Origin: Streptomyces akebiae
GTDB lineage: Bacteria; Actinomycetota; Actinomycetes; Streptomycetales; Streptomycetaceae
Length of the DNA: 64,000 nucleotides
Assembly (NCBI RefSeq): GCF_019599145.1
Contig: NZ_CP080647.1
Span: 2,480,001 to 2,544,000, forward strand
Direction of reading: 5' to 3'
This document shows, one piece after another, positions 1-64,000 of the stretch. The translations under genes were made by a program, and so were the position numbers. Below the pieces are notes generated by a model. That model searched no databases. It was not told the DNA's origin and worked only from the letters and a program-made list of their open reading frames with translations. Position 1 is the first letter of the stretch. The number at the start of each line of letters is the position of its first letter.

Positions 1-781
1 CGAAGACCGAGAGCGAGCCGGAGATCGAGAGGATCACGCTCAGGCTCAGCACCGGTCGGATGCCGGGCGCGATGATGTACCGGAACTGGTGCCAGCGGTT
101 CGCGCCGTCGAGTTCGGCGGCCTCGTACAGCTCCCCCGGGATCGACTGGATCGCGCCGAGGAAGAGCACGAAGTTCAGGCCCATGTAGCGCCACACCGAG
201 ACGCCGGCGAGAGAGACGTTCGCGGAGGTCTCCGTGCCGAGCCAGGCGCGGTCCGACTCGTGTCCGAACAGGGCGAGGACCGAGTCGAGGGTGCCGCCGT
301 CCTGGAAGAAGTAGAGGAAGACGAAGCCGATCGCGACACCGTTGATCAGGTAGGGGAAGAAGAGGATGCCCTTGAAGACGTTCCGGAAGCGGAGGTTGAA
401 GCTGAGGACCGTCGCGAAGTAGAGGGCTGCCACGATCTGCACGGCGGACGCGGCCAGGTAGTAGGCGCTGACGAAGAAGACCCGGAACAGTTCGGGCCGG
501 GTGAAGATCTCGACGTAGTTGTCGGTGCCGGTGTAGTTCAGCTCGGGGCTGACGCCGTCCCAGTCGGTGAAGCTGTACGCCAGCATGTTGGCGACCGGCA
601 CGTAGGTGAAGGTGATCAGCAGGGCCAGCGGGACGGCCAGGAAGAGCCAGGGGGTGAGGCCGCGCCACAGGCGCACCCCGCGAGGGGCGCGCCGGGGCGT
701 GGGGGGCCGGGGCGCGGCCGCCCGGGGCCGCGCCGCCTTCTCCGTCGCGTGCGAGGGGGGTGTCGTACGCGCCTGGGGCAT
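1..781 (-). CDS. ABC sugar transporter permease, MalF type (3' end cut by window)
   Basis: Inner-membrane permease of a carbohydrate ABC importer. The ATG is at 779-781 and overlaps the TGA of the binding-protein gene (TGATG), so the two are translationally coupled. About 260 codons are visible. A basic, Pro/Arg-rich cytoplasmic N-terminus is followed by several hydrophobic helices starting near residue 40. The permease loop with the EAA-like stretch ELYEAAELDGANRWHQF lies near residue 215; this is the site that docks the ATPase in this family. The C-terminal part lies beyond position 1. The context (beta-mannosidase, LacI regulator) suggests manno-oligosaccharide or mannoside import. No ATPase gene is visible; Streptomyces importers of this class normally share MsiK, which is family knowledge and not seen here. 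Confidence 0.9.
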   Translation of the reverse strand, partial: MPQARTTPPSHATEKAARPRAAAPRPPTPRRAPRGVRLWRGLTPWLFLAVPLALLITFTYVPVANMLAYSFTDWDGVSPELNYTGTDNYVEIFTRPELFRVFFVSAYYLAASAVQIVAALYFATVLSFNLRFRNVFKGILFFPYLINGVAIGFVFLYFFQDGGTLDSVLALFGHESDRAWLGTETSANVSLAGVSVWRYMGLNFVLFLGAIQSIPGELYEAAELDGANRWHQFRYIIAPGIRPVLSLSVILSISGSLSVF

Positions 782-2097
782 CAGGACCCCACGGTCTTCG
801 CTGCCTCGGTCCAGCGCCTGCCGAGGTCGTCGAGGAAGTCGTCGACGTCGCCGTCCTTGGCGCCCCGGGCGATGTCGACCAGTTCCTGGCGGTAGGCCGG
901 CGCGTTGATGCCGACCTCCGAGGCGTTGTCGATCTCCTTGACCGTCCCGCCCTTGGCGTCGTCGAGTTCGATGAGTTCGACGCCCTGCTCCTCGTACGGC
1001 TTCAGGACCTCGGGCAAGGGTGCGTCCTTGAGCGTGGAGATCGAGAGGTTGTCCTGCGCGTAGCCCGACTTGTCGGTGAACCAGTCGATCCAGGCGCGGG
1101 CCGCCTCCTTGTGCTGGGAGTGGATGCTGACGGCCTGGTTGTAGTCGGGGTTGACGGTCGCGCAGGCCTTGCCGTCGACCCGGGCGGGGAAGGGCATGAA
1201 CCCTATGTCGTCGGGGTCGGCCCCGGCCTTCTCGGCGGCCTGCCGGAACTGGATGACCGCCCAGCTGCCGAGCCAGGCCGTCGCGATCTCGCCCTTGGCC
1301 AACTGGGGCTTGGAGTTCTCCCAGTTGGTGGTCGTCGGGTCCTTCTCGATCAGGCCCTGGTGCACGATGTCGTACAACAGCTGGTCGGCGACGCGCAGTT
1401 CGCCGTCCTCGCCCCAGGGGTTGCCCTCCGCGAGGCGGGTGGTGGCCTCGGTGTCGCAGCTCACCGAGCCGTTCACGGCGGTCCACTGGCTGAGCGGCCA
1501 CTGGGCCGCGAAGTTGGTGTAGTACGGGACGGCGTCGGTCTTGGACTTGATGGCCTTGAGCGCGGTGAGGAACTCCGCCGGGGTGGTGGGCCAGTCGGTG
1601 ACGCCGGCCTCGGCCCAGATCCGCTTGTTGTAGAGGAAGCCGGGGGCCGCGCCCATCGGACTCTGGCCGTAGACCTTGCCGTCGACGGCGGTGAAGTCGG
1701 TGAAGCGGTACTTCTCGCTCAGCTCCTTCTGGGTGCCGAGCGAAGCGAAGAACTTGGGGTAGTCGTTCTTCTTGATGACGGCCGGGATCATGAGCACGTC
1801 GCCGTAGTTGTCCGTGTTCATCCGGATCTTGACTTCGGCCTCGTAGTCGGTGATCGCGTCGAACTTCACCTTCACCTTCGGATAGGTCTTGTTGAAGTCG
1901 TCGGCGTACTTCTTCATCGTGCCGTCCTGCACGATGTCCGTCCGGTGGGTGAGGACCGTGATGGATCCGGACACCTGTGCCGGGTCGTCGGCCGCCTCGG
2001 CGTCGGCGCCCTTCGAGCTTCCGCCGCCGCCGGTGCAGCCCGACGCGAGAAGCGCGGCCGCCAGCAGTGTTCCGGTGAGCGTCTTCCGGTGGTTCAT
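781..2097 (-). CDS. Extracellular sugar-binding lipoprotein of ABC transporter
   Basis: Solute-binding protein that delivers a sugar to the adjacent permease, anchored to the outer face of the membrane. The N-terminus is a lipoprotein signal with lipobox LASGC followed by a Gly/Ser linker. The mature part has the family 1 (MalE-like) pattern, starting with SGSITVLTHRTD and an alternating alpha/beta fold of about 410 residues. A GTG at 2103 is in frame, but GGAG lies 9 nt upstream of the ATG at 2097, so that start is preferred (438 aa). It is divergent from the beta-mannosidase gene and shares its operator region. The substrate is inferred as a mannoside from the neighbours; the sequence alone does not show it. 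Confidence 0.92.
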   Translation of the reverse strand: MNHRKTLTGTLLAAALLASGCTGGGGSSKGADAEAADDPAQVSGSITVLTHRTDIVQDGTMKKYADDFNKTYPKVKVKFDAITDYEAEVKIRMNTDNYGDVLMIPAVIKKNDYPKFFASLGTQKELSEKYRFTDFTAVDGKVYGQSPMGAAPGFLYNKRIWAEAGVTDWPTTPAEFLTALKAIKSKTDAVPYYTNFAAQWPLSQWTAVNGSVSCDTEATTRLAEGNPWGEDGELRVADQLLYDIVHQGLIEKDPTTTNWENSKPQLAKGEIATAWLGSWAVIQFRQAAEKAGADPDDIGFMPFPARVDGKACATVNPDYNQAVSIHSQHKEAARAWIDWFTDKSGYAQDNLSISTLKDAPLPEVLKPYEEQGVELIELDDAKGGTVKEIDNASEVGINAPAYRQELVDIARGAKDGDVDDFLDDLGRRWTEAAKTVGS

Positions 2098-2166
2098 GTG
2101 CACCAGCTCCGTTCGGGACGGACGAGCACGGGTGGGATGGCTGGTTCGGCACTCTGGCAGCCTGTC

Positions 2167-2182
2167 ACTGAACCGGTAAAGT
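2167..2182. promoter_or_regulatory. LacI-type operator candidate 1 (mannoside locus)
   Basis: Imperfect palindrome ACTGAACCGGTAAAGT centred on CCGG, as usual for LacI-family operators. It lies 70 nt upstream of the binding-protein start and shares the pattern ACTNNACCGGTNNAG with the second site at 2235-2250. The likely ligand is the LacI regulator encoded at 4652. Confidence 0.6.
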
Positions 2183-2234
2183 CCCTATTTCGCCAAGGCT
2201 GCCGAAAGATTTCGCGATCGTGTCGAGGCATCTG

Positions 2235-2250
2235 ACTCGACCGGTTTAGG
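2235..2250. promoter_or_regulatory. LacI-type operator candidate 2 (mannoside locus)
   Basis: ACTCGACCGGTTTAGG, the second copy of the motif at 2167-2182, 68 bp centre to centre. It ends 8 nt before the ATG of the beta-mannosidase, so bound repressor would cover the initiation region of that gene. Confidence 0.6.
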
Positions 2251-2258
2251 GAGTGCGC

Positions 2259-4655
2259 ATGCTGGACGCCACACCGCTCACCGAGGGCTGGATCCTCCGG
2301 CACGAGCAGGGACCGCTCGCCGCCGTGGTGCCCGGGTGCGTGCACACCGATCTGCTGGCCGCGGGACTGATCCCGGATCCCTTCCTCGGACGCGCCGAGG
2401 ACGAGGTGGCGTGGGTGGGCCGCCGGGAGTGGACGTACGAGATCGAGTTGCCCGGGGGCGGCGCGGCCGGCGGCCACGACCAGACCGATCTGGTCTTCGA
2501 CGGGCTCGACACCGCCGCCGAGATCCGGCTCGACGGGCGGCTCCTCGGCTCGGTACGGAACATGCACCGCTCCTACCGCTTCGACATCACCGGCATGAGC
2601 GGTCTGCTCTCGGTGCGCTTCGCCTCCGCGTACGCCGAGGCCGAGGCGGTGCGCGAGCGGCTCGGCGACCGGCCAGGCGCCTATCCGCAGCCGTTCCAGT
2701 TCATCCGGAAGATGGCCTGCTCCTTCGGCTGGGACTGGGGGCCGACCCTCGTGACGGCCGGCATCTGGCGGCCCGTCCGGCTGGAGAGGTGGTCCACGGC
2801 ACGGATCGCCCGCGTACGGCCGCTGGTGACCGTCGACGGCACGACGGGGCGGGTGGAGCTGCTCGTCGACGTGGAGCGGGCGGCCGTGGAGGCGGGGCTG
2901 CGCCTGGAGGCCCGGGTGGGAGGGGTCACCGCGGCCGCGGAGGTCGAGGGGACGAGCGGCGTCGTACGGCTGGAGGTGCCGGGCGTGGAGCTGTGGTGGC
3001 CCCGAGGTTACGGTGAACAGCCGCTGTACGAGGTGGAGTTGACCCTGCACGGCGAAGGTGACGCGCTCGATGTGTGGCGGCGGCGGGTCGGGTTCCGGAC
3101 CGTGGAACTGGACCGGGGCGCCGATGAGCACGGGACCGGGTTCACGCTCGTCGTCAACGGGGAGCGGCTGTTCGCGCGCGGGGTGAACTGGATCCCGGAC
3201 GACGTGTTCCCCTCCCGCGTCACGCGCGAGCGGTACCGGGAGCGGCTGCGGCAGGCGGCCGGGGCCGGTGTCGATCTCGTACGGATCTGGGGCGGCGGGA
3301 TCTACGAGAGCGAGGACTTCTACGACGTCTGCGACGAGTCGGGGCTGCTGGTCTGGCAGGACTTCCCGTTCGCGTGCGCGGCCTACCCGGAGGAGCAGCC
3401 GCTGCGGGGCGAGGTGGAGGCCGAGGCGCGGGAGAACGTCGTACGGCTGATGCCGCACCCGTCGCTGGTGCTGTGGAACGGCAACAACGAGAACCTGTGG
3501 GGGTTCAGGGACTGGGGCTGGGAGGAGCGGCTCGCCGGGGAGTCGTGGGGCGAGGGGTACTACCTGGGGCTGCTGCCGCGCGTGGTCGCGGAGCTGGACC
3601 CGACCCGGCCCTACACGGCGGGCAGTCCGTGGTCGGGTTCGTGGGACCGGCATCCGAACGACCCCGCGCACGGCACGCACCACTCCTGGGAGGTGTGGAA
3701 CCGGCGGGACTACGCCGAGTACCGGGCGAGCGTGCCGCGGTTCGTCGCCGAGTTCGGGTGGCAGGCGCCGCCCGCGTACGCGACCCTGCGGCGGGCGCTG
3801 CCCGGTGAGGAGCTCGCGTCCGACTCCCCCGGCATGCTGCACCACCAGAAGGCCGAGGACGGGAACGGCAAGCTGGAGCGGGGGCTCGCGCGTCATTTCG
3901 TGGTGCCGGAGGGGGACTTCGACCGCTGGCACTATCTGACGCAGGTCAACCAGGCGCGCGCGATCGCGGCCGGGATCGAGCACTGGCGGTCCCACTGGCC
4001 GGTGTGCGCGGGCACGGTCGTGTGGCAGCTCAACGACTGCTGGCCGGTGACCTCGTGGGCGGCGGTCGACGGGGACGGGCGGGAGAAGCCGCTGTACCAC
4101 GAGCTGCGCCGGCTGTACGCGGACCGGCTGCTGACGCTTCACGTGCGCGGGGAAGGGCTGGTGTTGGCCGTCGTGAACCAGGCGGGCGACCGATGGGTCC
4201 CGGGTGGGCTGCGGTTGCGGCGGATGTCCGTGGAGGGGGCCGTCGTCGCCGAGGTGGCGGTGGAGGTGTCCGCCGCCGCGCGTACGGTGGCCGAGGTACG
4301 GGTGCCGCAAGAGGTGGAGCCCGTGGGGGCGAAGGAGTTCCTGGTGGCGGACGGGCGGGACGGTCAGGGGCCGCTGCGGGCGGTGCACTTCCCGCTGCCG
4401 GATCGTGAAGTGCCTTATCCGAGGCCGGAGTTCGATGTAGAGGTCGGTCCCGGCGCGGTGACCGTGACGGCCAGGACGCTGCTGCGCGACCTGCTGCTCC
4501 AGGCGGACCGGCTGGGGCCGGCGGCGCGTGCCGACACCGGGCTGGTTACCCTGTTGCCGGGGGAGCGGGTGACCATCGGGGTGCGCGGGCTGGAGGCCGT
4601 GCCCGACGTGGCGGACGTGCGACGGGCCCTGTACTGCGTGGAGCCCGCCCGATGA
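2259..4655 (+). CDS. Glycoside hydrolase family 2 beta-mannosidase
   Basis: Cleaves terminal beta-linked mannose from manno-oligosaccharides (EC 3.2.1.25 by family). The 798-residue length and domain order fit GH2 beta-mannosidases: jelly-roll sugar-binding domain, Ig-like domains, then a TIM barrel. The acid/base Glu is near residue 411 in WNGNNEN, and the nucleophile Glu is near 498 in FVAEFGW. No signal peptide is present, so it acts in the cytoplasm on imported sugars, matching the divergent ABC importer. A GTG at 2253 is in frame, but AGGGAG at 2248-2253 is correctly spaced for the ATG at 2259. It overlaps the downstream regulator gene by ATGA. Confidence 0.95.
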   Translation: MLDATPLTEGWILRHEQGPLAAVVPGCVHTDLLAAGLIPDPFLGRAEDEVAWVGRREWTYEIELPGGGAAGGHDQTDLVFDGLDTAAEIRLDGRLLGSVRNMHRSYRFDITGMSGLLSVRFASAYAEAEAVRERLGDRPGAYPQPFQFIRKMACSFGWDWGPTLVTAGIWRPVRLERWSTARIARVRPLVTVDGTTGRVELLVDVERAAVEAGLRLEARVGGVTAAAEVEGTSGVVRLEVPGVELWWPRGYGEQPLYEVELTLHGEGDALDVWRRRVGFRTVELDRGADEHGTGFTLVVNGERLFARGVNWIPDDVFPSRVTRERYRERLRQAAGAGVDLVRIWGGGIYESEDFYDVCDESGLLVWQDFPFACAAYPEEQPLRGEVEAEARENVVRLMPHPSLVLWNGNNENLWGFRDWGWEERLAGESWGEGYYLGLLPRVVAELDPTRPYTAGSPWSGSWDRHPNDPAHGTHHSWEVWNRRDYAEYRASVPRFVAEFGWQAPPAYATLRRALPGEELASDSPGMLHHQKAEDGNGKLERGLARHFVVPEGDFDRWHYLTQVNQARAIAAGIEHWRSHWPVCAGTVVWQLNDCWPVTSWAAVDGDGREKPLYHELRRLYADRLLTLHVRGEGLVLAVVNQAGDRWVPGGLRLRRMSVEGAVVAEVAVEVSAAARTVAEVRVPQEVEPVGAKEFLVADGRDGQGPLRAVHFPLPDREVPYPRPEFDVEVGPGAVTVTARTLLRDLLLQADRLGPAARADTGLVTLLPGERVTIGVRGLEAVPDVADVRRALYCVEPAR

Positions 4656-5719
4656 GCACCTCACCGACTCCGCCACCGCCCCAACCGTCGGGTCCGCCCC
4701 CGGCCCCGCGCGTGACCATCAAGGACGTCGCCGCGCTCGCCGGGGTGTCCAAGGGCGCGGTGTCGCTCGCCTTCAACCGGAAGCCGGGGCTGTCCGACGC
4801 CACGCGGGACCGGATCTTCGCGGCGGCACGGGAGCTCGGGTGGGCGCCGAACCTGGCGGCGCGGTCGTTGTCGAGCCAGCGGGTCGACGTGGTGGGGCTG
4901 GCGATCTGCCGGCCCGCCAAGCAGCTCGGGCTCGAACCGTTCTACATGGAGTTCATCTCCGGCGTGGAGAGCGTGCTGACCGAGCGGTCCTGCTCCCTGC
5001 TGCTGCGGCTGGTGCGGAATCTGGAGGAGGAGGTGGGGCTCCAGGACGCGTGGTGGCGGGGGCGGCAGGTCAGTGGGTCGATCCTCGTCGACTTCCGCGC
5101 GGACGATCCGAGAGTGGCCGCGGTGGGACGGCTGGGGGTGCCGGTGGTGGCCGTCGGGCATCCGTCGCTGACCGGCGGGCTCACGTCGGTGTGGACGGAC
5201 GACGCGACCGCCGTGACGGAGGCGGTGCGGTATCTGGCGGCGCTGGGGCATCGGCGGATCGCCCGGGTGGGGGGCGCGGCCGCGCTGGGGCACACGGCCA
5301 TTCGTACGGCGGCGTTCGATCAGGCGGCGCGGGAGCTGCGGCTGGCCGGGGCCTGGCAGGTGGCGACCGATTTCTCGGGGGAGGCGGGGGCGCGGGCGAC
5401 GCGGTCGCTGCTGACCGGGGCGGGGGACGACCGGCCCACGGCGATCGTCTACGACAACGACATCATGGCGGTGGCGGGGTTGTCGGTGGCGGCGGAGATG
5501 GGCGTGCGGGTGCCGGAGGAGGTGTCCCTGCTGGCCTGGGACGACTCCCAGTTGTGCCGGCTGACGCGGCCGACCCTGTCCGCGATGAGTCATGACGTGC
5601 ACGGGTTCGGGGCGGATGTGGCGCGGACGTTGTTCGAGGTGATCGCCGGAGGTGGGGCTTCCCGTCCGGCGGCCACGCCCGTGCTGGTTCCGCGAGGGTC
5701 GACCGCGACCGCCCCTTGA
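4652..5719 (+). CDS. LacI-family transcriptional regulator
   Basis: 355-residue repressor-type regulator. The N-terminal HTH and hinge region runs from about residue 22 to 75, with VTIKDVAALAGVSKGAVSLA and the hinge helix LAARSLSSQR. A periplasmic-binding-protein-like ligand domain fills the remainder. It starts inside the beta-mannosidase stop (ATGA overlap), so it is co-transcribed with it. The natural targets are the paired ACCGGT-centred palindromes at 2167 and 2235, giving an autoregulated mannoside circuit. The inducer is inferred to be a mannoside. Confidence 0.93.
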   Translation: MSTSPTPPPPQPSGPPPAPRVTIKDVAALAGVSKGAVSLAFNRKPGLSDATRDRIFAAARELGWAPNLAARSLSSQRVDVVGLAICRPAKQLGLEPFYMEFISGVESVLTERSCSLLLRLVRNLEEEVGLQDAWWRGRQVSGSILVDFRADDPRVAAVGRLGVPVVAVGHPSLTGGLTSVWTDDATAVTEAVRYLAALGHRRIARVGGAAALGHTAIRTAAFDQAARELRLAGAWQVATDFSGEAGARATRSLLTGAGDDRPTAIVYDNDIMAVAGLSVAAEMGVRVPEEVSLLAWDDSQLCRLTRPTLSAMSHDVHGFGADVARTLFEVIAGGGASRPAATPVLVPRGSTATAP

Positions 5720-5734
5720 CCGCCGTACGGGGAC

Positions 5735-5780
5735 AGGGGGTGCGTCGGGGCTGGTCGCGCGGTTCCTCGTGCCCTTCGGG
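5735..5780 (-). repeat. Streptomyces intergenic repeat, copy 1 (inverted)
   Basis: On the minus strand this reads as a variant of the GGGGCGCGGGGAACYGCGCGA family, followed by CCAGCC. Copies in the other orientation are at 9374 and 22114. It lies just after the LacI gene stop and may act as a transcript end or stability element. Confidence 0.6.
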
Positions 5781-5859
5781 CGACTTTGTGTAACCGGCGG
5801 TAACATGCAGAAGGCGTGTGACGTTCGCCGCTCCCCTCCCCAGGGGTGGGCAGCACAGT

Positions 5860-5895
5860 TACTCGCAAGTAGCATGGGCCTGAGCGCGCGCTCAG
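5860..5895. promoter_or_regulatory. Two operator-like palindromes upstream of fadA
   Basis: TACTCGCAAGTA (5860-5871) is a TACT-N4-AGTA inverted repeat, the style of site used by TetR-type fatty-acid regulators. CTGAGCGCGCGCTCAG (5880-5895) is a perfect 16-bp palindrome. Both lie 50-90 nt before the fadA start. The regulator is not encoded in this window. Confidence 0.45.
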
Positions 5896-5945
5896 CGGTT
5901 GCGCGTCGCAGCAGTGCCGTCCCGCACCTCTGGAGGAGAGCCATC

Positions 5946-7168
5946 GTGCCTCGTACCGTCAAGGAAGTCGTCTTCGTCGACGGCGTCCGCACCCCGTTCG
6001 GCAAGGCGGGCCCGAAGGGCATCTACCACGAGACCCGCGCCGACGACCTCGTCGTGAAGGCGATCCGGGAGCTGCTGCGCCGCAACCCCGGTCTGGAGCC
6101 CGCGAAGATCGACGAGGTCGCCATCGCCGCGACCACGCAGATCGGTGACCAGGGCCTCACCATCGGCCGCACGGCGGGCATCCTCGCCGGTCTGCCGCAG
6201 TCGGTGCCCGGTTACTCCATCGACCGGATGTGCGCCGGCGCCCTGACCGCCGTCACCTCGGTCGCCGGTTCCGTCGCCTTCGGCGCGTACGACGTCGCCA
6301 TCGCCGGTGGTGTCGAGCACATGGGCCGCCACCCGATGGGTGAGGGCGTCGACCCGAACCCGCGCTTCGTCAGCGAGAAGCTGGTCGACGAGTCCGCCCT
6401 GTTCATGGGCATGACCGCCGAGAACCTGCACGACCGCTACCCGACGATCACCAAGCAGCGCGCCGACGAGTACGCCGTGCGCTCCCAGGAGAAGGCCGCC
6501 AAGGCGTACGCCAACGGCAAGATCCAGGCCGACCTGGTACCGATCTCGGTGCGCCGCACCAACGCCGAGGCCGGCGAGACCGGCTGGGGCCTGGTCACCG
6601 CCGACGAGCCGATGCGTCCGGGCACGACCATCGAGAACCTGACAGGCCTCAAGACGCCGTTCCGCGTGCACGGCCGGGTCACCGCCGGTAACGCGGCCGG
6701 TCTGAACGACGGCGCCACCGCCTCGCTCATCGCGTCCGAGGACTTCGCCCGCGAGAACAACCTCCCGGTGAAGATGCGCCTCGTCTCGTACTCCTTCGCG
6801 GGTGTCGAGCCGGAGGTCATGGGCTACGGCCCGATCCCGGCGACGGAGAAGGCGCTCGCCCAGGCGGGTCTGTCGATCGACGACATCGGCCTGTTCGAGA
6901 TCAACGAGGCCTTCGCCGTGCAGGTGCTCGCCTTCCTGGAGCACTACGGCATCGCCGACGACGACGCGCGCGTCAACCAGTACGGCGGCGCCATCGCCTT
7001 CGGTCACCCGCTGGCCTCCTCGGGTGTGCGTCTGATGACGCAGCTCGCCCGCCAGTTCGAGGAGCAGCCGGAGGTCCGCTACGGCCTCACCACCATGTGC
7101 GTCGGCTTCGGCATGGGCGCCACCGTCATCTGGGAGAACCCGCACCACAAGGACGCCGGAGGCGACAA

Positions 7169-7172
<4 letters not shown>
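5946..7172 (+). CDS. fadA: Acetyl-CoA acyltransferase (thiolase)
   Basis: Catalyses thiolytic cleavage of 3-ketoacyl-CoA, the last step of beta-oxidation, in the cytoplasm. 408 residues, normal for the family. The nucleophilic Cys is at about 96 in DRMCAGALTAV, His at about 354 in FGHPLASSG, and the second Cys at about 385 in CVGFGMGATV; NEAFAVQ is also present. The GTG at 5946 is chosen because GGAGGAG precedes it and the product then starts at the usual PRTVKEVVFVDGVRTPFG. The upstream in-frame ATG extension has no homology-like character. It overlaps fadB by GTGA, so both halves of the beta-oxidation complex are translated together. Confidence 0.95.
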
Positions 7173-9298
<2,126 letters not shown>

Positions 9299-9313
9299 CC
9301 ACCGGACACGGGT

Positions 9314-9343
9314 GAGGGCCTCCGCCTGCGGGCGGAGGCCCTC
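9314..9343 (+). terminator. Hairpin terminator after fadAB
   Basis: Perfect 13-bp stem GAGGGCCTCCGCC with its complement, 4-nt loop, then CTCTTCCC. It starts 16 nt after the fadB stop codon. Confidence 0.85.
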
Positions 9344-9362
9344 TTCCCATGTGTCCGCCGCG

Positions 9363-9430
9363 CCCCTCAGCGGCCCCTGAGGGGCGCGGGGAACCGCGCG
9401 AGCGACCCTCCCCACGACCCGCACCCGCCG
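9363..9430 (+). repeat. Streptomyces intergenic repeat, copy 2
   Basis: CCCCTCAG/CTGAGGGG mini-hairpin running into GGGGCGCGGGGAACCGCGCG, then a CCACGACCCGCACCCG tail. It has the same core and tail layout as copy 3 at 22114. It lies between the convergent ends of fadB and the lectin-like gene. Confidence 0.65.
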
Positions 9431-9483
9431 AACCAGCACCCCGGCAGAGGCGTGGGCGCATACACGCGGGCGCGAACGCCCCG

Positions 9484-10605
9484 TCAGACGGCGACCGACG
9501 GCGCCAACGCCAAGCCCGGCTCATCGTTCTGCCGGGCCATGCGCAACGCGCCCGCCGCGTCGATCAACCCGAGCACCACCCGCCCGTCGGCGTCCCGAGC
9601 CAACGCCGGCGCCCCCACACAGCGCTCACGGGTCGGCGACCACCACACCCCGGCCTGCTCGTTCTCCGTACCGCAGGCCGCCAGCACGACCCGCCCCTCG
9701 ACGTCGCGATGGGCCAGGACCGTACAGTCGTACCCGTCGAGCGGCACCCGCAGCACGGCACCCGGGCCCTCGGCCGGAGCCCCGCCCAGCGGGATCACGT
9801 CGCCGCCCGGCCGGTGGGCGACGACGCCTCCGGTCGCCGGGTCGGTCCAGTAGTACGTCGCCCGGTCGGGCCCGGTCTCCAGACCCACCGCGCTGCCACC
9901 GGCCACCGAGAGCGGAATGGTGGGCGCCTGGCCGAAGGCCCCGTCGGGCTTCTCCTGCGTCCAGCGCATGATGAGGTCCTGTCCGCCGACCAGCGCCTCG
10001 ACGTGCCCGGACGTGTACGCGACCACGGCCACGGGATCCTGCACCAGACTGCCCTTGAGGTCGGTCCACGCACTCCACTTGCCGCCCGCCAGCTCCCGGC
10101 GCAGCATGACGCCGCCACCCGCGTTGCGTGCGAAGACATGGACGTTGCCGCCGGCACTCACCGCGCCGGTGGGCATCCCGAAGCGCGCCGCCTTCGCCGC
10201 GTCCTTGTGCGGATTGCCCAGCGAACGCCATTCGGTGACCGGTCGGCCGGTCTGGTACTGGATGGCGTGCACGATGTCCACGGCGGGCGGGCCGTCTGCC
10301 GTGGGGACCTCACGGCGGCCGAGGAAGTGCACATAGGTGTCCGCGCCCTGCACGATGTGAAGGTCGGTCAGCCCCGACACGGGGAAGAGGTCCGGGCCCG
10401 TCCACTCGGCGCCGCCGGGCCGCGTCTGCGTCCAGCGCAGCAGCCCCGTGCGCGCGCGGGCGTACGCGGTGAGCCTGCCGTCCTTGCCGAGGACGAGCCA
10501 GGAACCGGCGAGCGTCGTCTCGGCCCTGTGCCGCGCGCTCCCGCCGTTCGCCGAAATGCCGGTCGCCGCCCCCTGGGCCGCGGCGCGCCCGGATCTGGTC
10601 CGCAT
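9484..10605 (-). CDS. Lectin-like / beta-propeller hypothetical protein
   Basis: 373 residues, no recognised enzymatic motif. The sequence is a series of related units of about 45-50 residues with Trp-rich strands (LLRWTQTRPGG, ALVGGQDLIMRWTQEKPDG, VWWSPTRERCVG). This is the look of a tachylectin or PLL-like beta-propeller that reads sugars; the assignment is an inference from repeat texture. The ATG at 10605 is chosen because the longer upstream frame runs antisense through the next gene. The N-terminus has no convincing signal peptide, which is odd for a lectin. It is convergent with fadB across a repeat. Confidence 0.7.
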   Translation of the reverse strand: MRTRSGRAAAQGAATGISANGGSARHRAETTLAGSWLVLGKDGRLTAYARARTGLLRWTQTRPGGAEWTGPDLFPVSGLTDLHIVQGADTYVHFLGRREVPTADGPPAVDIVHAIQYQTGRPVTEWRSLGNPHKDAAKAARFGMPTGAVSAGGNVHVFARNAGGGVMLRRELAGGKWSAWTDLKGSLVQDPVAVVAYTSGHVEALVGGQDLIMRWTQEKPDGAFGQAPTIPLSVAGGSAVGLETGPDRATYYWTDPATGGVVAHRPGGDVIPLGGAPAEGPGAVLRVPLDGYDCTVLAHRDVEGRVVLAACGTENEQAGVWWSPTRERCVGAPALARDADGRVVLGLIDAAGALRMARQNDEPGLALAPSVAV

Positions 10606-10624
10606 GACGTGACCTGCCCCTTCC

Positions 10625-10654
10625 GATGACGCTCGGCGCGATGACGCTCGGCGC
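10625..10654. repeat. Exact tandem 15-bp duplication
   Basis: GATGACGCTCGGCGC occurs twice head to tail (10625-10639 and 10640-10654) just upstream of the lectin-like gene start. It lies in the leader shared with the divergent NYN gene. Confidence 0.8.
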
Positions 10655-10764
10655 GGCTCTCCGGCCGCCTTCTCGCACGCGACACGGAAGGCCGAGCGGA
10701 CCCCATCATAGGATGAACGTTTTACCGATCCGGCGTGGCCGCCCGGCATGCGACCCTGTCCCCC

Positions 10765-11139
10765 ATGGACGCCCCCCTGCTCGTGATCGTCGACGCCGCC
10801 AACGTCATCGGCTCCGTCCCCGACGGCTGGTGGCGCGACCGACGCGGTGCCGCGGAGCGGCTGCGCGACCGCCTGGCCCGGGACGGGATCCCCGGTCGGG
10901 ACGGGCCCGTCGAACTCGTGATGGTCGTCGAGGGCGCGGCCCGAGGCGTGGAGCCGGTGCCCGGCGTACGGGTCGAGGCGGCACCTGGCAGCGGTGACGA
11001 CCGCATCGTGGAACTCGTCGCCGAGGAGGCGCACGACCGCCCCTGCCTCGTCGTCACCGCCGACCGCGAACTACGGCGCAGGGTGGGCGAGTTGGGCGCC
11101 GAGGTGACCGGGCCGCGGACGGTGCGGGGCGGGTCCTGA
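10765..11139 (+). CDS. NYN/PIN-like domain small protein
   Basis: 124-residue cytoplasmic protein. VIVDAANVIGS at the N-terminus, a conserved DD pair in GSGDDRIVELV near residue 75, and VVTADRELRRRV near 95 give the acidic pattern of NYN/PIN-fold nucleases. Annotation pipelines often call this family an NTP pyrophosphohydrolase; the motif pattern fits a PIN-type fold better. Activity is not proven. Start ATG at 10765 gives the usual MDAPLLVIVD beginning. It is divergent from the lectin-like gene. Confidence 0.75.
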   Translation: MDAPLLVIVDAANVIGSVPDGWWRDRRGAAERLRDRLARDGIPGRDGPVELVMVVEGAARGVEPVPGVRVEAAPGSGDDRIVELVAEEAHDRPCLVVTADRELRRRVGELGAEVTGPRTVRGGS

Positions 11140-11252
11140 GCCGCTGGTGGTGCCCGTCGCAGGACCTGGCCGAGGGGAGCGCGTCCTTCATGTCCGAGCC
11201 CACCGGCGGGAATTGACCTCACCCATGCCGGGCATCCGAGAGAGCAGACCAC

Positions 11253-11289
11253 GGCCCTGCGGTCCCGCCGGAAGCGGGGCCGCAGGGCC
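11253..11289 (-). terminator. Hairpin terminator of amino-acid permease gene
   Basis: 16-bp GC-rich stem GGCCCTGCGGTCCCGC (one wobble pair) with a 5-nt loop, 28 nt beyond the permease stop on the minus strand. It may also end transcripts of the NYN gene. Confidence 0.8.
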
Positions 11290-11316
11290 GGAGAGTCACC
11301 GGGCCTCGGGGGGCGG

Positions 11317-12840
11317 CTACGGAGTGCCTCGTCCCGGCGGCCCCCCGACCTCGTCGGCGGGCAGTTCCTCGTGCCGCGCGAGCCGGCTGTGCGTGCGGCC
11401 GTAGACGAAGTAGACGACGATTCCGAGGGCCATCCAGGCGGCGAAGCGGAGCCAGGTCTCGGTGGGCAGGTTGAGCATCAGCCACAGCGAGGCGCACACC
11501 GAGAGGATCGGGATGACGGGCACCCAGGGGGTGCGGAACGACCGGGGCAGGTCGGGGCGGGTCCGGCGCAGGATGACGACACCGATCGCGACGACCACGA
11601 AGGCGAACAGCGTGCCGATGTTCACCAGCTCGGCCAGCTCGCTCAGCGGGGTGAAGCCCGCGACGATCGCGATGACCACACCGAGCAGGATGGTCGGCCG
11701 GTGCGGGGTCTTGAACCGGGGGTGGACGCGGGAGAAGAAGCGCGGCAGCAGTCCGTCGCGGCTCATCGCGAAGAACACCCGGGTCTGACCGAGCAACAGG
11801 ATCATGCACACGGTCGTCAGACCGACGGCGGCGCCGAAGCTGATGAAGCCCGCGAACCACGGATGCCCGGTGGCCTTGAAGGCGTCGGCGAGCGGCGCGG
11901 TCACCGAGAGGTCGGTGTAGTGCTGCATGCCGGTGACGACGATCGACACCGCCACGTACAGCGTGGTGCAGATCAGGAGGGAGCCGAGGATGCCCCGGGG
12001 CATGTCCCGCTGCGGGTTCCTCGTCTCCTCGGCGGCCGTGGCGACGACGTCGAAGCCGATGAACGCGAAGAAGACGACGGAGGCGGCTGTGAAGATGCCC
12101 ATCACACCGAAGTTGGCCGGTGCCCAGCCGAACATCAGCTGGATCAGCGGGGACTGGAGGCTGTCGCCCGCCGGTACCTCCTGCGCCTTGGGGATGAACG
12201 GGTCGTAGTTGTCGCCGACGACGAAGAAGGAGCCCGCGATGATCACGGTGAGGACGACCGTCACCTTGATGGCGACGACGACCGAGGTGACCCGCGCGGA
12301 GAGCTTGGTGCCGGCCACGAGGATGGCGGTGAGGATCAGGACGAGCGCGGCGGCGAGGATGTCGAAGCCGAAGCCGTCGGCCCCGTCTCTCGTGCCGAGC
12401 GCGGCCGGCAGGTCCCAGCCGGCGTTGTCCATCAGCGAGTGGATGTAGCCGGACCAGCCGACGGCCACCACCGCCGTCCCCAGCGCGAACTCCAGCACCA
12501 GGTCCCAGCCGATGATCCAGGCGGGCAGTTCCCCGAGGGAGGCGTAACTGAAGGTGTACGCGGATCCGGCGACCGGGACCGTGGAGGCGAACTCCGCGTA
12601 GCAGAGGGCCGCGAGCGCGCAGACGACGCCGGCCACGACGAAGGCGAGGGCGACGGCGGGACCGGCGTTGTTCTTGGCCACCGTGCCGGTGAGGACGAAG
12701 ATGCCGGTGCCGATGATGACACCGACGCCGAAGACCGTCAGATCCAGCGCGGACAAGGATTTCTTGAGCGCGTGCTCTGGTTCCTCGGTATCGAGGATGG
12801 ACTGCTCGACCTTCTTGGTCCGAAAGAGTGTGCTGCTCAC
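11317..12840 (-). CDS. APC-family amino-acid permease
   Basis: Polytopic membrane protein of 507 residues with about 12 hydrophobic helices, resembling the cationic amino-acid transporter branch. Typical stretches include GVGVIIGTGIFVLTG in the first helix, CYAEFASTVPVAGSAYTFSY in helix 3, and FFAFIGFDVVATAAEE. An in-frame extension to 12978 exists, but the GTG at 12840 has GGAGG 7 nt upstream and gives SSTLFRTKKVEQSI, the usual start of this group. It stands alone between dxs and the NYN gene. The substrate is not fixed by the sequence. Confidence 0.9.
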   Translation of the reverse strand: MSSTLFRTKKVEQSILDTEEPEHALKKSLSALDLTVFGVGVIIGTGIFVLTGTVAKNNAGPAVALAFVVAGVVCALAALCYAEFASTVPVAGSAYTFSYASLGELPAWIIGWDLVLEFALGTAVVAVGWSGYIHSLMDNAGWDLPAALGTRDGADGFGFDILAAALVLILTAILVAGTKLSARVTSVVVAIKVTVVLTVIIAGSFFVVGDNYDPFIPKAQEVPAGDSLQSPLIQLMFGWAPANFGVMGIFTAASVVFFAFIGFDVVATAAEETRNPQRDMPRGILGSLLICTTLYVAVSIVVTGMQHYTDLSVTAPLADAFKATGHPWFAGFISFGAAVGLTTVCMILLLGQTRVFFAMSRDGLLPRFFSRVHPRFKTPHRPTILLGVVIAIVAGFTPLSELAELVNIGTLFAFVVVAIGVVILRRTRPDLPRSFRTPWVPVIPILSVCASLWLMLNLPTETWLRFAAWMALGIVVYFVYGRTHSRLARHEELPADEVGGPPGRGTP

Positions 12841-12887
12841 GGGCGTACCTCCCACGCTTGTCGTCCTCGACATGGCCGAGAGGGGGC

Positions 12888-12929
12888 GAAGGGGGTCCCC
12901 CCGGTCGAGCGAAGCCGAGACTGGGGGAG
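12888..12929. repeat. Second Streptomyces intergenic repeat type
   Basis: GGGGGTCCCCCCGGTCGAGC followed by GAAGCCGAGACTGGGGGAGC. C-rich and G-rich arms flank GAGCGAAGCCGA, so it can fold back. The same hairpin cassette is common between genes in streptomycetes. Here it sits in the 5' leader region of the permease gene. Confidence 0.65.
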
Positions 12930-13057
12930 CGTTTGCCCCGGCGCGAGCGGTTTCACGCGAACGGGCCGGTCTCACCACCGTAAAGGATGGCGAAACCGGC
13001 CCGAGCGGCCCAAGGGGGTACGTCGGTCGCGCGGAGCGTCAGCCTCGCGCCGGTACG

Positions 13058-14977
13058 TCAGTCACGCGCGGGTTCCGCCTCGGCGGGCGCGCCGTCGAGG
13101 CGGCCGTCGAGCTTGGAGACCAGCCCGGTGACCTGGCGGGCGATGTCGGGCGCGGTGAGCCCGATCTCGGCCAGGACCTCGGCGCGGGAGGCGTGGTCGA
13201 GGAAGCGCGGCGGGATGCCGAAGTCACGCAGCGGGATGTCCACGCCGGCGTCACGCAGCGCCTGGGCGACGGCCGAGCCGACGCCGCCGACACGGGAGTT
13301 GTCCTCGACGGTGACGACGACGCGGTGCTTGTCCGCGAGCGGCGCCATGTGCTCGTCGACCGGCTTGACCCAGCGCGGGTCGACGACGGTCGTCGTGATG
13401 CCCTGCTTGTCGAGCAGGTCGGCGATCTCCAGGCACATCGGTGCGAGGGCACCGACGGAGACGAGGAGCACGTCCGGGGTGTCCGTGCCCGGCTCGCGCA
13501 GCACGTCCATGCCGCCGACGCGGCGCAGGGCCGGTACGGCGGGGCCGACGGCGCCCTTGGAGAAGCGCACCACGGTCGGCGCGTCGGTGACGTCGACGGC
13601 CTCGCGCAGCTGGGCGCGGACCTGGTCGGCGTCCCGCGGCGCGGCCAGCCTGAGGCCCGGGACGACCTGGAGGATCGACATGTCCCACATGCCGTTGTGC
13701 GAGGCCCCGTCGGTGCCGGTGACGCCGGCCCGGTCCAGGACGAACGTCACACCGCACTTGTGCAGGGCGACGTCCATCAGGACCTGGTCGAAGGCACGGT
13801 TGAGGAAGGTGGCGTACACCGCGAAGACGGGGTGCAGACCGCCCGTCGCGAGGCCCGCGGCGGACACCGCGCCGTGCTGCTCGGCGATGCCGACGTCGTA
13901 CACGCGCTCGGGGAAGGCCTTGGCGAACCGGTCGAGTCCGACCGGCTGGAGCATGGCCGCCGTGATGGCGACGATGTCCTCGCGCTCCTTGCCGAGCTTG
14001 ACCATCTCCTCGCCGAAGACGGAGGTCCAGTCGGCGCCGGAGGAGGCGATGGGCAGACCCGTGTCCGGGTGGATCTTGCCGACGGCGTGGAAGCGGTCCG
14101 CCTCGTCCTGGAGGGCGGGCTGGTAGCCGCGGCCCTTCTCGGTGAGGCAGTGCACGATGACCGGTCCGCCGAACCGCTTGGCGCGGGCGAGCGCGGACTC
14201 CAGGGCCTCGATGTCGTGCCCGTCGATCGGGCCGACGTACTTCAGGCCGAGGTCCTCGAACATGCCCTGGGGGGCAATGAAGTCCTTCAGCCCCTTCTTG
14301 GCGCCGTGCAGCGTCTCGTAGAGCGGCCGGCCGACGACCGGCGTCCGCTCCAGCAGGTCCTTGCCGCGGGCGAGGAACCGCTCGTAGCCGTCCGTCGTCC
14401 GCAGCGTGGCCAGGTGGTTGGCGAGGCCGCCGATGGTCGGCGCGTACGAGCGCTCGTTGTCGTTGACGACGATGACCAGCGGGCGGTCCTTGGCGTCGGC
14501 GATGTTGTTGAGCGCTTCCCAGGCCATACCGCCGGTCAGCGCGCCGTCGCCGATGACCGCGACCACGTGGTCGTCGCGTTTCAGGACCTGGTTGGCCTTC
14601 GCGAGGCCGTCGGCCCAGCCCAGCACGGTGGAGGCGTGGCTGTTCTCGATGACGTCGTGCTCGGACTCCGCCTGCGAGGGGTAGCCGGACAGGCCGCCCT
14701 TCATCTTCAGCTTGGAGAAGTCCTGGCGGCCGGTCAGCAGCTTGTGGACGTAGGACTGGTGGCCCGTGTCCCACAGCACCTTGTCCTTGGGCGAGTCGAA
14801 GACCCGGTGCAGGGCGATGGTGAGCTCGACCACGCCGAGGTTCGGGCCGAGGTGACCGCCGGTCTTCGACACCGCCTCCACGAGGAAGGTCCGGATCTCC
14901 TCCGCCAGCTGGTCCAACTCCTCCAGGCTGAGCCGGTCCAGATCGCGCGGTCCCCTGATGCGGGTCAGCAGCGGCAC
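13058..14977 (-). CDS. dxs: 1-deoxy-D-xylulose-5-phosphate synthase
   Basis: Condenses pyruvate and glyceraldehyde 3-phosphate to DXP, the first step of the MEP isoprenoid pathway (EC 2.2.1.7). 639 residues, the family length. The thiamine-diphosphate motif [15 protein letters not shown] is near residue 150, the transketolase motif [17 protein letters not shown] near 370, and a C-terminal transketolase domain is present. Start GTG at 14977 has GGAGG 6 nt upstream. The C-terminal tail after the fold ([15 protein letters not shown]) is acidic and Ala-rich. It lies downstream of xylFGH but is separated by a terminator, so it is likely transcribed on its own. Confidence 0.97.
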
Positions 14978-15142
14978 CCGTGCCTCCTTGCGATAGTGCT
15001 GTTCGAGCGTTACCGGGCTCGACGAAGTCTAATCTTCCGCGCACCGGGCCGACCGCCGGGCGGTCGGGTCCCGTGTCACGCAACCGGCCGTAAACCATCC
15101 TGCGCAGACGTACCCGTACGAAACGTCCGACAACATGGAGAA

Positions 15143-15171
15143 GTGCCCGGTGCCTTGAAGGCACCGGGCAC
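15143..15171 (-). terminator. Hairpin terminator after xylH
   Basis: Perfect 12-bp stem GTGCCCGGTGCC with loop TTGAA, 20 nt past the xylH stop. It separates the xylose operon from dxs. Confidence 0.85.
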
Positions 15172-15190
15172 ATGTGCGCCCCGACGGAGG

Positions 15191-16510
15191 CTAGGCGCGA
15201 CCCGCAGCCTTCTGGCTCCTACGGCTGACGGAGTCGATGACGACCGCGCCCAGCAGCACCGCACCCGTGATCATGTACTGGATCGAGGTGTTCATGTTCA
15301 GCAGGTTGAGGCCCGTCTGGATCGACTGGATGACGAGCATGCCCAGCAGCGCGGACCACACCGACCCCCGCCCGCCGAAGAGGCTGGTGCCACCGATGAC
15401 GGCCGCGGCGATCGCGAGCATCAGGACGTTGCCACCACCGGCGGACAGTGTCGCGCTCGCGGTCTGGCCGACGAAGAACATGCCGCCGATCGCCGCGAAG
15501 CCACCGGAGATGGCGAACACGGTGATCCGGATCATCGGCACGTTGATACCGGCACGGCGGGCGGCCTCGATGCCGCCACCGACCGCGAACACCTGGCGGC
15601 CGTAGGTCGTACGGCGCAGCACGAAGTCGACGATCACCAGCGCCGCGAGGAAGATCACCAGCGCGTTGGAGACACCGGACGCGTTGTTGAGGACGGCGGC
15701 GGCGGCGAAGGACGCGAGGGCGAGCGCGCCGACGCGCAGCAGGATCTCGCTGGTCGGCCGGAACGGCACACCCGCGGCCCGACGGCGGCGCTGCTCGCTG
15801 ATGTTGCCGACGAGGGAGAGCGCCACGGCGAGGCCGGCCAGGATGTAGGCGCCGATGATGGCCTGGTCCATGAAGAAGGAGCTCTGGCCGAGCAGGCGGA
15901 CCGGGCCCTCGTCGGAGGGGATGTTGATCGTGCCGCTCTCGCCCAGCAGCCACAGCATCAGGCCGTTCCAGCCGAGGAAGCCGGCCAGGGTGACGACGAA
16001 CGCGGGTACGCCGATCTTGGCGAAGAACCAGCCGTGCAGCGCGCCGATGGCGATACCGGTGAGGACCGCGAGGATCAGCGACAACCAGGCGTTCATACCG
16101 TTGTTCACCGCGAACACGGCGAACACGGTGGAGGCCAGACCGCTGACCGAACCCACGGACAGGTCGATCTCGCCGAGCAGCAGCACGAACACCAGGCCGA
16201 TGGCGAGCATGCCGGTGGCCGAGAGGAAGTAGCTGATGTTCGAGAGGTTGTCGGCGCTGAGGAAACGATCGTTCTGGAGCTGGAAGATCGTCCAGATGAC
16301 GATCAGGCCGATGACCACCGGCAGCGAGCCCAGCTCGCCGCCCTTCACCTTGCGCTTGAACTCGGTGACGTAGCCCTTGAGGCCCTCTTCACGGACCAGC
16401 AGACGCGGGTCGACGACGGTGACCGGCGCGGCCGTGGGGTCGTCGGCGGGAGCGACCGTGGTCTGGTCCTGGGGGGAATCGCTCTTCACGGTCTTGGACG
16501 TGTCGCTCAC
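15191..16510 (-). CDS. xylH: Xylose-type ABC transporter permease
   Basis: Membrane permease of the RbsC/XylH class, 439 residues, with about 10 hydrophobic helices after an 80-residue charged N-terminal region. The family signature GGTSLFGGRGSVWSALLGML lies near residue 380. The GTG start overlaps the xylG stop (GTGA). It works with the XylG ATPase and XylF binding protein to import a pentose, xylose by synteny with the Streptomyces xylFGH-rok7B7 locus. Substrate identity is from synteny. Confidence 0.93.
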   Translation of the reverse strand: MSDTSKTVKSDSPQDQTTVAPADDPTAAPVTVVDPRLLVREEGLKGYVTEFKRKVKGGELGSLPVVIGLIVIWTIFQLQNDRFLSADNLSNISYFLSATGMLAIGLVFVLLLGEIDLSVGSVSGLASTVFAVFAVNNGMNAWLSLILAVLTGIAIGALHGWFFAKIGVPAFVVTLAGFLGWNGLMLWLLGESGTINIPSDEGPVRLLGQSSFFMDQAIIGAYILAGLAVALSLVGNISEQRRRRAAGVPFRPTSEILLRVGALALASFAAAAVLNNASGVSNALVIFLAALVIVDFVLRRTTYGRQVFAVGGGIEAARRAGINVPMIRITVFAISGGFAAIGGMFFVGQTASATLSAGGGNVLMLAIAAAVIGGTSLFGGRGSVWSALLGMLVIQSIQTGLNLLNMNTSIQYMITGAVLLGAVVIDSVSRRSQKAAGRA

Positions 16511-17289
16511 TTTGCCGCCTCCGTGGTGCGCCGCCCCGCGCGACGGGTCACGGCGTTGTCCGTGGCACCCGTGATCGCGGCGATGATCTCTTCGTGGCTG
16601 GTGTCCTTCACGGAGAAGGAGCCGTTGTTCTTGCCCAGACGCAGGACCGCGACGGTGTCCGCGACCGCCTTGACATCGGCCATGTTGTGGCTGATGAGGA
16701 TGACGGCGAGGTTGCGCTCGCGCAGCCGTTCGACCAGGTCGAGGACCTGCGCGGTCTGCTCGACGCCGAGGGCGGCGGTGGGCTCGTCCAGGATGACGAG
16801 CTTGGGGTCACCGATGAGGGCGCGGGCGATGGCGACGACCTGGCGCTGACCGCCGGAGAGGCTCGCGATCGGGATCCGTACGCTCGGGATCCGGATGGAG
16901 AGCGTCGACAGCAGTTCCCGGGAGTTCTTCTCCATCGTCACCTCGTCGATGACGCCCCGGTGCAGCAGTTCGCGACCGAGGTAGAGGTTGCCGACGACAT
17001 CGAGGTTGTCGCAGAGCGCGAGGTCCTGGTAGACCGTCGCGACACCGAGGCCCTGGGCGTCGTGCGGCTTGTTGATCTTGACCGGGTCGCCCTGCCACTC
17101 GATGACGCCCTCATCGATGGGGTGGACACCCGCGATGGTCTTGACCAGGGTGGACTTTCCTGCGCCGTTGTCGCCCACCAGGGCGACCACTTCACCGGCG
17201 TGGACCTCCAGCTCGACGTCGGTGAGTGCCTGCACCGCACCGAATCGCTTGGAGACTCCGCGCAACGCCAGCACGGGCGTAGCGGACAC
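16507..17289 (-). CDS. xylG: Xylose-type ABC transporter ATP-binding protein
   Basis: Single-nucleotide-binding-domain ATPase of 260 residues, half the size of enterobacterial XylG/RbsA, which carry two domains. Walker A is GDNGAGKST, the signature is LSGGQRQVVAIARAL, Walker B is LVILDEPTAAL, and the switch His is in LISHNM. The ATG at 17298 directly abuts AAGGAG; the GTG at 17289 lies 9 nt after it and is preferred. It overlaps xylH. It is separated from xylF by about 260 nt holding a long hairpin. Confidence 0.93.
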   Translation of the reverse strand: MSATPVLALRGVSKRFGAVQALTDVELEVHAGEVVALVGDNGAGKSTLVKTIAGVHPIDEGVIEWQGDPVKINKPHDAQGLGVATVYQDLALCDNLDVVGNLYLGRELLHRGVIDEVTMEKNSRELLSTLSIRIPSVRIPIASLSGGQRQVVAIARALIGDPKLVILDEPTAALGVEQTAQVLDLVERLRERNLAVILISHNMADVKAVADTVAVLRLGKNNGSFSVKDTSHEEIIAAITGATDNAVTRRAGRRTTEAAK

Positions 17290-17439
17290 GTGAACCATCT
17301 CCTTCGCCGCCTGACCGGCGGGGATGCCGCGCCTTGAACCAGGCGCGGAGGAATGTGCCTGGCCCCGTGGGTGGGGGCCGTCACACAAGGCTTACAAGGT
17401 GGACATGCGTATGGCCGCTGCTCTTTCGGCAGCGGTTCC

Positions 17440-17490
17440 GTCCGGCGCCCGCCCCGGAAGCGGGGTCTGAAGACGGGGCGGGCGCCGGAC
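17440..17490 (-). promoter_or_regulatory. Long intra-operon hairpin between xylF and xylG
   Basis: Perfect 17-bp inverted repeat GTCCGGCGCCCGCCCCG (17440-17456 and 17474-17490) with a 17-nt loop. It follows the binding-protein gene and precedes the ATPase. Such hairpins hold back processing or transcription so that binding protein is made in excess. Confidence 0.75.
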
Positions 17491-17552
17491 AGGTTCAGGG
17501 GGTCGCGAGCGGTCGTGACGCGGGTGACCGCTCGCGGCCCGGGCCCGAGTGA

Positions 17553-18650
17553 CTACTCGAGGCCGGCCTCCTTGCAGGCCTTGGCGTACTCGGCGGTGCA
17601 GATGTCGGCGACCGTGTAGAGGCCGTCCTTCACCACCGTGTCCTTGATGTTCTCCTTGGTGACGGAGACCGGGGTCAGCAGCTTCGCCGGGACCTTGTCG
17701 CCGGAGCCGCTGGTCACCTCGGTGTCGGCCAGGGACTTGATGTCCTTGCCCTCCAGCAGGTTGACCGCGAGCTCGGCGGCCGTGTCGGCCTCCGGCTTGT
17801 AGGCCTTGTAGACCGTGGAGGACTGCGTGCCGGCGACGATCCGCTGGATGGCCGCGAGCTCGGCGTCCTGGCCGGTCAGGGGGATGTTGCTGATCTTCGC
17901 ACCCTTGAGGGTGTTGGCGATGCCACCGGCCATGCCGTCGTTGGCCGCGTAGACGCCGGCGATGTTCTTGGCGCCCAGCTGGGTGATCGCCGCGGACATC
18001 TTCTCGGCGGCGACGGTGTCCTTCCAGAGGCCGGACTGCTCGTAGGCGATGTCGACCTTGCCGTCGAGGGCCTTGTGCGCGCCCTCCTTGAACTGGCCGG
18101 CGTTCGGGTCGGCGTCGTCACCGTTGATCATGACGACCTTGGACTTGGGGGTCGCCTTGTCGCCGAGGGCGTCGAGGAGGGCCTGTCCCTGGAGCTCGCC
18201 GACCTTGACGTTGTCGAAGGAGACGTAGGCCGAGACCGGACCCTGGGCGAGACGGTCGTAGGCGACGACCTTGACGCCCTTGTCCACCGCGGACTGGATG
18301 GAGGACTTGATGGCGGCGGAGTCCTGGGCGGAGACGACGATGACCTTGACGCCCTTGGTCACCATGGTGCTCATCTGCTGAGCCTGCTTGTTCGGGTCAG
18401 CCGCGGCGTTCGCGTACTGGACATCGCAGTCGTCGCAGAGTTCCTTGACCTTGGCCTCGAAGTAAGGCTTGTCGAACTTCTCGTACCGCGCGGTGACCGA
18501 GTCGGGCAGGAGCAAGCCGATGGACTTGCTGTCCGAGCCGCTGCCGCTGTCCGAGTCGTTGTCGTCGCCGGCCTTGCCACAGGCGGCCACGGAGAGCGCC
18601 AGCGAAACCGCGGTGGCGCCGATCACGACTCTACGCATCGTTGCGTTCAT
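17553..18650 (-). CDS. xylF: Xylose-type sugar-binding lipoprotein
   Basis: Periplasmic-binding-protein type 1 (RbsB/XylF class) of 365 residues, lipid-anchored. The signal peptide ends in lipobox LSVAAC, followed by a Gly/Ser/Asp linker. Sugar-fold landmarks include IGLLLPDSVTARYEKFDKP and VYAANDGMAGGIANTLKG. The ATG at 18650 is preferred over the longer frame because GGGAGG lies 11 nt before it and the signal peptide then starts correctly. It is the first gene of xylFGH and is immediately downstream of the ROK regulator. Confidence 0.93.
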   Translation of the reverse strand: MNATMRRVVIGATAVSLALSVAACGKAGDDNDSDSGSGSDSKSIGLLLPDSVTARYEKFDKPYFEAKVKELCDDCDVQYANAAADPNKQAQQMSTMVTKGVKVIVVSAQDSAAIKSSIQSAVDKGVKVVAYDRLAQGPVSAYVSFDNVKVGELQGQALLDALGDKATPKSKVVMINGDDADPNAGQFKEGAHKALDGKVDIAYEQSGLWKDTVAAEKMSAAITQLGAKNIAGVYAANDGMAGGIANTLKGAKISNIPLTGQDAELAAIQRIVAGTQSSTVYKAYKPEADTAAELAVNLLEGKDIKSLADTEVTSGSGDKVPAKLLTPVSVTKENIKDTVVKDGLYTVADICTAEYAKACKEAGLE

Positions 18651-18775
18651 TTTGGGTTGTGCCTCCCTGACACGGGCCGCAGCGCTGCGGCCGAGGTGGC
18701 TGGAAGTCAACTCGGCCACACGTGCGACGTCAAGAAGTAAATCCTTAACGGGTTGGCAACGGCGTGTTTCGTTCT

Positions 18776-19975
18776 CTAAGTGAAGGCAGGGGTTGCCGCG
18801 GTGAGGGTCCCGTCCAAAAGGGTTGAATCACCCATCTCGCTGAGGGCCAGCGCCAGGGCCCCGAGGACCTCGGCGCGGCCACCAAGTGCCCCTGGCAGCA
18901 CTGAGAGTTGACGTGCGGCACTCGGGATCGCGTACCGGCCGACCGACTCCCTTATGGGCCCGAGAACCAGCTCTCCGGCCTCGGCGAGATCGCCGCCGAG
19001 GACCACGCGGCTCGGGTTCAACAGATTGCAGAGATTGGCCACTCCACTTCCGATGTGTCGACCGACGTCGGCGATCACCCGACGGCAGCCCGGATCACCG
19101 TCCCTCGCCAACCGCACGACCCCTTCCATGGTCAGGTCGGTGCCGTGGCTGGACTGGAGGAGCGGCAGCACATAGCGCGCGGCAGCGAAGGTCTCCAGAC
19201 AGCCTCGGTTTCCGCAGCGGCAGACCGGGCCGGATTCATCAAGAGTAATATGCCCGATTTCTCCCGCTGTGCCACCCGGGCCCCTGTAGATCTTGCCATC
19301 GATGACCAGACCGGCACCAACGCCGCTGGAGACCTTGATGTAGGCCAGGTCCCGCACTCCCCGGCCGCTGCCCCAGACCAGCTCACCGAGGGCGCCGAGG
19401 TTGGCGTCGTTGTCCACGTGCACGGCGACGCCGAGGCGGTCACGCATCTCGGCGGCGGGCTTGGTGCCGGTCCAGCCCGGCAGGATCGCGGTGGAGCCGA
19501 GCGTCCCGGACTCCACGTCGATCGGGCCGGGCACCCCGAGGCCGACACCCGCGATCTTCGTAGGATCCACCCCGGTGGCCTCGATCAATCGGGTGACCAG
19601 CTGTTCCGCCCGGTCGAAACCCTGCGCCGAGGAGGCGTCCACGTCCAGCGGCTCGGCTTCCTCGGCGAGCACCTGGTGGGCGAGATTCCCGATCGCGACG
19701 CGCAAATGCGTGTGCCCGAAGTCCACGCCGATCACGATTCCGGCGTCCCCGCTCAACGAGACCGCGCGCGCCCGGCGGCCGCCCGCCGAAGTGGGGGTGA
19801 CCTCGACGGTTCCCCCGTCCTTGAGCTCGCGCACGATGTTCGAGACCGTGGCCGCGGACAGGCCGGTGGTCCTGGCGATCTCCGCCTGCGTGAGCGACCC
19901 GGCGAGACGCACCGCCCGTACGACGCGCTCGAGATTTGCTCGGTGCAGCGACGACTGCGACCCCGGAGTCTCCAT
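18776..19975 (-). CDS. rok7B7: ROK-family transcriptional regulator
   Basis: 399-residue repressor with an N-terminal winged HTH (LTQAEIARTTGLSAATVSNI, about residues 25-70) and a C-terminal ROK sugar-kinase-like domain. The ROK zinc site CRCGNRGCLE and the phosphate-type loop GVDFGHTHLRVAIG are intact. Position between ngcEFG and xylFGH identifies it as the Rok7B7 orthologue, known in S. coelicolor to affect xylose uptake, carbon repression and antibiotic production. The ATG METPGS start at 19975 is chosen because the in-frame GTG upstream lacks space for a binding site. A Crp-like site is 50 nt upstream. Confidence 0.93.
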   Translation of the reverse strand: METPGSQSSLHRANLERVVRAVRLAGSLTQAEIARTTGLSAATVSNIVRELKDGGTVEVTPTSAGGRRARAVSLSGDAGIVIGVDFGHTHLRVAIGNLAHQVLAEEAEPLDVDASSAQGFDRAEQLVTRLIEATGVDPTKIAGVGLGVPGPIDVESGTLGSTAILPGWTGTKPAAEMRDRLGVAVHVDNDANLGALGELVWGSGRGVRDLAYIKVSSGVGAGLVIDGKIYRGPGGTAGEIGHITLDESGPVCRCGNRGCLETFAAARYVLPLLQSSHGTDLTMEGVVRLARDGDPGCRRVIADVGRHIGSGVANLCNLLNPSRVVLGGDLAEAGELVLGPIRESVGRYAIPSAARQLSVLPGALGGRAEVLGALALALSEMGDSTLLDGTLTAATPAFT

Positions 19976-20023
19976 CGACTCATCCACTCCCGTCCCAGAC
20001 CGGGCGGCCCGCACGCCGCCCGG

Positions 20024-20037
20024 GTGACCCAGATCAC
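20024..20037. promoter_or_regulatory. Crp-like site upstream of rok7B7
   Basis: On the minus strand GTGATCTGGGTCAC fits the Streptomyces Crp pattern GTG-N6-GNCAC at every fixed position. It lies 49 nt before the rok7B7 start codon. Confidence 0.55.
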
Positions 20038-20154
20038 AGCCACGGAGCCGGGTCACTTACAAGTTGTGAACTCCAAGCTCCGCTGAACGGGTTACCGCAG
20101 TCAAGTCCTTGAGGGAAACTGAGACCGCCGAATGACCACTAAATGTCACTCTGC

Positions 20155-20188
20155 GGCTACTTGAGGTCCCGGGACGGGCTACTTGAGG
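20155..20188. repeat. Direct repeat at the end of ngcG
   Basis: GGCTACTTGAGG occurs at 20155-20166 and 20177-20188, 22 bp apart (two helical turns). The second copy contains the ngcG stop codon. It may be a local duplication or a regulator site for rok7B7. Confidence 0.6.
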
Positions 20189-21111
20189 GTGGCCGAGGTG
20201 AGCCCCGCCTGCACCTGCCGCTGGAAGGAGAGGTAGACCACGAGCATGGGGATCATGGCGATGGTGACACCGGCGAAGAGGACGGGCAGGTCGGAGGCGT
20301 AGCCCTGCTGCTGCTGGAGCTGGATGAGGCCCTGGGTGAGGACGTACCGCTCGGGATCGTCGCCGCTCTGCGGCTGCATGAGGACCGTGGGCAGGATGAA
20401 CTGGTTCCACTGCCCCAAGGTGTTGAAGATCCCGACACTGATCAGCCCGGGCTTCGCCATCGGCAGCATGACCTGGAAGAACGTCCGGGTGTGCGAGGCC
20501 CCGTCGAGGATGGCCGCCTCGAACACGGCGGTGGGCAGCGTCCGGAAGAACGCGTGCATGAAGAACACGGTGAACGGCAGCGAGTAGGCGACGTACACCA
20601 GGATCAACCCCTGGTAGGTGTTCAGCATGTCCAGCCGCTTGACCATGAAGAACAACGGCACCAGGGCGAGGAACACGGGGAACATCGCACCGGCGACGAA
20701 GAAGTAGTACAGCAGCCGGTTTCCCGTGAAGGGGTAGCGGGCCAGGACGTACGCGGCCATGGAGCCGAACAGCATGGTCAGCGGCACGGAGAAGACCAGC
20801 ACGATGACCGTGTTGACGAAGTAGTCGCCGATGCCCTTGTCCCAGGCGCGGGAGAAGACGTCGAAGGACCAGTTCTCGGGCCAGCCGAAGGCCGAGCCGC
20901 CGATCTGGGCGTCGGTCTTGAAGGAGCTGAGCACCAGCCACAGCAGCGGCAGCACGATCAGCAGGGCCCACAGGGCGAGGAAGCCGTGCGAGAAGACGTT
21001 CAGGACGACGCCTTCGCCGCGCTCGTCGCCGGGCCCGGTCCGGCCCTTGTTCACCGTCGGTCCGGTGGGGACCGAGTCGCCGCGCGAGGCGGTCTTGAGG
21101 GGTGCACTCAT
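20179..21111 (-). CDS. ngcG: ABC sugar permease, MalG type
   Basis: Second permease of the NgcEFG N-acetylglucosamine/chitobiose importer by synteny. 310 residues with six hydrophobic helices after a charged 45-residue N-terminus. The EAA-type loop is FEAAILDGASHTRTFFQVML near residue 210. ATG start at 21111, 20 nt after the ngcF stop. No ATPase is encoded nearby, consistent with use of the shared MsiK ATPase known for Streptomyces sugar transporters. Confidence 0.9.
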   Translation of the reverse strand: MSAPLKTASRGDSVPTGPTVNKGRTGPGDERGEGVVLNVFSHGFLALWALLIVLPLLWLVLSSFKTDAQIGGSAFGWPENWSFDVFSRAWDKGIGDYFVNTVIVLVFSVPLTMLFGSMAAYVLARYPFTGNRLLYYFFVAGAMFPVFLALVPLFFMVKRLDMLNTYQGLILVYVAYSLPFTVFFMHAFFRTLPTAVFEAAILDGASHTRTFFQVMLPMAKPGLISVGIFNTLGQWNQFILPTVLMQPQSGDDPERYVLTQGLIQLQQQQGYASDLPVLFAGVTIAMIPMLVVYLSFQRQVQAGLTSATLK

Positions 21112-21130
21112 CTTCTGTCGTCTCTCCCGC

Positions 21131-22060
21131 TCAGAACTCGACGCGCTCGCGACGGGTGGCCCGCAGCATGACCACCGACACGATCAGGGTGAGGAGCAGC
21201 ATCACGACGCCCATCGCGCAGGCGTAGCCGCTCCTGCCGTACAGCAGGAAGTTCCGCATCATCACGGTCGCCATGACCTCGCTGTGGTGGTCGGGGCCGC
21301 CTCCGTACTCCCCCGCGGTCATGGTCGAGACCAGGATGAACATGTCCATCGCCGCGATGCCGAGATAGACCCAGGCGGTCTGCACGGAGTCCCACAGCAG
21401 CGGCAGGGTGATGCGGAAGAAGGTGTGGGCGCGTCCGGCGCCGTCGATCAGCGCGGCCTCGTAGATGTCTCTCGGGATGGCCTGCATGGCGGCGGAGAAC
21501 AGCACCAGGTAGAAGCCGACACCGTGCCAGACGACCACCAGGATGAGGGCCCAGAGCACCATGTTCGGCTCGTTCAGCCACTCGATGGGAGCGCTCTCGT
21601 CGACCAGTCCCAGTTTCATCAGGAGGCCGTTGAGCATGCCGCCGCTGTCGCTGCGGTACACGGCGCCGAACAGCACCGCGAGGATCGCCAGCGACAGCAC
21701 CTGCGGGAAGAAGTACACGATCTTGTAGAAGCCCGACCCGGCGACCCCCGAGACGCCGCCGGCCCGGCCGCGCCCGCCCGCGTTCAGCATGAACGCGAAG
21801 AACAGCGCGAGCAGGATGGTGATGACCGGGATGAACACCAGGAACAGGATGTTGTGCCAGATCGCCTGGAGGAAGATGTCGTCCTCGAACAACGCGGTGT
21901 AGTTGTCCAGGCCGATGAAAGCGAAGGTCTGCGACTGTCCCTTCCAGTCCGTCAGCGAATAGCCGAATGTCTGGATGTACGGCCAGATCACGAAGATCAG
22001 ATAAAGCGCCACGGGGACCAGGAGAAACCCCACGACGAACCGGTTCTGCCCTTTACGCAT
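21131..22060 (-). CDS. ngcF: ABC sugar permease, MalF type
   Basis: First permease of the NgcEFG importer, 309 residues, six predicted helices. The ATPase-docking loop is YEAALIDGAGRAHTFFRITL near residue 200. It lies downstream of ngcE, separated by a 135-nt gap that holds a Streptomyces intergenic repeat. It follows the usual SBP-MalF-MalG order. The substrate (chitobiose/GlcNAc) is from synteny with S. coelicolor SCO6005-6007, recalled and not computed. Confidence 0.9.
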   Translation of the reverse strand: MRKGQNRFVVGFLLVPVALYLIFVIWPYIQTFGYSLTDWKGQSQTFAFIGLDNYTALFEDDIFLQAIWHNILFLVFIPVITILLALFFAFMLNAGGRGRAGGVSGVAGSGFYKIVYFFPQVLSLAILAVLFGAVYRSDSGGMLNGLLMKLGLVDESAPIEWLNEPNMVLWALILVVVWHGVGFYLVLFSAAMQAIPRDIYEAALIDGAGRAHTFFRITLPLLWDSVQTAWVYLGIAAMDMFILVSTMTAGEYGGGPDHHSEVMATVMMRNFLLYGRSGYACAMGVVMLLLTLIVSVVMLRATRRERVEF

Positions 22061-22099
22061 TGGCGTTTTCCTGCCTCGGGTTCCATGAGACGAAAGGCG

Positions 22100-22160
22100 C
22101 GCCCCGTCCTTCAGGGGCGCGGGGAACTGCGCGACAAGCCACGACGAACCCGCAGCTCAC
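22100..22160 (+). repeat. Streptomyces intergenic repeat, copy 3
   Basis: GCCCC/GGGGC fold-back, then GGGGCGCGGGGAACTGCGCG (22114-22133), ACAAGCC and ACGACGAACCCGCAG. It sits inside the ngcE-ngcF gap and may set the ratio of binding protein to permease. Confidence 0.7.
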
Positions 22161-22195
22161 CACAGTGCGCAGCCCCCACGACGCTCCGACGCCCC

Positions 22196-23671
22196 CTAAT
22201 CCCGGCGGTTCTTCTTGGAATCCGGGTCCTTCGCCTGCTTGTCCACCGCGGCCTGCGCCCGCTTCAACCACTCGGCCGGCTGGATCCGCTTCGCCATCAG
22301 TTCGTTCGACGCGTTCTGGATCGCCGTGTCCATCTCGCTGTACCACTCGGTGTACAGGTAACGGAACGTGTTGTCACCGGCGGCCTGGGAGGCCTCGACC
22401 GTCGACTGCGTGCCCGGCCGCAGTTGCACGCCGGGGTCGACGCCGTCCTTGAGGATGGTCAGCGAGTTGGCCTCCTTGGCGAACAGCGTCGACCATTCCT
22501 TGGAAAGCATCATCCGCATGAACTCCTTGGCGGCCGGCAGGTTCTTGGCCTTGGACGGGATGATGAACGGCTCGCCGGAGCCGGCCCGGATCGCCTCGAA
22601 CGGCATCACGCTGTCCGGCAGCAGCGGCATCGGCATGAACTTCATGTCGAAGTCGTCCGGTGTCTGCTTGAGCTGCTCGTTCTCCAGCCAGGAGCCGGAG
22701 GTGATGAACACGGCCTTGTACTGGTTCCAGCGGGTCTGGGACTCGGTGTGGGTGAGGCCGTTGGTGCCGGGCATCAGATAGCCCTTCTCGACGATCTCGT
22801 AGATCGCCTCGACCCCGGCCTTCGCGGCGTCGGAGCCGACGAACGCCTTCGGGTCGAGGTTGTCGATCGCCTTCATGGCGTCCAGTCCGCCCGTCTTGGC
22901 GATCAGGTCCATGATGGCGACGTTGATGTAGTACGGGTACTTGCCCTGGTGCGCGAGGCCGCCGATGTCCTTGGCCTTGGCCTCCTTGCAGATGGTCAGG
23001 AAGTCGGCCCAGGTCTTGGGCTCCTCCCAGCCGTTCTCCTTGAAGAGCTTGCCGGAGTACCACAGGCCCCACACCGTGTAGATGTAGTTGAGGGCGACGA
23101 CCTTGTCCTCCTGCATGCCCGCGTCGAGCGTGCCGGGGATGAGGGTGTCGCGGACCTTCTTGGCCGGGTCGTCGATCGAGGGGGCGTCCAGCACCGCGGC
23201 GAGGTCGAGGAGCTGGTCGTTCTTGTAGAGGACGTCGATCGGGATCTGCTGGGCGCCGGAGTCGTCGACGATGTCCGGCGGGTTGCCCGCGTTGAACCGC
23301 GGCTGGAGCTTGCCGGTGATCTCCTGGGTGCCGGTGTGGGTGGAGGTGACCCCCCACTTCTTCTGGAAGGCGGCCTCCCAGGCCTTGGCGTAGGCGTCGC
23401 CGTAGCCGCCCTTGAAGATGACGACGTCGAGCTTGCTGCCCTTCTTGACGCCGAAGGGGTTCGACTCGGAGGTCTCGCCCTGGGTGTCCTCGGAGGTGTC
23501 GTCGTCCCCGCCGCCCCCGCTGGCGCACGCGGACAGGAAGCTCATCGTGGGAACGGTGATCAGGCCCAGCGCGGCGGAACGCTTGATCAGATCGCGGCGG
23601 CCGACGCCCTCGGGGTGGGTGGTGTCGACGCCGTCGGGGCCGTGCTCGTGCTCAGCGGTAGTGGATCCCAT
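22196..23671 (-). CDS. ngcE: Chitobiose/GlcNAc-type sugar-binding lipoprotein
   Basis: Solute-binding protein of 491 residues. The N-terminus carries a twin-arginine signal (GRRDLIKRSAALGL) ending in lipobox LSAC, so it is exported folded by Tat and lipid-anchored. The remainder has the MalE-like fold and length of NgcE proteins. Start ATG at 23671 has GAGGAC upstream. It is the first gene of ngcEFG, next to rok7B7. A DasR-type site 196 nt upstream supports control by GlcNAc metabolism. Confidence 0.9.
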   Translation of the reverse strand: MGSTTAEHEHGPDGVDTTHPEGVGRRDLIKRSAALGLITVPTMSFLSACASGGGGDDDTSEDTQGETSESNPFGVKKGSKLDVVIFKGGYGDAYAKAWEAAFQKKWGVTSTHTGTQEITGKLQPRFNAGNPPDIVDDSGAQQIPIDVLYKNDQLLDLAAVLDAPSIDDPAKKVRDTLIPGTLDAGMQEDKVVALNYIYTVWGLWYSGKLFKENGWEEPKTWADFLTICKEAKAKDIGGLAHQGKYPYYINVAIMDLIAKTGGLDAMKAIDNLDPKAFVGSDAAKAGVEAIYEIVEKGYLMPGTNGLTHTESQTRWNQYKAVFITSGSWLENEQLKQTPDDFDMKFMPMPLLPDSVMPFEAIRAGSGEPFIIPSKAKNLPAAKEFMRMMLSKEWSTLFAKEANSLTILKDGVDPGVQLRPGTQSTVEASQAAGDNTFRYLYTEWYSEMDTAIQNASNELMAKRIQPAEWLKRAQAAVDKQAKDPDSKKNRRD

Positions 23672-23866
23672 GCTCAAGTCCTCGCCTTCTCCAGGACTCA
23701 GGCGGTGAACCGGATCCTCCCGGCACCGCGGTCGGTTCAAGCTGGGGTCATGCGTGAGGATTCAACAGGGGCAAGACGGCGGTCGGCGCGCGGACACGTC
23801 CGCGACCACCGGTAATTCCCCCCAGGTAGTACCGTCCACGGTCGTGCGACCACTATGCGGACGCCG

Positions 23867-23882
23867 ACAGGTATAGTCCACT
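23867..23882. promoter_or_regulatory. DasR-type (dre) site upstream of ngcE
   Basis: ACAGGTATAGTCCACT matches the dre consensus ACTGGTCTAGACCACT at 13 of 16 positions. It is placed between the divergent ngcE and GH92 genes. DasR represses GlcNAc/chitin uptake genes in Streptomyces. Confidence 0.6.
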
Positions 23883-24021
23883 TCCCGCCAGGGGGGCAAG
23901 ATCGAATGCAAGGTTCGCCTTCGGTCTTTTCCGAGTTGAGACCTCTCGGAAATATGAGCGGCCTTGCGCCACCTGACCGGAAAATCCCCGCCATTCGGCC
24001 CGGATGACGCAGCCAACACCC

Positions 24022-24083
24022 TTGACACCACTCGCCACTTCAACCCCTACTGGTCCCCGCGTTGCCCAGTCGACAACGTTGTC
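24022..24083 (+). promoter_or_regulatory. Promoter and palindromic operator of GH92 gene
   Basis: TTGACA at 24022-24027 with a weak -10 near CCTACT at 24046. GACAACGTTGTC at 24072-24083 is a perfect palindrome of LacI-operator type. The same 15-mer CGACAACGTTGTCCT recurs at 28021-28035. The remaining 23672-24142 gap shows no gene. Confidence 0.6.
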
Positions 24084-24142
24084 CTCTTTCGATCACTTCT
24101 TGATCGGAAACAGTCTGTCGGACGTAGGGAGGGTGCTCGCTG

Positions 24143-27100
24143 ATGCGGCACAGACGGAGATCCACGGCGGTGCTCGGCGCCGTCGCATTCGCTCTGGTGG
24201 TGGCCTCGCAGGGCGCGGCCGTCGCGTTACCGGACCGACCGGCGGCCGGTGCGCGGGAGTTCGGCTCGTCGTTCGAACCGGACGACCCGGCCCCGGACTG
24301 GATCAGCACGGTCGACACCGCACCGGACGGGTCCCCGCGGGCCTCCGGGGTCGACGGCGGCTACACCACCGGTATCCCGGGCAACATCACCGACCGGGTC
24401 ACCGAGGTCCGCGCCAGCGGCGAGAACGCCGACGGCGGCGAGGTGAAGGAGAACCTCGTCGACGGCGAGTCCGGCACCAAGTGGCTCACCTTCCAGCCCA
24501 CCGGCTGGGCCGAGTTCGACCTCGCCGGACCGGCCGAGGTGGTGACCTACGCGTTGACGTCGGCGAACGACTTCGAGACCCGCGACCCGAAGGACTGGAC
24601 CCTCAAGGGCTCCACCGACGGCAAGGAGTGGAAGACCCTCGACACCCGCTCCGGCGAGAGCTTCACCGAACGGTTCCAGACGAAGTCGTACGACATCCCC
24701 GGCGACGCCGTGGCCGGGTACCGGCACTTCCGGCTCGACATCACCCGGAACAACGGCGCCTCGATGATCACCCAGCTCGCCGATGTGCAGTTCTCCACGG
24801 GCGGCGGGCAGACGCCCCCGCCGAAGGAGATGCTGTCGCTGGTCGACCGGGGCCCGAGCGGCTCGGCGACCGCGAAGGCCGGCGCGGGCTTCACCGGCAA
24901 GCGGGCCCTGCGGTACGCGGGCCGCCACACGGCGGACGGACCGGCGCACTCGTACAACAAGATCTTCGACGTGCACGTGGCCGTCGAACGCGACACCGAG
25001 CTGGCCTACCGGATCTTCCCGTCGATGGCGGACGGTGATCTGGACTACGACGCCACCAACGTCTCCGTCGACCTGGTCTTCACCGACGGCACCTCCCTCA
25101 GCGAACTGCGGGCGGTGGACAACCATGGGTTCCCGCTGTCGCCGCGCGGGCAGGGCGCGGCCAAGGTGCTGTACGTCAACCAGTGGAACGACGTGGTCGC
25201 GCGGATCGGGTCGGTCGCGGCCGGGCGGACCGTGGACCGGATCCTGGTGGCCTACGACTCCCCGAAGGGCCCGGCGAGGTTCCGCGGCTGGATCGACGAC
25301 GTCACGCTGCGTGTCCGGGCGCCCGAGCGGCCGAAGGCACATCTGTCCGACTACGCGGTGACCACCAGGGGAACGAACTCCAGCGGCGGATTCTCCCGCG
25401 GCAACAACTTCCCGGCGACGGCGGTGCCCCATGGCTTCAACTTCTGGACGCCGGTGACCAACGCGGGTTCCCTGAGCTGGCTGTACGACTACGCGCGGGC
25501 CAACAACGCGGACAACCTGCCGACCATCCAGGCGTTCAGCGCAAGTCACGAGCCGAGCCCCTGGATGGGTGACCGGCAGACCTTCCAGGTGATGCCCTCC
25601 GCAGCCACCGGCACGCCCGAACTGAGCCGCACCTCAAGAGCGTTGGCCTTCCGGCACGAGAACGAGACGGCCCGGCCGTACTACTACGGGGTGCGCTTCG
25701 AGAACGGCGTCAGGGCCGAGATGGCGCCCACGGACCACGCGGCGGCGCTGCGCTTCACCTACCCCGGCGACGACGCCGGCGTGATCTTCGACAACGTGAC
25801 CGACCAGGCGGGGCTGACCCTGGACAAGGACGCCGGGGTGGTCACGGGATTCTCGGATGTGAAGTCCGGTCTGTCGGCGGGCGCGACCCGCCTCTTCGTG
25901 TACGGGGTCTTCGACGCGCCGGTCACGGACGGCGGCTCGACCGGGGTGAAGGGCCACCTCCGCTTCGACGCGGGCGCGGACCGCACGGTGACCCTCCGTC
26001 TCGCCACCTCCCTCATCAGCCTGGACCAGGCGAAGGACAACCTGCGCCAGGAGATCCCGGAGGGCACGTCGTTCGACGCGGTGAAGAACCGGGCACGGGC
26101 GCGGTGGGACCGTGTCCTGGGCAAGGTGGAGGTCGAGGGCGCCACCCCCGACCAGCTGACGACGCTGTACTCCAGCCTCTACCGGCTCTACCTGTACCCC
26201 AACTCCGGCTTCGAGAAGGTGGGATCGACGTACCGGTACGCCTCGCCGTTCTCCCCGATGACCGGTCCGGACACCCCGACCCACACCGGCGCGAAGATCG
26301 TCGACGGCAAGGTCTACGTCAACAACGGCTTCTGGGACACCTACCGGACCACCTGGCCCGCCTACTCGCTGCTGACGCCCGGTCGGGCCGGTGAGATGGT
26401 CGACGGTTTCGTGCAGCAGTACAAGGACGGCGGCTGGACCTCGCGGTGGTCCTCCCCCGGCTACGCGGACCTGATGACCGGCACCTCGTCGGACGTGGCG
26501 TTCGCGGACGCATACGTGAAGGGTGTGGACTTCGACGCGAAGTCGGCGTACGAGGCGGCCCTGAAGAACGCCACCGTCGTGCCGCCGTCGGCGGGCGTCG
26601 GCCGCAAGGGCATGGCCACCTCCCCCTTCCTCGGCTACACCTCCACCGACACCCACGAGGGCCTGTCGTGGGCGCTGGAGGGCTACCTCAACGACTACGG
26701 CATCGCGCGCATGGGTCAGGCGCTGTACCGGAAGACCGGCGAGAAGCGCTACCGGGAGGAGGCGACGTACTTCCTCAACAGGGCTCGCGACTACGTCGAG
26801 TTGTTCGACGAGAAGGCCGGCTTCTTCCAGGGCCGCGACGGCACCGGTGCCTGGCGGGTCGACTCCGCGACCTACGACCCCCGGGTCTGGGGCCACGACT
26901 ACACCGAGACCAACGGCTGGGGATACGCCTTCACCGCACCCCAGGACAGCAAGGGCCTGGCCAACCTGTACGGCGGTCGCGGCGGGCTGGCGAAGAAGCT
27001 GGACACCTACTTCTCCACCCCGGAGACGGCCTCCCCCGACCTCGTCGGCTCCTACAACGGCGTCATCCACGAGATGACGGAGGCCCGTGACGTGCGGATG

Positions 27101-27940
27101 GGCATGTACGGCCACTCCAACCAGGTCGCCCACCACGCGATCTACATGTACGACGCCGCCGGGCAGCCCTGGAAGGCCCAGGAGAAGGTCCGCGAGGTGC
27201 TCTCCCGCCTCTACGTCGGCAGCGACATCGGCCAGGGCTACCACGGCGACGAGGACAACGGCGAGCAGTCCGCCTGGTACCTCTTCTCCGCGCTCGGCTT
27301 CTACCCGCTGGTGATGGGCAGCGGCGAGTACGCCGTCGGCTCCCCGCTGTTCACCAAGGCGACCGTCCATCTGGAGAACGGCCGGGACCTGGTCGTCGAG
27401 GCACCGAGGAACAGCGCCAGGAACGTGTACGTGCAGGGTCTGAAGGTCAACGGCAAGGCCTGGACGTCGACTTCACTGCCGCACTCCCTCATCTCCCGTG
27501 GCGGTGTGCTGAAGTTCGACATGGGCCCGAAGCCCTCCCGCTGGGGCACCGGTGAGAGCGCGGCCCCGGTGTCGATCACGAAGAACGACAGGGTGCCGTC
27601 CCCCCGTTCGGACGCCGTCGTGGGGGACGGGGCGCTCTTCGACGACACGTCGTCCACGAAGGCAGCCGTGCGGACGGTGCCGCTGCCGACTCCCGCCCGG
27701 ACCCGGGCGGTTCAGTACACGCTCACCTCCGCCGACCGCGCCGAGGCCCCGGACGGCTGGACCTTGCAGGCCTCCACGGACGGCACGACCTGGAAGACCC
27801 TCGACAGACGCTCCGGTGAGTCCTTCGCCTGGGACCGCCAGACCCGGGCCTTCTCCGTCCCGGCCCCGAAGGCGTACGACCACTACCGGCTCGTCCTGGA
27901 GGACACGGCGACGCTCGCGGAGGTGGAGCTGCTGTCCTGA
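24143..27940 (+). CDS. Secreted GH92 alpha-mannosidase with discoidin-like domains
   Basis: Calcium-dependent exo-alpha-mannosidase family, 1265 residues, exported by an Ala-rich signal peptide after MRHRRR. Domains in order: F5/8C (CBM32-like) module about 80-220, an Ig-like/lectin-like linker, the GH92 N-domain starting at GNNFPATAVPHGFNFWTPVT near 420, and the catalytic (alpha/alpha)6 domain. GH92 landmarks are VNNGFWDTYRTTWPAY, ETNGWGYAFTAPQD, GMYGHSNQVAHHAIYMY and GDEDNGEQSAWYLFSALGFY. A second, shorter discoidin-like module ends the protein; both share DGWTLQASTDG-type and W-K-TLD-RSGESF segments, indicating duplication. It trims mannose from mannans or glycoproteins outside the cell. 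Confidence 0.93.
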   Translation: MRHRRRSTAVLGAVAFALVVASQGAAVALPDRPAAGAREFGSSFEPDDPAPDWISTVDTAPDGSPRASGVDGGYTTGIPGNITDRVTEVRASGENADGGEVKENLVDGESGTKWLTFQPTGWAEFDLAGPAEVVTYALTSANDFETRDPKDWTLKGSTDGKEWKTLDTRSGESFTERFQTKSYDIPGDAVAGYRHFRLDITRNNGASMITQLADVQFSTGGGQTPPPKEMLSLVDRGPSGSATAKAGAGFTGKRALRYAGRHTADGPAHSYNKIFDVHVAVERDTELAYRIFPSMADGDLDYDATNVSVDLVFTDGTSLSELRAVDNHGFPLSPRGQGAAKVLYVNQWNDVVARIGSVAAGRTVDRILVAYDSPKGPARFRGWIDDVTLRVRAPERPKAHLSDYAVTTRGTNSSGGFSRGNNFPATAVPHGFNFWTPVTNAGSLSWLYDYARANNADNLPTIQAFSASHEPSPWMGDRQTFQVMPSAATGTPELSRTSRALAFRHENETARPYYYGVRFENGVRAEMAPTDHAAALRFTYPGDDAGVIFDNVTDQAGLTLDKDAGVVTGFSDVKSGLSAGATRLFVYGVFDAPVTDGGSTGVKGHLRFDAGADRTVTLRLATSLISLDQAKDNLRQEIPEGTSFDAVKNRARARWDRVLGKVEVEGATPDQLTTLYSSLYRLYLYPNSGFEKVGSTYRYASPFSPMTGPDTPTHTGAKIVDGKVYVNNGFWDTYRTTWPAYSLLTPGRAGEMVDGFVQQYKDGGWTSRWSSPGYADLMTGTSSDVAFADAYVKGVDFDAKSAYEAALKNATVVPPSAGVGRKGMATSPFLGYTSTDTHEGLSWALEGYLNDYGIARMGQALYRKTGEKRYREEATYFLNRARDYVELFDEKAGFFQGRDGTGAWRVDSATYDPRVWGHDYTETNGWGYAFTAPQDSKGLANLYGGRGGLAKKLDTYFSTPETASPDLVGSYNGVIHEMTEARDVRMGMYGHSNQVAHHAIYMYDAAGQPWKAQEKVREVLSRLYVGSDIGQGYHGDEDNGEQSAWYLFSALGFYPLVMGSGEYAVGSPLFTKATVHLENGRDLVVEAPRNSARNVYVQGLKVNGKAWTSTSLPHSLISRGGVLKFDMGPKPSRWGTGESAAPVSITKNDRVPSPRSDAVVGDGALFDDTSSTKAAVRTVPLPTPARTRAVQYTLTSADRAEAPDGWTLQASTDGTTWKTLDRRSGESFAWDRQTRAFSVPAPKAYDHYRLVLEDTATLAEVELLS

Positions 27941-27974
27941 CCCTGAGCCTGACCGGGGCCCCGGCCCAACCGGC

Positions 27975-28033
27975 TTGACTTGGTTGCCCGTGGGAACGAT
28001 AGAGTCTTGTCCAGACCACTCGACAACGTTGTC
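27975..28033 (+). promoter_or_regulatory. Orphan promoter, dre-like site and palindromic operator
   Basis: TTGACT (27975-27980), 17-nt spacer, GATAGA (27998-28003). A dre-like TCTTGTCCAGACCACT (28005-28020, 13 of 16 to consensus) follows, then the palindrome GACAACGTTGTC (28022-28033). No start codon with a ribosome site follows before the hairpin at 28099. Confidence 0.55.
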
Positions 28034-28098
28034 CTGTCGGGGGGTTCACAAGCCACACTCCCACCGCGCCCGGTCTCCCCCGTACCGGGACGCGGCTC

Positions 28099-28140
28099 GC
28101 GGACCGGGTGGGCACGCACCGCACCGCCCACCCGGTCCGC
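28099..28140. terminator. Strong hairpin between convergent GH92 and LPMO genes
   Basis: Perfect 15-bp stem GCGGACCGGGTGGGC with 12-nt loop. It serves the GH92 transcript, the LPMO transcript, and any short RNA from the orphan promoter at 27975. Confidence 0.8.
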
Positions 28141-28195
28141 CCCGAGCGCGACGCCCGCCCCCGCACAGGGCCGGCGCCGCGGCACGGGCCGGGTC

Positions 28196-29269
28196 TCAGC
28201 CCACCCGGCAGGGCAGCGTGGTCGCGGGATCACCTCCCGACCCTTGCACCACATAGCCGAAGGTGGCGGTTTCACCGGGATCCAGCGACCCGTTCCAGTC
28301 CGCGTTGTGCACCATCACGTTCTGCCCGGTGTAGGTCGCGCTGCCGCTCCAGAGGCTGTCGACCTTCTGCCCGGCGGGCAACGTCCAGTTGACCATCCAG
28401 CCGAGCATCGGCACGTCGCCGGTGTTGGTGACGACGACCTCGGACTGGTAGCCACCGGTCCAACTGCCCGTCGTACGCCGGGTCGCGGCGCACTCGCCCT
28501 GCACCGGATCGGTGGGGTCGCCGGGCTGCTTGATGCCGGTCACCTCACCGTTGCCACCGTCGAAGACGACGTCGGAGCAGGAGTAGAAGGTCTCCTGGCT
28601 GTCGGAGCGCTGCCAGACCATGTAGATGAGGTGGCGGCCCGACTTGTTCGCGGGCAGCTGGCCCCGCCAGGAGTAGTTGGCCTCGACCGTGCCCGGACTG
28701 CCGTTCAGCGGCGGGTGGTCGACGCTCAGGAACGGCTGTGCCTCCATGTCGTTCCACGTGAGCGTCTTCGTCGGATCGAAGCCGTCCTTGGTGATGTAGA
28801 CGTAGAACCAACCCGGGTGCGCCGCCCACGCGTTGTACGAGAAGTCGACGGTCGCACCGGAGGTGAGGTGGGTCAGCGGCCAGTCGGCGCTGGGCGTGTT
28901 GAACCCGGTGAAGTTGGTGTTGCCGCCGCTGCACAGCTGGCCGTCCGGGACGAAGCCGCGGGTGCGGCCGGCGCCGTCCGAGCGCAGCACCGAGAACCAG
29001 TTGTAGAACGGGGTCGTCCCGCTGACCTGCTGCGCGGAACGACAGGCCGGGTTGATCGGTTTGATCTCACCGGTGTCGGTCAGCCCGTCCTGCCAGCAGA
29101 GGAACGTACGGCTGCCGGGCTTCATCGGGGTGCCGTGCGCCTCCGCCTTGCCGCTGCCGGCGGTGACGACGAGGCCGAGCGCGGGGATCGTGGTGACGAG
29201 GGCGAGCAGGACGAGAAGAAGCGCCCTGTGGCGCCGGGGCAGTCTTAACCGCAAATTTGTCACGTGCAT
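28196..29269 (-). CDS. AA10 lytic polysaccharide monooxygenase with CBM2
   Basis: Secreted copper enzyme that oxidatively cleaves crystalline polysaccharide. Signal cleavage after AEA exposes His45 as the mature N-terminus (HGTPMKPGSRTFLC), the first ligand of the copper histidine brace; the second His is likely in NAWAAHPGWFYVY. A CBM2-type domain with the Trp pattern GSWTGGY...WTLPAGQKVDSLW ends the 357-residue protein. The style of the N-terminal region resembles cellulose-active actinobacterial AA10 enzymes, and a CebR box upstream supports cellulose. Start ATG 29269 has AAGGAG 8 nt upstream; longer frames lack the signal context. Confidence 0.92.
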   Translation of the reverse strand: MHVTNLRLRLPRRHRALLLVLLALVTTIPALGLVVTAGSGKAEAHGTPMKPGSRTFLCWQDGLTDTGEIKPINPACRSAQQVSGTTPFYNWFSVLRSDGAGRTRGFVPDGQLCSGGNTNFTGFNTPSADWPLTHLTSGATVDFSYNAWAAHPGWFYVYITKDGFDPTKTLTWNDMEAQPFLSVDHPPLNGSPGTVEANYSWRGQLPANKSGRHLIYMVWQRSDSQETFYSCSDVVFDGGNGEVTGIKQPGDPTDPVQGECAATRRTTGSWTGGYQSEVVVTNTGDVPMLGWMVNWTLPAGQKVDSLWSGSATYTGQNVMVHNADWNGSLDPGETATFGYVVQGSGGDPATTLPCRVG

Positions 29270-29444
29270 GACAGGAGCTCCTTGCGTGTACGGCTTGAAG
29301 TGGGGGGAACGTGCGCGTGCCGATGTGCAGGTGCCGGTGCGGACGTGCCGGTGCGAGGTGCCGGTGCGGATGAGTGGTGCGGGTGAGTGGTGCGGGTGGG
29401 AGCGGATCCGGGGGTGACGGGTTCCGGTCCGCCACGCCGCCATA

Positions 29445-29458
29445 TGGGAGCGCTCCCA
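29445..29458. promoter_or_regulatory. CebR box upstream of LPMO gene
   Basis: Perfect 14-bp palindrome TGGGAGCGCTCCCA, identical to the published CebR operator, 176 nt before the LPMO start. The rest of 29270-29758 has short G/T-rich repeats near 29308-29400 and no gene. Confidence 0.8.
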
Positions 29459-29677
29459 CCCCACCTGCTTCGGAAGCTAGCGCGCGGCGACGTGGTTGTA
29501 AACGGCTGTCACGTACCGACGCGCGGGGGCCGCACCCGGGCGGGCGCGGCCCCCGCAATGACGGGAACACACTCGTACGCCGGGAGCGCCGCCGTACGGG
29601 ACGACTCTGCGCGTGGAAGCTGAGCGGATCCTGAATCCCGCGGGTACCGGTGGAACCCTCTGACGGCGGCGTGCGCG

Positions 29678-29717
<40 letters not shown>

Positions 29718-29758
29718 CCGGGATCGACGGCGCGAGGGCCGATCCGGTGCTCCGCGAC

Positions 29759-30247
29759 TCATCCGGCCCTTCTCCAGGGGCGTTCGGCCTGCAGCCGGGC
29801 GGTCGTCAGCAGTCGGCGGGTGAGCTTCGCGTGGGTGCCGGTGCCCACGGCGAGGAGGCGGTACAGTCCGCCGGCCGGGCCGGGGAAGGCCGCACGGGTC
29901 TCGGCACGCAGCCGGACGTGGTCCGGCCCCGCCGCGTCGAGGTGGAAGGTCAGGGTGTAGGAGGAGAAGCGGTGGCGGCCCAGGAGGGTCAGTTGCCTGG
30001 CCGGGATCGCGGTCAGCGTGCGGAAGCCGGGGAAGGTCGTCGCGCCCTCGACGGGCGGGCGCGGCCCGGACGCCGTGTGGTCGGCGCAGCCCACGAGCTT
30101 GGCGTAACGGACCGCGGCGGGGCGGGAGAAGGCCCAGTCGAGCGCCTCGGCCAGGGCCCACCAGACCTCGTCGGCGTCCGCCTCGACGAGGATCGTGTGC
30201 TCGTCGACGTACGGGAGCGGGGTGCGGCGGCGCATCGGTGCATCCAT
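29759..30247 (-). CDS. SRPBCC-like hypothetical protein
   Basis: 162 residues with no clear catalytic motif. The pattern of an N-terminal strand (TILVEADADEVWWALAEALDW), a middle LLGRHRFSSYTLTFHLDA and a C-terminal amphipathic helix fits a helix-grip (SRPBCC/polyketide-cyclase-like) fold. The fold call is inferred. No signal peptide or membrane segment. ATG at 30247 gives MDAPMRRR. It stands alone, upstream of the interrupted XRE gene. Confidence 0.6.
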   Translation of the reverse strand: MDAPMRRRTPLPYVDEHTILVEADADEVWWALAEALDWAFSRPAAVRYAKLVGCADHTASGPRPPVEGATTFPGFRTLTAIPARQLTLLGRHRFSSYTLTFHLDAAGPDHVRLRAETRAAFPGPAGGLYRLLAVGTGTHAKLTRRLLTTARLQAERPWRRAG

Positions 30248-30332
30248 GGGTGCCAGTCTTCGCCCTCCGGCCTCCCGATCGCCAGGGTTGCCGTGCGGGG
30301 AACGTGCGCGACGGGGGCGGGCGGGTTCGCGG

Positions 30333-30474
30333 CTATGCGTCCGGCTGTCGTTCCCGCAGGGCCTTCGCCGTGTCGGTGACCTGGCGGAGCTGGCTCGCGG
30401 TGAGGCGGCGCAACTCCCAGATGAGTTCGGCGATCTCGCGCGCGTCGCGCTTCGGTGTTCCGAGGGTGGGGGGG
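30333..30474 (-). pseudogene. C-terminal fragment of XRE regulator split by IS607 element
   Basis: An open frame without any start codon encodes about 46 residues, PPTLGTPKRDAREIAELIWE and then LRRLTASQLRQVTDTAKALR, ending at TAG 30333-30335. This is the usual C-terminus of a family of Streptomyces XRE regulators. Upstream the frame runs into the IS607 left end. It completes in frame the fragment at 32648-33263 once the element is removed. Confidence 0.75.
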
Positions 30475-30544
30475 TGAAAGCTGCTACAGATTTTCTAGTC
30501 ATTCATAGACATCTTTAGTCGTTCATCTCGAATACATTGGCCCG

Positions 30545-31129
30545 GTGAAGCTTTCGGAGTGGGCCCGGCAGCAGGGCGTGAGCTACCAGACCGCCTGGCG
30601 GTGGGTGAAGGACGGGAAGATGCCCGTTCCGGTCCGCCAGGCGCCGTCCGGGACGTGGCTGGTCGCTGAGCCAGTTCCGGTCGTCCCTGCGGCCCCGGGG
30701 CGGGTGGTCGCGTACTGCCGCGTGTCGTGCGCCGACCAGAAGGCCGACCTTGACCGGCAGGCCGCCCGGGTCGTGGCCGGTGCGAACGGGCTGGGCCTGG
30801 CCGTCGCCGAGGTCGTCACCGAGGTCGGCTCGGGGCTGGACGGACGGCGCCGCAAACTGCACCGGGTGCTGTCCGACCCGCAAGCGGCGGTAATCGTGGT
30901 GGAGCATCGTGACCGGCTGGCCCGGTTCGGTGTCGAGCATCTCGAAGCCGTCCTGTCCGCATCGGGGCGGCGTCTGGTCGTCCTCGACCCCGCCGAGACC
31001 GCTGACGACCTGGTGCGGGACATCACCGAGGTGCTCACCTCGATGTGCGCCCGCCTGTACGGGCGGCGGGCGGCGCAGAACCGGGCCGCCCGCGCGGTGG
31101 CGGTGGCGACCGGCGAGGCCGCCGAGTGA
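30545..31129 (+). CDS. tnpA: IS607-type serine recombinase TnpA
   Basis: 194-residue serine transposase that catalyses element movement. An N-terminal MerR-like HTH (WARQQGVSYQTAWRWVKDGK, residues 5-24) precedes the resolvase-like catalytic domain, the domain order specific to IS607. The catalytic Ser lies in YCRVSCADQKADLDRQ near residue 62, and the conserved Arg in VVEHRDRLARFG. GTG start at 30545. Its last codons overlap tnpB by GTGA. The two genes are intact, so the element may still be active. Confidence 0.92.
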   Translation: MKLSEWARQQGVSYQTAWRWVKDGKMPVPVRQAPSGTWLVAEPVPVVPAAPGRVVAYCRVSCADQKADLDRQAARVVAGANGLGLAVAEVVTEVGSGLDGRRRKLHRVLSDPQAAVIVVEHRDRLARFGVEHLEAVLSASGRRLVVLDPAETADDLVRDITEVLTSMCARLYGRRAAQNRAARAVAVATGEAAE

Positions 31130-32583
31130 AGAAGTTCAGGCCGCAGCCCGGTTTCGTGGTGCAGGCGTACCGGTTCGCGCTCGACCCGAACGCCTCCCAG
31201 GAGCACATGCTGCGTTCGCACTGCGGCGCGGCGCGTGCCGCATACAACTGGGCGGTCGGCTGGGTCGAGGCGTCGTGGTGGCAGCGCCGTGCGGAGGAGA
31301 CGTACGGCGTCGCCGAGGCGGAGCTGACCAAGTGGCGGCCGTGGTCGCTGCCCGCGCTCCGCAAGGCGTTCAACCAGGCCAAGCACACCGACCCGCGCTT
31401 CGCCGGCTGGTGGGAGGAGAACTCCAAGGAGGCGTACTCCAACGGTCTCGCGAACGCCGCCGCCGCGTTCGACAATTACGCCAAGTCCAAGCGAGGCAAG
31501 CGCAAGGGCCGCGCGGTGGGTATGCCGCGGTTCAAGTCGAAGCGGAAGGCGCGCCTGTCCTGCCGGTTCACCACTGGCACGATCCGCGTGGACACCGACG
31601 GTCGGCACGTCACATTGCCCCGCTTGGGCACGATCCGCACCCACGAGCCCACCGGCGGCCTCCTCACCCGGGTGCAGGCCGGGACGGCACGCATCCTGTC
31701 CGCGACGGTGCGGCACGAACGCGGACGCTGGTTCGTGTCCTTCCAGGCCGAGGTCAAACGCGACCTCAAGCGCGTCGCCCGGCCGGACGTGGCGGTCGGT
31801 ATCGACCTGGGGGTGAAGACCCTCGCGGTCATGGCCGACAGCACCGGCGAGATCCGCACCGCGCCCAGTCCCGGCCACTACGACGCCGCGCGCAGGCAAC
31901 TGCGCCGCGCCTCCCGCGTCGTGTCCCGCCGCCAGGGTCCCGACCTGCGCACCGGACAACAGCCCTCCCGCCGCTGGGAGAAGGCCAACGCCGCCCGCAA
32001 CAAGATCCACCACCGGGTCGCGAACCTCCGCGAAGACGCCCTGCACAAGCTCACCACCGCCGTGGCGGCCGAGTACGGCACCGTCGTGATCGAAGACCTC
32101 AACGTCGCCGGCATGTTGAAGAACCGGCGCCTGGCCCGCCGCATCGCCGACGCCGGATTCGGCGAGATCCGCCGCCAGCTCGACTACAAGACCCGCCAGC
32201 GCCACGCCACCCGCACCATCGTGGCGAACCGCTGGTACCCCTCTTCCAAGACCTGTTCCGGGTGCGGCGCGGCGAAAGCCAAGCTGCCGCTGCACGTCCG
32301 GACCTACGAATGCGACGCCTGCGGCCTGGTCATCGACCGGGACGACAACGCCGCACTCAACCTCGCCGCCCTCGCGGCGGCCTGCGTGACTGGTCCCGGA
32401 GTGGCCGGAGACCAGAACACCGCCCCGGCGGTGTCGAAGCCTCGTGGAGCCGACCAGAAGACCCGCGCCACCCGCACCCGCCGCAAGGCGAGTGCGGGGC
32501 GGGCAGGTGGCGCAACCCTGCCGCAGCAGCGGCAGGAGGAAGCGAGAGACCGTACTCAAGCCGGGCCCCTGACGCTCTGGTGA
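31126..32583 (+). CDS. tnpB: RNA-guided nuclease TnpB of IS607 element
   Basis: 485-residue TnpB, ancestor-type of Cas12. The N-terminal HTH_OrfB region begins at AYRFALDPNASQEHMLRSHC. The RuvC catalytic acids are intact: Asp in GIDLGVKTLAVM, Glu in VIEDLNVAGM, Asp in DRDDNAALNLA. The zinc ribbon has CSGCGAAKAK and CDACG. The frame extends past the RuvC core by about 70 residues of basic, low-complexity tail. In this family it binds a guide RNA from the element's right end and cuts the empty site, retaining the transposon. The GTG start overlaps tnpA. Confidence 0.92.
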   Translation: MKKFRPQPGFVVQAYRFALDPNASQEHMLRSHCGAARAAYNWAVGWVEASWWQRRAEETYGVAEAELTKWRPWSLPALRKAFNQAKHTDPRFAGWWEENSKEAYSNGLANAAAAFDNYAKSKRGKRKGRAVGMPRFKSKRKARLSCRFTTGTIRVDTDGRHVTLPRLGTIRTHEPTGGLLTRVQAGTARILSATVRHERGRWFVSFQAEVKRDLKRVARPDVAVGIDLGVKTLAVMADSTGEIRTAPSPGHYDAARRQLRRASRVVSRRQGPDLRTGQQPSRRWEKANAARNKIHHRVANLREDALHKLTTAVAAEYGTVVIEDLNVAGMLKNRRLARRIADAGFGEIRRQLDYKTRQRHATRTIVANRWYPSSKTCSGCGAAKAKLPLHVRTYECDACGLVIDRDDNAALNLAALAAACVTGPGVAGDQNTAPAVSKPRGADQKTRATRTRRKASAGRAGGATLPQQRQEEARDRTQAGPLTLW

Positions 32584-32589
32584 TGTGAC

Positions 32590-32667
32590 GGACCTTCCGG
32601 GCCGAAATGCCCGGAATGCTGAGACCTGACTACGGACTCAGCAACGGATGCCGGTCAGCGCGGAGAG
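32590..32667 (+). ncRNA. Predicted 3' end of TnpB guide (omega) RNA
   Basis: Downstream of tnpB two hairpins lead up to the element end: TTCCGGGC/GCCCGGAA (32595-32616) and TGCTGAG/CTCAGCA (32617-32643). By analogy with known omega RNAs the guide would be the flanking host sequence 32648-32667, which lies in the XRE gene. The 5' end of the RNA probably lies within tnpB and cannot be placed. Confidence 0.45.
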
Positions 32668-33263
32668 GTCGTCGGCGGGAACGTCGAGCAGCGTCGCGCA
32701 GTCCGCCAACAGGTCCGGGGGGAGCGGCTTGCGGCCGTGCCCCACCTGGCCCGAAGGTGGCCGCCGCCCAGTAGCGGTCGGTGACCGTCCCGAACGTGTG
32801 GGCCGTGGCCGGCAGGTTGAGATTCCGGTTGTGCAGCATGCGCATGAGGAGGGCGCCGGGCCCCGGGGGGGTAGCGGCGGCCCGGAGGGGTGTCCGGGAC
32901 GGGCCGCGTCCGCTGTGCCTGGGGCAGGGACGCGACGAATCGGCGCAGGGTGCCCCTGTGCTCCGGCGGGAGACCGGCGGCCTCCCGGATGACACGAGGG
33001 ACGTCACGCCCGGCCGTCGCGTCCAGTGGAGCGAGGTCTTCGGGGAGGTCGGCGCCCGCGATCGCGAAAACGTCCGCCGTGTGCAGGCCGAGGGCGGGTG
33101 CGAGCCGCCGCAGGAGGGGTGGCGTCGGGGTCTGGTGGGCCCGGAGCACAGCCGTCAGTTCGGGCTCGGGGACGTCGGCGAGACGGGACAGGGACGTCGG
33201 GTGCAGCCTCCGGCGATCGAGCAGCCGCCGCAACCGCGCACCGAAGTCGTGTTCCCCCACCAT
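32648..33263 (-). pseudogene. N-terminal part of XRE-family regulator, frameshifted and interrupted
   Basis: Begins with ATG at 33263 (MVGEHDFGARLRRLLDRRRL) and an XRE-type HTH. Two apparent +1 insertions break it. At about 32862-32874 (C/G run) the frame changes before GPGALLMRMLHNRNLNLPAT. At about 32750 it changes again before PDLLADCATLLDVPADDLSA. The third frame ends at LTGI, where the IS607 element begins. Without the element it would read on as LTGIPPTLGTPKRDARE into the fragment at 30333-30474. Both shifts lie in homopolymer-like runs, so assembly errors are possible; the insertion itself is clear. Confidence 0.75.
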
Positions 33264-33627
33264 CGGGTCAGAGTAGGCCGACGGTCACACCGGAACCGAC
33301 GGATACGACGGATACGACGAATCCGACGGGCCGGAAGGGGCGGACCGGCCGGACCAGCCATGTCCTGATCTGTCCCTCTTGCCTGGGGGAAGCCTGTGTT
33401 CCGGCTGAGCCGGAGCCGTGCGACCTGGTCGTCGGGTGCGGACGGTACCCCGCACGCAGACGCAGACGTACGGGACCGCCAACTTCCCTGACCGATGAGG
33501 GCGTTGGCACGGACCGGCCACAGGAACCCCTTGAGCCTCTCTTGGCGCGCCGCCCACTCTGATCACTGGCTTCCGCCCATCGGGCCGGAAGCGTTCATCA
33601 GCGAATTCAGGGGAGGACGCACCACCC
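33264..33627. other. Intergenic region before subtilase, no gene seen
   Basis: Contains short GGATACGAC repeats at 33300-33325. The reading frames present lack ribosome sites and look non-coding. It probably holds the subtilase promoter. GGGGAGG lies about 11 nt before the subtilase ATG. Confidence 0.5.
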
Positions 33628-36600
33628 ATGCGAAGACTCCATGCCCTCGGTGCCGTGGCGGGAGCGGCCGGTCTGCTCGCGGCGGCGATCACGCCCGCGA
33701 CGGCCGGCCCCGGCACCGCACCCGGCGCGAGCACCGACACCTCAAGTGCCCCCGCCACCTCAAGTGCCCCCGCCACCCGGACTGTCACCCTCATCACCGG
33801 CGACACCGTCTCGCTCACCGCCGGACCGGACGGCAAGTACGCCGTCGACGTACGGCGCGGCGCGGGCCGGGAGGCCGCCACGTTCCTGTCCAGCGAACGG
33901 GACGGCGAGGTCAGCGTCCTGCCGACGGACGCCGTCCCGCTGGTACGGGCGGGCCGCCTCGACCCGGCACTGTTCAACGTCACCCGGCTGGTGAAGCAGG
34001 GGTACGGCGACGACAGGACCGGCGCCACCCCTCTGATCGCGACCTACGCGAAGGGCGGTGCGACGCCCGAAGGCGCCCGGCGCACGCGGGCGTTGCCCGG
34101 GATCGACGGCGCGGCGCTGAGCGCGGAGAAGTCGACCGCGTTCTGGGCGGACATCGCCCCCGCCCTCGGCACCGAACCCACCACGAAGGCCGCGCGGCAA
34201 CTCGGCGAGGGCATCGACAAGCTCTGGCTGGACGCCCAGGTGAAGGTGTCCCTGGAGACGAGCGTCCCGCAGATCGGCGCACCCGAGGTGTGGCGGTCGG
34301 GTCACGACGGCAAGGGCGTGAAGGTCGCGGTCCTGGACACGGGCGTGGACACCGGGCACCCGGATCTCGCGGGCAGGCTCGGCGAGTCCCGGACGTTCGT
34401 GCCGGAGCAGTCGGTGCAGGACGGTCACGGCCACGGCACCCATGTGGCGGCCACGATCGCCGGCTCGGGCGCGGCCTCGGACGGCCTGCGCAAGGGCGTG
34501 GCGCCGGGCGCGGAGCTGCTGGTCGGCAAGGTGCTGGGCAACGACGGCCGGGGCCAGTCCTCCTGGATCATCGCGGGCATGGAGTGGGCCGCGAACTCCG
34601 GCGCGAAGATCGTCTCCATGTCGCTGGGCGGCACCGCGACCGGCCCCTCCGACGTGCTCAGTGAGACCGTCGACGAGTTGTCCGCGTCCACCGGCGCCCT
34701 CTTCGTGATCGCGTCGGGCAACGCGGGCCCCGGCGAGCAGACCGTGGGCACCCCGGGCATCGCCGACTCGGCGCTCACCGTGGGCGCGGTCGACAAGTCG
34801 GACCGGCTGGCCCCGTTCTCCGGACGCGGCCCGCGTCCCGGTGACTTCGCGGTCAAGCCGGAGATCACCGCGCCGGGCGTGGGCATCATCGCGGCGCGTG
34901 CCGCCGGCACCTCCATGGGGGCGCCGGTCGACGACCACTACACGGCGGCGAACGGTACGTCGATGGCGACCCCGCATGTCGCGGGCGCGGCGGCGCTGGT
35001 CGCGCAGGCGCATCCGGACTGGACCGGCCGGCAGATCAAGGAAGCCCTGGCCACCACGGCGAAGACGAACACCGACGACTCCGTGTTCGAGCAGGGCAAC
35101 GGGCGGGTCGACGCCGTACGGGCCGTCGGCCAGAACGTGTTCGCGACCCCGACGCTGAGCTTCGGCAAGTTCGAGGACGGCGACACGGGGGTCGCCACCA
35201 AGGACATCACCTACACCAACACCACTGACAAAGCGGTGGAGTTGAAGATCTCGTCGTCGCTCGCCGAGGTCACCCCGGTCGACGGCACCCTGACCGTGCC
35301 CGCGCGGGGCACCGCCACGCTCCCGGTCGGCGTCGACCCCGCGGAGAAGGCCGAAGGCCGGTACGCGGGCCACATCACGGCGACCGCCGACGACGGCGTA
35401 CGGATCACCACGGGCGTCGGCTTCGAGAAGGCACCGAAGACGTACGACCTCGCCGTCTCCCTCCTGGGCCGGGACGGCAAGGCGCCCACCGGCGGGTCGA
35501 TCTACACCCTCATGGAACTGAGCAACGCCATCCCCGACCAGTACGGCTTCCTCGGCACCGGCTGGACCTGGCAGGTCCCGGCCGGCACCTACTCCATCTC
35601 GACCTGGATCCCGGACCGCGACGCGGGCGGCATCGCCGTCGGCACCTCGGTGGTCGTCGCCCCCGAGATCAAGGTGAACGGCGACACCAAGGTCGTCCTG
35701 GACGCCCGCAAGGCGGTGGAGATCAAGCCGAGGACGAAGCAGGACTCCGAGTTCCAGGGCTTCAGCACCAATGTGCACCGCGAAGGGCCCGGCGGCGGCT
35801 GGGGACTCACCTACAGCCAGGGCTTCTGGACCGACCACCTCTATGTGACGCCGACCGAGCGGGTCACCGAGGGGAGCCTGGAGTTCTCCGCCAAGTTCCG
35901 GCTGTACGCCAAGGAGTTGACGGCGAGCTTCACCAGCCCGGAGAAGACCGAACTGTCCTCGCTCTACTACTCGCAGACCTACGAGGACTTCCCCCTGAGG
36001 ATCAGTGGGAAGCACAAGGTCCGTGCGGTGGACGCGGGCGGCGGTACCGAGGCCGACTTCGCGGGGCTCGACGTCAAGGGCAAGGTGGCGGTGGTCGCGC
36101 TCGGCGCCACGGAGCGGGCGCAGAACGCCCTGGACAACGCCACCAAGGCCGGGGCGGGTTACCTCATCGCGTATCGCAAGACGCCCGGCTTCTGGATCGA
36201 GGCCGTGGACCGCGCCACCACCGTCCCGCTGATGATCGCCACCGGTGAGGAGGGTGCCCGGCTCACCGCCCTGCTGAGGACCGGCAAGAAGGTCACGCTG
36301 AAGCTGGACGGCACACCGGCCAGCCCGTACGTCTACAACCTGCTCGCCGCCCAGAGCGGCGCCATCTCCGCGGATCAGACCTACGACCTCGACCGCTCCA
36401 ACACGGTGAAGCGGAAGGCCCGTTACCACGGGGCCACGGCCGGCGAGATGGGCGCGGACGCCCTGTACACCTACCGCCCCTGGCAGCTCTTCGGCATCGA
36501 GAACAGCCACTACATGGAGCTGGGCACGGAACGCGACGAGTACTACTACGTCGACCCCGACACCCGTACCTGGCACGTCGTCTACCCGAACTGGAACACG

Positions 36601-37314
36601 TTCAGGGGCCAGTGGAGCCCGCTGCGGACCTTCACCGAACCGGCCACGGAACCCACCGAGAACTGGCTGCGCCAGGTCGTCCGCCCGGGGACCAGCGAGG
36701 AGTACGGCCTCTCCACCCGCACCGGCGACAGACTCGCCTTCTCCGTCGCGGAGCTGACCGACTCCACACCGGGTCACTACGGCTACATCGACGGCACCGA
36801 CAGCACCGGCAAGGGCAGGCTCTACGCGGACGGGAAGCTGGTCGGGGACTCGACGCTCGGCGGCTACGGCACGTTCGACGTGGCGGCGGACAAGGCCTCG
36901 TACCGCTTCGAGCTTGATGTGCGGCGCCGGGCGGCCTGGGCCAAGTACTCCACGAGCACGCACACGGAGTGGACCTTCGCCTCGGCGCACACCGCCGCCG
37001 AGACGGCCCTGCCGCTGCTCACGGTCGGCATCGCCCCGAAGGGCCTCGACCTCCTCAACCGGGCCAAGAGCGGGCGGGAGTTGAAGGTCGATCTGCCGGT
37101 CGCCGACCAGCTGGGCGGGGTGCGGGCGAGCAGCCTGCGGGCCTGGGTCTCCTACGACGACGGCACGTCCTGGAAGGAGGTGAAGGTGAAGAGCGGCGAG
37201 GCACGGTTCAAGCCGGCGGCGGGCGCCGAGTCGGTGTCGCTGCGGGTGCGGGCCACCGACCGCGACGGCAACGGGATCGACCAGACCGTGCTGCGGGCGT
37301 TCGGCCTGAAGTAG
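33628..37314 (+). CDS. Large secreted S8 subtilisin-like serine protease
   Basis: Extracellular protease of 1228 residues. Signal peptide ends near ATAGPG (residue 27), then a low-complexity Thr/Ser/Ala stretch and a propeptide of about 170 residues. The catalytic triad is intact: Asp237 in VLDTGVDTGHPDL, His269 in GHGHGTHVAATIAGSG, Ser445 in NGTSMATPHVAGAAALV, with oxyanion Asn365 in SGNAGPG. After residue 530 come Fn3-like and PA-like regions, the latter in KGKVAVVALGATERAQNALD near 815-850. The large C-terminal region has no membrane or sortase signal. It is monocistronic by context; substrate unknown. Confidence 0.95.
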   Translation: MRRLHALGAVAGAAGLLAAAITPATAGPGTAPGASTDTSSAPATSSAPATRTVTLITGDTVSLTAGPDGKYAVDVRRGAGREAATFLSSERDGEVSVLPTDAVPLVRAGRLDPALFNVTRLVKQGYGDDRTGATPLIATYAKGGATPEGARRTRALPGIDGAALSAEKSTAFWADIAPALGTEPTTKAARQLGEGIDKLWLDAQVKVSLETSVPQIGAPEVWRSGHDGKGVKVAVLDTGVDTGHPDLAGRLGESRTFVPEQSVQDGHGHGTHVAATIAGSGAASDGLRKGVAPGAELLVGKVLGNDGRGQSSWIIAGMEWAANSGAKIVSMSLGGTATGPSDVLSETVDELSASTGALFVIASGNAGPGEQTVGTPGIADSALTVGAVDKSDRLAPFSGRGPRPGDFAVKPEITAPGVGIIAARAAGTSMGAPVDDHYTAANGTSMATPHVAGAAALVAQAHPDWTGRQIKEALATTAKTNTDDSVFEQGNGRVDAVRAVGQNVFATPTLSFGKFEDGDTGVATKDITYTNTTDKAVELKISSSLAEVTPVDGTLTVPARGTATLPVGVDPAEKAEGRYAGHITATADDGVRITTGVGFEKAPKTYDLAVSLLGRDGKAPTGGSIYTLMELSNAIPDQYGFLGTGWTWQVPAGTYSISTWIPDRDAGGIAVGTSVVVAPEIKVNGDTKVVLDARKAVEIKPRTKQDSEFQGFSTNVHREGPGGGWGLTYSQGFWTDHLYVTPTERVTEGSLEFSAKFRLYAKELTASFTSPEKTELSSLYYSQTYEDFPLRISGKHKVRAVDAGGGTEADFAGLDVKGKVAVVALGATERAQNALDNATKAGAGYLIAYRKTPGFWIEAVDRATTVPLMIATGEEGARLTALLRTGKKVTLKLDGTPASPYVYNLLAAQSGAISADQTYDLDRSNTVKRKARYHGATAGEMGADALYTYRPWQLFGIENSHYMELGTERDEYYYVDPDTRTWHVVYPNWNTFRGQWSPLRTFTEPATEPTENWLRQVVRPGTSEEYGLSTRTGDRLAFSVAELTDSTPGHYGYIDGTDSTGKGRLYADGKLVGDSTLGGYGTFDVAADKASYRFELDVRRRAAWAKYSTSTHTEWTFASAHTAAETALPLLTVGIAPKGLDLLNRAKSGRELKVDLPVADQLGGVRASSLRAWVSYDDGTSWKEVKVKSGEARFKPAAGAESVSLRVRATDRDGNGIDQTVLRAFGLK

Positions 37315-37370
37315 GCGCCACCCGCCACCTGTGCGTCGGCGTTAACAGAGTTCGTCTACCGTGCCCGGAC

Positions 37371-38408
37371 ATGGTGAACACGGCACACGACACGGCGCAC
37401 GCATCAGCGCATGACCCAGCACATGACACGGCAAGACCGACCCCTGCCGCGAGCCCTTGGTCCGCGGTGGGGGTCTCCGCCTTCGACGAGCTGGTGTACC
37501 GGTCGATCCTCCACCAGCCCGACGCGGGCGCGGCCGGCTGGGCGCTGCTGACCGGTGCCACCCCGGCCCTGGTCCACGACTCCTGCGACCGGCTGCTCGC
37601 GCTCGGTCTGCTCCAACCGCCGGACTCCATGGGCGGGTTACGCGCGGTCGACCCCCGGGTGGCGATCCGGGCGCTGATCCGGCGACGCGAGACCGAGTCC
37701 GAACTGCTGGCCGCCACCGCCGATGAGATGGCCACCGCGCACGAGGCCGGACTGCTGCGCGAGGAGCCGTCCCGGCTGGTCGAGGTGGTCTCCGGCGAGG
37801 GGGCCAACGCGGCCCGTCTGGAAGAGCTGTACGCGCGTGCCGAGCAGGAGGTGTGTGTCTTCGACACTCCCCCGTACCTGGCCCCGCGCACCCCGCAGTT
37901 GGACCTCCAGTCGGACCTGCTCAGCCGCGGCATCACCTATCGCACGGTGTACGCGGCGACCGCCCTGGAGGATCCGGACGTCCTCCACCACGCCTGGAAG
38001 ATGGTCGAACTCGGCGAGCAGGCCCGGGTGTTGCCCTCGGTGCCGGTCAAGTTGCTGGTGGTCGACGGACGTCGGGCGATGCTGCCGCTGACCGCGTCCG
38101 AGGCGGGCGGCTACTGCGCGGCGGTCGTCAGGCACTCGGCGGTCACCGAGGCGCTGCAGAAGCTGTTCGACCTGGCCTGGCAGCAGGCGACGCCACTGGG
38201 TCAGCCGGTCGGTGAGGGGGAACTCTCCGAGGGGGAGCGGACGTTGACCCGTCTGCTGGCGGCCGGGATGAAGGACGAGGCGGTGGCCCGCCATCTCGGG
38301 GTGAGCCTGCGGACCCTGCGGCGCCGGGTGAGCGAGCTGCAGGACAGGCTCGGCGCGGCCAGTCGCTTCCAGCTGGGGGCGCGGGCGGCGCAGCGCGGCT
38401 GGCTGTAG
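37371..38408 (+). CDS. LuxR-type HTH transcriptional regulator (TrmB-like N-terminus)
   Basis: 345-residue cytoplasmic regulator. The C-terminal LuxR-type HTH is LTRLLAAGMKDEAVARHLGV then SLRTLRRRVSELQDRLGAAS (residues 275-325). The N-terminal half has a TrmB/winged-helix-like segment starting FDELVYRSILHQPDAG and a phospholipase-D-like ligand region (CVFDTPPYLA). The first 20 residues are a His/Ala/Asp repeat (HDTAHASAHDPAHDTA). No ribosome site precedes the ATG; a -10-like TCTACC ends about 10 nt before it, suggesting a leaderless mRNA. A role next to the protease is possible but not shown. Confidence 0.85.
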   Translation: MVNTAHDTAHASAHDPAHDTARPTPAASPWSAVGVSAFDELVYRSILHQPDAGAAGWALLTGATPALVHDSCDRLLALGLLQPPDSMGGLRAVDPRVAIRALIRRRETESELLAATADEMATAHEAGLLREEPSRLVEVVSGEGANAARLEELYARAEQEVCVFDTPPYLAPRTPQLDLQSDLLSRGITYRTVYAATALEDPDVLHHAWKMVELGEQARVLPSVPVKLLVVDGRRAMLPLTASEAGGYCAAVVRHSAVTEALQKLFDLAWQQATPLGQPVGEGELSEGERTLTRLLAAGMKDEAVARHLGVSLRTLRRRVSELQDRLGAASRFQLGARAAQRGWL

Positions 38409-38430
38409 GGCACGCGACGCGGCCATGCGA

Positions 38431-38464
38431 AGGGCCGCACCCCCGTCACCGGGGATGCGGCCCT
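38431..38464. terminator. Bidirectional terminator between regulator and acnA
   Basis: AGGGCCGCA/TGCGGCCCT stem extended by a CCCC/GGGG pairing, in the 76-nt gap between two convergent genes. Confidence 0.85.
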
Positions 38465-38484
38465 CAACCGCCCTGCCTGGCCGC

Positions 38485-41289
<2,805 letters not shown>

Positions 41290-41332
41290 GTACCCCTTAC
41301 CGGGGTGGCGGCCGCAGTGCGCCTCGGCAGAT

Positions 41333-41348
41333 ATCTCGATGTCGAGAT
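41333..41348. promoter_or_regulatory. ATCTC-N6-GAGAT palindrome, copy 1
   Basis: ATCTCGATGTCGAGAT, extended by T and A to an 8-2-8 inverted repeat, in the acnA/VOC divergent region. Same layout as the site overlapping the murA-fusion promoter at 42642. Confidence 0.6.
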
Positions 41349-41543
41349 AACAGTAGTACATGGGCGCGGGCTGGTCATGCCCGGCCCGATGTGGCGTGCG
41401 CCAATCTCCGCTCCGGCAGTCCGGGCGCGCGGGCCTCTTATTGCGTTGCGGGTCGTTTCCCGGGCTTCCTAGCATGGCCGTTCCTCATGGCCGGGGGCCG
41501 AGCCCTGTCCTCGGCCGTGCCGACGGATCGGAGATCCCCCGCG

Positions 41544-42266
41544 ATGACGTCCCACCTCCACGCGCTCAGCTTCGACGCGAACGACCCCGCCGGTCTCGCG
41601 CGCTTCTGGGCCGGCGTCCTGGACCGGGAGACGACCGAGGACCCGTACGGGGGCATCGCGCTCGCACCGAACGACGACACCGGGCTACGGCTGCGCTTCC
41701 TGCCCAGCCAGGAGAAGAAGACCGCCCCCAACCAAATGCACTTCGACCTGACCAGCACGTCCCTCGACGACCAGCGGCGGGTCGTGGAACGGGCACTGGA
41801 GCTCGGCGGCCGGCACATCGACATCGGCCAGCTCCCGGAAGAGAAGCACGTGGTCCTCGCCGACCCCGAAGGCAACGAGTTCTGCGTCATCCCGCCGGGC
41901 AACGACTTCCTCGCCGGCTGCGGCTTCATCGGCGCGCTCGCGAGCGACGGTTCGCAGGAGGTCGGGTACTTCTGGAGCCGGGCCCTCGGCTGGCCCCTGG
42001 TCTGGGACCAGGACGAGGAGACCGCGATCCAGTCGCCACAGGGAGGCACGAAGATCACCTGGGGCGGTCCGCCGCTGGCCCCGAAGGCCGGGAAGTACCG
42101 CCTCCACTTCGACCTCGTGCCGTCCGCCGACAGTGACCAGCAGAGCGAGATCGACCGCCTCGTCTCCCTCGGCGCGGCCCCCGCCGACATCGGCCAGGGC
42201 CCGGCCGACTGGGCGGTACTGGTCGACCCCGACGGCCACGAGTTCTGCGTACTGCCGCCGCGCTGA
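41544..42266 (+). CDS. VOC-family (glyoxalase/bleomycin-resistance fold) protein
   Basis: 240 residues made of two tandem VOC domains. Each starts with FDANDPAGLARFWAGVL-like or GYFWSRALGWPLVW-like segments and ends with a conserved block: LADPEGNEFCVIPPG in the first and LVDPDGHEFCVLPPR in the second. The Glu in EFCV and the early His are the expected metal ligands, but the substrate is unknown. ATG at 41544 follows GGAG by 9 nt. It is cytoplasmic and divergent from acnA. Confidence 0.88.
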   Translation: MTSHLHALSFDANDPAGLARFWAGVLDRETTEDPYGGIALAPNDDTGLRLRFLPSQEKKTAPNQMHFDLTSTSLDDQRRVVERALELGGRHIDIGQLPEEKHVVLADPEGNEFCVIPPGNDFLAGCGFIGALASDGSQEVGYFWSRALGWPLVWDQDEETAIQSPQGGTKITWGGPPLAPKAGKYRLHFDLVPSADSDQQSEIDRLVSLGAAPADIGQGPADWAVLVDPDGHEFCVLPPR

Positions 42267-42366
42267 GGCAATCGCCGCCCGGGAGAGCCCAGTTGCCGGC
42301 CGCGGGCGGGGATGCGGACCGAAGAGCGGGGTACCCGTCGTACATCGGGAAGGGAAGGAAGCAGAC

Positions 42367-42564
42367 ATGCCGCTCACGTTCCGCAAGAGCTTTCGGATCC
42401 TGCCGGGTGTGCGACTGAACATCAACAAGCGCTCCTGGTCCATCACCACCGGCGGCCGCAACGGCCCCCGCCACACCCACAGCAGCACCGGACGCCGGAC
42501 GACCTCGATGGACCTGCCCGGACCCTTCGGCTGGCGCCGCACCCGCAACGCGCGGCGCCACTGA
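42367..42564 (+). CDS. DUF4236 small protein
   Basis: 65-residue basic protein with the DUF4236 signature: FRKSFRILPGVRLNINKRSW, a GGR turn and RRTTSMDLPG. Function unknown in all organisms I know of. ATG at 42367 with GGAAGG upstream. The Arg-rich C-terminus may bind nucleic acid, an inference from composition only. Confidence 0.85.
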   Translation: MPLTFRKSFRILPGVRLNINKRSWSITTGGRNGPRHTHSSTGRRTTSMDLPGPFGWRRTRNARRH

Positions 42565-42641
42565 GCCCGACTGACGGGCCATCACGCCCATCACCCGAAC
42601 GGGCCCGTGCCACACCCCCAACGGACCCCCCAAGAGGCGTC

Positions 42642-42669
42642 ATCTCATATCTGAGATAACCTCTCCCTC
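42642..42669 (+). promoter_or_regulatory. Leaderless promoter and ATCTC-N6-GAGAT operator of murA fusion
   Basis: ATCTCATATCTGAGAT (42642-42657) overlaps a -10-like GATAAC (42655-42660) that ends 9 nt before the ATG at 42670. The pyrimidine-rich CTCTCCCTC before the ATG is not a ribosome site, so the mRNA is probably leaderless. Confidence 0.6.
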
Positions 42670-44199
42670 ATGGCAGACGACTACCTCGAACGCATCGGCA
42701 AGCTCATCCGTGACGCCCGACAGCACCGTGGCTGGACACAGTCGCAGTTGGCGGAGGCGCTCGGGACGAGCCAGAGCGCGGTGAATCGTATCGAGCGCGG
42801 TAATCAAAACATCAGCCTTGAGATGATCGCCCGAATCGGTGAAGCCCTCGACAGTGAGATCGTCTCACTGGGCTACGCGGGTCCGATGCATCTGCGGGTG
42901 GTCGGCGGACGTCGGCTGTCGGGCGCGATCGACGTGAAGACCAGCAAGAACGCGTGTGTCGCGCTGCTGTGCGCCACCTTGTTGAACAAGGGGCGCACAG
43001 TGCTGCGCCGGGTGGCCCGCATCGAGGAGGTGTACCGCCTTCTGGAGGTGCTCGGCTCCATCGGCGTACGCACCCGGTGGATCAACGGCGGGGTCGACCT
43101 GGAGATCGTGCCGCCCGCCGAGGTGGACCTCGACGCCATCGACGCGGAGGCGGCGCGCCGCACCCGCTCGATCATCATGTTCCTCGGCCCGCTGCTGCAC
43201 CGCATGGACCACTTCAAGCTGCCGTACGCGGGCGGTTGCGACCTCGGGACGCGGACGATCGAGCCGCACATGATCGCCCTGCGCCGGTTCGGCCTCGACA
43301 TCACGGCCACCGAGGGGCTGTACCACGCCGAGGTGGACCGCTCCGTCACCCCCGGCCGTCCGATCGTGCTGACCGAGCGCGGGGACACCGTGACCGAGAA
43401 CGCGCTGCTCGCGGCCGCCCGCCACGACGGCGTCACCGTCATCCGCAACGCCTCGTCGAACTACATGGTCCAGGACCTCTGCTTCTTCCTGGAGGCCCTC
43501 GGCGTAAGGGTGGAGGGCATCGGCACCACCACGCTCACCGTGCACGGGGTGCCGCACATCGACGTGGACGTCGACTACTCCCCCTCCGAGGACCCGGTCG
43601 AGGCGATGAGCCTGCTCGCCGCGGCGGTCGTCACCGAGTCCGAACTGACCGTCCGCCGGGTGCCGATCGAGTTCCTGGAGATCGAGCTGGCGGTCCTGGA
43701 GGAGATGGGGCTCGACCACGACCGCTCACCGGAGTACGTCGCCGACAACGGCCGTACGCGCCTGGTGGACCTCACCGTCCGTCCCTCGAAACTCCAGGCG
43801 CCCATCGACAAGATCCACCCCATGCCGTTCCCCGGCCTGAACATCGACAACGTCCCCTTCTTCGCGGCCATCGCCGCCGCCGCGCAGGGCCAGACGCTCA
43901 TCCACGACTGGGTCTACGACAACCGGGCGATCTACCTGACGGACCTCAACCGCCTCGGTGGCCGCCTCCAACTCCTGGACCCCCACCGCGTCCTGGTCGA
44001 GGGCCCCACCCGCTGGCGCGCGGCCGAGATGATGTGCCCACCGGCCCTCCGCCCGGCCGTGGTCGTCCTGCTGGCGATGATGGCCGCCGAGGGCACGTCC
44101 GTGCTCCGCAACGTCTACGTCATCAACCGCGGGTACGAGGACCTCGCGGAGCGCCTCAACACTGTGGGGGCGCAGATCGAGATCTTCAGGGACATCTGA
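42670..44199 (+). CDS. murA: XRE HTH fused to UDP-GlcNAc enolpyruvyl transferase (MurA)
   Basis: 509 residues. Residues 1-70 form a complete XRE-type HTH (IGKLIRDARQHRGWTQSQLA and TSQSAVNRIERGNQNISLEM). From about 75 a full MurA fold begins (LRVVGGRRLSGAIDVKTSKN). The catalytic Cys is at 190 in YAGGCDLGTRTIEPH, equivalent to E. coli Cys115 after subtracting the 75-residue HTH. MurA adds enolpyruvate to UDP-GlcNAc in peptidoglycan synthesis; here this may be a second MurA with a regulatory role. The palindrome over its own promoter suggests autoregulation. Both domains share one uninterrupted frame. Confidence 0.93.
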   Translation: MADDYLERIGKLIRDARQHRGWTQSQLAEALGTSQSAVNRIERGNQNISLEMIARIGEALDSEIVSLGYAGPMHLRVVGGRRLSGAIDVKTSKNACVALLCATLLNKGRTVLRRVARIEEVYRLLEVLGSIGVRTRWINGGVDLEIVPPAEVDLDAIDAEAARRTRSIIMFLGPLLHRMDHFKLPYAGGCDLGTRTIEPHMIALRRFGLDITATEGLYHAEVDRSVTPGRPIVLTERGDTVTENALLAAARHDGVTVIRNASSNYMVQDLCFFLEALGVRVEGIGTTTLTVHGVPHIDVDVDYSPSEDPVEAMSLLAAAVVTESELTVRRVPIEFLEIELAVLEEMGLDHDRSPEYVADNGRTRLVDLTVRPSKLQAPIDKIHPMPFPGLNIDNVPFFAAIAAAAQGQTLIHDWVYDNRAIYLTDLNRLGGRLQLLDPHRVLVEGPTRWRAAEMMCPPALRPAVVVLLAMMAAEGTSVLRNVYVINRGYEDLAERLNTVGAQIEIFRDI

Positions 44200-44226
44200 C
44201 CCAGCTCCGCGTGAACACTGCTGTAT

Positions 44227-44260
44227 CCACCCCGACCCGTACATACAAAGGTCGGGGTGG
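44227..44260 (+). terminator. Hairpin terminator after murA fusion
   Basis: Perfect 11-bp stem CCACCCCGACC with a 12-nt A-rich loop, 27 nt after the stop codon. It marks the last element of the conserved core in this window. Confidence 0.85.
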
Positions 44261-44828
44261 ATGCGGCGGTGCCTCTGGGAAGCCGCCGGCCATCACGATC
44301 ACGTGCGCCACGAGGTGAGCGGGACGAGGGCACTCAGGGCTCGCAAGCCCCCTTGGCCGCACCGCGGGCGGTCAGGCAGGAATGTGCCGAGGTCGAGGAG
44401 GACGTCGACGGGGCACCTCGACGGAAGTCGATCGAGCAGGTCAAGGACTTCCGAAGTCATGCTGTCGTTCCACGCACCAGAAGCCCGACCCGCGATCCAG
44501 GCCCGTCCTCGCGCCGTTGCGCCACGGCCCCTTGCAGTCGAGGAGGCACTCCTGCCTGCTGTCGGCAGTGGATACTCGGCGCCCCACCGAGCGCGAGACC
44601 TTGCTGCGGCCCTCGCCGTCGCTGCGCAGTCACGCGGCGACTTCCCATCGCGCGGCGTCAGCAGTTCCCTGACCGGATACGGCGATCCTGCGGCCTCGTC
44701 CAATCCCGCTCCCTCGCACCACAGCCCTGGCCGGCCCCGCATCCCTTGAGACCTGCGCCGAAGAAGATGACCGTAAGTACGGGGAACAAAGGAGCGAGGC
44801 TTTCCGGCCAAGCCTACAAGGGAGACGC
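44261..44828. other. Island left flank, no convincing gene
   Basis: About 570 bp with several overlapping short frames on both strands and none with a good ribosome site or recognisable motif. A minus-strand frame (44299-44811) ends with MTSEVLDLLDRLPSRCPVDV and may be a remnant of a degraded gene. No tRNA or att-like repeat was seen. Confidence 0.5.
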
Positions 44829-44858
44829 GTTGACAACGTCAACAGGATGATGTGATGC
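44829..44858 (+). promoter_or_regulatory. Palindrome and promoter candidate of defence operon
   Basis: GTTGACAACGTCAAC (44829-44843, 6-3-6 inverted repeat) contains a perfect -35 TTGACA at 44830-44835. A weak -10, TGATGC, lies 17 nt downstream. A repressor bound there would block the operon. Confidence 0.5.
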
Positions 44859-44933
44859 TCGCAACAGGTGAAGGTATACGCTCCCTACGGAATGTACCCA
44901 CCTTGTATGCGACGGGTGAGACGGGGAGGGCAA

Positions 44934-47900
44934 GTGCGCCTGGAGACGGTCGACGGACGGTTCCGGATCATGGGGATCCTGGGCCGCGGGAACATGGGCG
45001 AGGTGCACCGGGCCGAAGACCTTCAGGCGGCCGCGGACTCCCCGCACCGGGAAGTCGCCGTCAAGACCGTGCTGCGCAGCCGTACCGGAGTCGCCGTCGA
45101 CACCTCCGGGTCCGGCAAGGAGATCGACCGCTTCCGCCGCGAAGTGCGGATCATGCGCATGCTCTCCCAGGGCCACCCGAACCTCACCCTGCTGATCGAC
45201 GGTGGCGTGGACCGGGCGCCGGACGGCAGCGGCCTGCCCTACCTGGCCATGGAGTTGCTGGACGGCCATCCGCTCGCGGACCTCATCGACGAGGAACCTC
45301 AGCTGCCGGTCTCCTGGGTCGCCGCCATCGGGGCGCAGCTCGCCGCCGGCCTAGCCGCCGCGCACACCGCCGGGGTCGTCCACCGCGATCTGAAGCCGGC
45401 CAATGCGATGCTGACCCGCGACGGCACCATCAAGGTCCTCGACTTCGGCATGGGTTCGGTCGTCGACGATCCCGACCAGACCCGTCTGACCAGTACGGGC
45501 GTCAGCGTCGGCACGGCTCGCTACATGGCGCCCGAACAGTTCCGTGCCGAACGGGTCTCCGCGTCGGCCGACCTCTACGCGCTCGGCTGCATCCTGTACG
45601 AGCTGCTGATAGGGCGGCCGCCGTTCTCCGCCAGAACCCCCTACGAACTCTCCGAACAGCACCAGCACGAGAAGCCACCGCGGCTCACTCTGGTGCGGCC
45701 GGACCTGCCCGCCGAACTGGTCCGGCTGGTGGACCGCCTCCTGGAGAAGGACTCCGAACTGCGGCCCGAGAACGCCGCCCTGGTCCGTGAGACGCTGGTC
45801 CCGCTCGCGCTCGCGCCGGACGACACGGCCGCTCTGCTGGCTCCGCACTGGCAGGTGATGGACCCGGTGGCGCGGCTGCGTGCCATGCTCCCCGAGCCTG
45901 TCCCGGCCGCCCCCGCACCCGTGCCGCGCAGGGAACCGCGCCTGCCCGAGGCGATGGACGTCTTCGGCATCCATGCCGACCTGATCAGCGAGTACAAGAA
46001 CTTCACCAAGAGCGCGACGGTGATCCGGGACGCCCGGATCGACAACTTCGTCGAGGAGGACCTGGCGGCGAAGTCGCAATGGCCCGACCCGTGGCTGTCG
46101 CTGAATCCGTTCTTCGCCGACGGTGGGCAGGTCACCGACCTCGTGCGCGACGGAATGCTGCACCCGAAGTGCGCGGAGATCTTCCAGGCCGACAAGAAGG
46201 AGACCTCGCAGCGCCCGGACGGCCGGCCGCTGACGTTCCACCTCCACCAGCGGCAGGCGATCGAGGCCGCCCAGGCGGGCGACTCCTATGTGCTGACGAC
46301 CGGCACCGGTTCCGGGAAGTCCCTGTCGTACATCGTCCCGATCGTGAACCACGTACTGAAGGAGCGTCAGGCGGCGGGGCCGGGCGCCGGCGGCCGGGTG
46401 CGCGCGATCGTCGTCTACCCGATGAACGCGCTGGCCAACTCGCAGCTGGGGGAGCTGGAGAAGTACCTGCGGCACGGATTCGGCAAGGGCCGCGAGCCGG
46501 TCACCTTCGCCCGCTACACCGGGCAGGAGTCCGACGAGGACCGCCGACAGCTGCGCAAGAACCCCCCGGACATCCTGCTGACCAACTACGTGATGCTGGA
46601 GCTGATGCTGACCCGGCCGGACGACCGGTCCAGCCTGATCCGCATGGCCGAGGGGCTCCAGTTCCTCGTCTTCGACGAGCTGCACACCTACCGGGGCCGA
46701 CAGGGCGCGGACGTGGCGTTCCTGATCCGCCGGGTACGTGAGGCCTGCCGCGCGTCCACGACGCTGCAGTGCATCGGTACCTCGGCGACCATGTCCACCG
46801 AAGGCTCCTGGGAGGACCAGCGGCGTGAGGTGGCCAGGGTCGCGGGCCGGTTGTTCGGTACGACGGTGCTGCCCAAGCGGGTCATCGGGGAGACCCTGGT
46901 CCGGGCGACCGGGGAGGCCCCCGAGTCCGTGCCCGCCGAGCGGCTGCGGGTGCCGGCGGCGCCCCGCTCGTACGAGGCGCTGACGAAGGATCCGCTGGCC
47001 CGCTGGGTGGAGTCCCGGTTCGGCCTGGAGCAGGAGGAAGGCACGGGGCGGTTGCGGCGCTGCCCTCCGGGCACTGTCGAGGAGGCGGCGACCGAGCTGG
47101 CCGAAGAGTCCGGGGTGCCCGAGGAGAGCGTGCGCGAGGCGATCCGCACGACCCTGGAGGCGGGCGCACAGGCCAAGCACCCGGTGACGGAGCGGCCGCT
47201 GTTCGCGTTCCGGCTGCACCAGTTCCTCTCCAAGGGCGACACGGTCTACACGACGCTGGAGGATCCGCTCACCCGGCCGCTGACCCGCACCTACCAGCTG
47301 GAGCAGCCGGACAGCGACGGCAAGCCGCTGTTCCCACTGGCGTTCTGCCGCGAGTGTGGCCAGGAGTACCTGACGGTCTGGCGCACCGAGGACGGCGGCG
47401 CGTTCCGGTACGAGCCGCGACGGGACACCTCCGCCTCCGGGGGCCGCGCGGGCGAGGGCTACCTGTACCTGGGCATGCCCGGGGAGGACTACGAGTGGCC
47501 GGCCGATCCGCAGAAGGCCGTGGACGACAGGCGGTTGCCGGAGTCGTGGCTGGAGCCGGACGCGCAGGGCATGACGGTCGTCAAGAAGTCCTACCGACCG
47601 CGTCTGCCCAAACGTGTCGTCGTGGACGCCCACGGAAACGAAGCGGGCGAAGGGCTGGTGGCGGCGTTCGTCCCGGCGCCGTTCCTGTTCTGCGTGCACT
47701 GCCAGGTCTCCTACGAGCAGACCCGCGGCCGGGACTTCGCCAAGCTGGCCACCCTGGACCAGGAGGGCCGTTCCTCGGCGACCTCGCTGATCTCCGCGTC
47801 GATCGTGAAGTCGCTGCGGGCCGTGCCGGAGGAGAGCCTCAGCAAGGAAGCGCGCAAGCTTCTCACCTTCGTCGACAACCGACAGGACGCCTCGCTCCAG

Positions 47901-50900
47901 GCCGGGCACTTCAACGACTTCGCTCAGGTGACCCAGTTGCGTGGCGCCCTCTACCAGGCGGCTGTGCGTTCCGGTGAGGAAGGGCTGAACCACGACGACC
48001 TCGCCGAGGCCGTGACCGAGGTGATGGGCCTGACACCCCGCGAGTACACGGACGGCGCGGACCTGACTCCTGCCATGGAGCGCCGGGCGGTGAAGGCCTT
48101 CCGGGACGTCGTCGGATACCGCCTCTACCGCGACCTGGAGCGCGGCTGGCGCATCACGATGCCGAACCTGGAGCAGACGGGACTGCTACGGATCGACTAC
48201 GAGGACCTGGACTGGCTCGCCGCCACCGACGAGCGCTGGCAGTCCGCGCACGCCGTGCTGCGCGACGCCGATCCGGCGCTGCGCGAGGAGATCGCCCGTA
48301 CGCTGCTCGACTTCATGCGCCGGGCTCTGGCCATCGACGTGCAGTACTTCCGCGACGACTTCGACACCCTTCAGCGGGCGAGCGAGGAGCGGCTGACCGG
48401 GGCGTGGGTGCTGAGCGAGAGCGACCGGCCGGTCGTCGGAACCGCCTACCCGTACGGCTCACGACCGGGTATGGAACGCTCCGCGCTGTTCCTGTCGGCC
48501 CGCGGCAAGTTCGGCAAGTACCTGCGGCGCAACATGCCCGAGCTGCGCGAGGCGTCCGTGAGCCTGGACGACGTCCAGTCCGTCATCGAAGACCTGCTGA
48601 AGGTGTTGCGCGACGCCGACCTGGTGCGCGAGGTGGACGCGACCCCCGAGTCCTCCGGTCCGGCCTACCGCCGCCGTGCGGCGCAGAAGCGCACCGGCTA
48701 CCGGGTGTCCGCCGCCCACCTGATCTGGCGTGCGGGGAACGGTGAACGCGGCGCGGTCGACCCGCTCGCGCGCACCTACAGCAGCGGAGAGGGCCCGCGC
48801 GTCAACCCGTTCTTCCGGGACCTGTACCGGGCCGCGGCGGCCGAGCTGGCCGGTCTGTTCGCACGGGAGCACACCGCTCAGGTCCTTCCGGAGGACCGGC
48901 TGGAGCGCGAGGAGCAGTTCCGGCAGGCCAAACTGCCTCTGCTGTACTGCTCGCCGACGATGGAGCTCGGCGTCGACATCTCCTCGCTCAACGCCGTGAT
49001 GATGCGCAATGTCCCGCCGACCCCGGCGAACTACGCACAGCGCTCGGGCCGGGCGGGCCGTTCCGGTCAGCCCGCGCTGGTGACGACGTACTGCGCGACC
49101 GGCAACAGCCACGACCAGTACTACTTCCGCCGCTCCCAGGACATGGTGTCGGGCCAGGTGGCCCCGCCGCGGCTGGACCTGGCCAACGAGGATCTGGTCC
49201 GCTCGCATCTCCAGGGCATCTGGCTGGCGGAGACCGGCATGAAGCTGGGCACCGCGATCCCGGAGGTCGTCGATGTCGCCTACGACCCCGACGGCGACGA
49301 CCGCCCCGACCCGCTGATGCCGCTGCCGCTCCGCTCCGAGATCCTCACCCTGTCCCTGGACGAGGACGCCCGTACACGCGCGGCCGCCACCGCCCGTACC
49401 GTCCTCGCCCCGCTGATCGCGGACTTCGAGTCGACCACCTGGTGGTACGACGAGTGGATCGAGGACCGGATCGAGCGGGCTCCGCAGGAGTTCGACGCCT
49501 CCTTCGACCGGTGGCGGGATCTGTTCCGGGCGGCCGTCATCGACCAGTACGAGCAGAACAAGCGCGTCGTCGACCACACCCTCACCCAGGGCGAGCAGAG
49601 CCGGGCGCGCAGCCGCCGCCGGGAGGCCGAGACGCAGACGAACCTGCTGCTGAACCGCTCCACCGACAACAAGTCGGTGATGAGCGACTTCAATCCGTAC
49701 CGCTATCTGGCGTCCGAGGGGTTCCTGCCGGGCTACAGCTTCCCGCGGCTGCCGCTGGCCGCGTACATCCCGCGCTCCGGCAACCGTCGCAACGCCGACG
49801 GCGACTATCTCCAGCGTCCGCGGTTCCTCGCGATCCGCGAGTTCGGCCCCGGCGCGCTCATCTACCACGAGGGCGCCCGCTATCAGGTCACGCGGGTTCA
49901 GCTGCCGCCGGACGCCTCGGGCGATCTGGCGACGGCGGAGGCCAGGCGCTGCGACGGCTGCGGTTACCACTACGTCGTCAAGCCCGGCTCCGACACGTGC
50001 ACGATGTGCGGAGAGGAGCTGCGCGGCAAGCGCACGGGCCTGCTCCACCTGCACACGGTGTACACCACGCCGCGCGAGCGGATCTCCTCCGACGAGGAGG
50101 AGCGCCGCCGGGCCGGTTTCCGCCTGGAGACCTCGTACGCGTTCCAGGACCACGGCGCCCGCAAGGGACGCCTCACCTCGCATGTCGCCGACGCCGACGG
50201 GGCGCCCGTCCTCGACCTGGACTACGGCGACTCGGCGACCGTGCGCATCACCAACCTCGGCCGCGTCCGCGACAAGGAGGGCGAGCCGGACGGCTACTGG
50301 CTGGACCTGGGCGACGGCCGCTGGCTCAACGACCGGGCCGCGGCGGACGCCATCGAGGGCACCGGCATGCCGGTGGTCGACGATGACGGCAACGAGAAGC
50401 GCCGCAAGAAGCGGGTGCTCCCGTTCGTGGAGGACCGCCGCAACATCCTCGTGGTCACCCTGGAGGAGCCGCTGCCCGAGCCGGTGGCGCTGTCGTTCCT
50501 GTACGCGCTGGAGCGGGGCATCGAGGCGGCGTTCGAGCTGGAGGACTCCGAACTGACCGCGGAGCTGCTGCCGCCGGACGAGGGGCCACGCCGCCGCATG
50601 CTGTTCACGGAGGCCGCCGAGGGCGGCGCCGGTGTGCTGCGCCGGATCCAGCACGACAGGGACGCTCTCGCCAAGGCCGCCGAAACCGCCCTGGACATCT
50701 GCCACTTCGACCCGGAGACCGGCGACGACGAGGGCGGACCGGCGGACGGCGAGAGGTGCGCCCGCGGCTGCTACGCCTGTCTGCTGACCTACGCCAACCA
50801 GACCCACCACCGTCAGCTGAGCCGGCATGCCGCCCAGCCGCTGCTGGTGCGGCTGGCCGCCTCCCGCACCGAGCGGGAGGACCGTGGCGAGTCCCGCAGC

Positions 50901-51257
50901 GAGCGGTTCCGCAGGCTGGCCCCGGCGGCCTCGCCGACCCCGGTGGAGGCGGACCTCGCGGAGCTGGTCGCGCAGGGTGACCTGTTGGGCTGGCTGAGGG
51001 CGAAGGGCTATCGGCTGCCGGACGAGGTGGACGTCCTCGTCCCGGAGGCCGGGGCCTGCCCCGACCTGGTCTTCCGCCTGGACGGCGCCAACCTCGCCGT
51101 GTTCGTCGACGTCCCCGGCCACGCCGCCGACTCCACCCGTGACGTCGAGGCCGGGTACCGCCTGGAGGACGCGGGCTGGGACGTCCTGCGCTTCCCGGCG
51201 GACACTGACTGGGACGCCATCGCGGACCGCAACGCCGCCTACTTCCATCTCCGTTGA
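44934..51257 (+). CDS. Ser/Thr kinase fused to DEAD/DEAH helicase with DUF1998 domain
   Basis: Single chain of 2107 residues, probable phage-defence protein. Kinase (about 1-290): glycine loop 17-24 GRGNMGEV, Lys44 in VAVK, HRD 150-152, DFG 170-172, APE in YMAPEQF, all intact. After a Pro/Ala linker comes a helicase: Walker A TGTGSGKS near 456-463, DELH near 581, motif VI YAQRSGRAGRSGQ near 1368. Zinc-type Cys pairs are near 805, 920 and 1673 (CDGCG/CTMCG). The DUF1998 signature RCARGCYACL is near 1942, then a C-terminal PD-(D/E)XK-like tail (CPDLVF...AVFVDVPGH). The GTG start follows GGGGAGG. It resembles DruE or fused DrmA/DrmB plus a kinase. First gene of the three-gene operon. Confidence 0.9.
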   Translation: MRLETVDGRFRIMGILGRGNMGEVHRAEDLQAAADSPHREVAVKTVLRSRTGVAVDTSGSGKEIDRFRREVRIMRMLSQGHPNLTLLIDGGVDRAPDGSGLPYLAMELLDGHPLADLIDEEPQLPVSWVAAIGAQLAAGLAAAHTAGVVHRDLKPANAMLTRDGTIKVLDFGMGSVVDDPDQTRLTSTGVSVGTARYMAPEQFRAERVSASADLYALGCILYELLIGRPPFSARTPYELSEQHQHEKPPRLTLVRPDLPAELVRLVDRLLEKDSELRPENAALVRETLVPLALAPDDTAALLAPHWQVMDPVARLRAMLPEPVPAAPAPVPRREPRLPEAMDVFGIHADLISEYKNFTKSATVIRDARIDNFVEEDLAAKSQWPDPWLSLNPFFADGGQVTDLVRDGMLHPKCAEIFQADKKETSQRPDGRPLTFHLHQRQAIEAAQAGDSYVLTTGTGSGKSLSYIVPIVNHVLKERQAAGPGAGGRVRAIVVYPMNALANSQLGELEKYLRHGFGKGREPVTFARYTGQESDEDRRQLRKNPPDILLTNYVMLELMLTRPDDRSSLIRMAEGLQFLVFDELHTYRGRQGADVAFLIRRVREACRASTTLQCIGTSATMSTEGSWEDQRREVARVAGRLFGTTVLPKRVIGETLVRATGEAPESVPAERLRVPAAPRSYEALTKDPLARWVESRFGLEQEEGTGRLRRCPPGTVEEAATELAEESGVPEESVREAIRTTLEAGAQAKHPVTERPLFAFRLHQFLSKGDTVYTTLEDPLTRPLTRTYQLEQPDSDGKPLFPLAFCRECGQEYLTVWRTEDGGAFRYEPRRDTSASGGRAGEGYLYLGMPGEDYEWPADPQKAVDDRRLPESWLEPDAQGMTVVKKSYRPRLPKRVVVDAHGNEAGEGLVAAFVPAPFLFCVHCQVSYEQTRGRDFAKLATLDQEGRSSATSLISASIVKSLRAVPEESLSKEARKLLTFVDNRQDASLQAGHFNDFAQVTQLRGALYQAAVRSGEEGLNHDDLAEAVTEVMGLTPREYTDGADLTPAMERRAVKAFRDVVGYRLYRDLERGWRITMPNLEQTGLLRIDYEDLDWLAATDERWQSAHAVLRDADPALREEIARTLLDFMRRALAIDVQYFRDDFDTLQRASEERLTGAWVLSESDRPVVGTAYPYGSRPGMERSALFLSARGKFGKYLRRNMPELREASVSLDDVQSVIEDLLKVLRDADLVREVDATPESSGPAYRRRAAQKRTGYRVSAAHLIWRAGNGERGAVDPLARTYSSGEGPRVNPFFRDLYRAAAAELAGLFAREHTAQVLPEDRLEREEQFRQAKLPLLYCSPTMELGVDISSLNAVMMRNVPPTPANYAQRSGRAGRSGQPALVTTYCATGNSHDQYYFRRSQDMVSGQVAPPRLDLANEDLVRSHLQGIWLAETGMKLGTAIPEVVDVAYDPDGDDRPDPLMPLPLRSEILTLSLDEDARTRAAATARTVLAPLIADFESTTWWYDEWIEDRIERAPQEFDASFDRWRDLFRAAVIDQYEQNKRVVDHTLTQGEQSRARSRRREAETQTNLLLNRSTDNKSVMSDFNPYRYLASEGFLPGYSFPRLPLAAYIPRSGNRRNADGDYLQRPRFLAIREFGPGALIYHEGARYQVTRVQLPPDASGDLATAEARRCDGCGYHYVVKPGSDTCTMCGEELRGKRTGLLHLHTVYTTPRERISSDEEERRRAGFRLETSYAFQDHGARKGRLTSHVADADGAPVLDLDYGDSATVRITNLGRVRDKEGEPDGYWLDLGDGRWLNDRAAADAIEGTGMPVVDDDGNEKRRKKRVLPFVEDRRNILVVTLEEPLPEPVALSFLYALERGIEAAFELEDSELTAELLPPDEGPRRRMLFTEAAEGGAGVLRRIQHDRDALAKAAETALDICHFDPETGDDEGGPADGERCARGCYACLLTYANQTHHRQLSRHAAQPLLVRLAASRTEREDRGESRSERFRRLAPAASPTPVEADLAELVAQGDLLGWLRAKGYRLPDEVDVLVPEAGACPDLVFRLDGANLAVFVDVPGHAADSTRDVEAGYRLEDAGWDVLRFPADTDWDAIADRNAAYFHLR

Positions 51258-51309
51258 CCGCCTCGCCCCCTCTCGACCTCCTCTCGACCTCTAGGAACTG
51301 AGACATCCC

Positions 51310-54267
51310 ATGAGCCTCACGTACACAGCCGGCTCCCTGGTCGCCGCCCGTGGCCGGGAATGGGTGGTGCTGCCCGAGAGCGCCCCCGACATGCTGGTGC
51401 TGCGCCCCCTGGGCGGGAGCGAGGACGACATCGCGGCCGTGTTCCCCACCTTCGAGGAGGTGCGGCCGGCCGAGTTCGCGGCGCCGAGCCCGGCCGACCT
51501 GGGCGACCAGCGGGCCGCCGGTCTGCTCCGTACGGCGCTGCGCATCGGGTTCCGCTCGGGTGCGGGCCCGTTCCGTTCACTGGCGTCAATAGCGGTGGAG
51601 CCCAGGGCGTACCAGCTGGTCCCGCTGCTGATGGCCCTGCGGCAGCGCACGGTACGGCTGCTGATCTCGGACGACGTGGGCATCGGCAAGACGGTCGAGG
51701 CGGGTCTGATCGCCAAGGAGCTGCTCGCCCAGGGCGAGGCGACCCGGCTGGCAGTGCTCTGCTCCCCCGCCCTGGCCGAGCAGTGGCAGGGCGAGCTGCG
51801 GGAGAAGTTCGGTATCGACGCCGAACTGGTCCTGGCCTCCACGGTGTCGCGCCTGGAGCGCGGCCTGGAGCTGGGCCAGTCCCTGTTCGACAAGCACTCC
51901 TGCACGATCATCTCGACGGACTTCATCAAGTCGACCCGCCACCGCGAGGACTTCGTACGCAACTGCCCCGACCTGGTGATCGTCGACGAGGCCCACGCCT
52001 GCGTGGCGGCCGACGACACCACGCAGGGCGGCACGTCGTCCGCCGCGAACCAGCTCCGGTACGAGCTGCTGCGCAGGGTCTCCGCCAAGGCCGACCGGCA
52101 CCTGCTCCTGCTGACCGCGACCCCGCACTCCGGCAAGGAGTCCGCGTTCCGCAACCTGCTCGGCCTGGTGCGTCCAGAACTCGCCACGCTGGACCTGGAG
52201 TCCCCGGCGGGGCGCGCGAAGCTCGCCGAGCACTTCGTGGCCCGCAAGCGCGCCGACGTCCGCGACTATCTCACCAAGGAGGACGGCCTCGCCGACGACT
52301 CCCTGGCCGAGCGGACCGCCTTCCCGTCCGACCGCTGGACCAAGGACGAGCCGTACAAGCTGACGCCCGCCTACCGGGCGCTGCTCGACGACGCCATCGC
52401 CTATGCGCGGGACCGCGTCACGGAGGCCGGGGAGCAGGGCAAGCGTGAGGCCCGGATCGCCTGGTGGTCGGTGATCGCGCTGCTGCGCTCGATGGTGTCC
52501 TCCCCGGCGGCGGCCGCGCAGACCCTGAAGACGCGTTCGGAGTCCGCCACCGCCCGCACCGCGCAGGAGGCGGACGCGCTTGGTGCCCCGGTGGCGGCCG
52601 ACTCCGCCGAGAACGACCGGCTGGAGGGCATGGACGTGGCGCCGGGCGCCGCCGAGTCGGAGGAGGCGGGTGCCCGGCTGCTCGAACTCTCCCAGCGGGC
52701 GGCGCAGTTGATGGGTCCGGCCGAGGACGCGAAGCTGAAGGCGCTCACCCGGCATCTGAAGGGCCTGATCGCCGACGGCTACCACCCGATCGTCTTCTGC
52801 CGTTACATCCCCACCGCCGAGTACCTGGCCACGCAGCTGGAGGGCAAGCTCGGCAAGAAGACGAAGATCGCCGCGGTGACGGGCACCCTCTCCCCGCAGC
52901 AGCGTCTGGAGCGCATCGAGCAGCTCGCCGCCGAGTCCGCCGCAGCGGGCGCGGAGACCGGCGACCCGGCCGTCCGCCGGGTGCTGATCGCCACGGACTG
53001 CCTCTCCGAGGGCGTCAACCTCCAGCACCACTTCGACGCCGTGGTCCACTACGACCTCGCCTGGAACCCGACCCGCCACGACCAGCGCGAAGGCCGCGTC
53101 GACCGCTACGGCCAGAAGCGCGACCAGGTCCGTGTCATCACCATGTACGGCGAGGACAACGGCATCGACGGCAAGGTCCTGGAGGTGCTGTTCAAGAAGC
53201 ACCGGCAGATCAAGAAGGACCTGGGCATCTCCGTCTCCGTCCCCGACGAGACCGCCTCCGGTGTCACCGACGCCGTCGTGGAGTGGCTGCTGCTGCACGG
53301 GCGGCAGGGCAGCCAGGAGAGCCTGTTCGACCTGGGCGGCCACCAGGAGTCGTTGGACCGTATCGAGCGCGAGTGGAACTCGGCCGCCGAGCGGGAGAAG
53401 ACCTCCCGCTCCAAGTACGCCCAGCGCGCCATCCACCCGGAGGAGGTGGCCCGAGAGGTCACCGCCGTACGGGCCGCGCTCGGCGGCGCCGACGAGGTGC
53501 GCGGTTTCGCCCTGGAGGCGCTGCGCGATCTGGACGCCCTCGTCCGCGAACCTCGCGACGGCAACGGCGACTTCACCGCTCAGGCCGGCGGCGCCCCGGC
53601 CGGCCTGCGCGACGCGCTGGCCGCCACCCTCGGCGGACGGCTGATCGAGGAGGACCGGGAGATCCCGTTCCGTACGACACCGGCGATCGCCCGCGGCGAG
53701 GCGGCGCTGGTCCGCACCGACCCGGCGATCGGCGCCATCGCCTCGTACGTCCTGGACTCGGCGCTCGACGCGAACACCCCGGGCCCCCGCCCGGCCCGCC
53801 GCTGCGGCGTGGTGACCACGAACGCGGTCGGCATCCGCACGACGCTCCTCCTGGTCCGCTACCGCTTCCACCTCACCCTGCCCTCCCGTACCGGCGAGCG
53901 GCAGCTGGTCGCGGAGGACGCCCGGCTGCTCGCCTACGAGGGGATGCCGTCGCGCGCCCGCTGGCTGGACGACGACGCTGCCGCCGCGCTCCTCTCGGCC
54001 CGCGCCGCCGCCAACACCCACGAGCAGCTCGCCCGCAACCAGATCACCCGCGCCCTGGACGGCCTGCCGGACCTGTCCGCGCACCTCACCGAGTACGGCA
54101 CGCGCCTGGCCGCCGAGCTCGACGCCTCGCACCGCCGCGTCCGCAAGGCCAACGAGGAGATCGTCCGCGGCCTGAAGGTCGTCCCGCAGGAGCCGGCCGA
54201 CGTCCTCGGCGTGTACGTCTACCTGCCGCAGCAGCCCGTTCCCACCATGACCGGAGCCGAAGCCTGA
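51310..54267 (+). CDS. SNF2-type helicase (DrmD-like)
   Basis: 985-residue ATPase/translocase. Walker A is DDVGIGKTVEAGLI near residue 120, DEAH near 225 (LVIVDEAHACV), LLLTATPHSGKE as motif III, and the C-terminal motif VI is NPTRHDQREGRVDRYGQKRD near 586. This is the RapA/SNF2 pattern of class 1 DISARM DrmD. A C-terminal region of about 270 residues with no clear motif follows. It starts 52 nt after the kinase-helicase stop and its stop overlaps the methyltransferase start (TGATG), so the order is fixed in one operon. It likely moves along or remodels DNA at the direction of the methylation status. Confidence 0.93.
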   Translation: MSLTYTAGSLVAARGREWVVLPESAPDMLVLRPLGGSEDDIAAVFPTFEEVRPAEFAAPSPADLGDQRAAGLLRTALRIGFRSGAGPFRSLASIAVEPRAYQLVPLLMALRQRTVRLLISDDVGIGKTVEAGLIAKELLAQGEATRLAVLCSPALAEQWQGELREKFGIDAELVLASTVSRLERGLELGQSLFDKHSCTIISTDFIKSTRHREDFVRNCPDLVIVDEAHACVAADDTTQGGTSSAANQLRYELLRRVSAKADRHLLLLTATPHSGKESAFRNLLGLVRPELATLDLESPAGRAKLAEHFVARKRADVRDYLTKEDGLADDSLAERTAFPSDRWTKDEPYKLTPAYRALLDDAIAYARDRVTEAGEQGKREARIAWWSVIALLRSMVSSPAAAAQTLKTRSESATARTAQEADALGAPVAADSAENDRLEGMDVAPGAAESEEAGARLLELSQRAAQLMGPAEDAKLKALTRHLKGLIADGYHPIVFCRYIPTAEYLATQLEGKLGKKTKIAAVTGTLSPQQRLERIEQLAAESAAAGAETGDPAVRRVLIATDCLSEGVNLQHHFDAVVHYDLAWNPTRHDQREGRVDRYGQKRDQVRVITMYGEDNGIDGKVLEVLFKKHRQIKKDLGISVSVPDETASGVTDAVVEWLLLHGRQGSQESLFDLGGHQESLDRIEREWNSAAEREKTSRSKYAQRAIHPEEVAREVTAVRAALGGADEVRGFALEALRDLDALVREPRDGNGDFTAQAGGAPAGLRDALAATLGGRLIEEDREIPFRTTPAIARGEAALVRTDPAIGAIASYVLDSALDANTPGPRPARRCGVVTTNAVGIRTTLLLVRYRFHLTLPSRTGERQLVAEDARLLAYEGMPSRARWLDDDAAAALLSARAAANTHEQLARNQITRALDGLPDLSAHLTEYGTRLAAELDASHRRVRKANEEIVRGLKVVPQEPADVLGVYVYLPQQPVPTMTGAEA

Positions 54268-57200
54268 TGTCCGCCGCCACCCGCACCGCCCTGGCCTTCA
54301 CCTCCGTCACCACGGTCGGCGGCCTGCTCCCCGCCGACATGCTGCTGCGCATCGCCGAGGCGCGGAACCTGCCCGGCACCAAGTCCGCCGACTACGGCCT
54401 GCCCGCCTCCGTCCCCGTGCGCGACGAGGCCGAGCGCGCCTGGGAGTACCTCAAGCCGCTCTGGCGCGACCTGCGCACGGCCCTGCCCTCGGACCCGACG
54501 ACGGGGGCGCCCGCCGCCGACCCGACCGGCCGGGCCGGGACGGACTGGCTCGCCCAGCTCTTCCGCAAGCTGGACTTCGGCGCGCTGACGGAGGTCGGGG
54601 CGGCGGGCATCCCGGCCGACTCGGACCCGGAGAAGCGGTTCCCGGTCTCCCACCGCCACGGCCCGGCGCTGGTCCATCTGGTGCCGTGGAACCAGGAGTT
54701 GGACAAGCGCCCGGCAGCCGGCCAGGTCCCGGCCCAGTCCATGCTCCAGGACTGCCTCAACCGCACCGAGGCCCACCTGTGGGCGGTCCTCACCAACGGC
54801 CGCCGCCTGCGCCTGCTGCGCGACTCGTCGTCCTTCTCCACGGCCGCCTACGTCGAGTTCGACCTGGAGGCGTTGTTCGACGGTGAGCTGTTCAGCGAGT
54901 TCGTGCTGCTGTACAGCCTGCTGCACGCGTCGCGGTTCGAGGTGCCGGAGGGGGCGGCGGCTGCGGGGTGCTGGCTGGAGAAGTGGCGTGCGGAGGCCGT
55001 CACTTCGGGGGCGCGGGCGTTGGATCAGCTGCGGCTGGGGGTGCAGAACGCGCTGACGGTGCTTGGTACCGGGTTCCTTCGGCATCCGGAGAACGTCCGG
55101 CTGCGGGAGGACGTCGACCCGAAGGCGCTTCGGGACGCTCTGCTGCGGCTCGTCTACCGTCTGCTGTTCGTCTTCGTGGCCGAGGACCGCGATGCGCTGC
55201 TCGACCCCGATGCCGGTGAGCGGCAACGGGAGGCGTACGAGCGGTACTTCTCCTCGGCGCGGTTGCGTGAGCGGGCCCGGCGGCGGCAGGGCACGGCTCA
55301 TGGTGATCAGTACGAGGCTCTACGGATCGTCCTCGACGCCCTGGGAACGGAGGGTGGCCGTCCGGAGCTGGGCCTGCCGGGCCTCGGCGGCTTGTTCTCC
55401 CACAAGGAGGCCGACGCGCCGCTGGACGGCCTGAAGCTGTCCAACGAGTCACTGCTCGCTGCCGTACGGCACCTCGCGCAGGTCCGCGACCCGGGCGCGC
55501 GGCGCTGGCGGGCGGTGGACTACCGGCACCTGGATGCCGAGGAACTGGGCTCGGTGTACGAGTCCCTGCTGGAGTTGGAGCCGAAGCACTCGGCGACGGA
55601 CCGCTCGTTCGAGTTGATCGAGGTGGCGGGCAACAGCCGTAAGACGACGGGAAGTTACTACACCCCGTCCTCGCTCATTGAGTGCCTGCTGGACACGACA
55701 CTCGACCCGGTCATAGACGACGCGGTCAAGCGAGGCGAGCAGCGGGCGACCGAGGCCGGTCGTACCGACCCGGCCGACGACATCGTCGATGAGCTGCTGT
55801 CGCTTACGGTGTGCGACCCGGCTTGTGGGTCCGGGCACTTCCTGGTTGCTTCGGCGCGCCGTATCGCCAAGCGGGTGGCGTCGGTGCGGGAGCGCAACCC
55901 TGAGCCGACGGTCGATGCGATGCGGCATGCGTTGCACGAGGTTGTCGCGCGGTGCATTTACGGCGTCGACCTCAACCCCATGGCCGTGGAGCTGGCCAAG
56001 GTCTCGCTGTGGATCGAAGCCATGGAGCCGGGGAAGCCGCTCGGGTTCCTGGACGCCCATGTCAAACACGGGAACGGCTTGATCGGGGCGACGCCGAAGC
56101 TGCTGGCGGACGGTGTTCCGGACGACGCCTTCAAGCCGATCGAGGGTGATGACCGGAAGTATGCGGCTGGGCTCGTCAAGCGGAACAAGGCCCAGCGGGG
56201 TGGGCAGGACGAGCTTCTGTTTGATGCGGATGCTCTGCCCGGCAACGAGCGTTACGCCGCTGAGTTGGCCCGGATCACCGCTGCTCCGGCCAACTCCCTG
56301 AAGCAGGTGCGGGCGCAGGAGTCCGCGTATCAGGCGTACGTGGAGTCGAGCGCGTATGTGCAGGACCTGCATGCCGCTGACGCGTGGTGTGCCGCGTTTG
56401 TGTGGCCCAAGCATGAGGGGGCGCCGGAGGCGCCGACGGACCAGGTGTTTCGGGCGCTGCGTGGTCGTGACAAGTCTGTGGTGCCGGACAGTACGCATGA
56501 GGAGATTCTGCGGCTTCGGTATCAGTACAGCTTCTTTCACTGGCACTTGGAGTTTCCGGAGGCTTTCTCCGTCCCGGAGTCGGGGGTTGGGGTTCAGCGG
56601 GGTACGGGCTGGGCTGGGGGGTTCGATGCGGTGGTGGGGAATCCGCCTTGGGAGCGGGTGAAGCTTCAGGAGCAAGAGTTCTTTGCTCAGCGGGATCCGC
56701 GGATTGCTGAGGCCAAGAACGCGGCGGCCCGGAAGAGGCTCATTGCCGAACTGCGGGACGATCCTGACGGCGCGCGCCTGTACGCCGAGTTCGAGGCTGC
56801 CAAGCGCCGCTCGGAGGGCGAGAGTCACTTCCTGCGCACCAGCGTCCGATTCCCGCTGACGGGGCGGGGTGACATCAACACGTACGCCGTGTTCACGGAA
56901 ACCGACCGCATGCTGACGGGGCCGCGCGGCCGGACGGGCGTGATCGTTCCGACGGGAATCGCTACGGATGCGACGACGCAGTTCTTCTTCAAGGACTTGG
57001 TCGAGCGAGGGTCCTTGGCCAGCTTGTTCGAGTTCGGAAACGAAGAAAAGCTTTTCGCCGCGGTCAAGGACTACGTGCGCTTCGTCCTCCTCACGATGCG
57101 CAGCCAGGGCGCCCCTGACGCCCCCATCTCCATGGTTGCCAAGGTCCGCCAGGTTGCGCAGATCGCCGACCGCGCGTACACCCTGACCTCGCGCGACATC

Positions 57201-58391
57201 CTCCGCGTCAACCCGAACACGGGGACGTGTCCCATCTTCTCGTCCCGTCGGGATGCAGACATCACGCTCGGCATTTACCGCCGAGTACCAGTCCTGATCA
57301 ACGAGACGAATGAAGTGGGCGGGAACCCCTGGGACATCTCGTTCACGCGCATGCTCGACATGTCGAACGACTCCCACCTGTTCCGCCCCGCCGCCCAGAA
57401 CGGCGAGACCTTCGACGATCTCCTCAAAGCAGGATGGACCCTCGACGCCAACGTTCTCACCCGTGGCAATGAGCGCCTGCTCCCGCTGTACGAGGCGAAG
57501 ATGCTGCACCACTACGACCACCGCTTTTCCACGTACGAGGACGCCACGGAGAAGCAACTCAACGAGCGCACCCTTCCCCGCTTTACCGTGGACCAGCACC
57601 AGGACGCCTCCGCCGTACCGCTGCCTCGCTACTGGGTGCCGGAACAGGATGTTCCGACTGGCGAAGTCGACAAGAACGGCAAGCCCGTTATGGAGCCTGG
57701 CGTCCGCAGCCGTCTGGCCGCCAAGGGGTGGAACCGGGAGTGGCTCTTCGGCTGGCGTGACATCGCCCGGGCCAGCGATGAACGCACCCTGATCACGGCA
57801 GCTGCTCCGGCCCACGGCTTCGGCCACCCTTATCCTCTGGCCCTCCCCGCCCTGCCGAGCCACGCTCCGCTGCTTTCCGCAGTCTGGTCGTCCATGGCTT
57901 GCGACTACGCCGTTCGCCAGAAGATCGGCGGCACGCACCTCACCTACGGCTACGTCCAGCAGGTTCCGGTCCCCACTCCCGACCAGCTCGCGCCCCACGC
58001 AGAGTTCGTCACCACGCGCATCCTCGAACTCACCTACACCGCAAACGACATACGCCCGTTCGCTAGCGACCTCGGTGACACCGGCGCCCCCTTCCAGTGG
58101 GACGAGGACCGCCGCGCCATCATCCGCGCCGAACTGGACGCCCTCTTCTTCCACCTCTACGGCATCACCCGCGATGACACCGCGTACATCCTTGACACCT
58201 TCAACGTCACCCGCGACAACGACATCAAGGCGCACGGCGAGTACCGCACCAAGAACCTGATCCTCGCCGAATACGACCGCATGGCCGCCGCCGGCCTCAC
58301 CCTGGAGAACCCGCTCACCGAGGGCGAGTCCGGCACCTACCGCTCCACCCTCACCCCGCCCCCGGGCCACGGCCCCAGGCACCCCGCCTGA
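54267..58391 (+). CDS. N6-adenine DNA methyltransferase, PglX/DrmMI/Eco57I-like
   Basis: 1374 residues. The SAM-binding motif I is DPACGSGHFLVASARRIAKR near 517 and the catalytic motif IV is NPPW near 790 (VVGNPPWERVKLQEQ), the signature of class I adenine methyltransferases. The N-terminal 450 residues are alpha-helical with no nuclease motif I can confirm; the C-terminal 550 hold a predicted target-recognition region (GSLASLFEFGNEEKLFAAVK). It is expected to mark host DNA so that the helicases spare it. The stretch 55,650-57,400 has visibly more A/T at third positions than the flanks, a hint of transfer or of a swapped recognition domain. Confidence 0.93.
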   Translation: MSAATRTALAFTSVTTVGGLLPADMLLRIAEARNLPGTKSADYGLPASVPVRDEAERAWEYLKPLWRDLRTALPSDPTTGAPAADPTGRAGTDWLAQLFRKLDFGALTEVGAAGIPADSDPEKRFPVSHRHGPALVHLVPWNQELDKRPAAGQVPAQSMLQDCLNRTEAHLWAVLTNGRRLRLLRDSSSFSTAAYVEFDLEALFDGELFSEFVLLYSLLHASRFEVPEGAAAAGCWLEKWRAEAVTSGARALDQLRLGVQNALTVLGTGFLRHPENVRLREDVDPKALRDALLRLVYRLLFVFVAEDRDALLDPDAGERQREAYERYFSSARLRERARRRQGTAHGDQYEALRIVLDALGTEGGRPELGLPGLGGLFSHKEADAPLDGLKLSNESLLAAVRHLAQVRDPGARRWRAVDYRHLDAEELGSVYESLLELEPKHSATDRSFELIEVAGNSRKTTGSYYTPSSLIECLLDTTLDPVIDDAVKRGEQRATEAGRTDPADDIVDELLSLTVCDPACGSGHFLVASARRIAKRVASVRERNPEPTVDAMRHALHEVVARCIYGVDLNPMAVELAKVSLWIEAMEPGKPLGFLDAHVKHGNGLIGATPKLLADGVPDDAFKPIEGDDRKYAAGLVKRNKAQRGGQDELLFDADALPGNERYAAELARITAAPANSLKQVRAQESAYQAYVESSAYVQDLHAADAWCAAFVWPKHEGAPEAPTDQVFRALRGRDKSVVPDSTHEEILRLRYQYSFFHWHLEFPEAFSVPESGVGVQRGTGWAGGFDAVVGNPPWERVKLQEQEFFAQRDPRIAEAKNAAARKRLIAELRDDPDGARLYAEFEAAKRRSEGESHFLRTSVRFPLTGRGDINTYAVFTETDRMLTGPRGRTGVIVPTGIATDATTQFFFKDLVERGSLASLFEFGNEEKLFAAVKDYVRFVLLTMRSQGAPDAPISMVAKVRQVAQIADRAYTLTSRDILRVNPNTGTCPIFSSRRDADITLGIYRRVPVLINETNEVGGNPWDISFTRMLDMSNDSHLFRPAAQNGETFDDLLKAGWTLDANVLTRGNERLLPLYEAKMLHHYDHRFSTYEDATEKQLNERTLPRFTVDQHQDASAVPLPRYWVPEQDVPTGEVDKNGKPVMEPGVRSRLAAKGWNREWLFGWRDIARASDERTLITAAAPAHGFGHPYPLALPALPSHAPLLSAVWSSMACDYAVRQKIGGTHLTYGYVQQVPVPTPDQLAPHAEFVTTRILELTYTANDIRPFASDLGDTGAPFQWDEDRRAIIRAELDALFFHLYGITRDDTAYILDTFNVTRDNDIKAHGEYRTKNLILAEYDRMAAAGLTLENPLTEGESGTYRSTLTPPPGHGPRHPA

Positions 58392-58471
58392 GGCCCGATC
58401 CCTCTCCGTTCGAGGGCCTGTGCGGGCCCGCCCACCGTGCCTGGGCCCGCACTTGAGGAGTTGAGCACCAC

Positions 58472-59569
58472 ATGAACCCGTACAACACTCCAGCCCCGTC
58501 CCGCCCCTGGTGGAAGACCACACCGGCCGTGCTCGGCGTCCTCGCACTGGTCGCCCTGCTCGGCGCGTTCAGCTTCGCCCTGGGTTTCCTCGTGATGATC
58601 GCCGCCATGGTGGCCGTATGGGTGCTGCCACCGTGGCGCTGGTTCGCCAGGCTCGGCGCGACGTTCGGAGCCTTTGTGCTCCTGACGGTCGGCGCGGCCC
58701 TGGGTGGACAGCTCGACGACAGCGGGACAGGCAAGTCCGACGCCAAGTCAGCGGGCGCGGGCGGGGCAAGCACCGAATCCGTCTCGGCATCCCCGGCCGC
58801 GTCCACGTCCAAGCCCGCCAAGGCCGCTGACTATGTCGGCCAGCGACTGGACAAGGCCGAGAAGCAGGCCCGCTCCGCCGGCTACACCGCTGCCCACCAT
58901 GACGCGGCCGACGAGGATCGCACGATCGTCCTGAGGTCCGGATGGACCGTGTGCTTCCAGAAGGCCGACACGGCCGCGATGAACATCGGCTTCGCGGCCG
59001 TCAAGAGTGCTGAGCCGTGCCCTGCGAAGGACGGTGGCCCGCTCCCGTGGCCGAAGATGCCGGACGTCGTCGGAGCCACCTACAACACGGCCGTCGAGGA
59101 TCTGAAGCAGGCCGGTATCGACCTCGACCGCGTCACGCTCGACGACGTCTACCTCGACATCGACACTCCGACCGCCGAGGAGGCCGCGGAGGACGGCGAC
59201 GAGTGGCGGGTGTGCTTCCAGTCCCCGGACGAAGGAACCAAGGTCGACTCCGCCACCACGGTCCGCCTCGACCTGGGCGAGTGGACCGACGCCGACCTCA
59301 TCCAGCATTGCCCGTCGGCGAAGGACACGACCTACAAGATCACCGCCAACGATCCCGACTACGACAACGACACCACCGAAGGCAGCGGTTCGGCCGACGG
59401 TGGCTCCTCGTCGTCCTCCGGCGGTTCCACCGGCGGCGGCAGCAGCGTAGGCACGGTCCACCCCGGCTCGTTCTGCTCCCCGCGCGGAGCGACCGGCGTC
59501 ACCGAAGCAGAAACCCCCATGGTCTGCGGCCCCGGCTCCGACGGCCGCAACCGCTGGCGTAGCGCCTGA
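58472..59569 (+). CDS. Membrane protein with PASTA-type domains
   Basis: 365 residues. Two hydrophobic helices at about 19-38 and 40-58, possibly a third at 65-78, then an extracellular Ser/Ala-rich linker. Two PASTA-like repeats follow: YVGQRLDKAEKQARSAGYTA near 110 and MPDVVGATYNTAVEDLKQAG near 195, each ending near a VCFQ segment. The Ser/Gly-rich C-terminus ends in GSFCSPRGATGVTE. PASTA modules usually sense peptidoglycan when fused to Ser/Thr kinases. Here the kinase lies in another gene 14 kb upstream in the same orientation. The 80-nt gap leaves open whether it belongs to the operon. Confidence 0.8.
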   Translation: MNPYNTPAPSRPWWKTTPAVLGVLALVALLGAFSFALGFLVMIAAMVAVWVLPPWRWFARLGATFGAFVLLTVGAALGGQLDDSGTGKSDAKSAGAGGASTESVSASPAASTSKPAKAADYVGQRLDKAEKQARSAGYTAAHHDAADEDRTIVLRSGWTVCFQKADTAAMNIGFAAVKSAEPCPAKDGGPLPWPKMPDVVGATYNTAVEDLKQAGIDLDRVTLDDVYLDIDTPTAEEAAEDGDEWRVCFQSPDEGTKVDSATTVRLDLGEWTDADLIQHCPSAKDTTYKITANDPDYDNDTTEGSGSADGGSSSSSGGSTGGGSSVGTVHPGSFCSPRGATGVTEAETPMVCGPGSDGRNRWRSA

Positions 59570-59602
59570 CCCTCGTCGCGTCCCCCGTCACCAGGAGCCC
59601 CG

Positions 59603-59971
59603 TTGCCGTACGCAGAGGAAGACTCGCGCAAGGTACAGACCGCAGTCGTCGGCCGGGCCGAGTCGGACTGGCCGGTGTTCCTGCCGTACGACCCTGACGA
59701 CTTCGACCGGTTCATGCGGAGTCGGAGGCGCGATGACTTCAAGAAGGGCCGCTTCTCGCACCGGCCACCCGTGAACTGCCGCCGCACGGAGACCAGTGAG
59801 GACAGCAACGATCACCTCTACATCGGGCGGGCTGTCGCCGACTGGCTGAAGCAGCAGGGGCAGCAGGGGCAGCAGGGGCAGCAGGCGGTGCGTCCCGTCT
59901 ACAAGCCCAAGGGACACCAGGTCCGCGATGCCGTCGCAGCAGTGCAGCGGATCGGCATGTACTACCCGTAA
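59603..59971 (+). CDS. Small hypothetical protein with QQG repeat
   Basis: 122 residues, unrecognised. The TTG start at 59603 is chosen because AGGAG lies 5 nt upstream. The middle holds a (QQG)n segment encoded by 9-bp CAGCAGGGG repeats (59852-59885). The first half has acidic and aromatic residues (WPVFLPYDPDDFDRF) and a basic patch. No signal peptide or membrane helix. It lies 33 nt after the PASTA gene and may be co-transcribed. Confidence 0.55.
   Translation: MPYAEEDSRKVQTAVVGRAESDWPVFLPYDPDDFDRFMRSRRRDDFKKGRFSHRPPVNCRRTETSEDSNDHLYIGRAVADWLKQQGQQGQQGQQAVRPVYKPKGHQVRDAVAAVQRIGMYYP
59852..59885 (+). repeat. 9-bp tandem repeat inside coding sequence
   Basis: CAGCAGGGG in about 3.8 copies. 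A unit of nine keeps the frame, so changes in copy number would lengthen the QQG segment without frameshift. Confidence 0.85.
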
Positions 59972-60114
59972 CTCCCGGTCCTTAGAGAGCTCGATTGGGT
60001 ACGCGTAGGGTTCGCCGGTAGCCAGTGTTCGTTGCACGCTGTTACGCGGAAGGACCCATAGGAGGCGCGGCATCAGCCGGTGTGAGTGCCTGACTATAGA
60101 TGAATAGGAGTGCT

Positions 60115-60588
60115 ATGTCTGGGCCCCGGATGCTGAAGGAGCAGGAACTCGAACCCGAGGTGGATTTCTACGGGATGTGCCTACAGGATGCGGATTCTGT
60201 CCAGGTTGCGTATCCAGGCGGCCGAGTCATGGACGAGGGCGTGTTTTTGACCGCTCACCCTGGACGGGTTGATATCGAGAGTGCTGGTCATACTCACACA
60301 CCGACGATGACCGCCCAGGTCTGGGACGGTGAACCGCCCGTTGACACAAGTCGCGTGTGGGACCAACAGGCCGAGACCACTGTGCGGTCCGCGACGGGCA
60401 CCCTGCAGGTGTGGGCGGTGGCGTACGGCCCGATCGAGGATGTGATCGAACTGGGGGCTTCCGACCGGGACTGGTATGTGCGGGTCTACTGCTCCGGCCG
60501 CGATGAGGTGGTTCGCGTCATCGAGGAGGAAGGAATTGCCGAGGGCGTCGAGCGCTACCTCGTGCAGTTTTGGCCCCAGTCGGCATGA
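60115..60588 (+). CDS. Hypothetical cytoplasmic protein
   Basis: 157 residues, no recognised domain. ATG at 60115 has TAGGAG with 4-nt spacing. The sequence is acidic with WD- and VY-rich strands (DWYVRVYCSGRDEVVRVIEE) and a regular pattern suggesting an all-beta immunity-protein-like fold; the fold idea is inferred. It is convergent with the NucA/NucB-type nuclease gene across a perfect terminator, so a nuclease-immunity pairing is worth testing. Confidence 0.7.
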   Translation: MSGPRMLKEQELEPEVDFYGMCLQDADSVQVAYPGGRVMDEGVFLTAHPGRVDIESAGHTHTPTMTAQVWDGEPPVDTSRVWDQQAETTVRSATGTLQVWAVAYGPIEDVIELGASDRDWYVRVYCSGRDEVVRVIEEEGIAEGVERYLVQFWPQSA

Positions 60589-60593
60589 GAACC

Positions 60594-60619
60594 GCCCTGG
60601 GGGCCTTCGCCCCCAGGGC
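60594..60619. terminator. Bidirectional terminator
   Basis: Perfect 11-bp stem GCCCTGGGGGC with loop CTTC, between the convergent stops at 60588 and 60640. Confidence 0.9.
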
Positions 60620-60639
60620 CTTGCCTGGCACTCGCTCCG

Positions 60640-61989
60640 CTATTTGATGGTGACGTAGAAGCCGTCGTCGTCGCCGTCGAGTATGCGGTTGACCGTCATG
60701 AACTGACCGAGAAGGTTGCCGGCGTTACCGTTGTCCTTCTTCGCCAGGGGCCGGACGGAGAAGTTGTTCTTCGGGGCGGAAGGCTCGTACGTGTTCTGGG
60801 CGCAGCCCTCATAGGTGGTTGCGAAGGGGTACTCGTCGCACTCCTTCCCGCCCTTGGCGTAGTCCTTGCCGAACACCTTCTTGCACGCGCTCACCGCGGT
60901 CGAACGGTTCTTCTTGCGTCGTGCGTTGTCGTGGTAAAGCCGGTGCAGAGGCGACTGCGCGCTCGACCCAGGAACCTTCTTGCTGGCGTTGGCCGGCTTG
61001 GTGCTGCCCGGTTTGGTGAAAGCGGTCTTTATGTGGTTGGCGACTGCTTTCTCCGGAGAGCCCGCCTTGGTGCTGTAGACGAGCGGGACGAGATAGGTGA
61101 AAACCGCACCACCCTGGGCTGACTTGGGGAGATACGAAGCCTTGTCCCACCGCGGCGGCAGGAAGAACAGCGTTCCGCTCAGTTCCCCTGCCGCCGTATA
61201 GCCGGGAGGCGGGGTGATCACAGCCGACGCTTCGAAGACAGAGGCGACGGCGTCGGCGGGCTTGGACCCTTGTCCTGCGGCAGCCTTCAGGACACGCGTG
61301 AATCCCGCAGGCTGCTGAGCGGCGATGACATCGAAGCTCCGAGCCCCAGGCACCGCACCGGTCTGGGTGACCTTCGCGGTCTTCGGCCACACCTGGGGTA
61401 TTTTCACCGACGGCTTGATCATCATGGCCGACGTCGGCACGGCACCAGTCTTCTGCATCTTGGTGAAGTACTGGGTGATGCGTACGTCGCGGCTGTCCTT
61501 CGCTATCGTCCCGACCGACAGGTAGACGAACTGGGTCTCACCCACGGGGCGGCCGTTCTGCGACCACACGGTGAAGAACACCGCACCGGAGCAGGAAGCG
61601 AAACGCGATTTGAAGAAGAACTTCTTGTCCGTGCCCAAGCCCTTGATGCATTCCTGAGGTGTCATCGTACGGGCGGGCTCGGGATAGGTCACCGGCGGAT
61701 CCGCCACCGCGGATCGCTGGTCGCTGACGCGGCCGTACGTGGCCGCCGGACCGACAACCTCCGGCGCATGCTCGGAACCAGCGAACGCTTCACGCTCCTT
61801 GACGAGCAGGTCTTTACTCCCCGCCCGCTGAAGATCGGACAGTGAGGGAAGCCGCGTTCCCACCGGCAGGACACTCGTGTGCATTTCTCTGCTTTGCGAT
61901 GCGGCCGCAGCCGGTGACGCCACCGGCAGAACAGCAGCCGCCAGAACGCCAATCGCCGCAGTGACGGAAAAAGTTCGACGAAACGTCAC
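60640..61989 (-). CDS. Secreted protein with NucA/NucB-type DNase domain
   Basis: 449 residues with an export signal (VTFRRTFSVTAAIGVLAAAV, cleavage near PAAAAS). A middle region of about 280 residues is unrecognised. The C-terminal 110 residues match the NucA/NucB nuclease fold: CDEYPFATTYEGC, then NLLGQFMTVNRILDGDDDGF. The acidic CDEYPFA segment holds the expected catalytic Asp/Glu. The GTG at 61989 has GGGGA 7 nt upstream; longer frames reach the antisense of other sequences. It could be a contact-dependent or secreted DNA-degrading toxin or a nutrient nuclease. An immunity gene may be 60115-60588. Confidence 0.8.
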   Translation of the reverse strand: MTFRRTFSVTAAIGVLAAAVLPVASPAAAASQSREMHTSVLPVGTRLPSLSDLQRAGSKDLLVKEREAFAGSEHAPEVVGPAATYGRVSDQRSAVADPPVTYPEPARTMTPQECIKGLGTDKKFFFKSRFASCSGAVFFTVWSQNGRPVGETQFVYLSVGTIAKDSRDVRITQYFTKMQKTGAVPTSAMMIKPSVKIPQVWPKTAKVTQTGAVPGARSFDVIAAQQPAGFTRVLKAAAGQGSKPADAVASVFEASAVITPPPGYTAAGELSGTLFFLPPRWDKASYLPKSAQGGAVFTYLVPLVYSTKAGSPEKAVANHIKTAFTKPGSTKPANASKKVPGSSAQSPLHRLYHDNARRKKNRSTAVSACKKVFGKDYAKGGKECDEYPFATTYEGCAQNTYEPSAPKNNFSVRPLAKKDNGNAGNLLGQFMTVNRILDGDDDGFYVTIK

Positions 61990-62010
61990 TTCATAGTCCC
62001 CGTTCACCTG

Positions 62011-62474
62011 ATGAGGCTGCACACCCGCAACACCCCCGTGGAACAGTCGGCACGGAGACTCATCCGGCGCGCAGCAAAGGATGACGACAGTCCCCGGGGG
62101 CTCAGGCCCACCCGGGAGCGCCACACTCTCATCGAACACACGCGCTAATCAAGGCGATTTGAGCCAACTGCGCACCGCGGCGTGGTTGACGGGCAATAGG
62201 CCACAAGCAGTAGCCCCCATCTACGTGAGCGGGCAGCCTCGCGCGGGCATGACGGACGGTTACGGAATCCCGCTGGGGTGGTCCTGGCCGGAGCCAACTG
62301 CCCACGACTCGCCGCTGCTCGCCCTGGCTCTGGACCTGCTGGACGACTTCCGCCCGGCAACGACTCGGGCAGGATCCACAACACCCGCGACACGCGCGCG
62401 GACTACGGGGCCGGATCACGTACAAGGGCGAGAAAGTCCTCATCCAGGCCGCCCAGGGCTCGCGGAGCGCACCC
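62011..62474. other. Divergent region with degraded fragments
   Basis: Between the nuclease gene start and the next plus-strand gene. A plus-strand frame around 62155-62340 (PIYVSGQPRAGMTDGYGIPL) looks protein-like but has no start or known family and is followed by another short frame, suggesting a decayed gene. Confidence 0.4.
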
Positions 62475-62813
62475 ATGCCTGACAGAACGCCGTCAATCGA
62501 CTCACACGTATGTCATGAACGCCGCACCAGCGCCATCAATGCCTTCTTCGACCTCGCGGCCGCCGACAATGAGGTGCTGTTGATGCGCCATCTGGTGAGG
62601 CTGGTCCGGGAGCAGCATCAGGTCGTCGACGAACAGCTCGCTCACCTTTTCGACATCGACCGCGCCGAGGTGTGGCGACGCCTGGACGCCGAGTCAGGGG
62701 GTACGAGGGACCTCCTCGACGTGGCCAACCGGGTGGCCGCCGTGGACGGTGACGTCAACGGACGCGAGAGAGCTGTCATCTCCGAGCTTCAAGGTCGCTG
62801 CCATCGAGGCTGA
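62475..62813 (+). CDS. Small hypothetical protein
   Basis: 112 residues, unrecognised. The central NAFFDLAAADNEVLLMRHLV then RLVREQHQVVDEQLAHLFDI is strongly helical and may form a coiled coil. Third-position GC is high, which supports coding, but the start is uncertain (ATG 62475 or 62515) and no strong ribosome site is visible. Confidence 0.45.
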   Translation: MPDRTPSIDSHVCHERRTSAINAFFDLAAADNEVLLMRHLVRLVREQHQVVDEQLAHLFDIDRAEVWRRLDAESGGTRDLLDVANRVAAVDGDVNGRERAVISELQGRCHRG

Positions 62814-63160
62814 CATCGTCATACGCCTCCTCCCACAAGCGCGGCCACAGACAGGTGACCGTCGCAAGGTGGAGGGGTAGCGGACGCCGATGGCTTCGGC
62901 GGCGACTACGCGGTGCCCCGCCCGCCCCGCCCGCACCCCCGAAGTCGGCGGGCGACACACACCGCTCAGTGCCCCGGCGAAATCCGCATGAACCGCGCCC
63001 AGCCAGACGACGGCGGCGAACAGCGCCCCCGCGAACCTCTACACGACTGCCGCCATGCGCTGTAGCCGCACCTCAACCCGGCGAGCCCCGTCCCGCCGAT
63101 GGTCCACGTCGGCCCCGCCCATACCGTCTCGCCAGTGCGGACCGGGCCGAACACCGTACG
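62814..63160. other. Intergenic region, no gene supported
   Basis: High-GC stretch with only short overlapping frames. No tRNA, repeat or terminator was recognised. Confidence 0.5.
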
Positions 63161-63433
63161 TCAGTCGGTGGACTCACCGCTCCCAGGCGCACTGGCGGGC
63201 GGCTGCTGGGCAACGAACGTGCCTCGCTGGGGAAGGGTGATCACCCACCCTTCGGAGCGCAGTAGCGCAACGGCCTGCCGCGCGGTGTCCCTGGCGATGC
63301 CGTAGTCGGAGACCATCTTCGACTCAGACGGGATCGGGTCCTTCGGTCGGAGTTCGCCGGACTCGATCCTGCCGCGGATAACTCGCGCCACCTGTTTGTA
63401 GATGGGTGTCGGATCGAAGCGATCAATTTCCAT
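63161..63433 (-). CDS. Short GntR-family regulator
   Basis: 90 residues consisting of the winged HTH only (IYKQVARVIRGRIESGELRP, then PSESKMVSDYGIARDTARQA and RSEGWVITLPQRGTFVAQQ). The C-terminal ligand domain of typical GntR proteins is absent. Short forms of this type occur in Streptomyces integrative elements and plasmids, such as KorSA-like repressors. ATG 63433. It is divergent from the small membrane protein, and a 28-bp imperfect palindrome lies between them. Confidence 0.85.
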   Translation of the reverse strand: MEIDRFDPTPIYKQVARVIRGRIESGELRPKDPIPSESKMVSDYGIARDTARQAVALLRSEGWVITLPQRGTFVAQQPPASAPGSGESTD

Positions 63434-63479
63434 GACCTGGACGTTAGATATGTTCCATACGCTGCGCATATTGGCAACG

Positions 63480-63507
63480 TTGTAGACGTCCTAGACGAGG
63501 TAGACAA
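63480..63507. promoter_or_regulatory. Operator-like TTGTAGAC/GTAGACAA palindrome
   Basis: Imperfect inverted repeat with three TAGAC units (63482, 63492, 63501), between the GntR gene and the divergent small membrane gene. It is a likely binding site for the GntR protein. Confidence 0.5.
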
Positions 63508-63597
63508 GTTGCCGGTACGGTCCTCATGACGCAAGGACCCCCGCGACGCGGCGAACGTCCGGGGGCATGGCCACCAGCCTCCAAGGAGCTGATGACA

Positions 63598-63948
63598 GTG
63601 AGCATTATCCACACCCTCACGCTGTGGATCCTGGGCGTGCTCGCGCCCGGTACCGGCAGGCGCCGGGCGGACACACGCCCCGCCGGGCGGACCCTCGCGC
63701 GTACGCCGGAGGCGCCCCGTGCGACGGTGCCGTGGCCTCCCCTGCGGCGGTCGCCGTACGGCGTCGAAGAGCCGCTGCCCGGCGAGGCGACGGCCGTGGT
63801 CCGACCGTACGTCGTTCTCGCTGAGCGGGAGCGCGAGCGGTCGGGTGAGCGGGCGCTGCAGCGGCAGCGCCGTATCGCCATGGTCCTGGCCGCCGACTTC
63901 GGCATCGACCTCGACCGGCATGTGGTCGGCGCCGAGGCGGTGGCCTGA
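63598..63948 (+). CDS. Conserved small actinobacterial membrane protein
   Basis: 116 residues. One N-terminal hydrophobic helix (VSIIHTLTLWILGVLAPGTG), then a basic/proline-rich linker and a conserved C-terminal block with RSPYGVEEPLPGEATAVVRP and AMVLAADFGIDLDRHVVGAE. Many streptomycetes carry relatives of this block; function unknown. AAGGAG at 63583 favours the GTG at 63598 (9-nt spacing) over the ATG at 63592 (3 nt). It overlaps the next gene (TGATG). Confidence 0.75.
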   Translation: MSIIHTLTLWILGVLAPGTGRRRADTRPAGRTLARTPEAPRATVPWPPLRRSPYGVEEPLPGEATAVVRPYVVLAERERERSGERALQRQRRIAMVLAADFGIDLDRHVVGAEAVA

Positions 63949-64000
63949 TGGAGACGGATGAGCGGAGTGAGCCGAGCGAGCGCCCCGAGTCCGTCCCGGG
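63948..64000 (+). CDS. Start of a further gene, cut by window end
   Basis: Begins METDERSEPSERPESVP, overlapping the previous stop by TGATG. Only about 17 codons are visible; identity unknown. The overlap indicates co-transcription with the small membrane protein. Confidence 0.6.
   Translation, partial: METDERSEPSERPESVP

Follow-up and report, generated by a model that had tools for sequence, protein, structure and literature searches.

A Ser/Thr kinase fused to the YprA/DUF1998 helicase of an operon resembling ARMADA Type I in Streptomyces akebiae

ARMADA is an anti-virus defence that was recently named in a 2025 preprint by Bell et al. (PMC12458937). According to the main text of the preprint, ARMADA Type I is encoded in the order of a YprA helicase, a BrxHII-like SNF2 helicase and a PglX-like methyltransferase, and the order is reversed in many cyanobacteria and archaea; Type II is antiphage with a requirement for the helicase Walker and the NPPW motifs and reportedly acts without cell killing. 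The YprA family is also described there as including repair helicases. The term “kinase” occurs 0 times in that main text, while the supplementary lists may hold kinase-bearing members, and no kinase-bearing ARMADA was found in the literature that we searched. A Hanks-type kinase working with an adenine methyltransferase in Streptomyces is described for Pgl/BREX type 2, in which resistance is reported to be abolished by kinase-dead PglW (PMC4365076) and for which a comparative BREX study, in its remarks on PglW kinases, suggests a suicidal action (PMC12839542).

We analyzed 64,000 nucleotides of the Streptomyces akebiae genome (contig NZ_CP080647.1, positions 2,480,001 to 2,544,000; hereafter the window, in which all coordinates are counted), where three genes follow one another on the plus strand. 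The first gene (44934..51257) starts with GTG, with GGGGAGGG upstream, and encodes an ArmC-type YprA/DUF1998 helicase of 2107 aa fused to an N-terminal Ser/Thr kinase. The Hanks-type kinase domain (44955..45803, residues 8-290) has intact GRGNMGEV (17-24), VAVK (41-44), HRDLKPAN (150-157), DFG (170-172) and MAPE (198-201) motifs and is followed by a linker (45834..45953, residues 301-340) and by the helicase, of which the RecA1/DEAD domain (46245..46796, residues 438-621) contains TGTGSGKS (456-463), DELH (581-584) and SAT (615-620), and the Helicase_C/RecA2 part (48864..49067, residues 1311-1378) contains QRSGRAGR (1369-1376). An MZB/DUF1998 zinc-binding domain (50502..50783, residues 1857-1950) and a Vsr/DUF559-like PD-(D/E)XK domain (50826..51254, residues 1965-2107) make up the C-terminal region. 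The Pfam matches to Pkinase (E 1.6e-41), DEAD (1.6e-25), Helicase_C (2.5e-11) and MZB (i.e., DUF1998; 1.3e-8) are all above the cut-off. The second gene (51310..54267) encodes an SNF2/RapA-type helicase of 985 aa that is BrxHII/DrmD/ArmA-like, and the third (54267..58391) a PglX/DrmMI/ArmB-like N6-adenine methyltransferase of 1374 aa with DPACGSGHF (517-525) and NPPW (792-795); SNF2-rel_dom and Eco57I/N6_Mtase, respectively, were matched above the cut-off, and the two genes are joined by TGATG, in which the SNF2 stop codon TGA and the methyltransferase ATG overlap. The first-pass annotation of this DNA had proposed a kinase, a helicase and DUF1998 in one 2107-aa chain, with which the frame, motifs and Pfam matches agree, and also an SNF2 helicase and an adenine methyltransferase coupled by TGATG, for which both frames are indeed intact.

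Given the gene order, the one-chain YprA/DUF1998 helicase, the Vsr-like C-terminus, the absence of DrmC and the order of SNF2-methyltransferase-helicase in the one cyanobacterial and one archaeal locus examined (Planktothrix and Natrinema), the trio matches ARMADA Type I, an assignment made by description, gene order and homology rather than by a tree with the published representative, WP_108720193.1. Also shared with Type I, as its main-text description goes, are the BrxHII/RapA-like and PglX-like identities of the two partners, the lack of ArmD directly downstream and the host range in Actinomycetota. The operon in the window differs from that description in its N-terminal Ser/Thr kinase, which the main text does not mention, and in its Vsr-like domain, where a glycine is altered and the score does not reach the Pfam cut-off. 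No sequence match in PDB was found for a putative BrxA-like insert after RecA1 by a search at the sequence level. In the best-matching pieces, the helicase scored 126 and 118 bits with E. coli ArmC and 108 and 96 bits with DruE, as compared to 36 and 46 bits with DISARM DrmA+B from Nocardia and from its own genome, respectively. Homologues of all three proteins are present in ARMADA Type II of E. coli ATCC 8739 (SNF2, 165 bits; methyltransferase, 139 bits; helicase best piece, 126 bits), but the order there is SNF2-methyltransferase-helicase-ArmD, with a fourth gene and no kinase annotated. The first-pass annotation gave no named system with such an architecture, and would have been contradicted by a trio belonging to a named subtype; kinase aside, the trio fits Type I as named in the preprint, and this holds for the trio only.

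That annotation had regarded the operon as a hybrid of DISARM, Druantia and BREX, namely a variant of class 1 DISARM without drmC, in which drmA and drmB had become one gene. As it stated, a single chain carries the functions of DrmA and DrmB together with a kinase, and drmC is missing, but the hybrid itself does not stand since the trio fits ARMADA Type I. Indeed, while the DrmD models of NCBIfam and PADLOC matched the SNF2 protein at 303 and 273 bits, respectively, and PADLOC DrmMI matched the methyltransferase at 226 bits, the NCBIfam score is half of the cut-off (610). The related proteins of Nocardia scored 182 bits (DrmD) and 101 bits (methyltransferase), and the 182 bits against 165 bits for E. 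coli ArmA are undecisive alone. Class 1 DISARM has separate drmA and drmB together with a PLD nuclease, drmC, and its helicase is far more distant than ArmC and DruE; no PLD domain was found with Pfam in the three operon proteins and ten neighbouring proteins scanned. Furthermore, Nocardia has an annotated class 1 DISARM in which drmA, a DUF1998 gene and drmC are separate, and a DrmA/DrmB pair is already present elsewhere in the same S. akebiae genome, all of which makes a DISARM variant highly improbable. Druantia III has a DUF1998 helicase of the same superclade, DruE (PADLOC DruE3, 348 bits), but in the E. coli locus DruE lies beside a STY4851-family protein, which we take to be DruH, with no kinase annotated, whereas the partners in the window are SNF2 and methyltransferase. 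The proposed link to the kinase of BREX type 2 is weak; PglW is described as carrying other domains, and its model matched the fusion at 49 bits, with the cut-off set at 990. A full-length match of the SNF2 protein to PADLOC PDLC02853 ‘DpdE’ (1634 bits) would point to a Dpd (7-deazaguanine) system, of which the operon would be the restriction half, but NCBIfam DpdE gave 174 bits where 500 are required. DpdA, which performs the 7-deazaguanine insertion, belongs to the TGT family, and no gene of this family (PF01702) was found in the genome by a search that was positive in 14/14 control genomes; a Dpd system is hence barely conceivable.

The helicase, SNF2 and methyltransferase genes were all present in 74 of the 80 named loci, which had been chosen by a match to the SNF2 protein, with the same order and strand in 74/74, as would be expected from the earlier proposal that the genes occur together in other genomes. 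In the other six loci, where the helicase (L127 and L129) or the methyltransferase (L114, L122, L123, and L125) was not seen, the available sequence stops within about 2 kb on the side of the missing gene. Exceptions in other genomes are L019 with SNF2 and methyltransferase only, L045 with the helicase only (on a 7.4-kb contig) and L046 with only a truncated helicase. The occurrence is patchy (SNF2 in 8/197 and helicase in 26/296 class genomes), the operon is found on plasmids too, and methyltransferase cassettes have been swapped between close relatives with near-identical helicase pairs, with L013-like and L028-like methyltransferases as an example. A further copy is that of a soil species, S. 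sparsogenes (L053). Such patchiness, plasmid copies and cassette exchange argue against a DNA-repair operon of the MrfA/YprA type, in which the kinase would provide coupling to stress signalling; the repair helicases within the YprA family and mycobacterial PknB as the closest solved kinases would be compatible with it, but another MZB-domain frame of 889 aa in the genome could be the housekeeping YprA, and we consider the repair operon very unlikely. Of 61 genomes of the genus, two (the own genome and G343) have the downstream PASTA gene, by which an empty site was sought; G343 has the operon at the same place next to this gene, and neither was empty. Also, a scan of viral contigs gave two distant relatives with 43% identity.

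Kinase-less homologues start (MDVF...) at a position corresponding to residue 340/341 of the fusion protein, and, as judged from this alignment, the kinase is fused exactly ahead of M341 (45954..45956), the start Met of the ancestral protein. The ATG at M341 was kept in 11/12 fused loci in a DNA-level check, and no clear ribosome site was seen upstream of it; an internal start giving a kinase-free short protein is a possibility only. The linker (residues 301-340) evolves fast in the two most distant pairs. In a helicase tree of 98 rows, the fused rows group in a single clade, within which one kinase-less row is nested, requiring 2 changes in all; this clade comprises 45 rows from several actinobacterial families and one secondary loss of the kinase (L093). 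A mixture-model tree of 32 rows supports the fused clade at 100 and its five-member sister clade at 97. L037 was placed beside the fused clade in a smaller first helicase tree and moves away once the five sister loci are included; the deep branches are long and unsure. By the trees and the junction, the fusion is a single, precise event. It is absent in 42 of 78 named loci, 38 of which are safely kinase-less given that the contig starts at or inside the helicase gene in L087, L088, L107, and L114, and the kinase would therefore be dispensable for the core mechanism.

K44, E70, HRD (D152), N157, and DFG (D170), as well as T186 in the activation loop, are intact in 45/45 fused loci, and the catalytic residues are retained down to about 42% identity. 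In a Streptomyces-rich set, they are intact in 131/132 kinases, the exception being without its N-terminus. The dN/dS values of the kinase are 0.13-0.21 in the five closest pairs and 0.34 and 0.38 in two distant pairs, similar to those of the helicase part; by these ratios, the fused kinase is under purifying selection. A chance domain gain with no role in the system might be considered from the single fusion event, the one natural loss (L093) and the kinase-rich genome (46 matches), but such conservation and low dN/dS make it distinctly unlikely, as does the sister clade, in which a separate kinase lies inside a conserved block. Namely, a separate divergent kinase gene is found in four of the five sister-clade loci (L089, L097, L098, and L101 but not L086), and the DNA common to L089 and the other three consists of the kinase and the trio, with nothing else over 150 bp; S. 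radicis and S. pinistramenti are among the carriers of the separate-kinase form. The kinase adjacent in L101 was found by HMM but not by best-hit tblastn, and L101 is carried as kinase-less in the 98-row tree and in the nuclease-motif counts given below. Free-standing kinases in the scanned flanks numbered 8, matching the 8.3 expected from genome density, and only the position of the four separate kinases is therefore unusual. These kinases belong to another subfamily than the fused ones, and ARMADA-I thus probably gained kinases twice; one origin of the fused and separate kinases gave p-AU of 0.074 (three separate kinases) and 0.076 (all four) and is not rejected on these alignments (p-AU about 0.08).

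In the C-terminal Vsr-like domain of the window, D2044, D2059, H2063, and D2070 are kept, and position 2060, usually Gly, is Val. At E up to 1, DUF559 was matched by 18/28, MTES_1575 by 17/28 and Vsr by 3/28 members, while some single members also match unrelated families at this threshold; the domain in the window matched DUF559 only (E 0.036, below the cut-off), and Vsr entries in PDB matched it weakly (E 0.5 and 0.95). Among the fused rows, those of Streptomyces show a drifted nuclease motif next to a strictly conserved kinase, as would be expected if the kinase were an effector, that is, if the helicase engaged phage DNA and the kinase phosphorylated host proteins so that growth stops (abortive infection); the suicidal action suggested for PglW is in line with this. 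D..D..H is, however, kept in 26/45 fused and 30/50 kinase-less rows (and in 3/3 rows labelled split), indicating decay independent of the kinase, and Type II is reportedly non-killing; an effector kinase is possible but rather unlikely. A tie between nuclease decay and kinase presence is not seen in these counts.

We favor, with a probability of roughly 0.55 on sequence comparison and analogy, an ARMADA Type I antiphage system into whose helicase a Ser/Thr kinase has been built as a phospho-switch. The methyltransferase would mark host DNA, and the YprA-type and SNF2-type helicases would load on unmarked foreign DNA, translocate, and block or degrade it, by extension from DISARM and ARMADA Type II. 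Being part of the helicase chain, the kinase would sense this engagement and phosphorylate the complex on its own chain, on the SNF2 helicase or on the methyltransferase, and the phosphorylation would determine whether the machine is restrained or active, as proposed for PglW in Pgl. Every one of these steps, and the antiphage activity of the operon itself, we infer, the published activity being that of Type II. A bolder and unlikely extension is that ARMADA-I has drafted Ser/Thr kinases twice to make kinase-gated helicase defences, and that phosphorylation, not DNA cutting, may be the output in the Streptomyces lineage, where a DNA-translocating helicase would do the sensing and the kinase would be the effector.

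In conclusion, our results suggest that some ARMADA defences are under phosphorylation control, which would bring protein phosphorylation into the branch of antiphage defence that uses YprA helicases; for this branch, no kinase was found in the literature searched. The exchange of methyltransferase cassettes would offer a route to reading the self-marking specificity in ARMADA. Given one precise fusion, a sister clade with separately encoded kinases and one loss of the kinase, nature has provided matched systems with and without the kinase, and its role is hence directly testable.

The three-gene operon that the first-pass annotation had claimed at 44934..58391 was confirmed, with all three genes being intact open frames arranged head to tail on the + strand: namely, a kinase-helicase of 2107 aa (44934-51257), an SNF2 helicase of 985 aa (51310-54267), and a methyltransferase of 1374 aa (54267-58391), the ATG of which overlaps the stop codon of the SNF2 gene. 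In Pfam terms, the first protein contains protein kinase, DEAD, Helicase_C, and MZB (DUF1998) domains, the second Helicase_C/ResIII/DEAD/SNF2-rel_dom, and the third Eco57I/MmeI/N6 methylase. The genome of S. akebiae is 10.5 Mb in two contigs, and the protein relatives, as far as listed (the best 120 of 7988), belong for the most part to named Streptomyces. Just 5' of the operon is a gene coding for an EPSP-synthase-like enzyme with a fused HTH_3 domain (42670-44199, +); this DNA recurs 5' of the operon in Streptomyces sparsogenes (L053). Directly 3' is a PASTA-domain gene (58472-59569, +), found in 2/61 genomes of the genus (our own and G343, where the operon is also present in the same place), and a gene with a NucA/NucB DNase domain lies at 60640-62139 (-).

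In terms of named systems, the trio is filed here as Type I of ARMADA, which is described in a preprint on YprA helicases (PMC12458937), because its gene order and helicase scores fit; this assignment rests on description, gene order, and similarity scores. The references were E. coli ATCC 8739 ARMADA Type II, Druantia III, and two DISARM DrmA+B pairs. ArmC matched the window helicase with 126 and 118 bits, DruE with 108 and 96 bits, and the DrmA+B pairs with 36 and 46 bits. The scores of the SNF2 protein do not tell the systems apart (ArmA, 165 bits; DrmD, 182 bits), and three NCBIfam models stayed below their cut-offs: 303 against 610 bits for DrmD, 174 against 500 for DpdE, and 49 against 990 for PglW. 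The PADLOC model PDLC02853, labelled DpdE, covers the SNF2 helicase at full length with 1634 bits; since this model fits the ARMADA-I protein, some Dpd calls that PADLOC makes in Streptomyces may be spurious.

DISARM-type genes were also noticed close to ARMADA-I. A pair of DrmA (PADLOC, 669 bits) and DrmB (230 bits) is encoded outside the window, about 15-20 kb 3' of the trio (genome 2553221-2558478; L004:13221-18478 (-) in the stretch downstream), and drmA/drmB adjoin ARMADA-I in a Nocardioides plasmid (L024). The same downstream stretch has more that is defence-like: a protein (L004:8800-10686, -) matches PADLOC HEC-07 with 91 bits, and its end matches NsnC with 42 bits.

The SNF2 protein was found in 8/197 genomes of the class, our own included, and six of the other seven have the trio in order; the exception (L019, in G110) has an SNF2 and methyltransferase pair only, with no YprA helicase within its 20 kb. 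Among 19 further stretches chosen by helicase match, 17 contain the complete trio, the remaining two being a 7.4-kb contig (L045) and a truncated helicase only (L046). In the named set, which is the best 80 of at least 567 relatives, 74 loci have all three genes, with identical order and strand in every one. The trio is plasmid-borne in Deinococcus radiodurans, Nocardioides, Roseomonas, and Rhodococcus; in D. radiodurans R1 MP1 (L023:19946-24975), the methyltransferase gene is fragmented and contains an IS630-type element. The trio is interrupted by other genes in Acidithiobacillus caldus and reversed in order in Planktothrix and Natrinema, and the SNF2 gene is likewise 5' of the helicase in Thermus.

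Not all of these helicases have the kinase. Matches in 26/296 class genomes start either from residue 1-6, with the kinase present (11 genomes), or only from 292-341 (15 genomes). Kinase-less proteins start at the sequence that follows the linker in the window (MDVF, 341-344), and the Met at 341 is ATG in 11/12 fused loci; the kinase was thus joined exactly 5' of the ancestral start codon. Among the best 80 relatives, 36 of the 78 named loci with the helicase are fused, four of the other 42 being cut off too early for judgement. The fused genera include Streptomyces, Kitasatospora, Amycolatopsis, Pseudonocardia, Actinocrispum, Spongiactinospora, Actinoallomurus, Actinomadura, Actinospica, Kineosporia, Phytomonospora, Marinactinospora, and Streptomonospora. 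Fused helicases form one clade in a 39-row tree (SH-aLRT 100) and again in a 32-row mixture-model tree (support 100); in a 98-row FastTree, the clade comprises 45 fused rows and the kinase-less L093, which lies with a fused copy (L075) on one contig of Streptomyces sp. AC1-42W. Because the deeper sampled branches are without kinase, one gain and one later loss is the simplest reading.

The sister clade (L086, L089, L097, L098, and L101; mixture-model support 97, and 100 together with the fused clade) offers a different arrangement. Four of its five members, S. radicis, S. pinistramenti, Streptomyces sp. I05A-00742, and S. sedi, encode a Ser/Thr kinase in a gene of its own, which is divergent from the helicase gene across a gap of ~70-260 bp, depending on the choice of starts, while none adjoins the helicase in the scanned locus of L086 (Actinomadura). 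Between L089 and L097, L098, or L101, the kinase and trio are conserved and nothing else >150 bp is; L097/L098 have further DNA in common downstream, and L097/L101 a short piece. Given that eight free-standing kinases in 94 scanned loci are about what is expected from the density in our own genome (46 matches, one per 229 kb), the case for these kinases rests on position and the shared block, not on number. The four form one clade (100/100) apart from the fused kinases (99/95) and group with other kinases, some from the window's genome, also when three of the four are used. A tree constrained to unite the fused with the separate kinases is worse by 12 log units, a difference at which the AU test does not reject the grouping (p-AU 0.076).

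The fused kinase, whose nearest solved relatives are mycobacterial PknB, retains K44, E70, H150-R151-D152, K154, N157, D170-F171-G172, and activation-loop T186 in 45/45 fused loci; in 37/45, the nucleotide loop also keeps its first glycine. The same catalytic residues are present in 131/132 proteins of a Streptomyces-rich set, the exception (P0119) being without its N-terminus. For the kinase, dN/dS is 0.13-0.21 in the five closest pairs and 0.34 and 0.38 in two distant ones; the corresponding values of the helicase part are 0.12-0.16 and, in the distant pairs, 0.39 and 0.24.

The window's helicase is 89-91% identical to those of L028 and L029, but its methyltransferase is only 60% identical to theirs. 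Along the methyltransferase, third-position identity with L028 starts at 0.86-0.87 (residues 1-200), drops to 0.42-0.64 (~201 to 1316), and is back at 0.86 in the last part, with a similar pattern in L029. This reads as a cassette exchange within one gene (54267-58391) of an operon otherwise ~90% identical, and would fit a changed methylation mark. The C-terminal 143 residues of the kinase-helicase are probably of a Vsr/DUF559-like type: with matches accepted up to E 1, where some unrelated families also gave isolated hits, 28 relatives yielded 18 DUF559, 17 MTES_1575 (best 6e-7), and 3 Vsr matches, and the value for the window is no better than E 0.036. The window keeps D2044, D2059, H2063, and D2070 with V for the usual glycine, and R replaces the histidine in the near relatives L013 and L028. 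D..D..H is kept in 26/45 proteins with kinase versus 30/50 without, and loss of the nuclease motif is hence about as common in both.

ARMADA itself is already named, and its kinase-bearing form appears to be new: "Kinase", "protein kinase", and "phosphoryl" have no occurrence in the main text of the preprint (PMC12458937), a full-text literature search covering titles and abstract starts, outside most subscription journals, found nothing on a helicase of this type with a fused kinase, and database entries for the kinase-helicase are, among the matches listed, labelled merely "protein kinase" or "helicase". ARMADA Type II is reported to give direct, non-abortive protection of E. coli, which requires the helicase and methyltransferase motifs (PMC12458937). 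In Pgl of Streptomyces coelicolor, the kinase-dead K677A variant of PglW is phage sensitive, and a methyltransferase system switched through phosphorylation was proposed (PMC4365076). By analogy with PglW, we infer that the fused kinase may gate the helicase-methyltransferase machine of ARMADA-I, either as a trigger or as a restraint.
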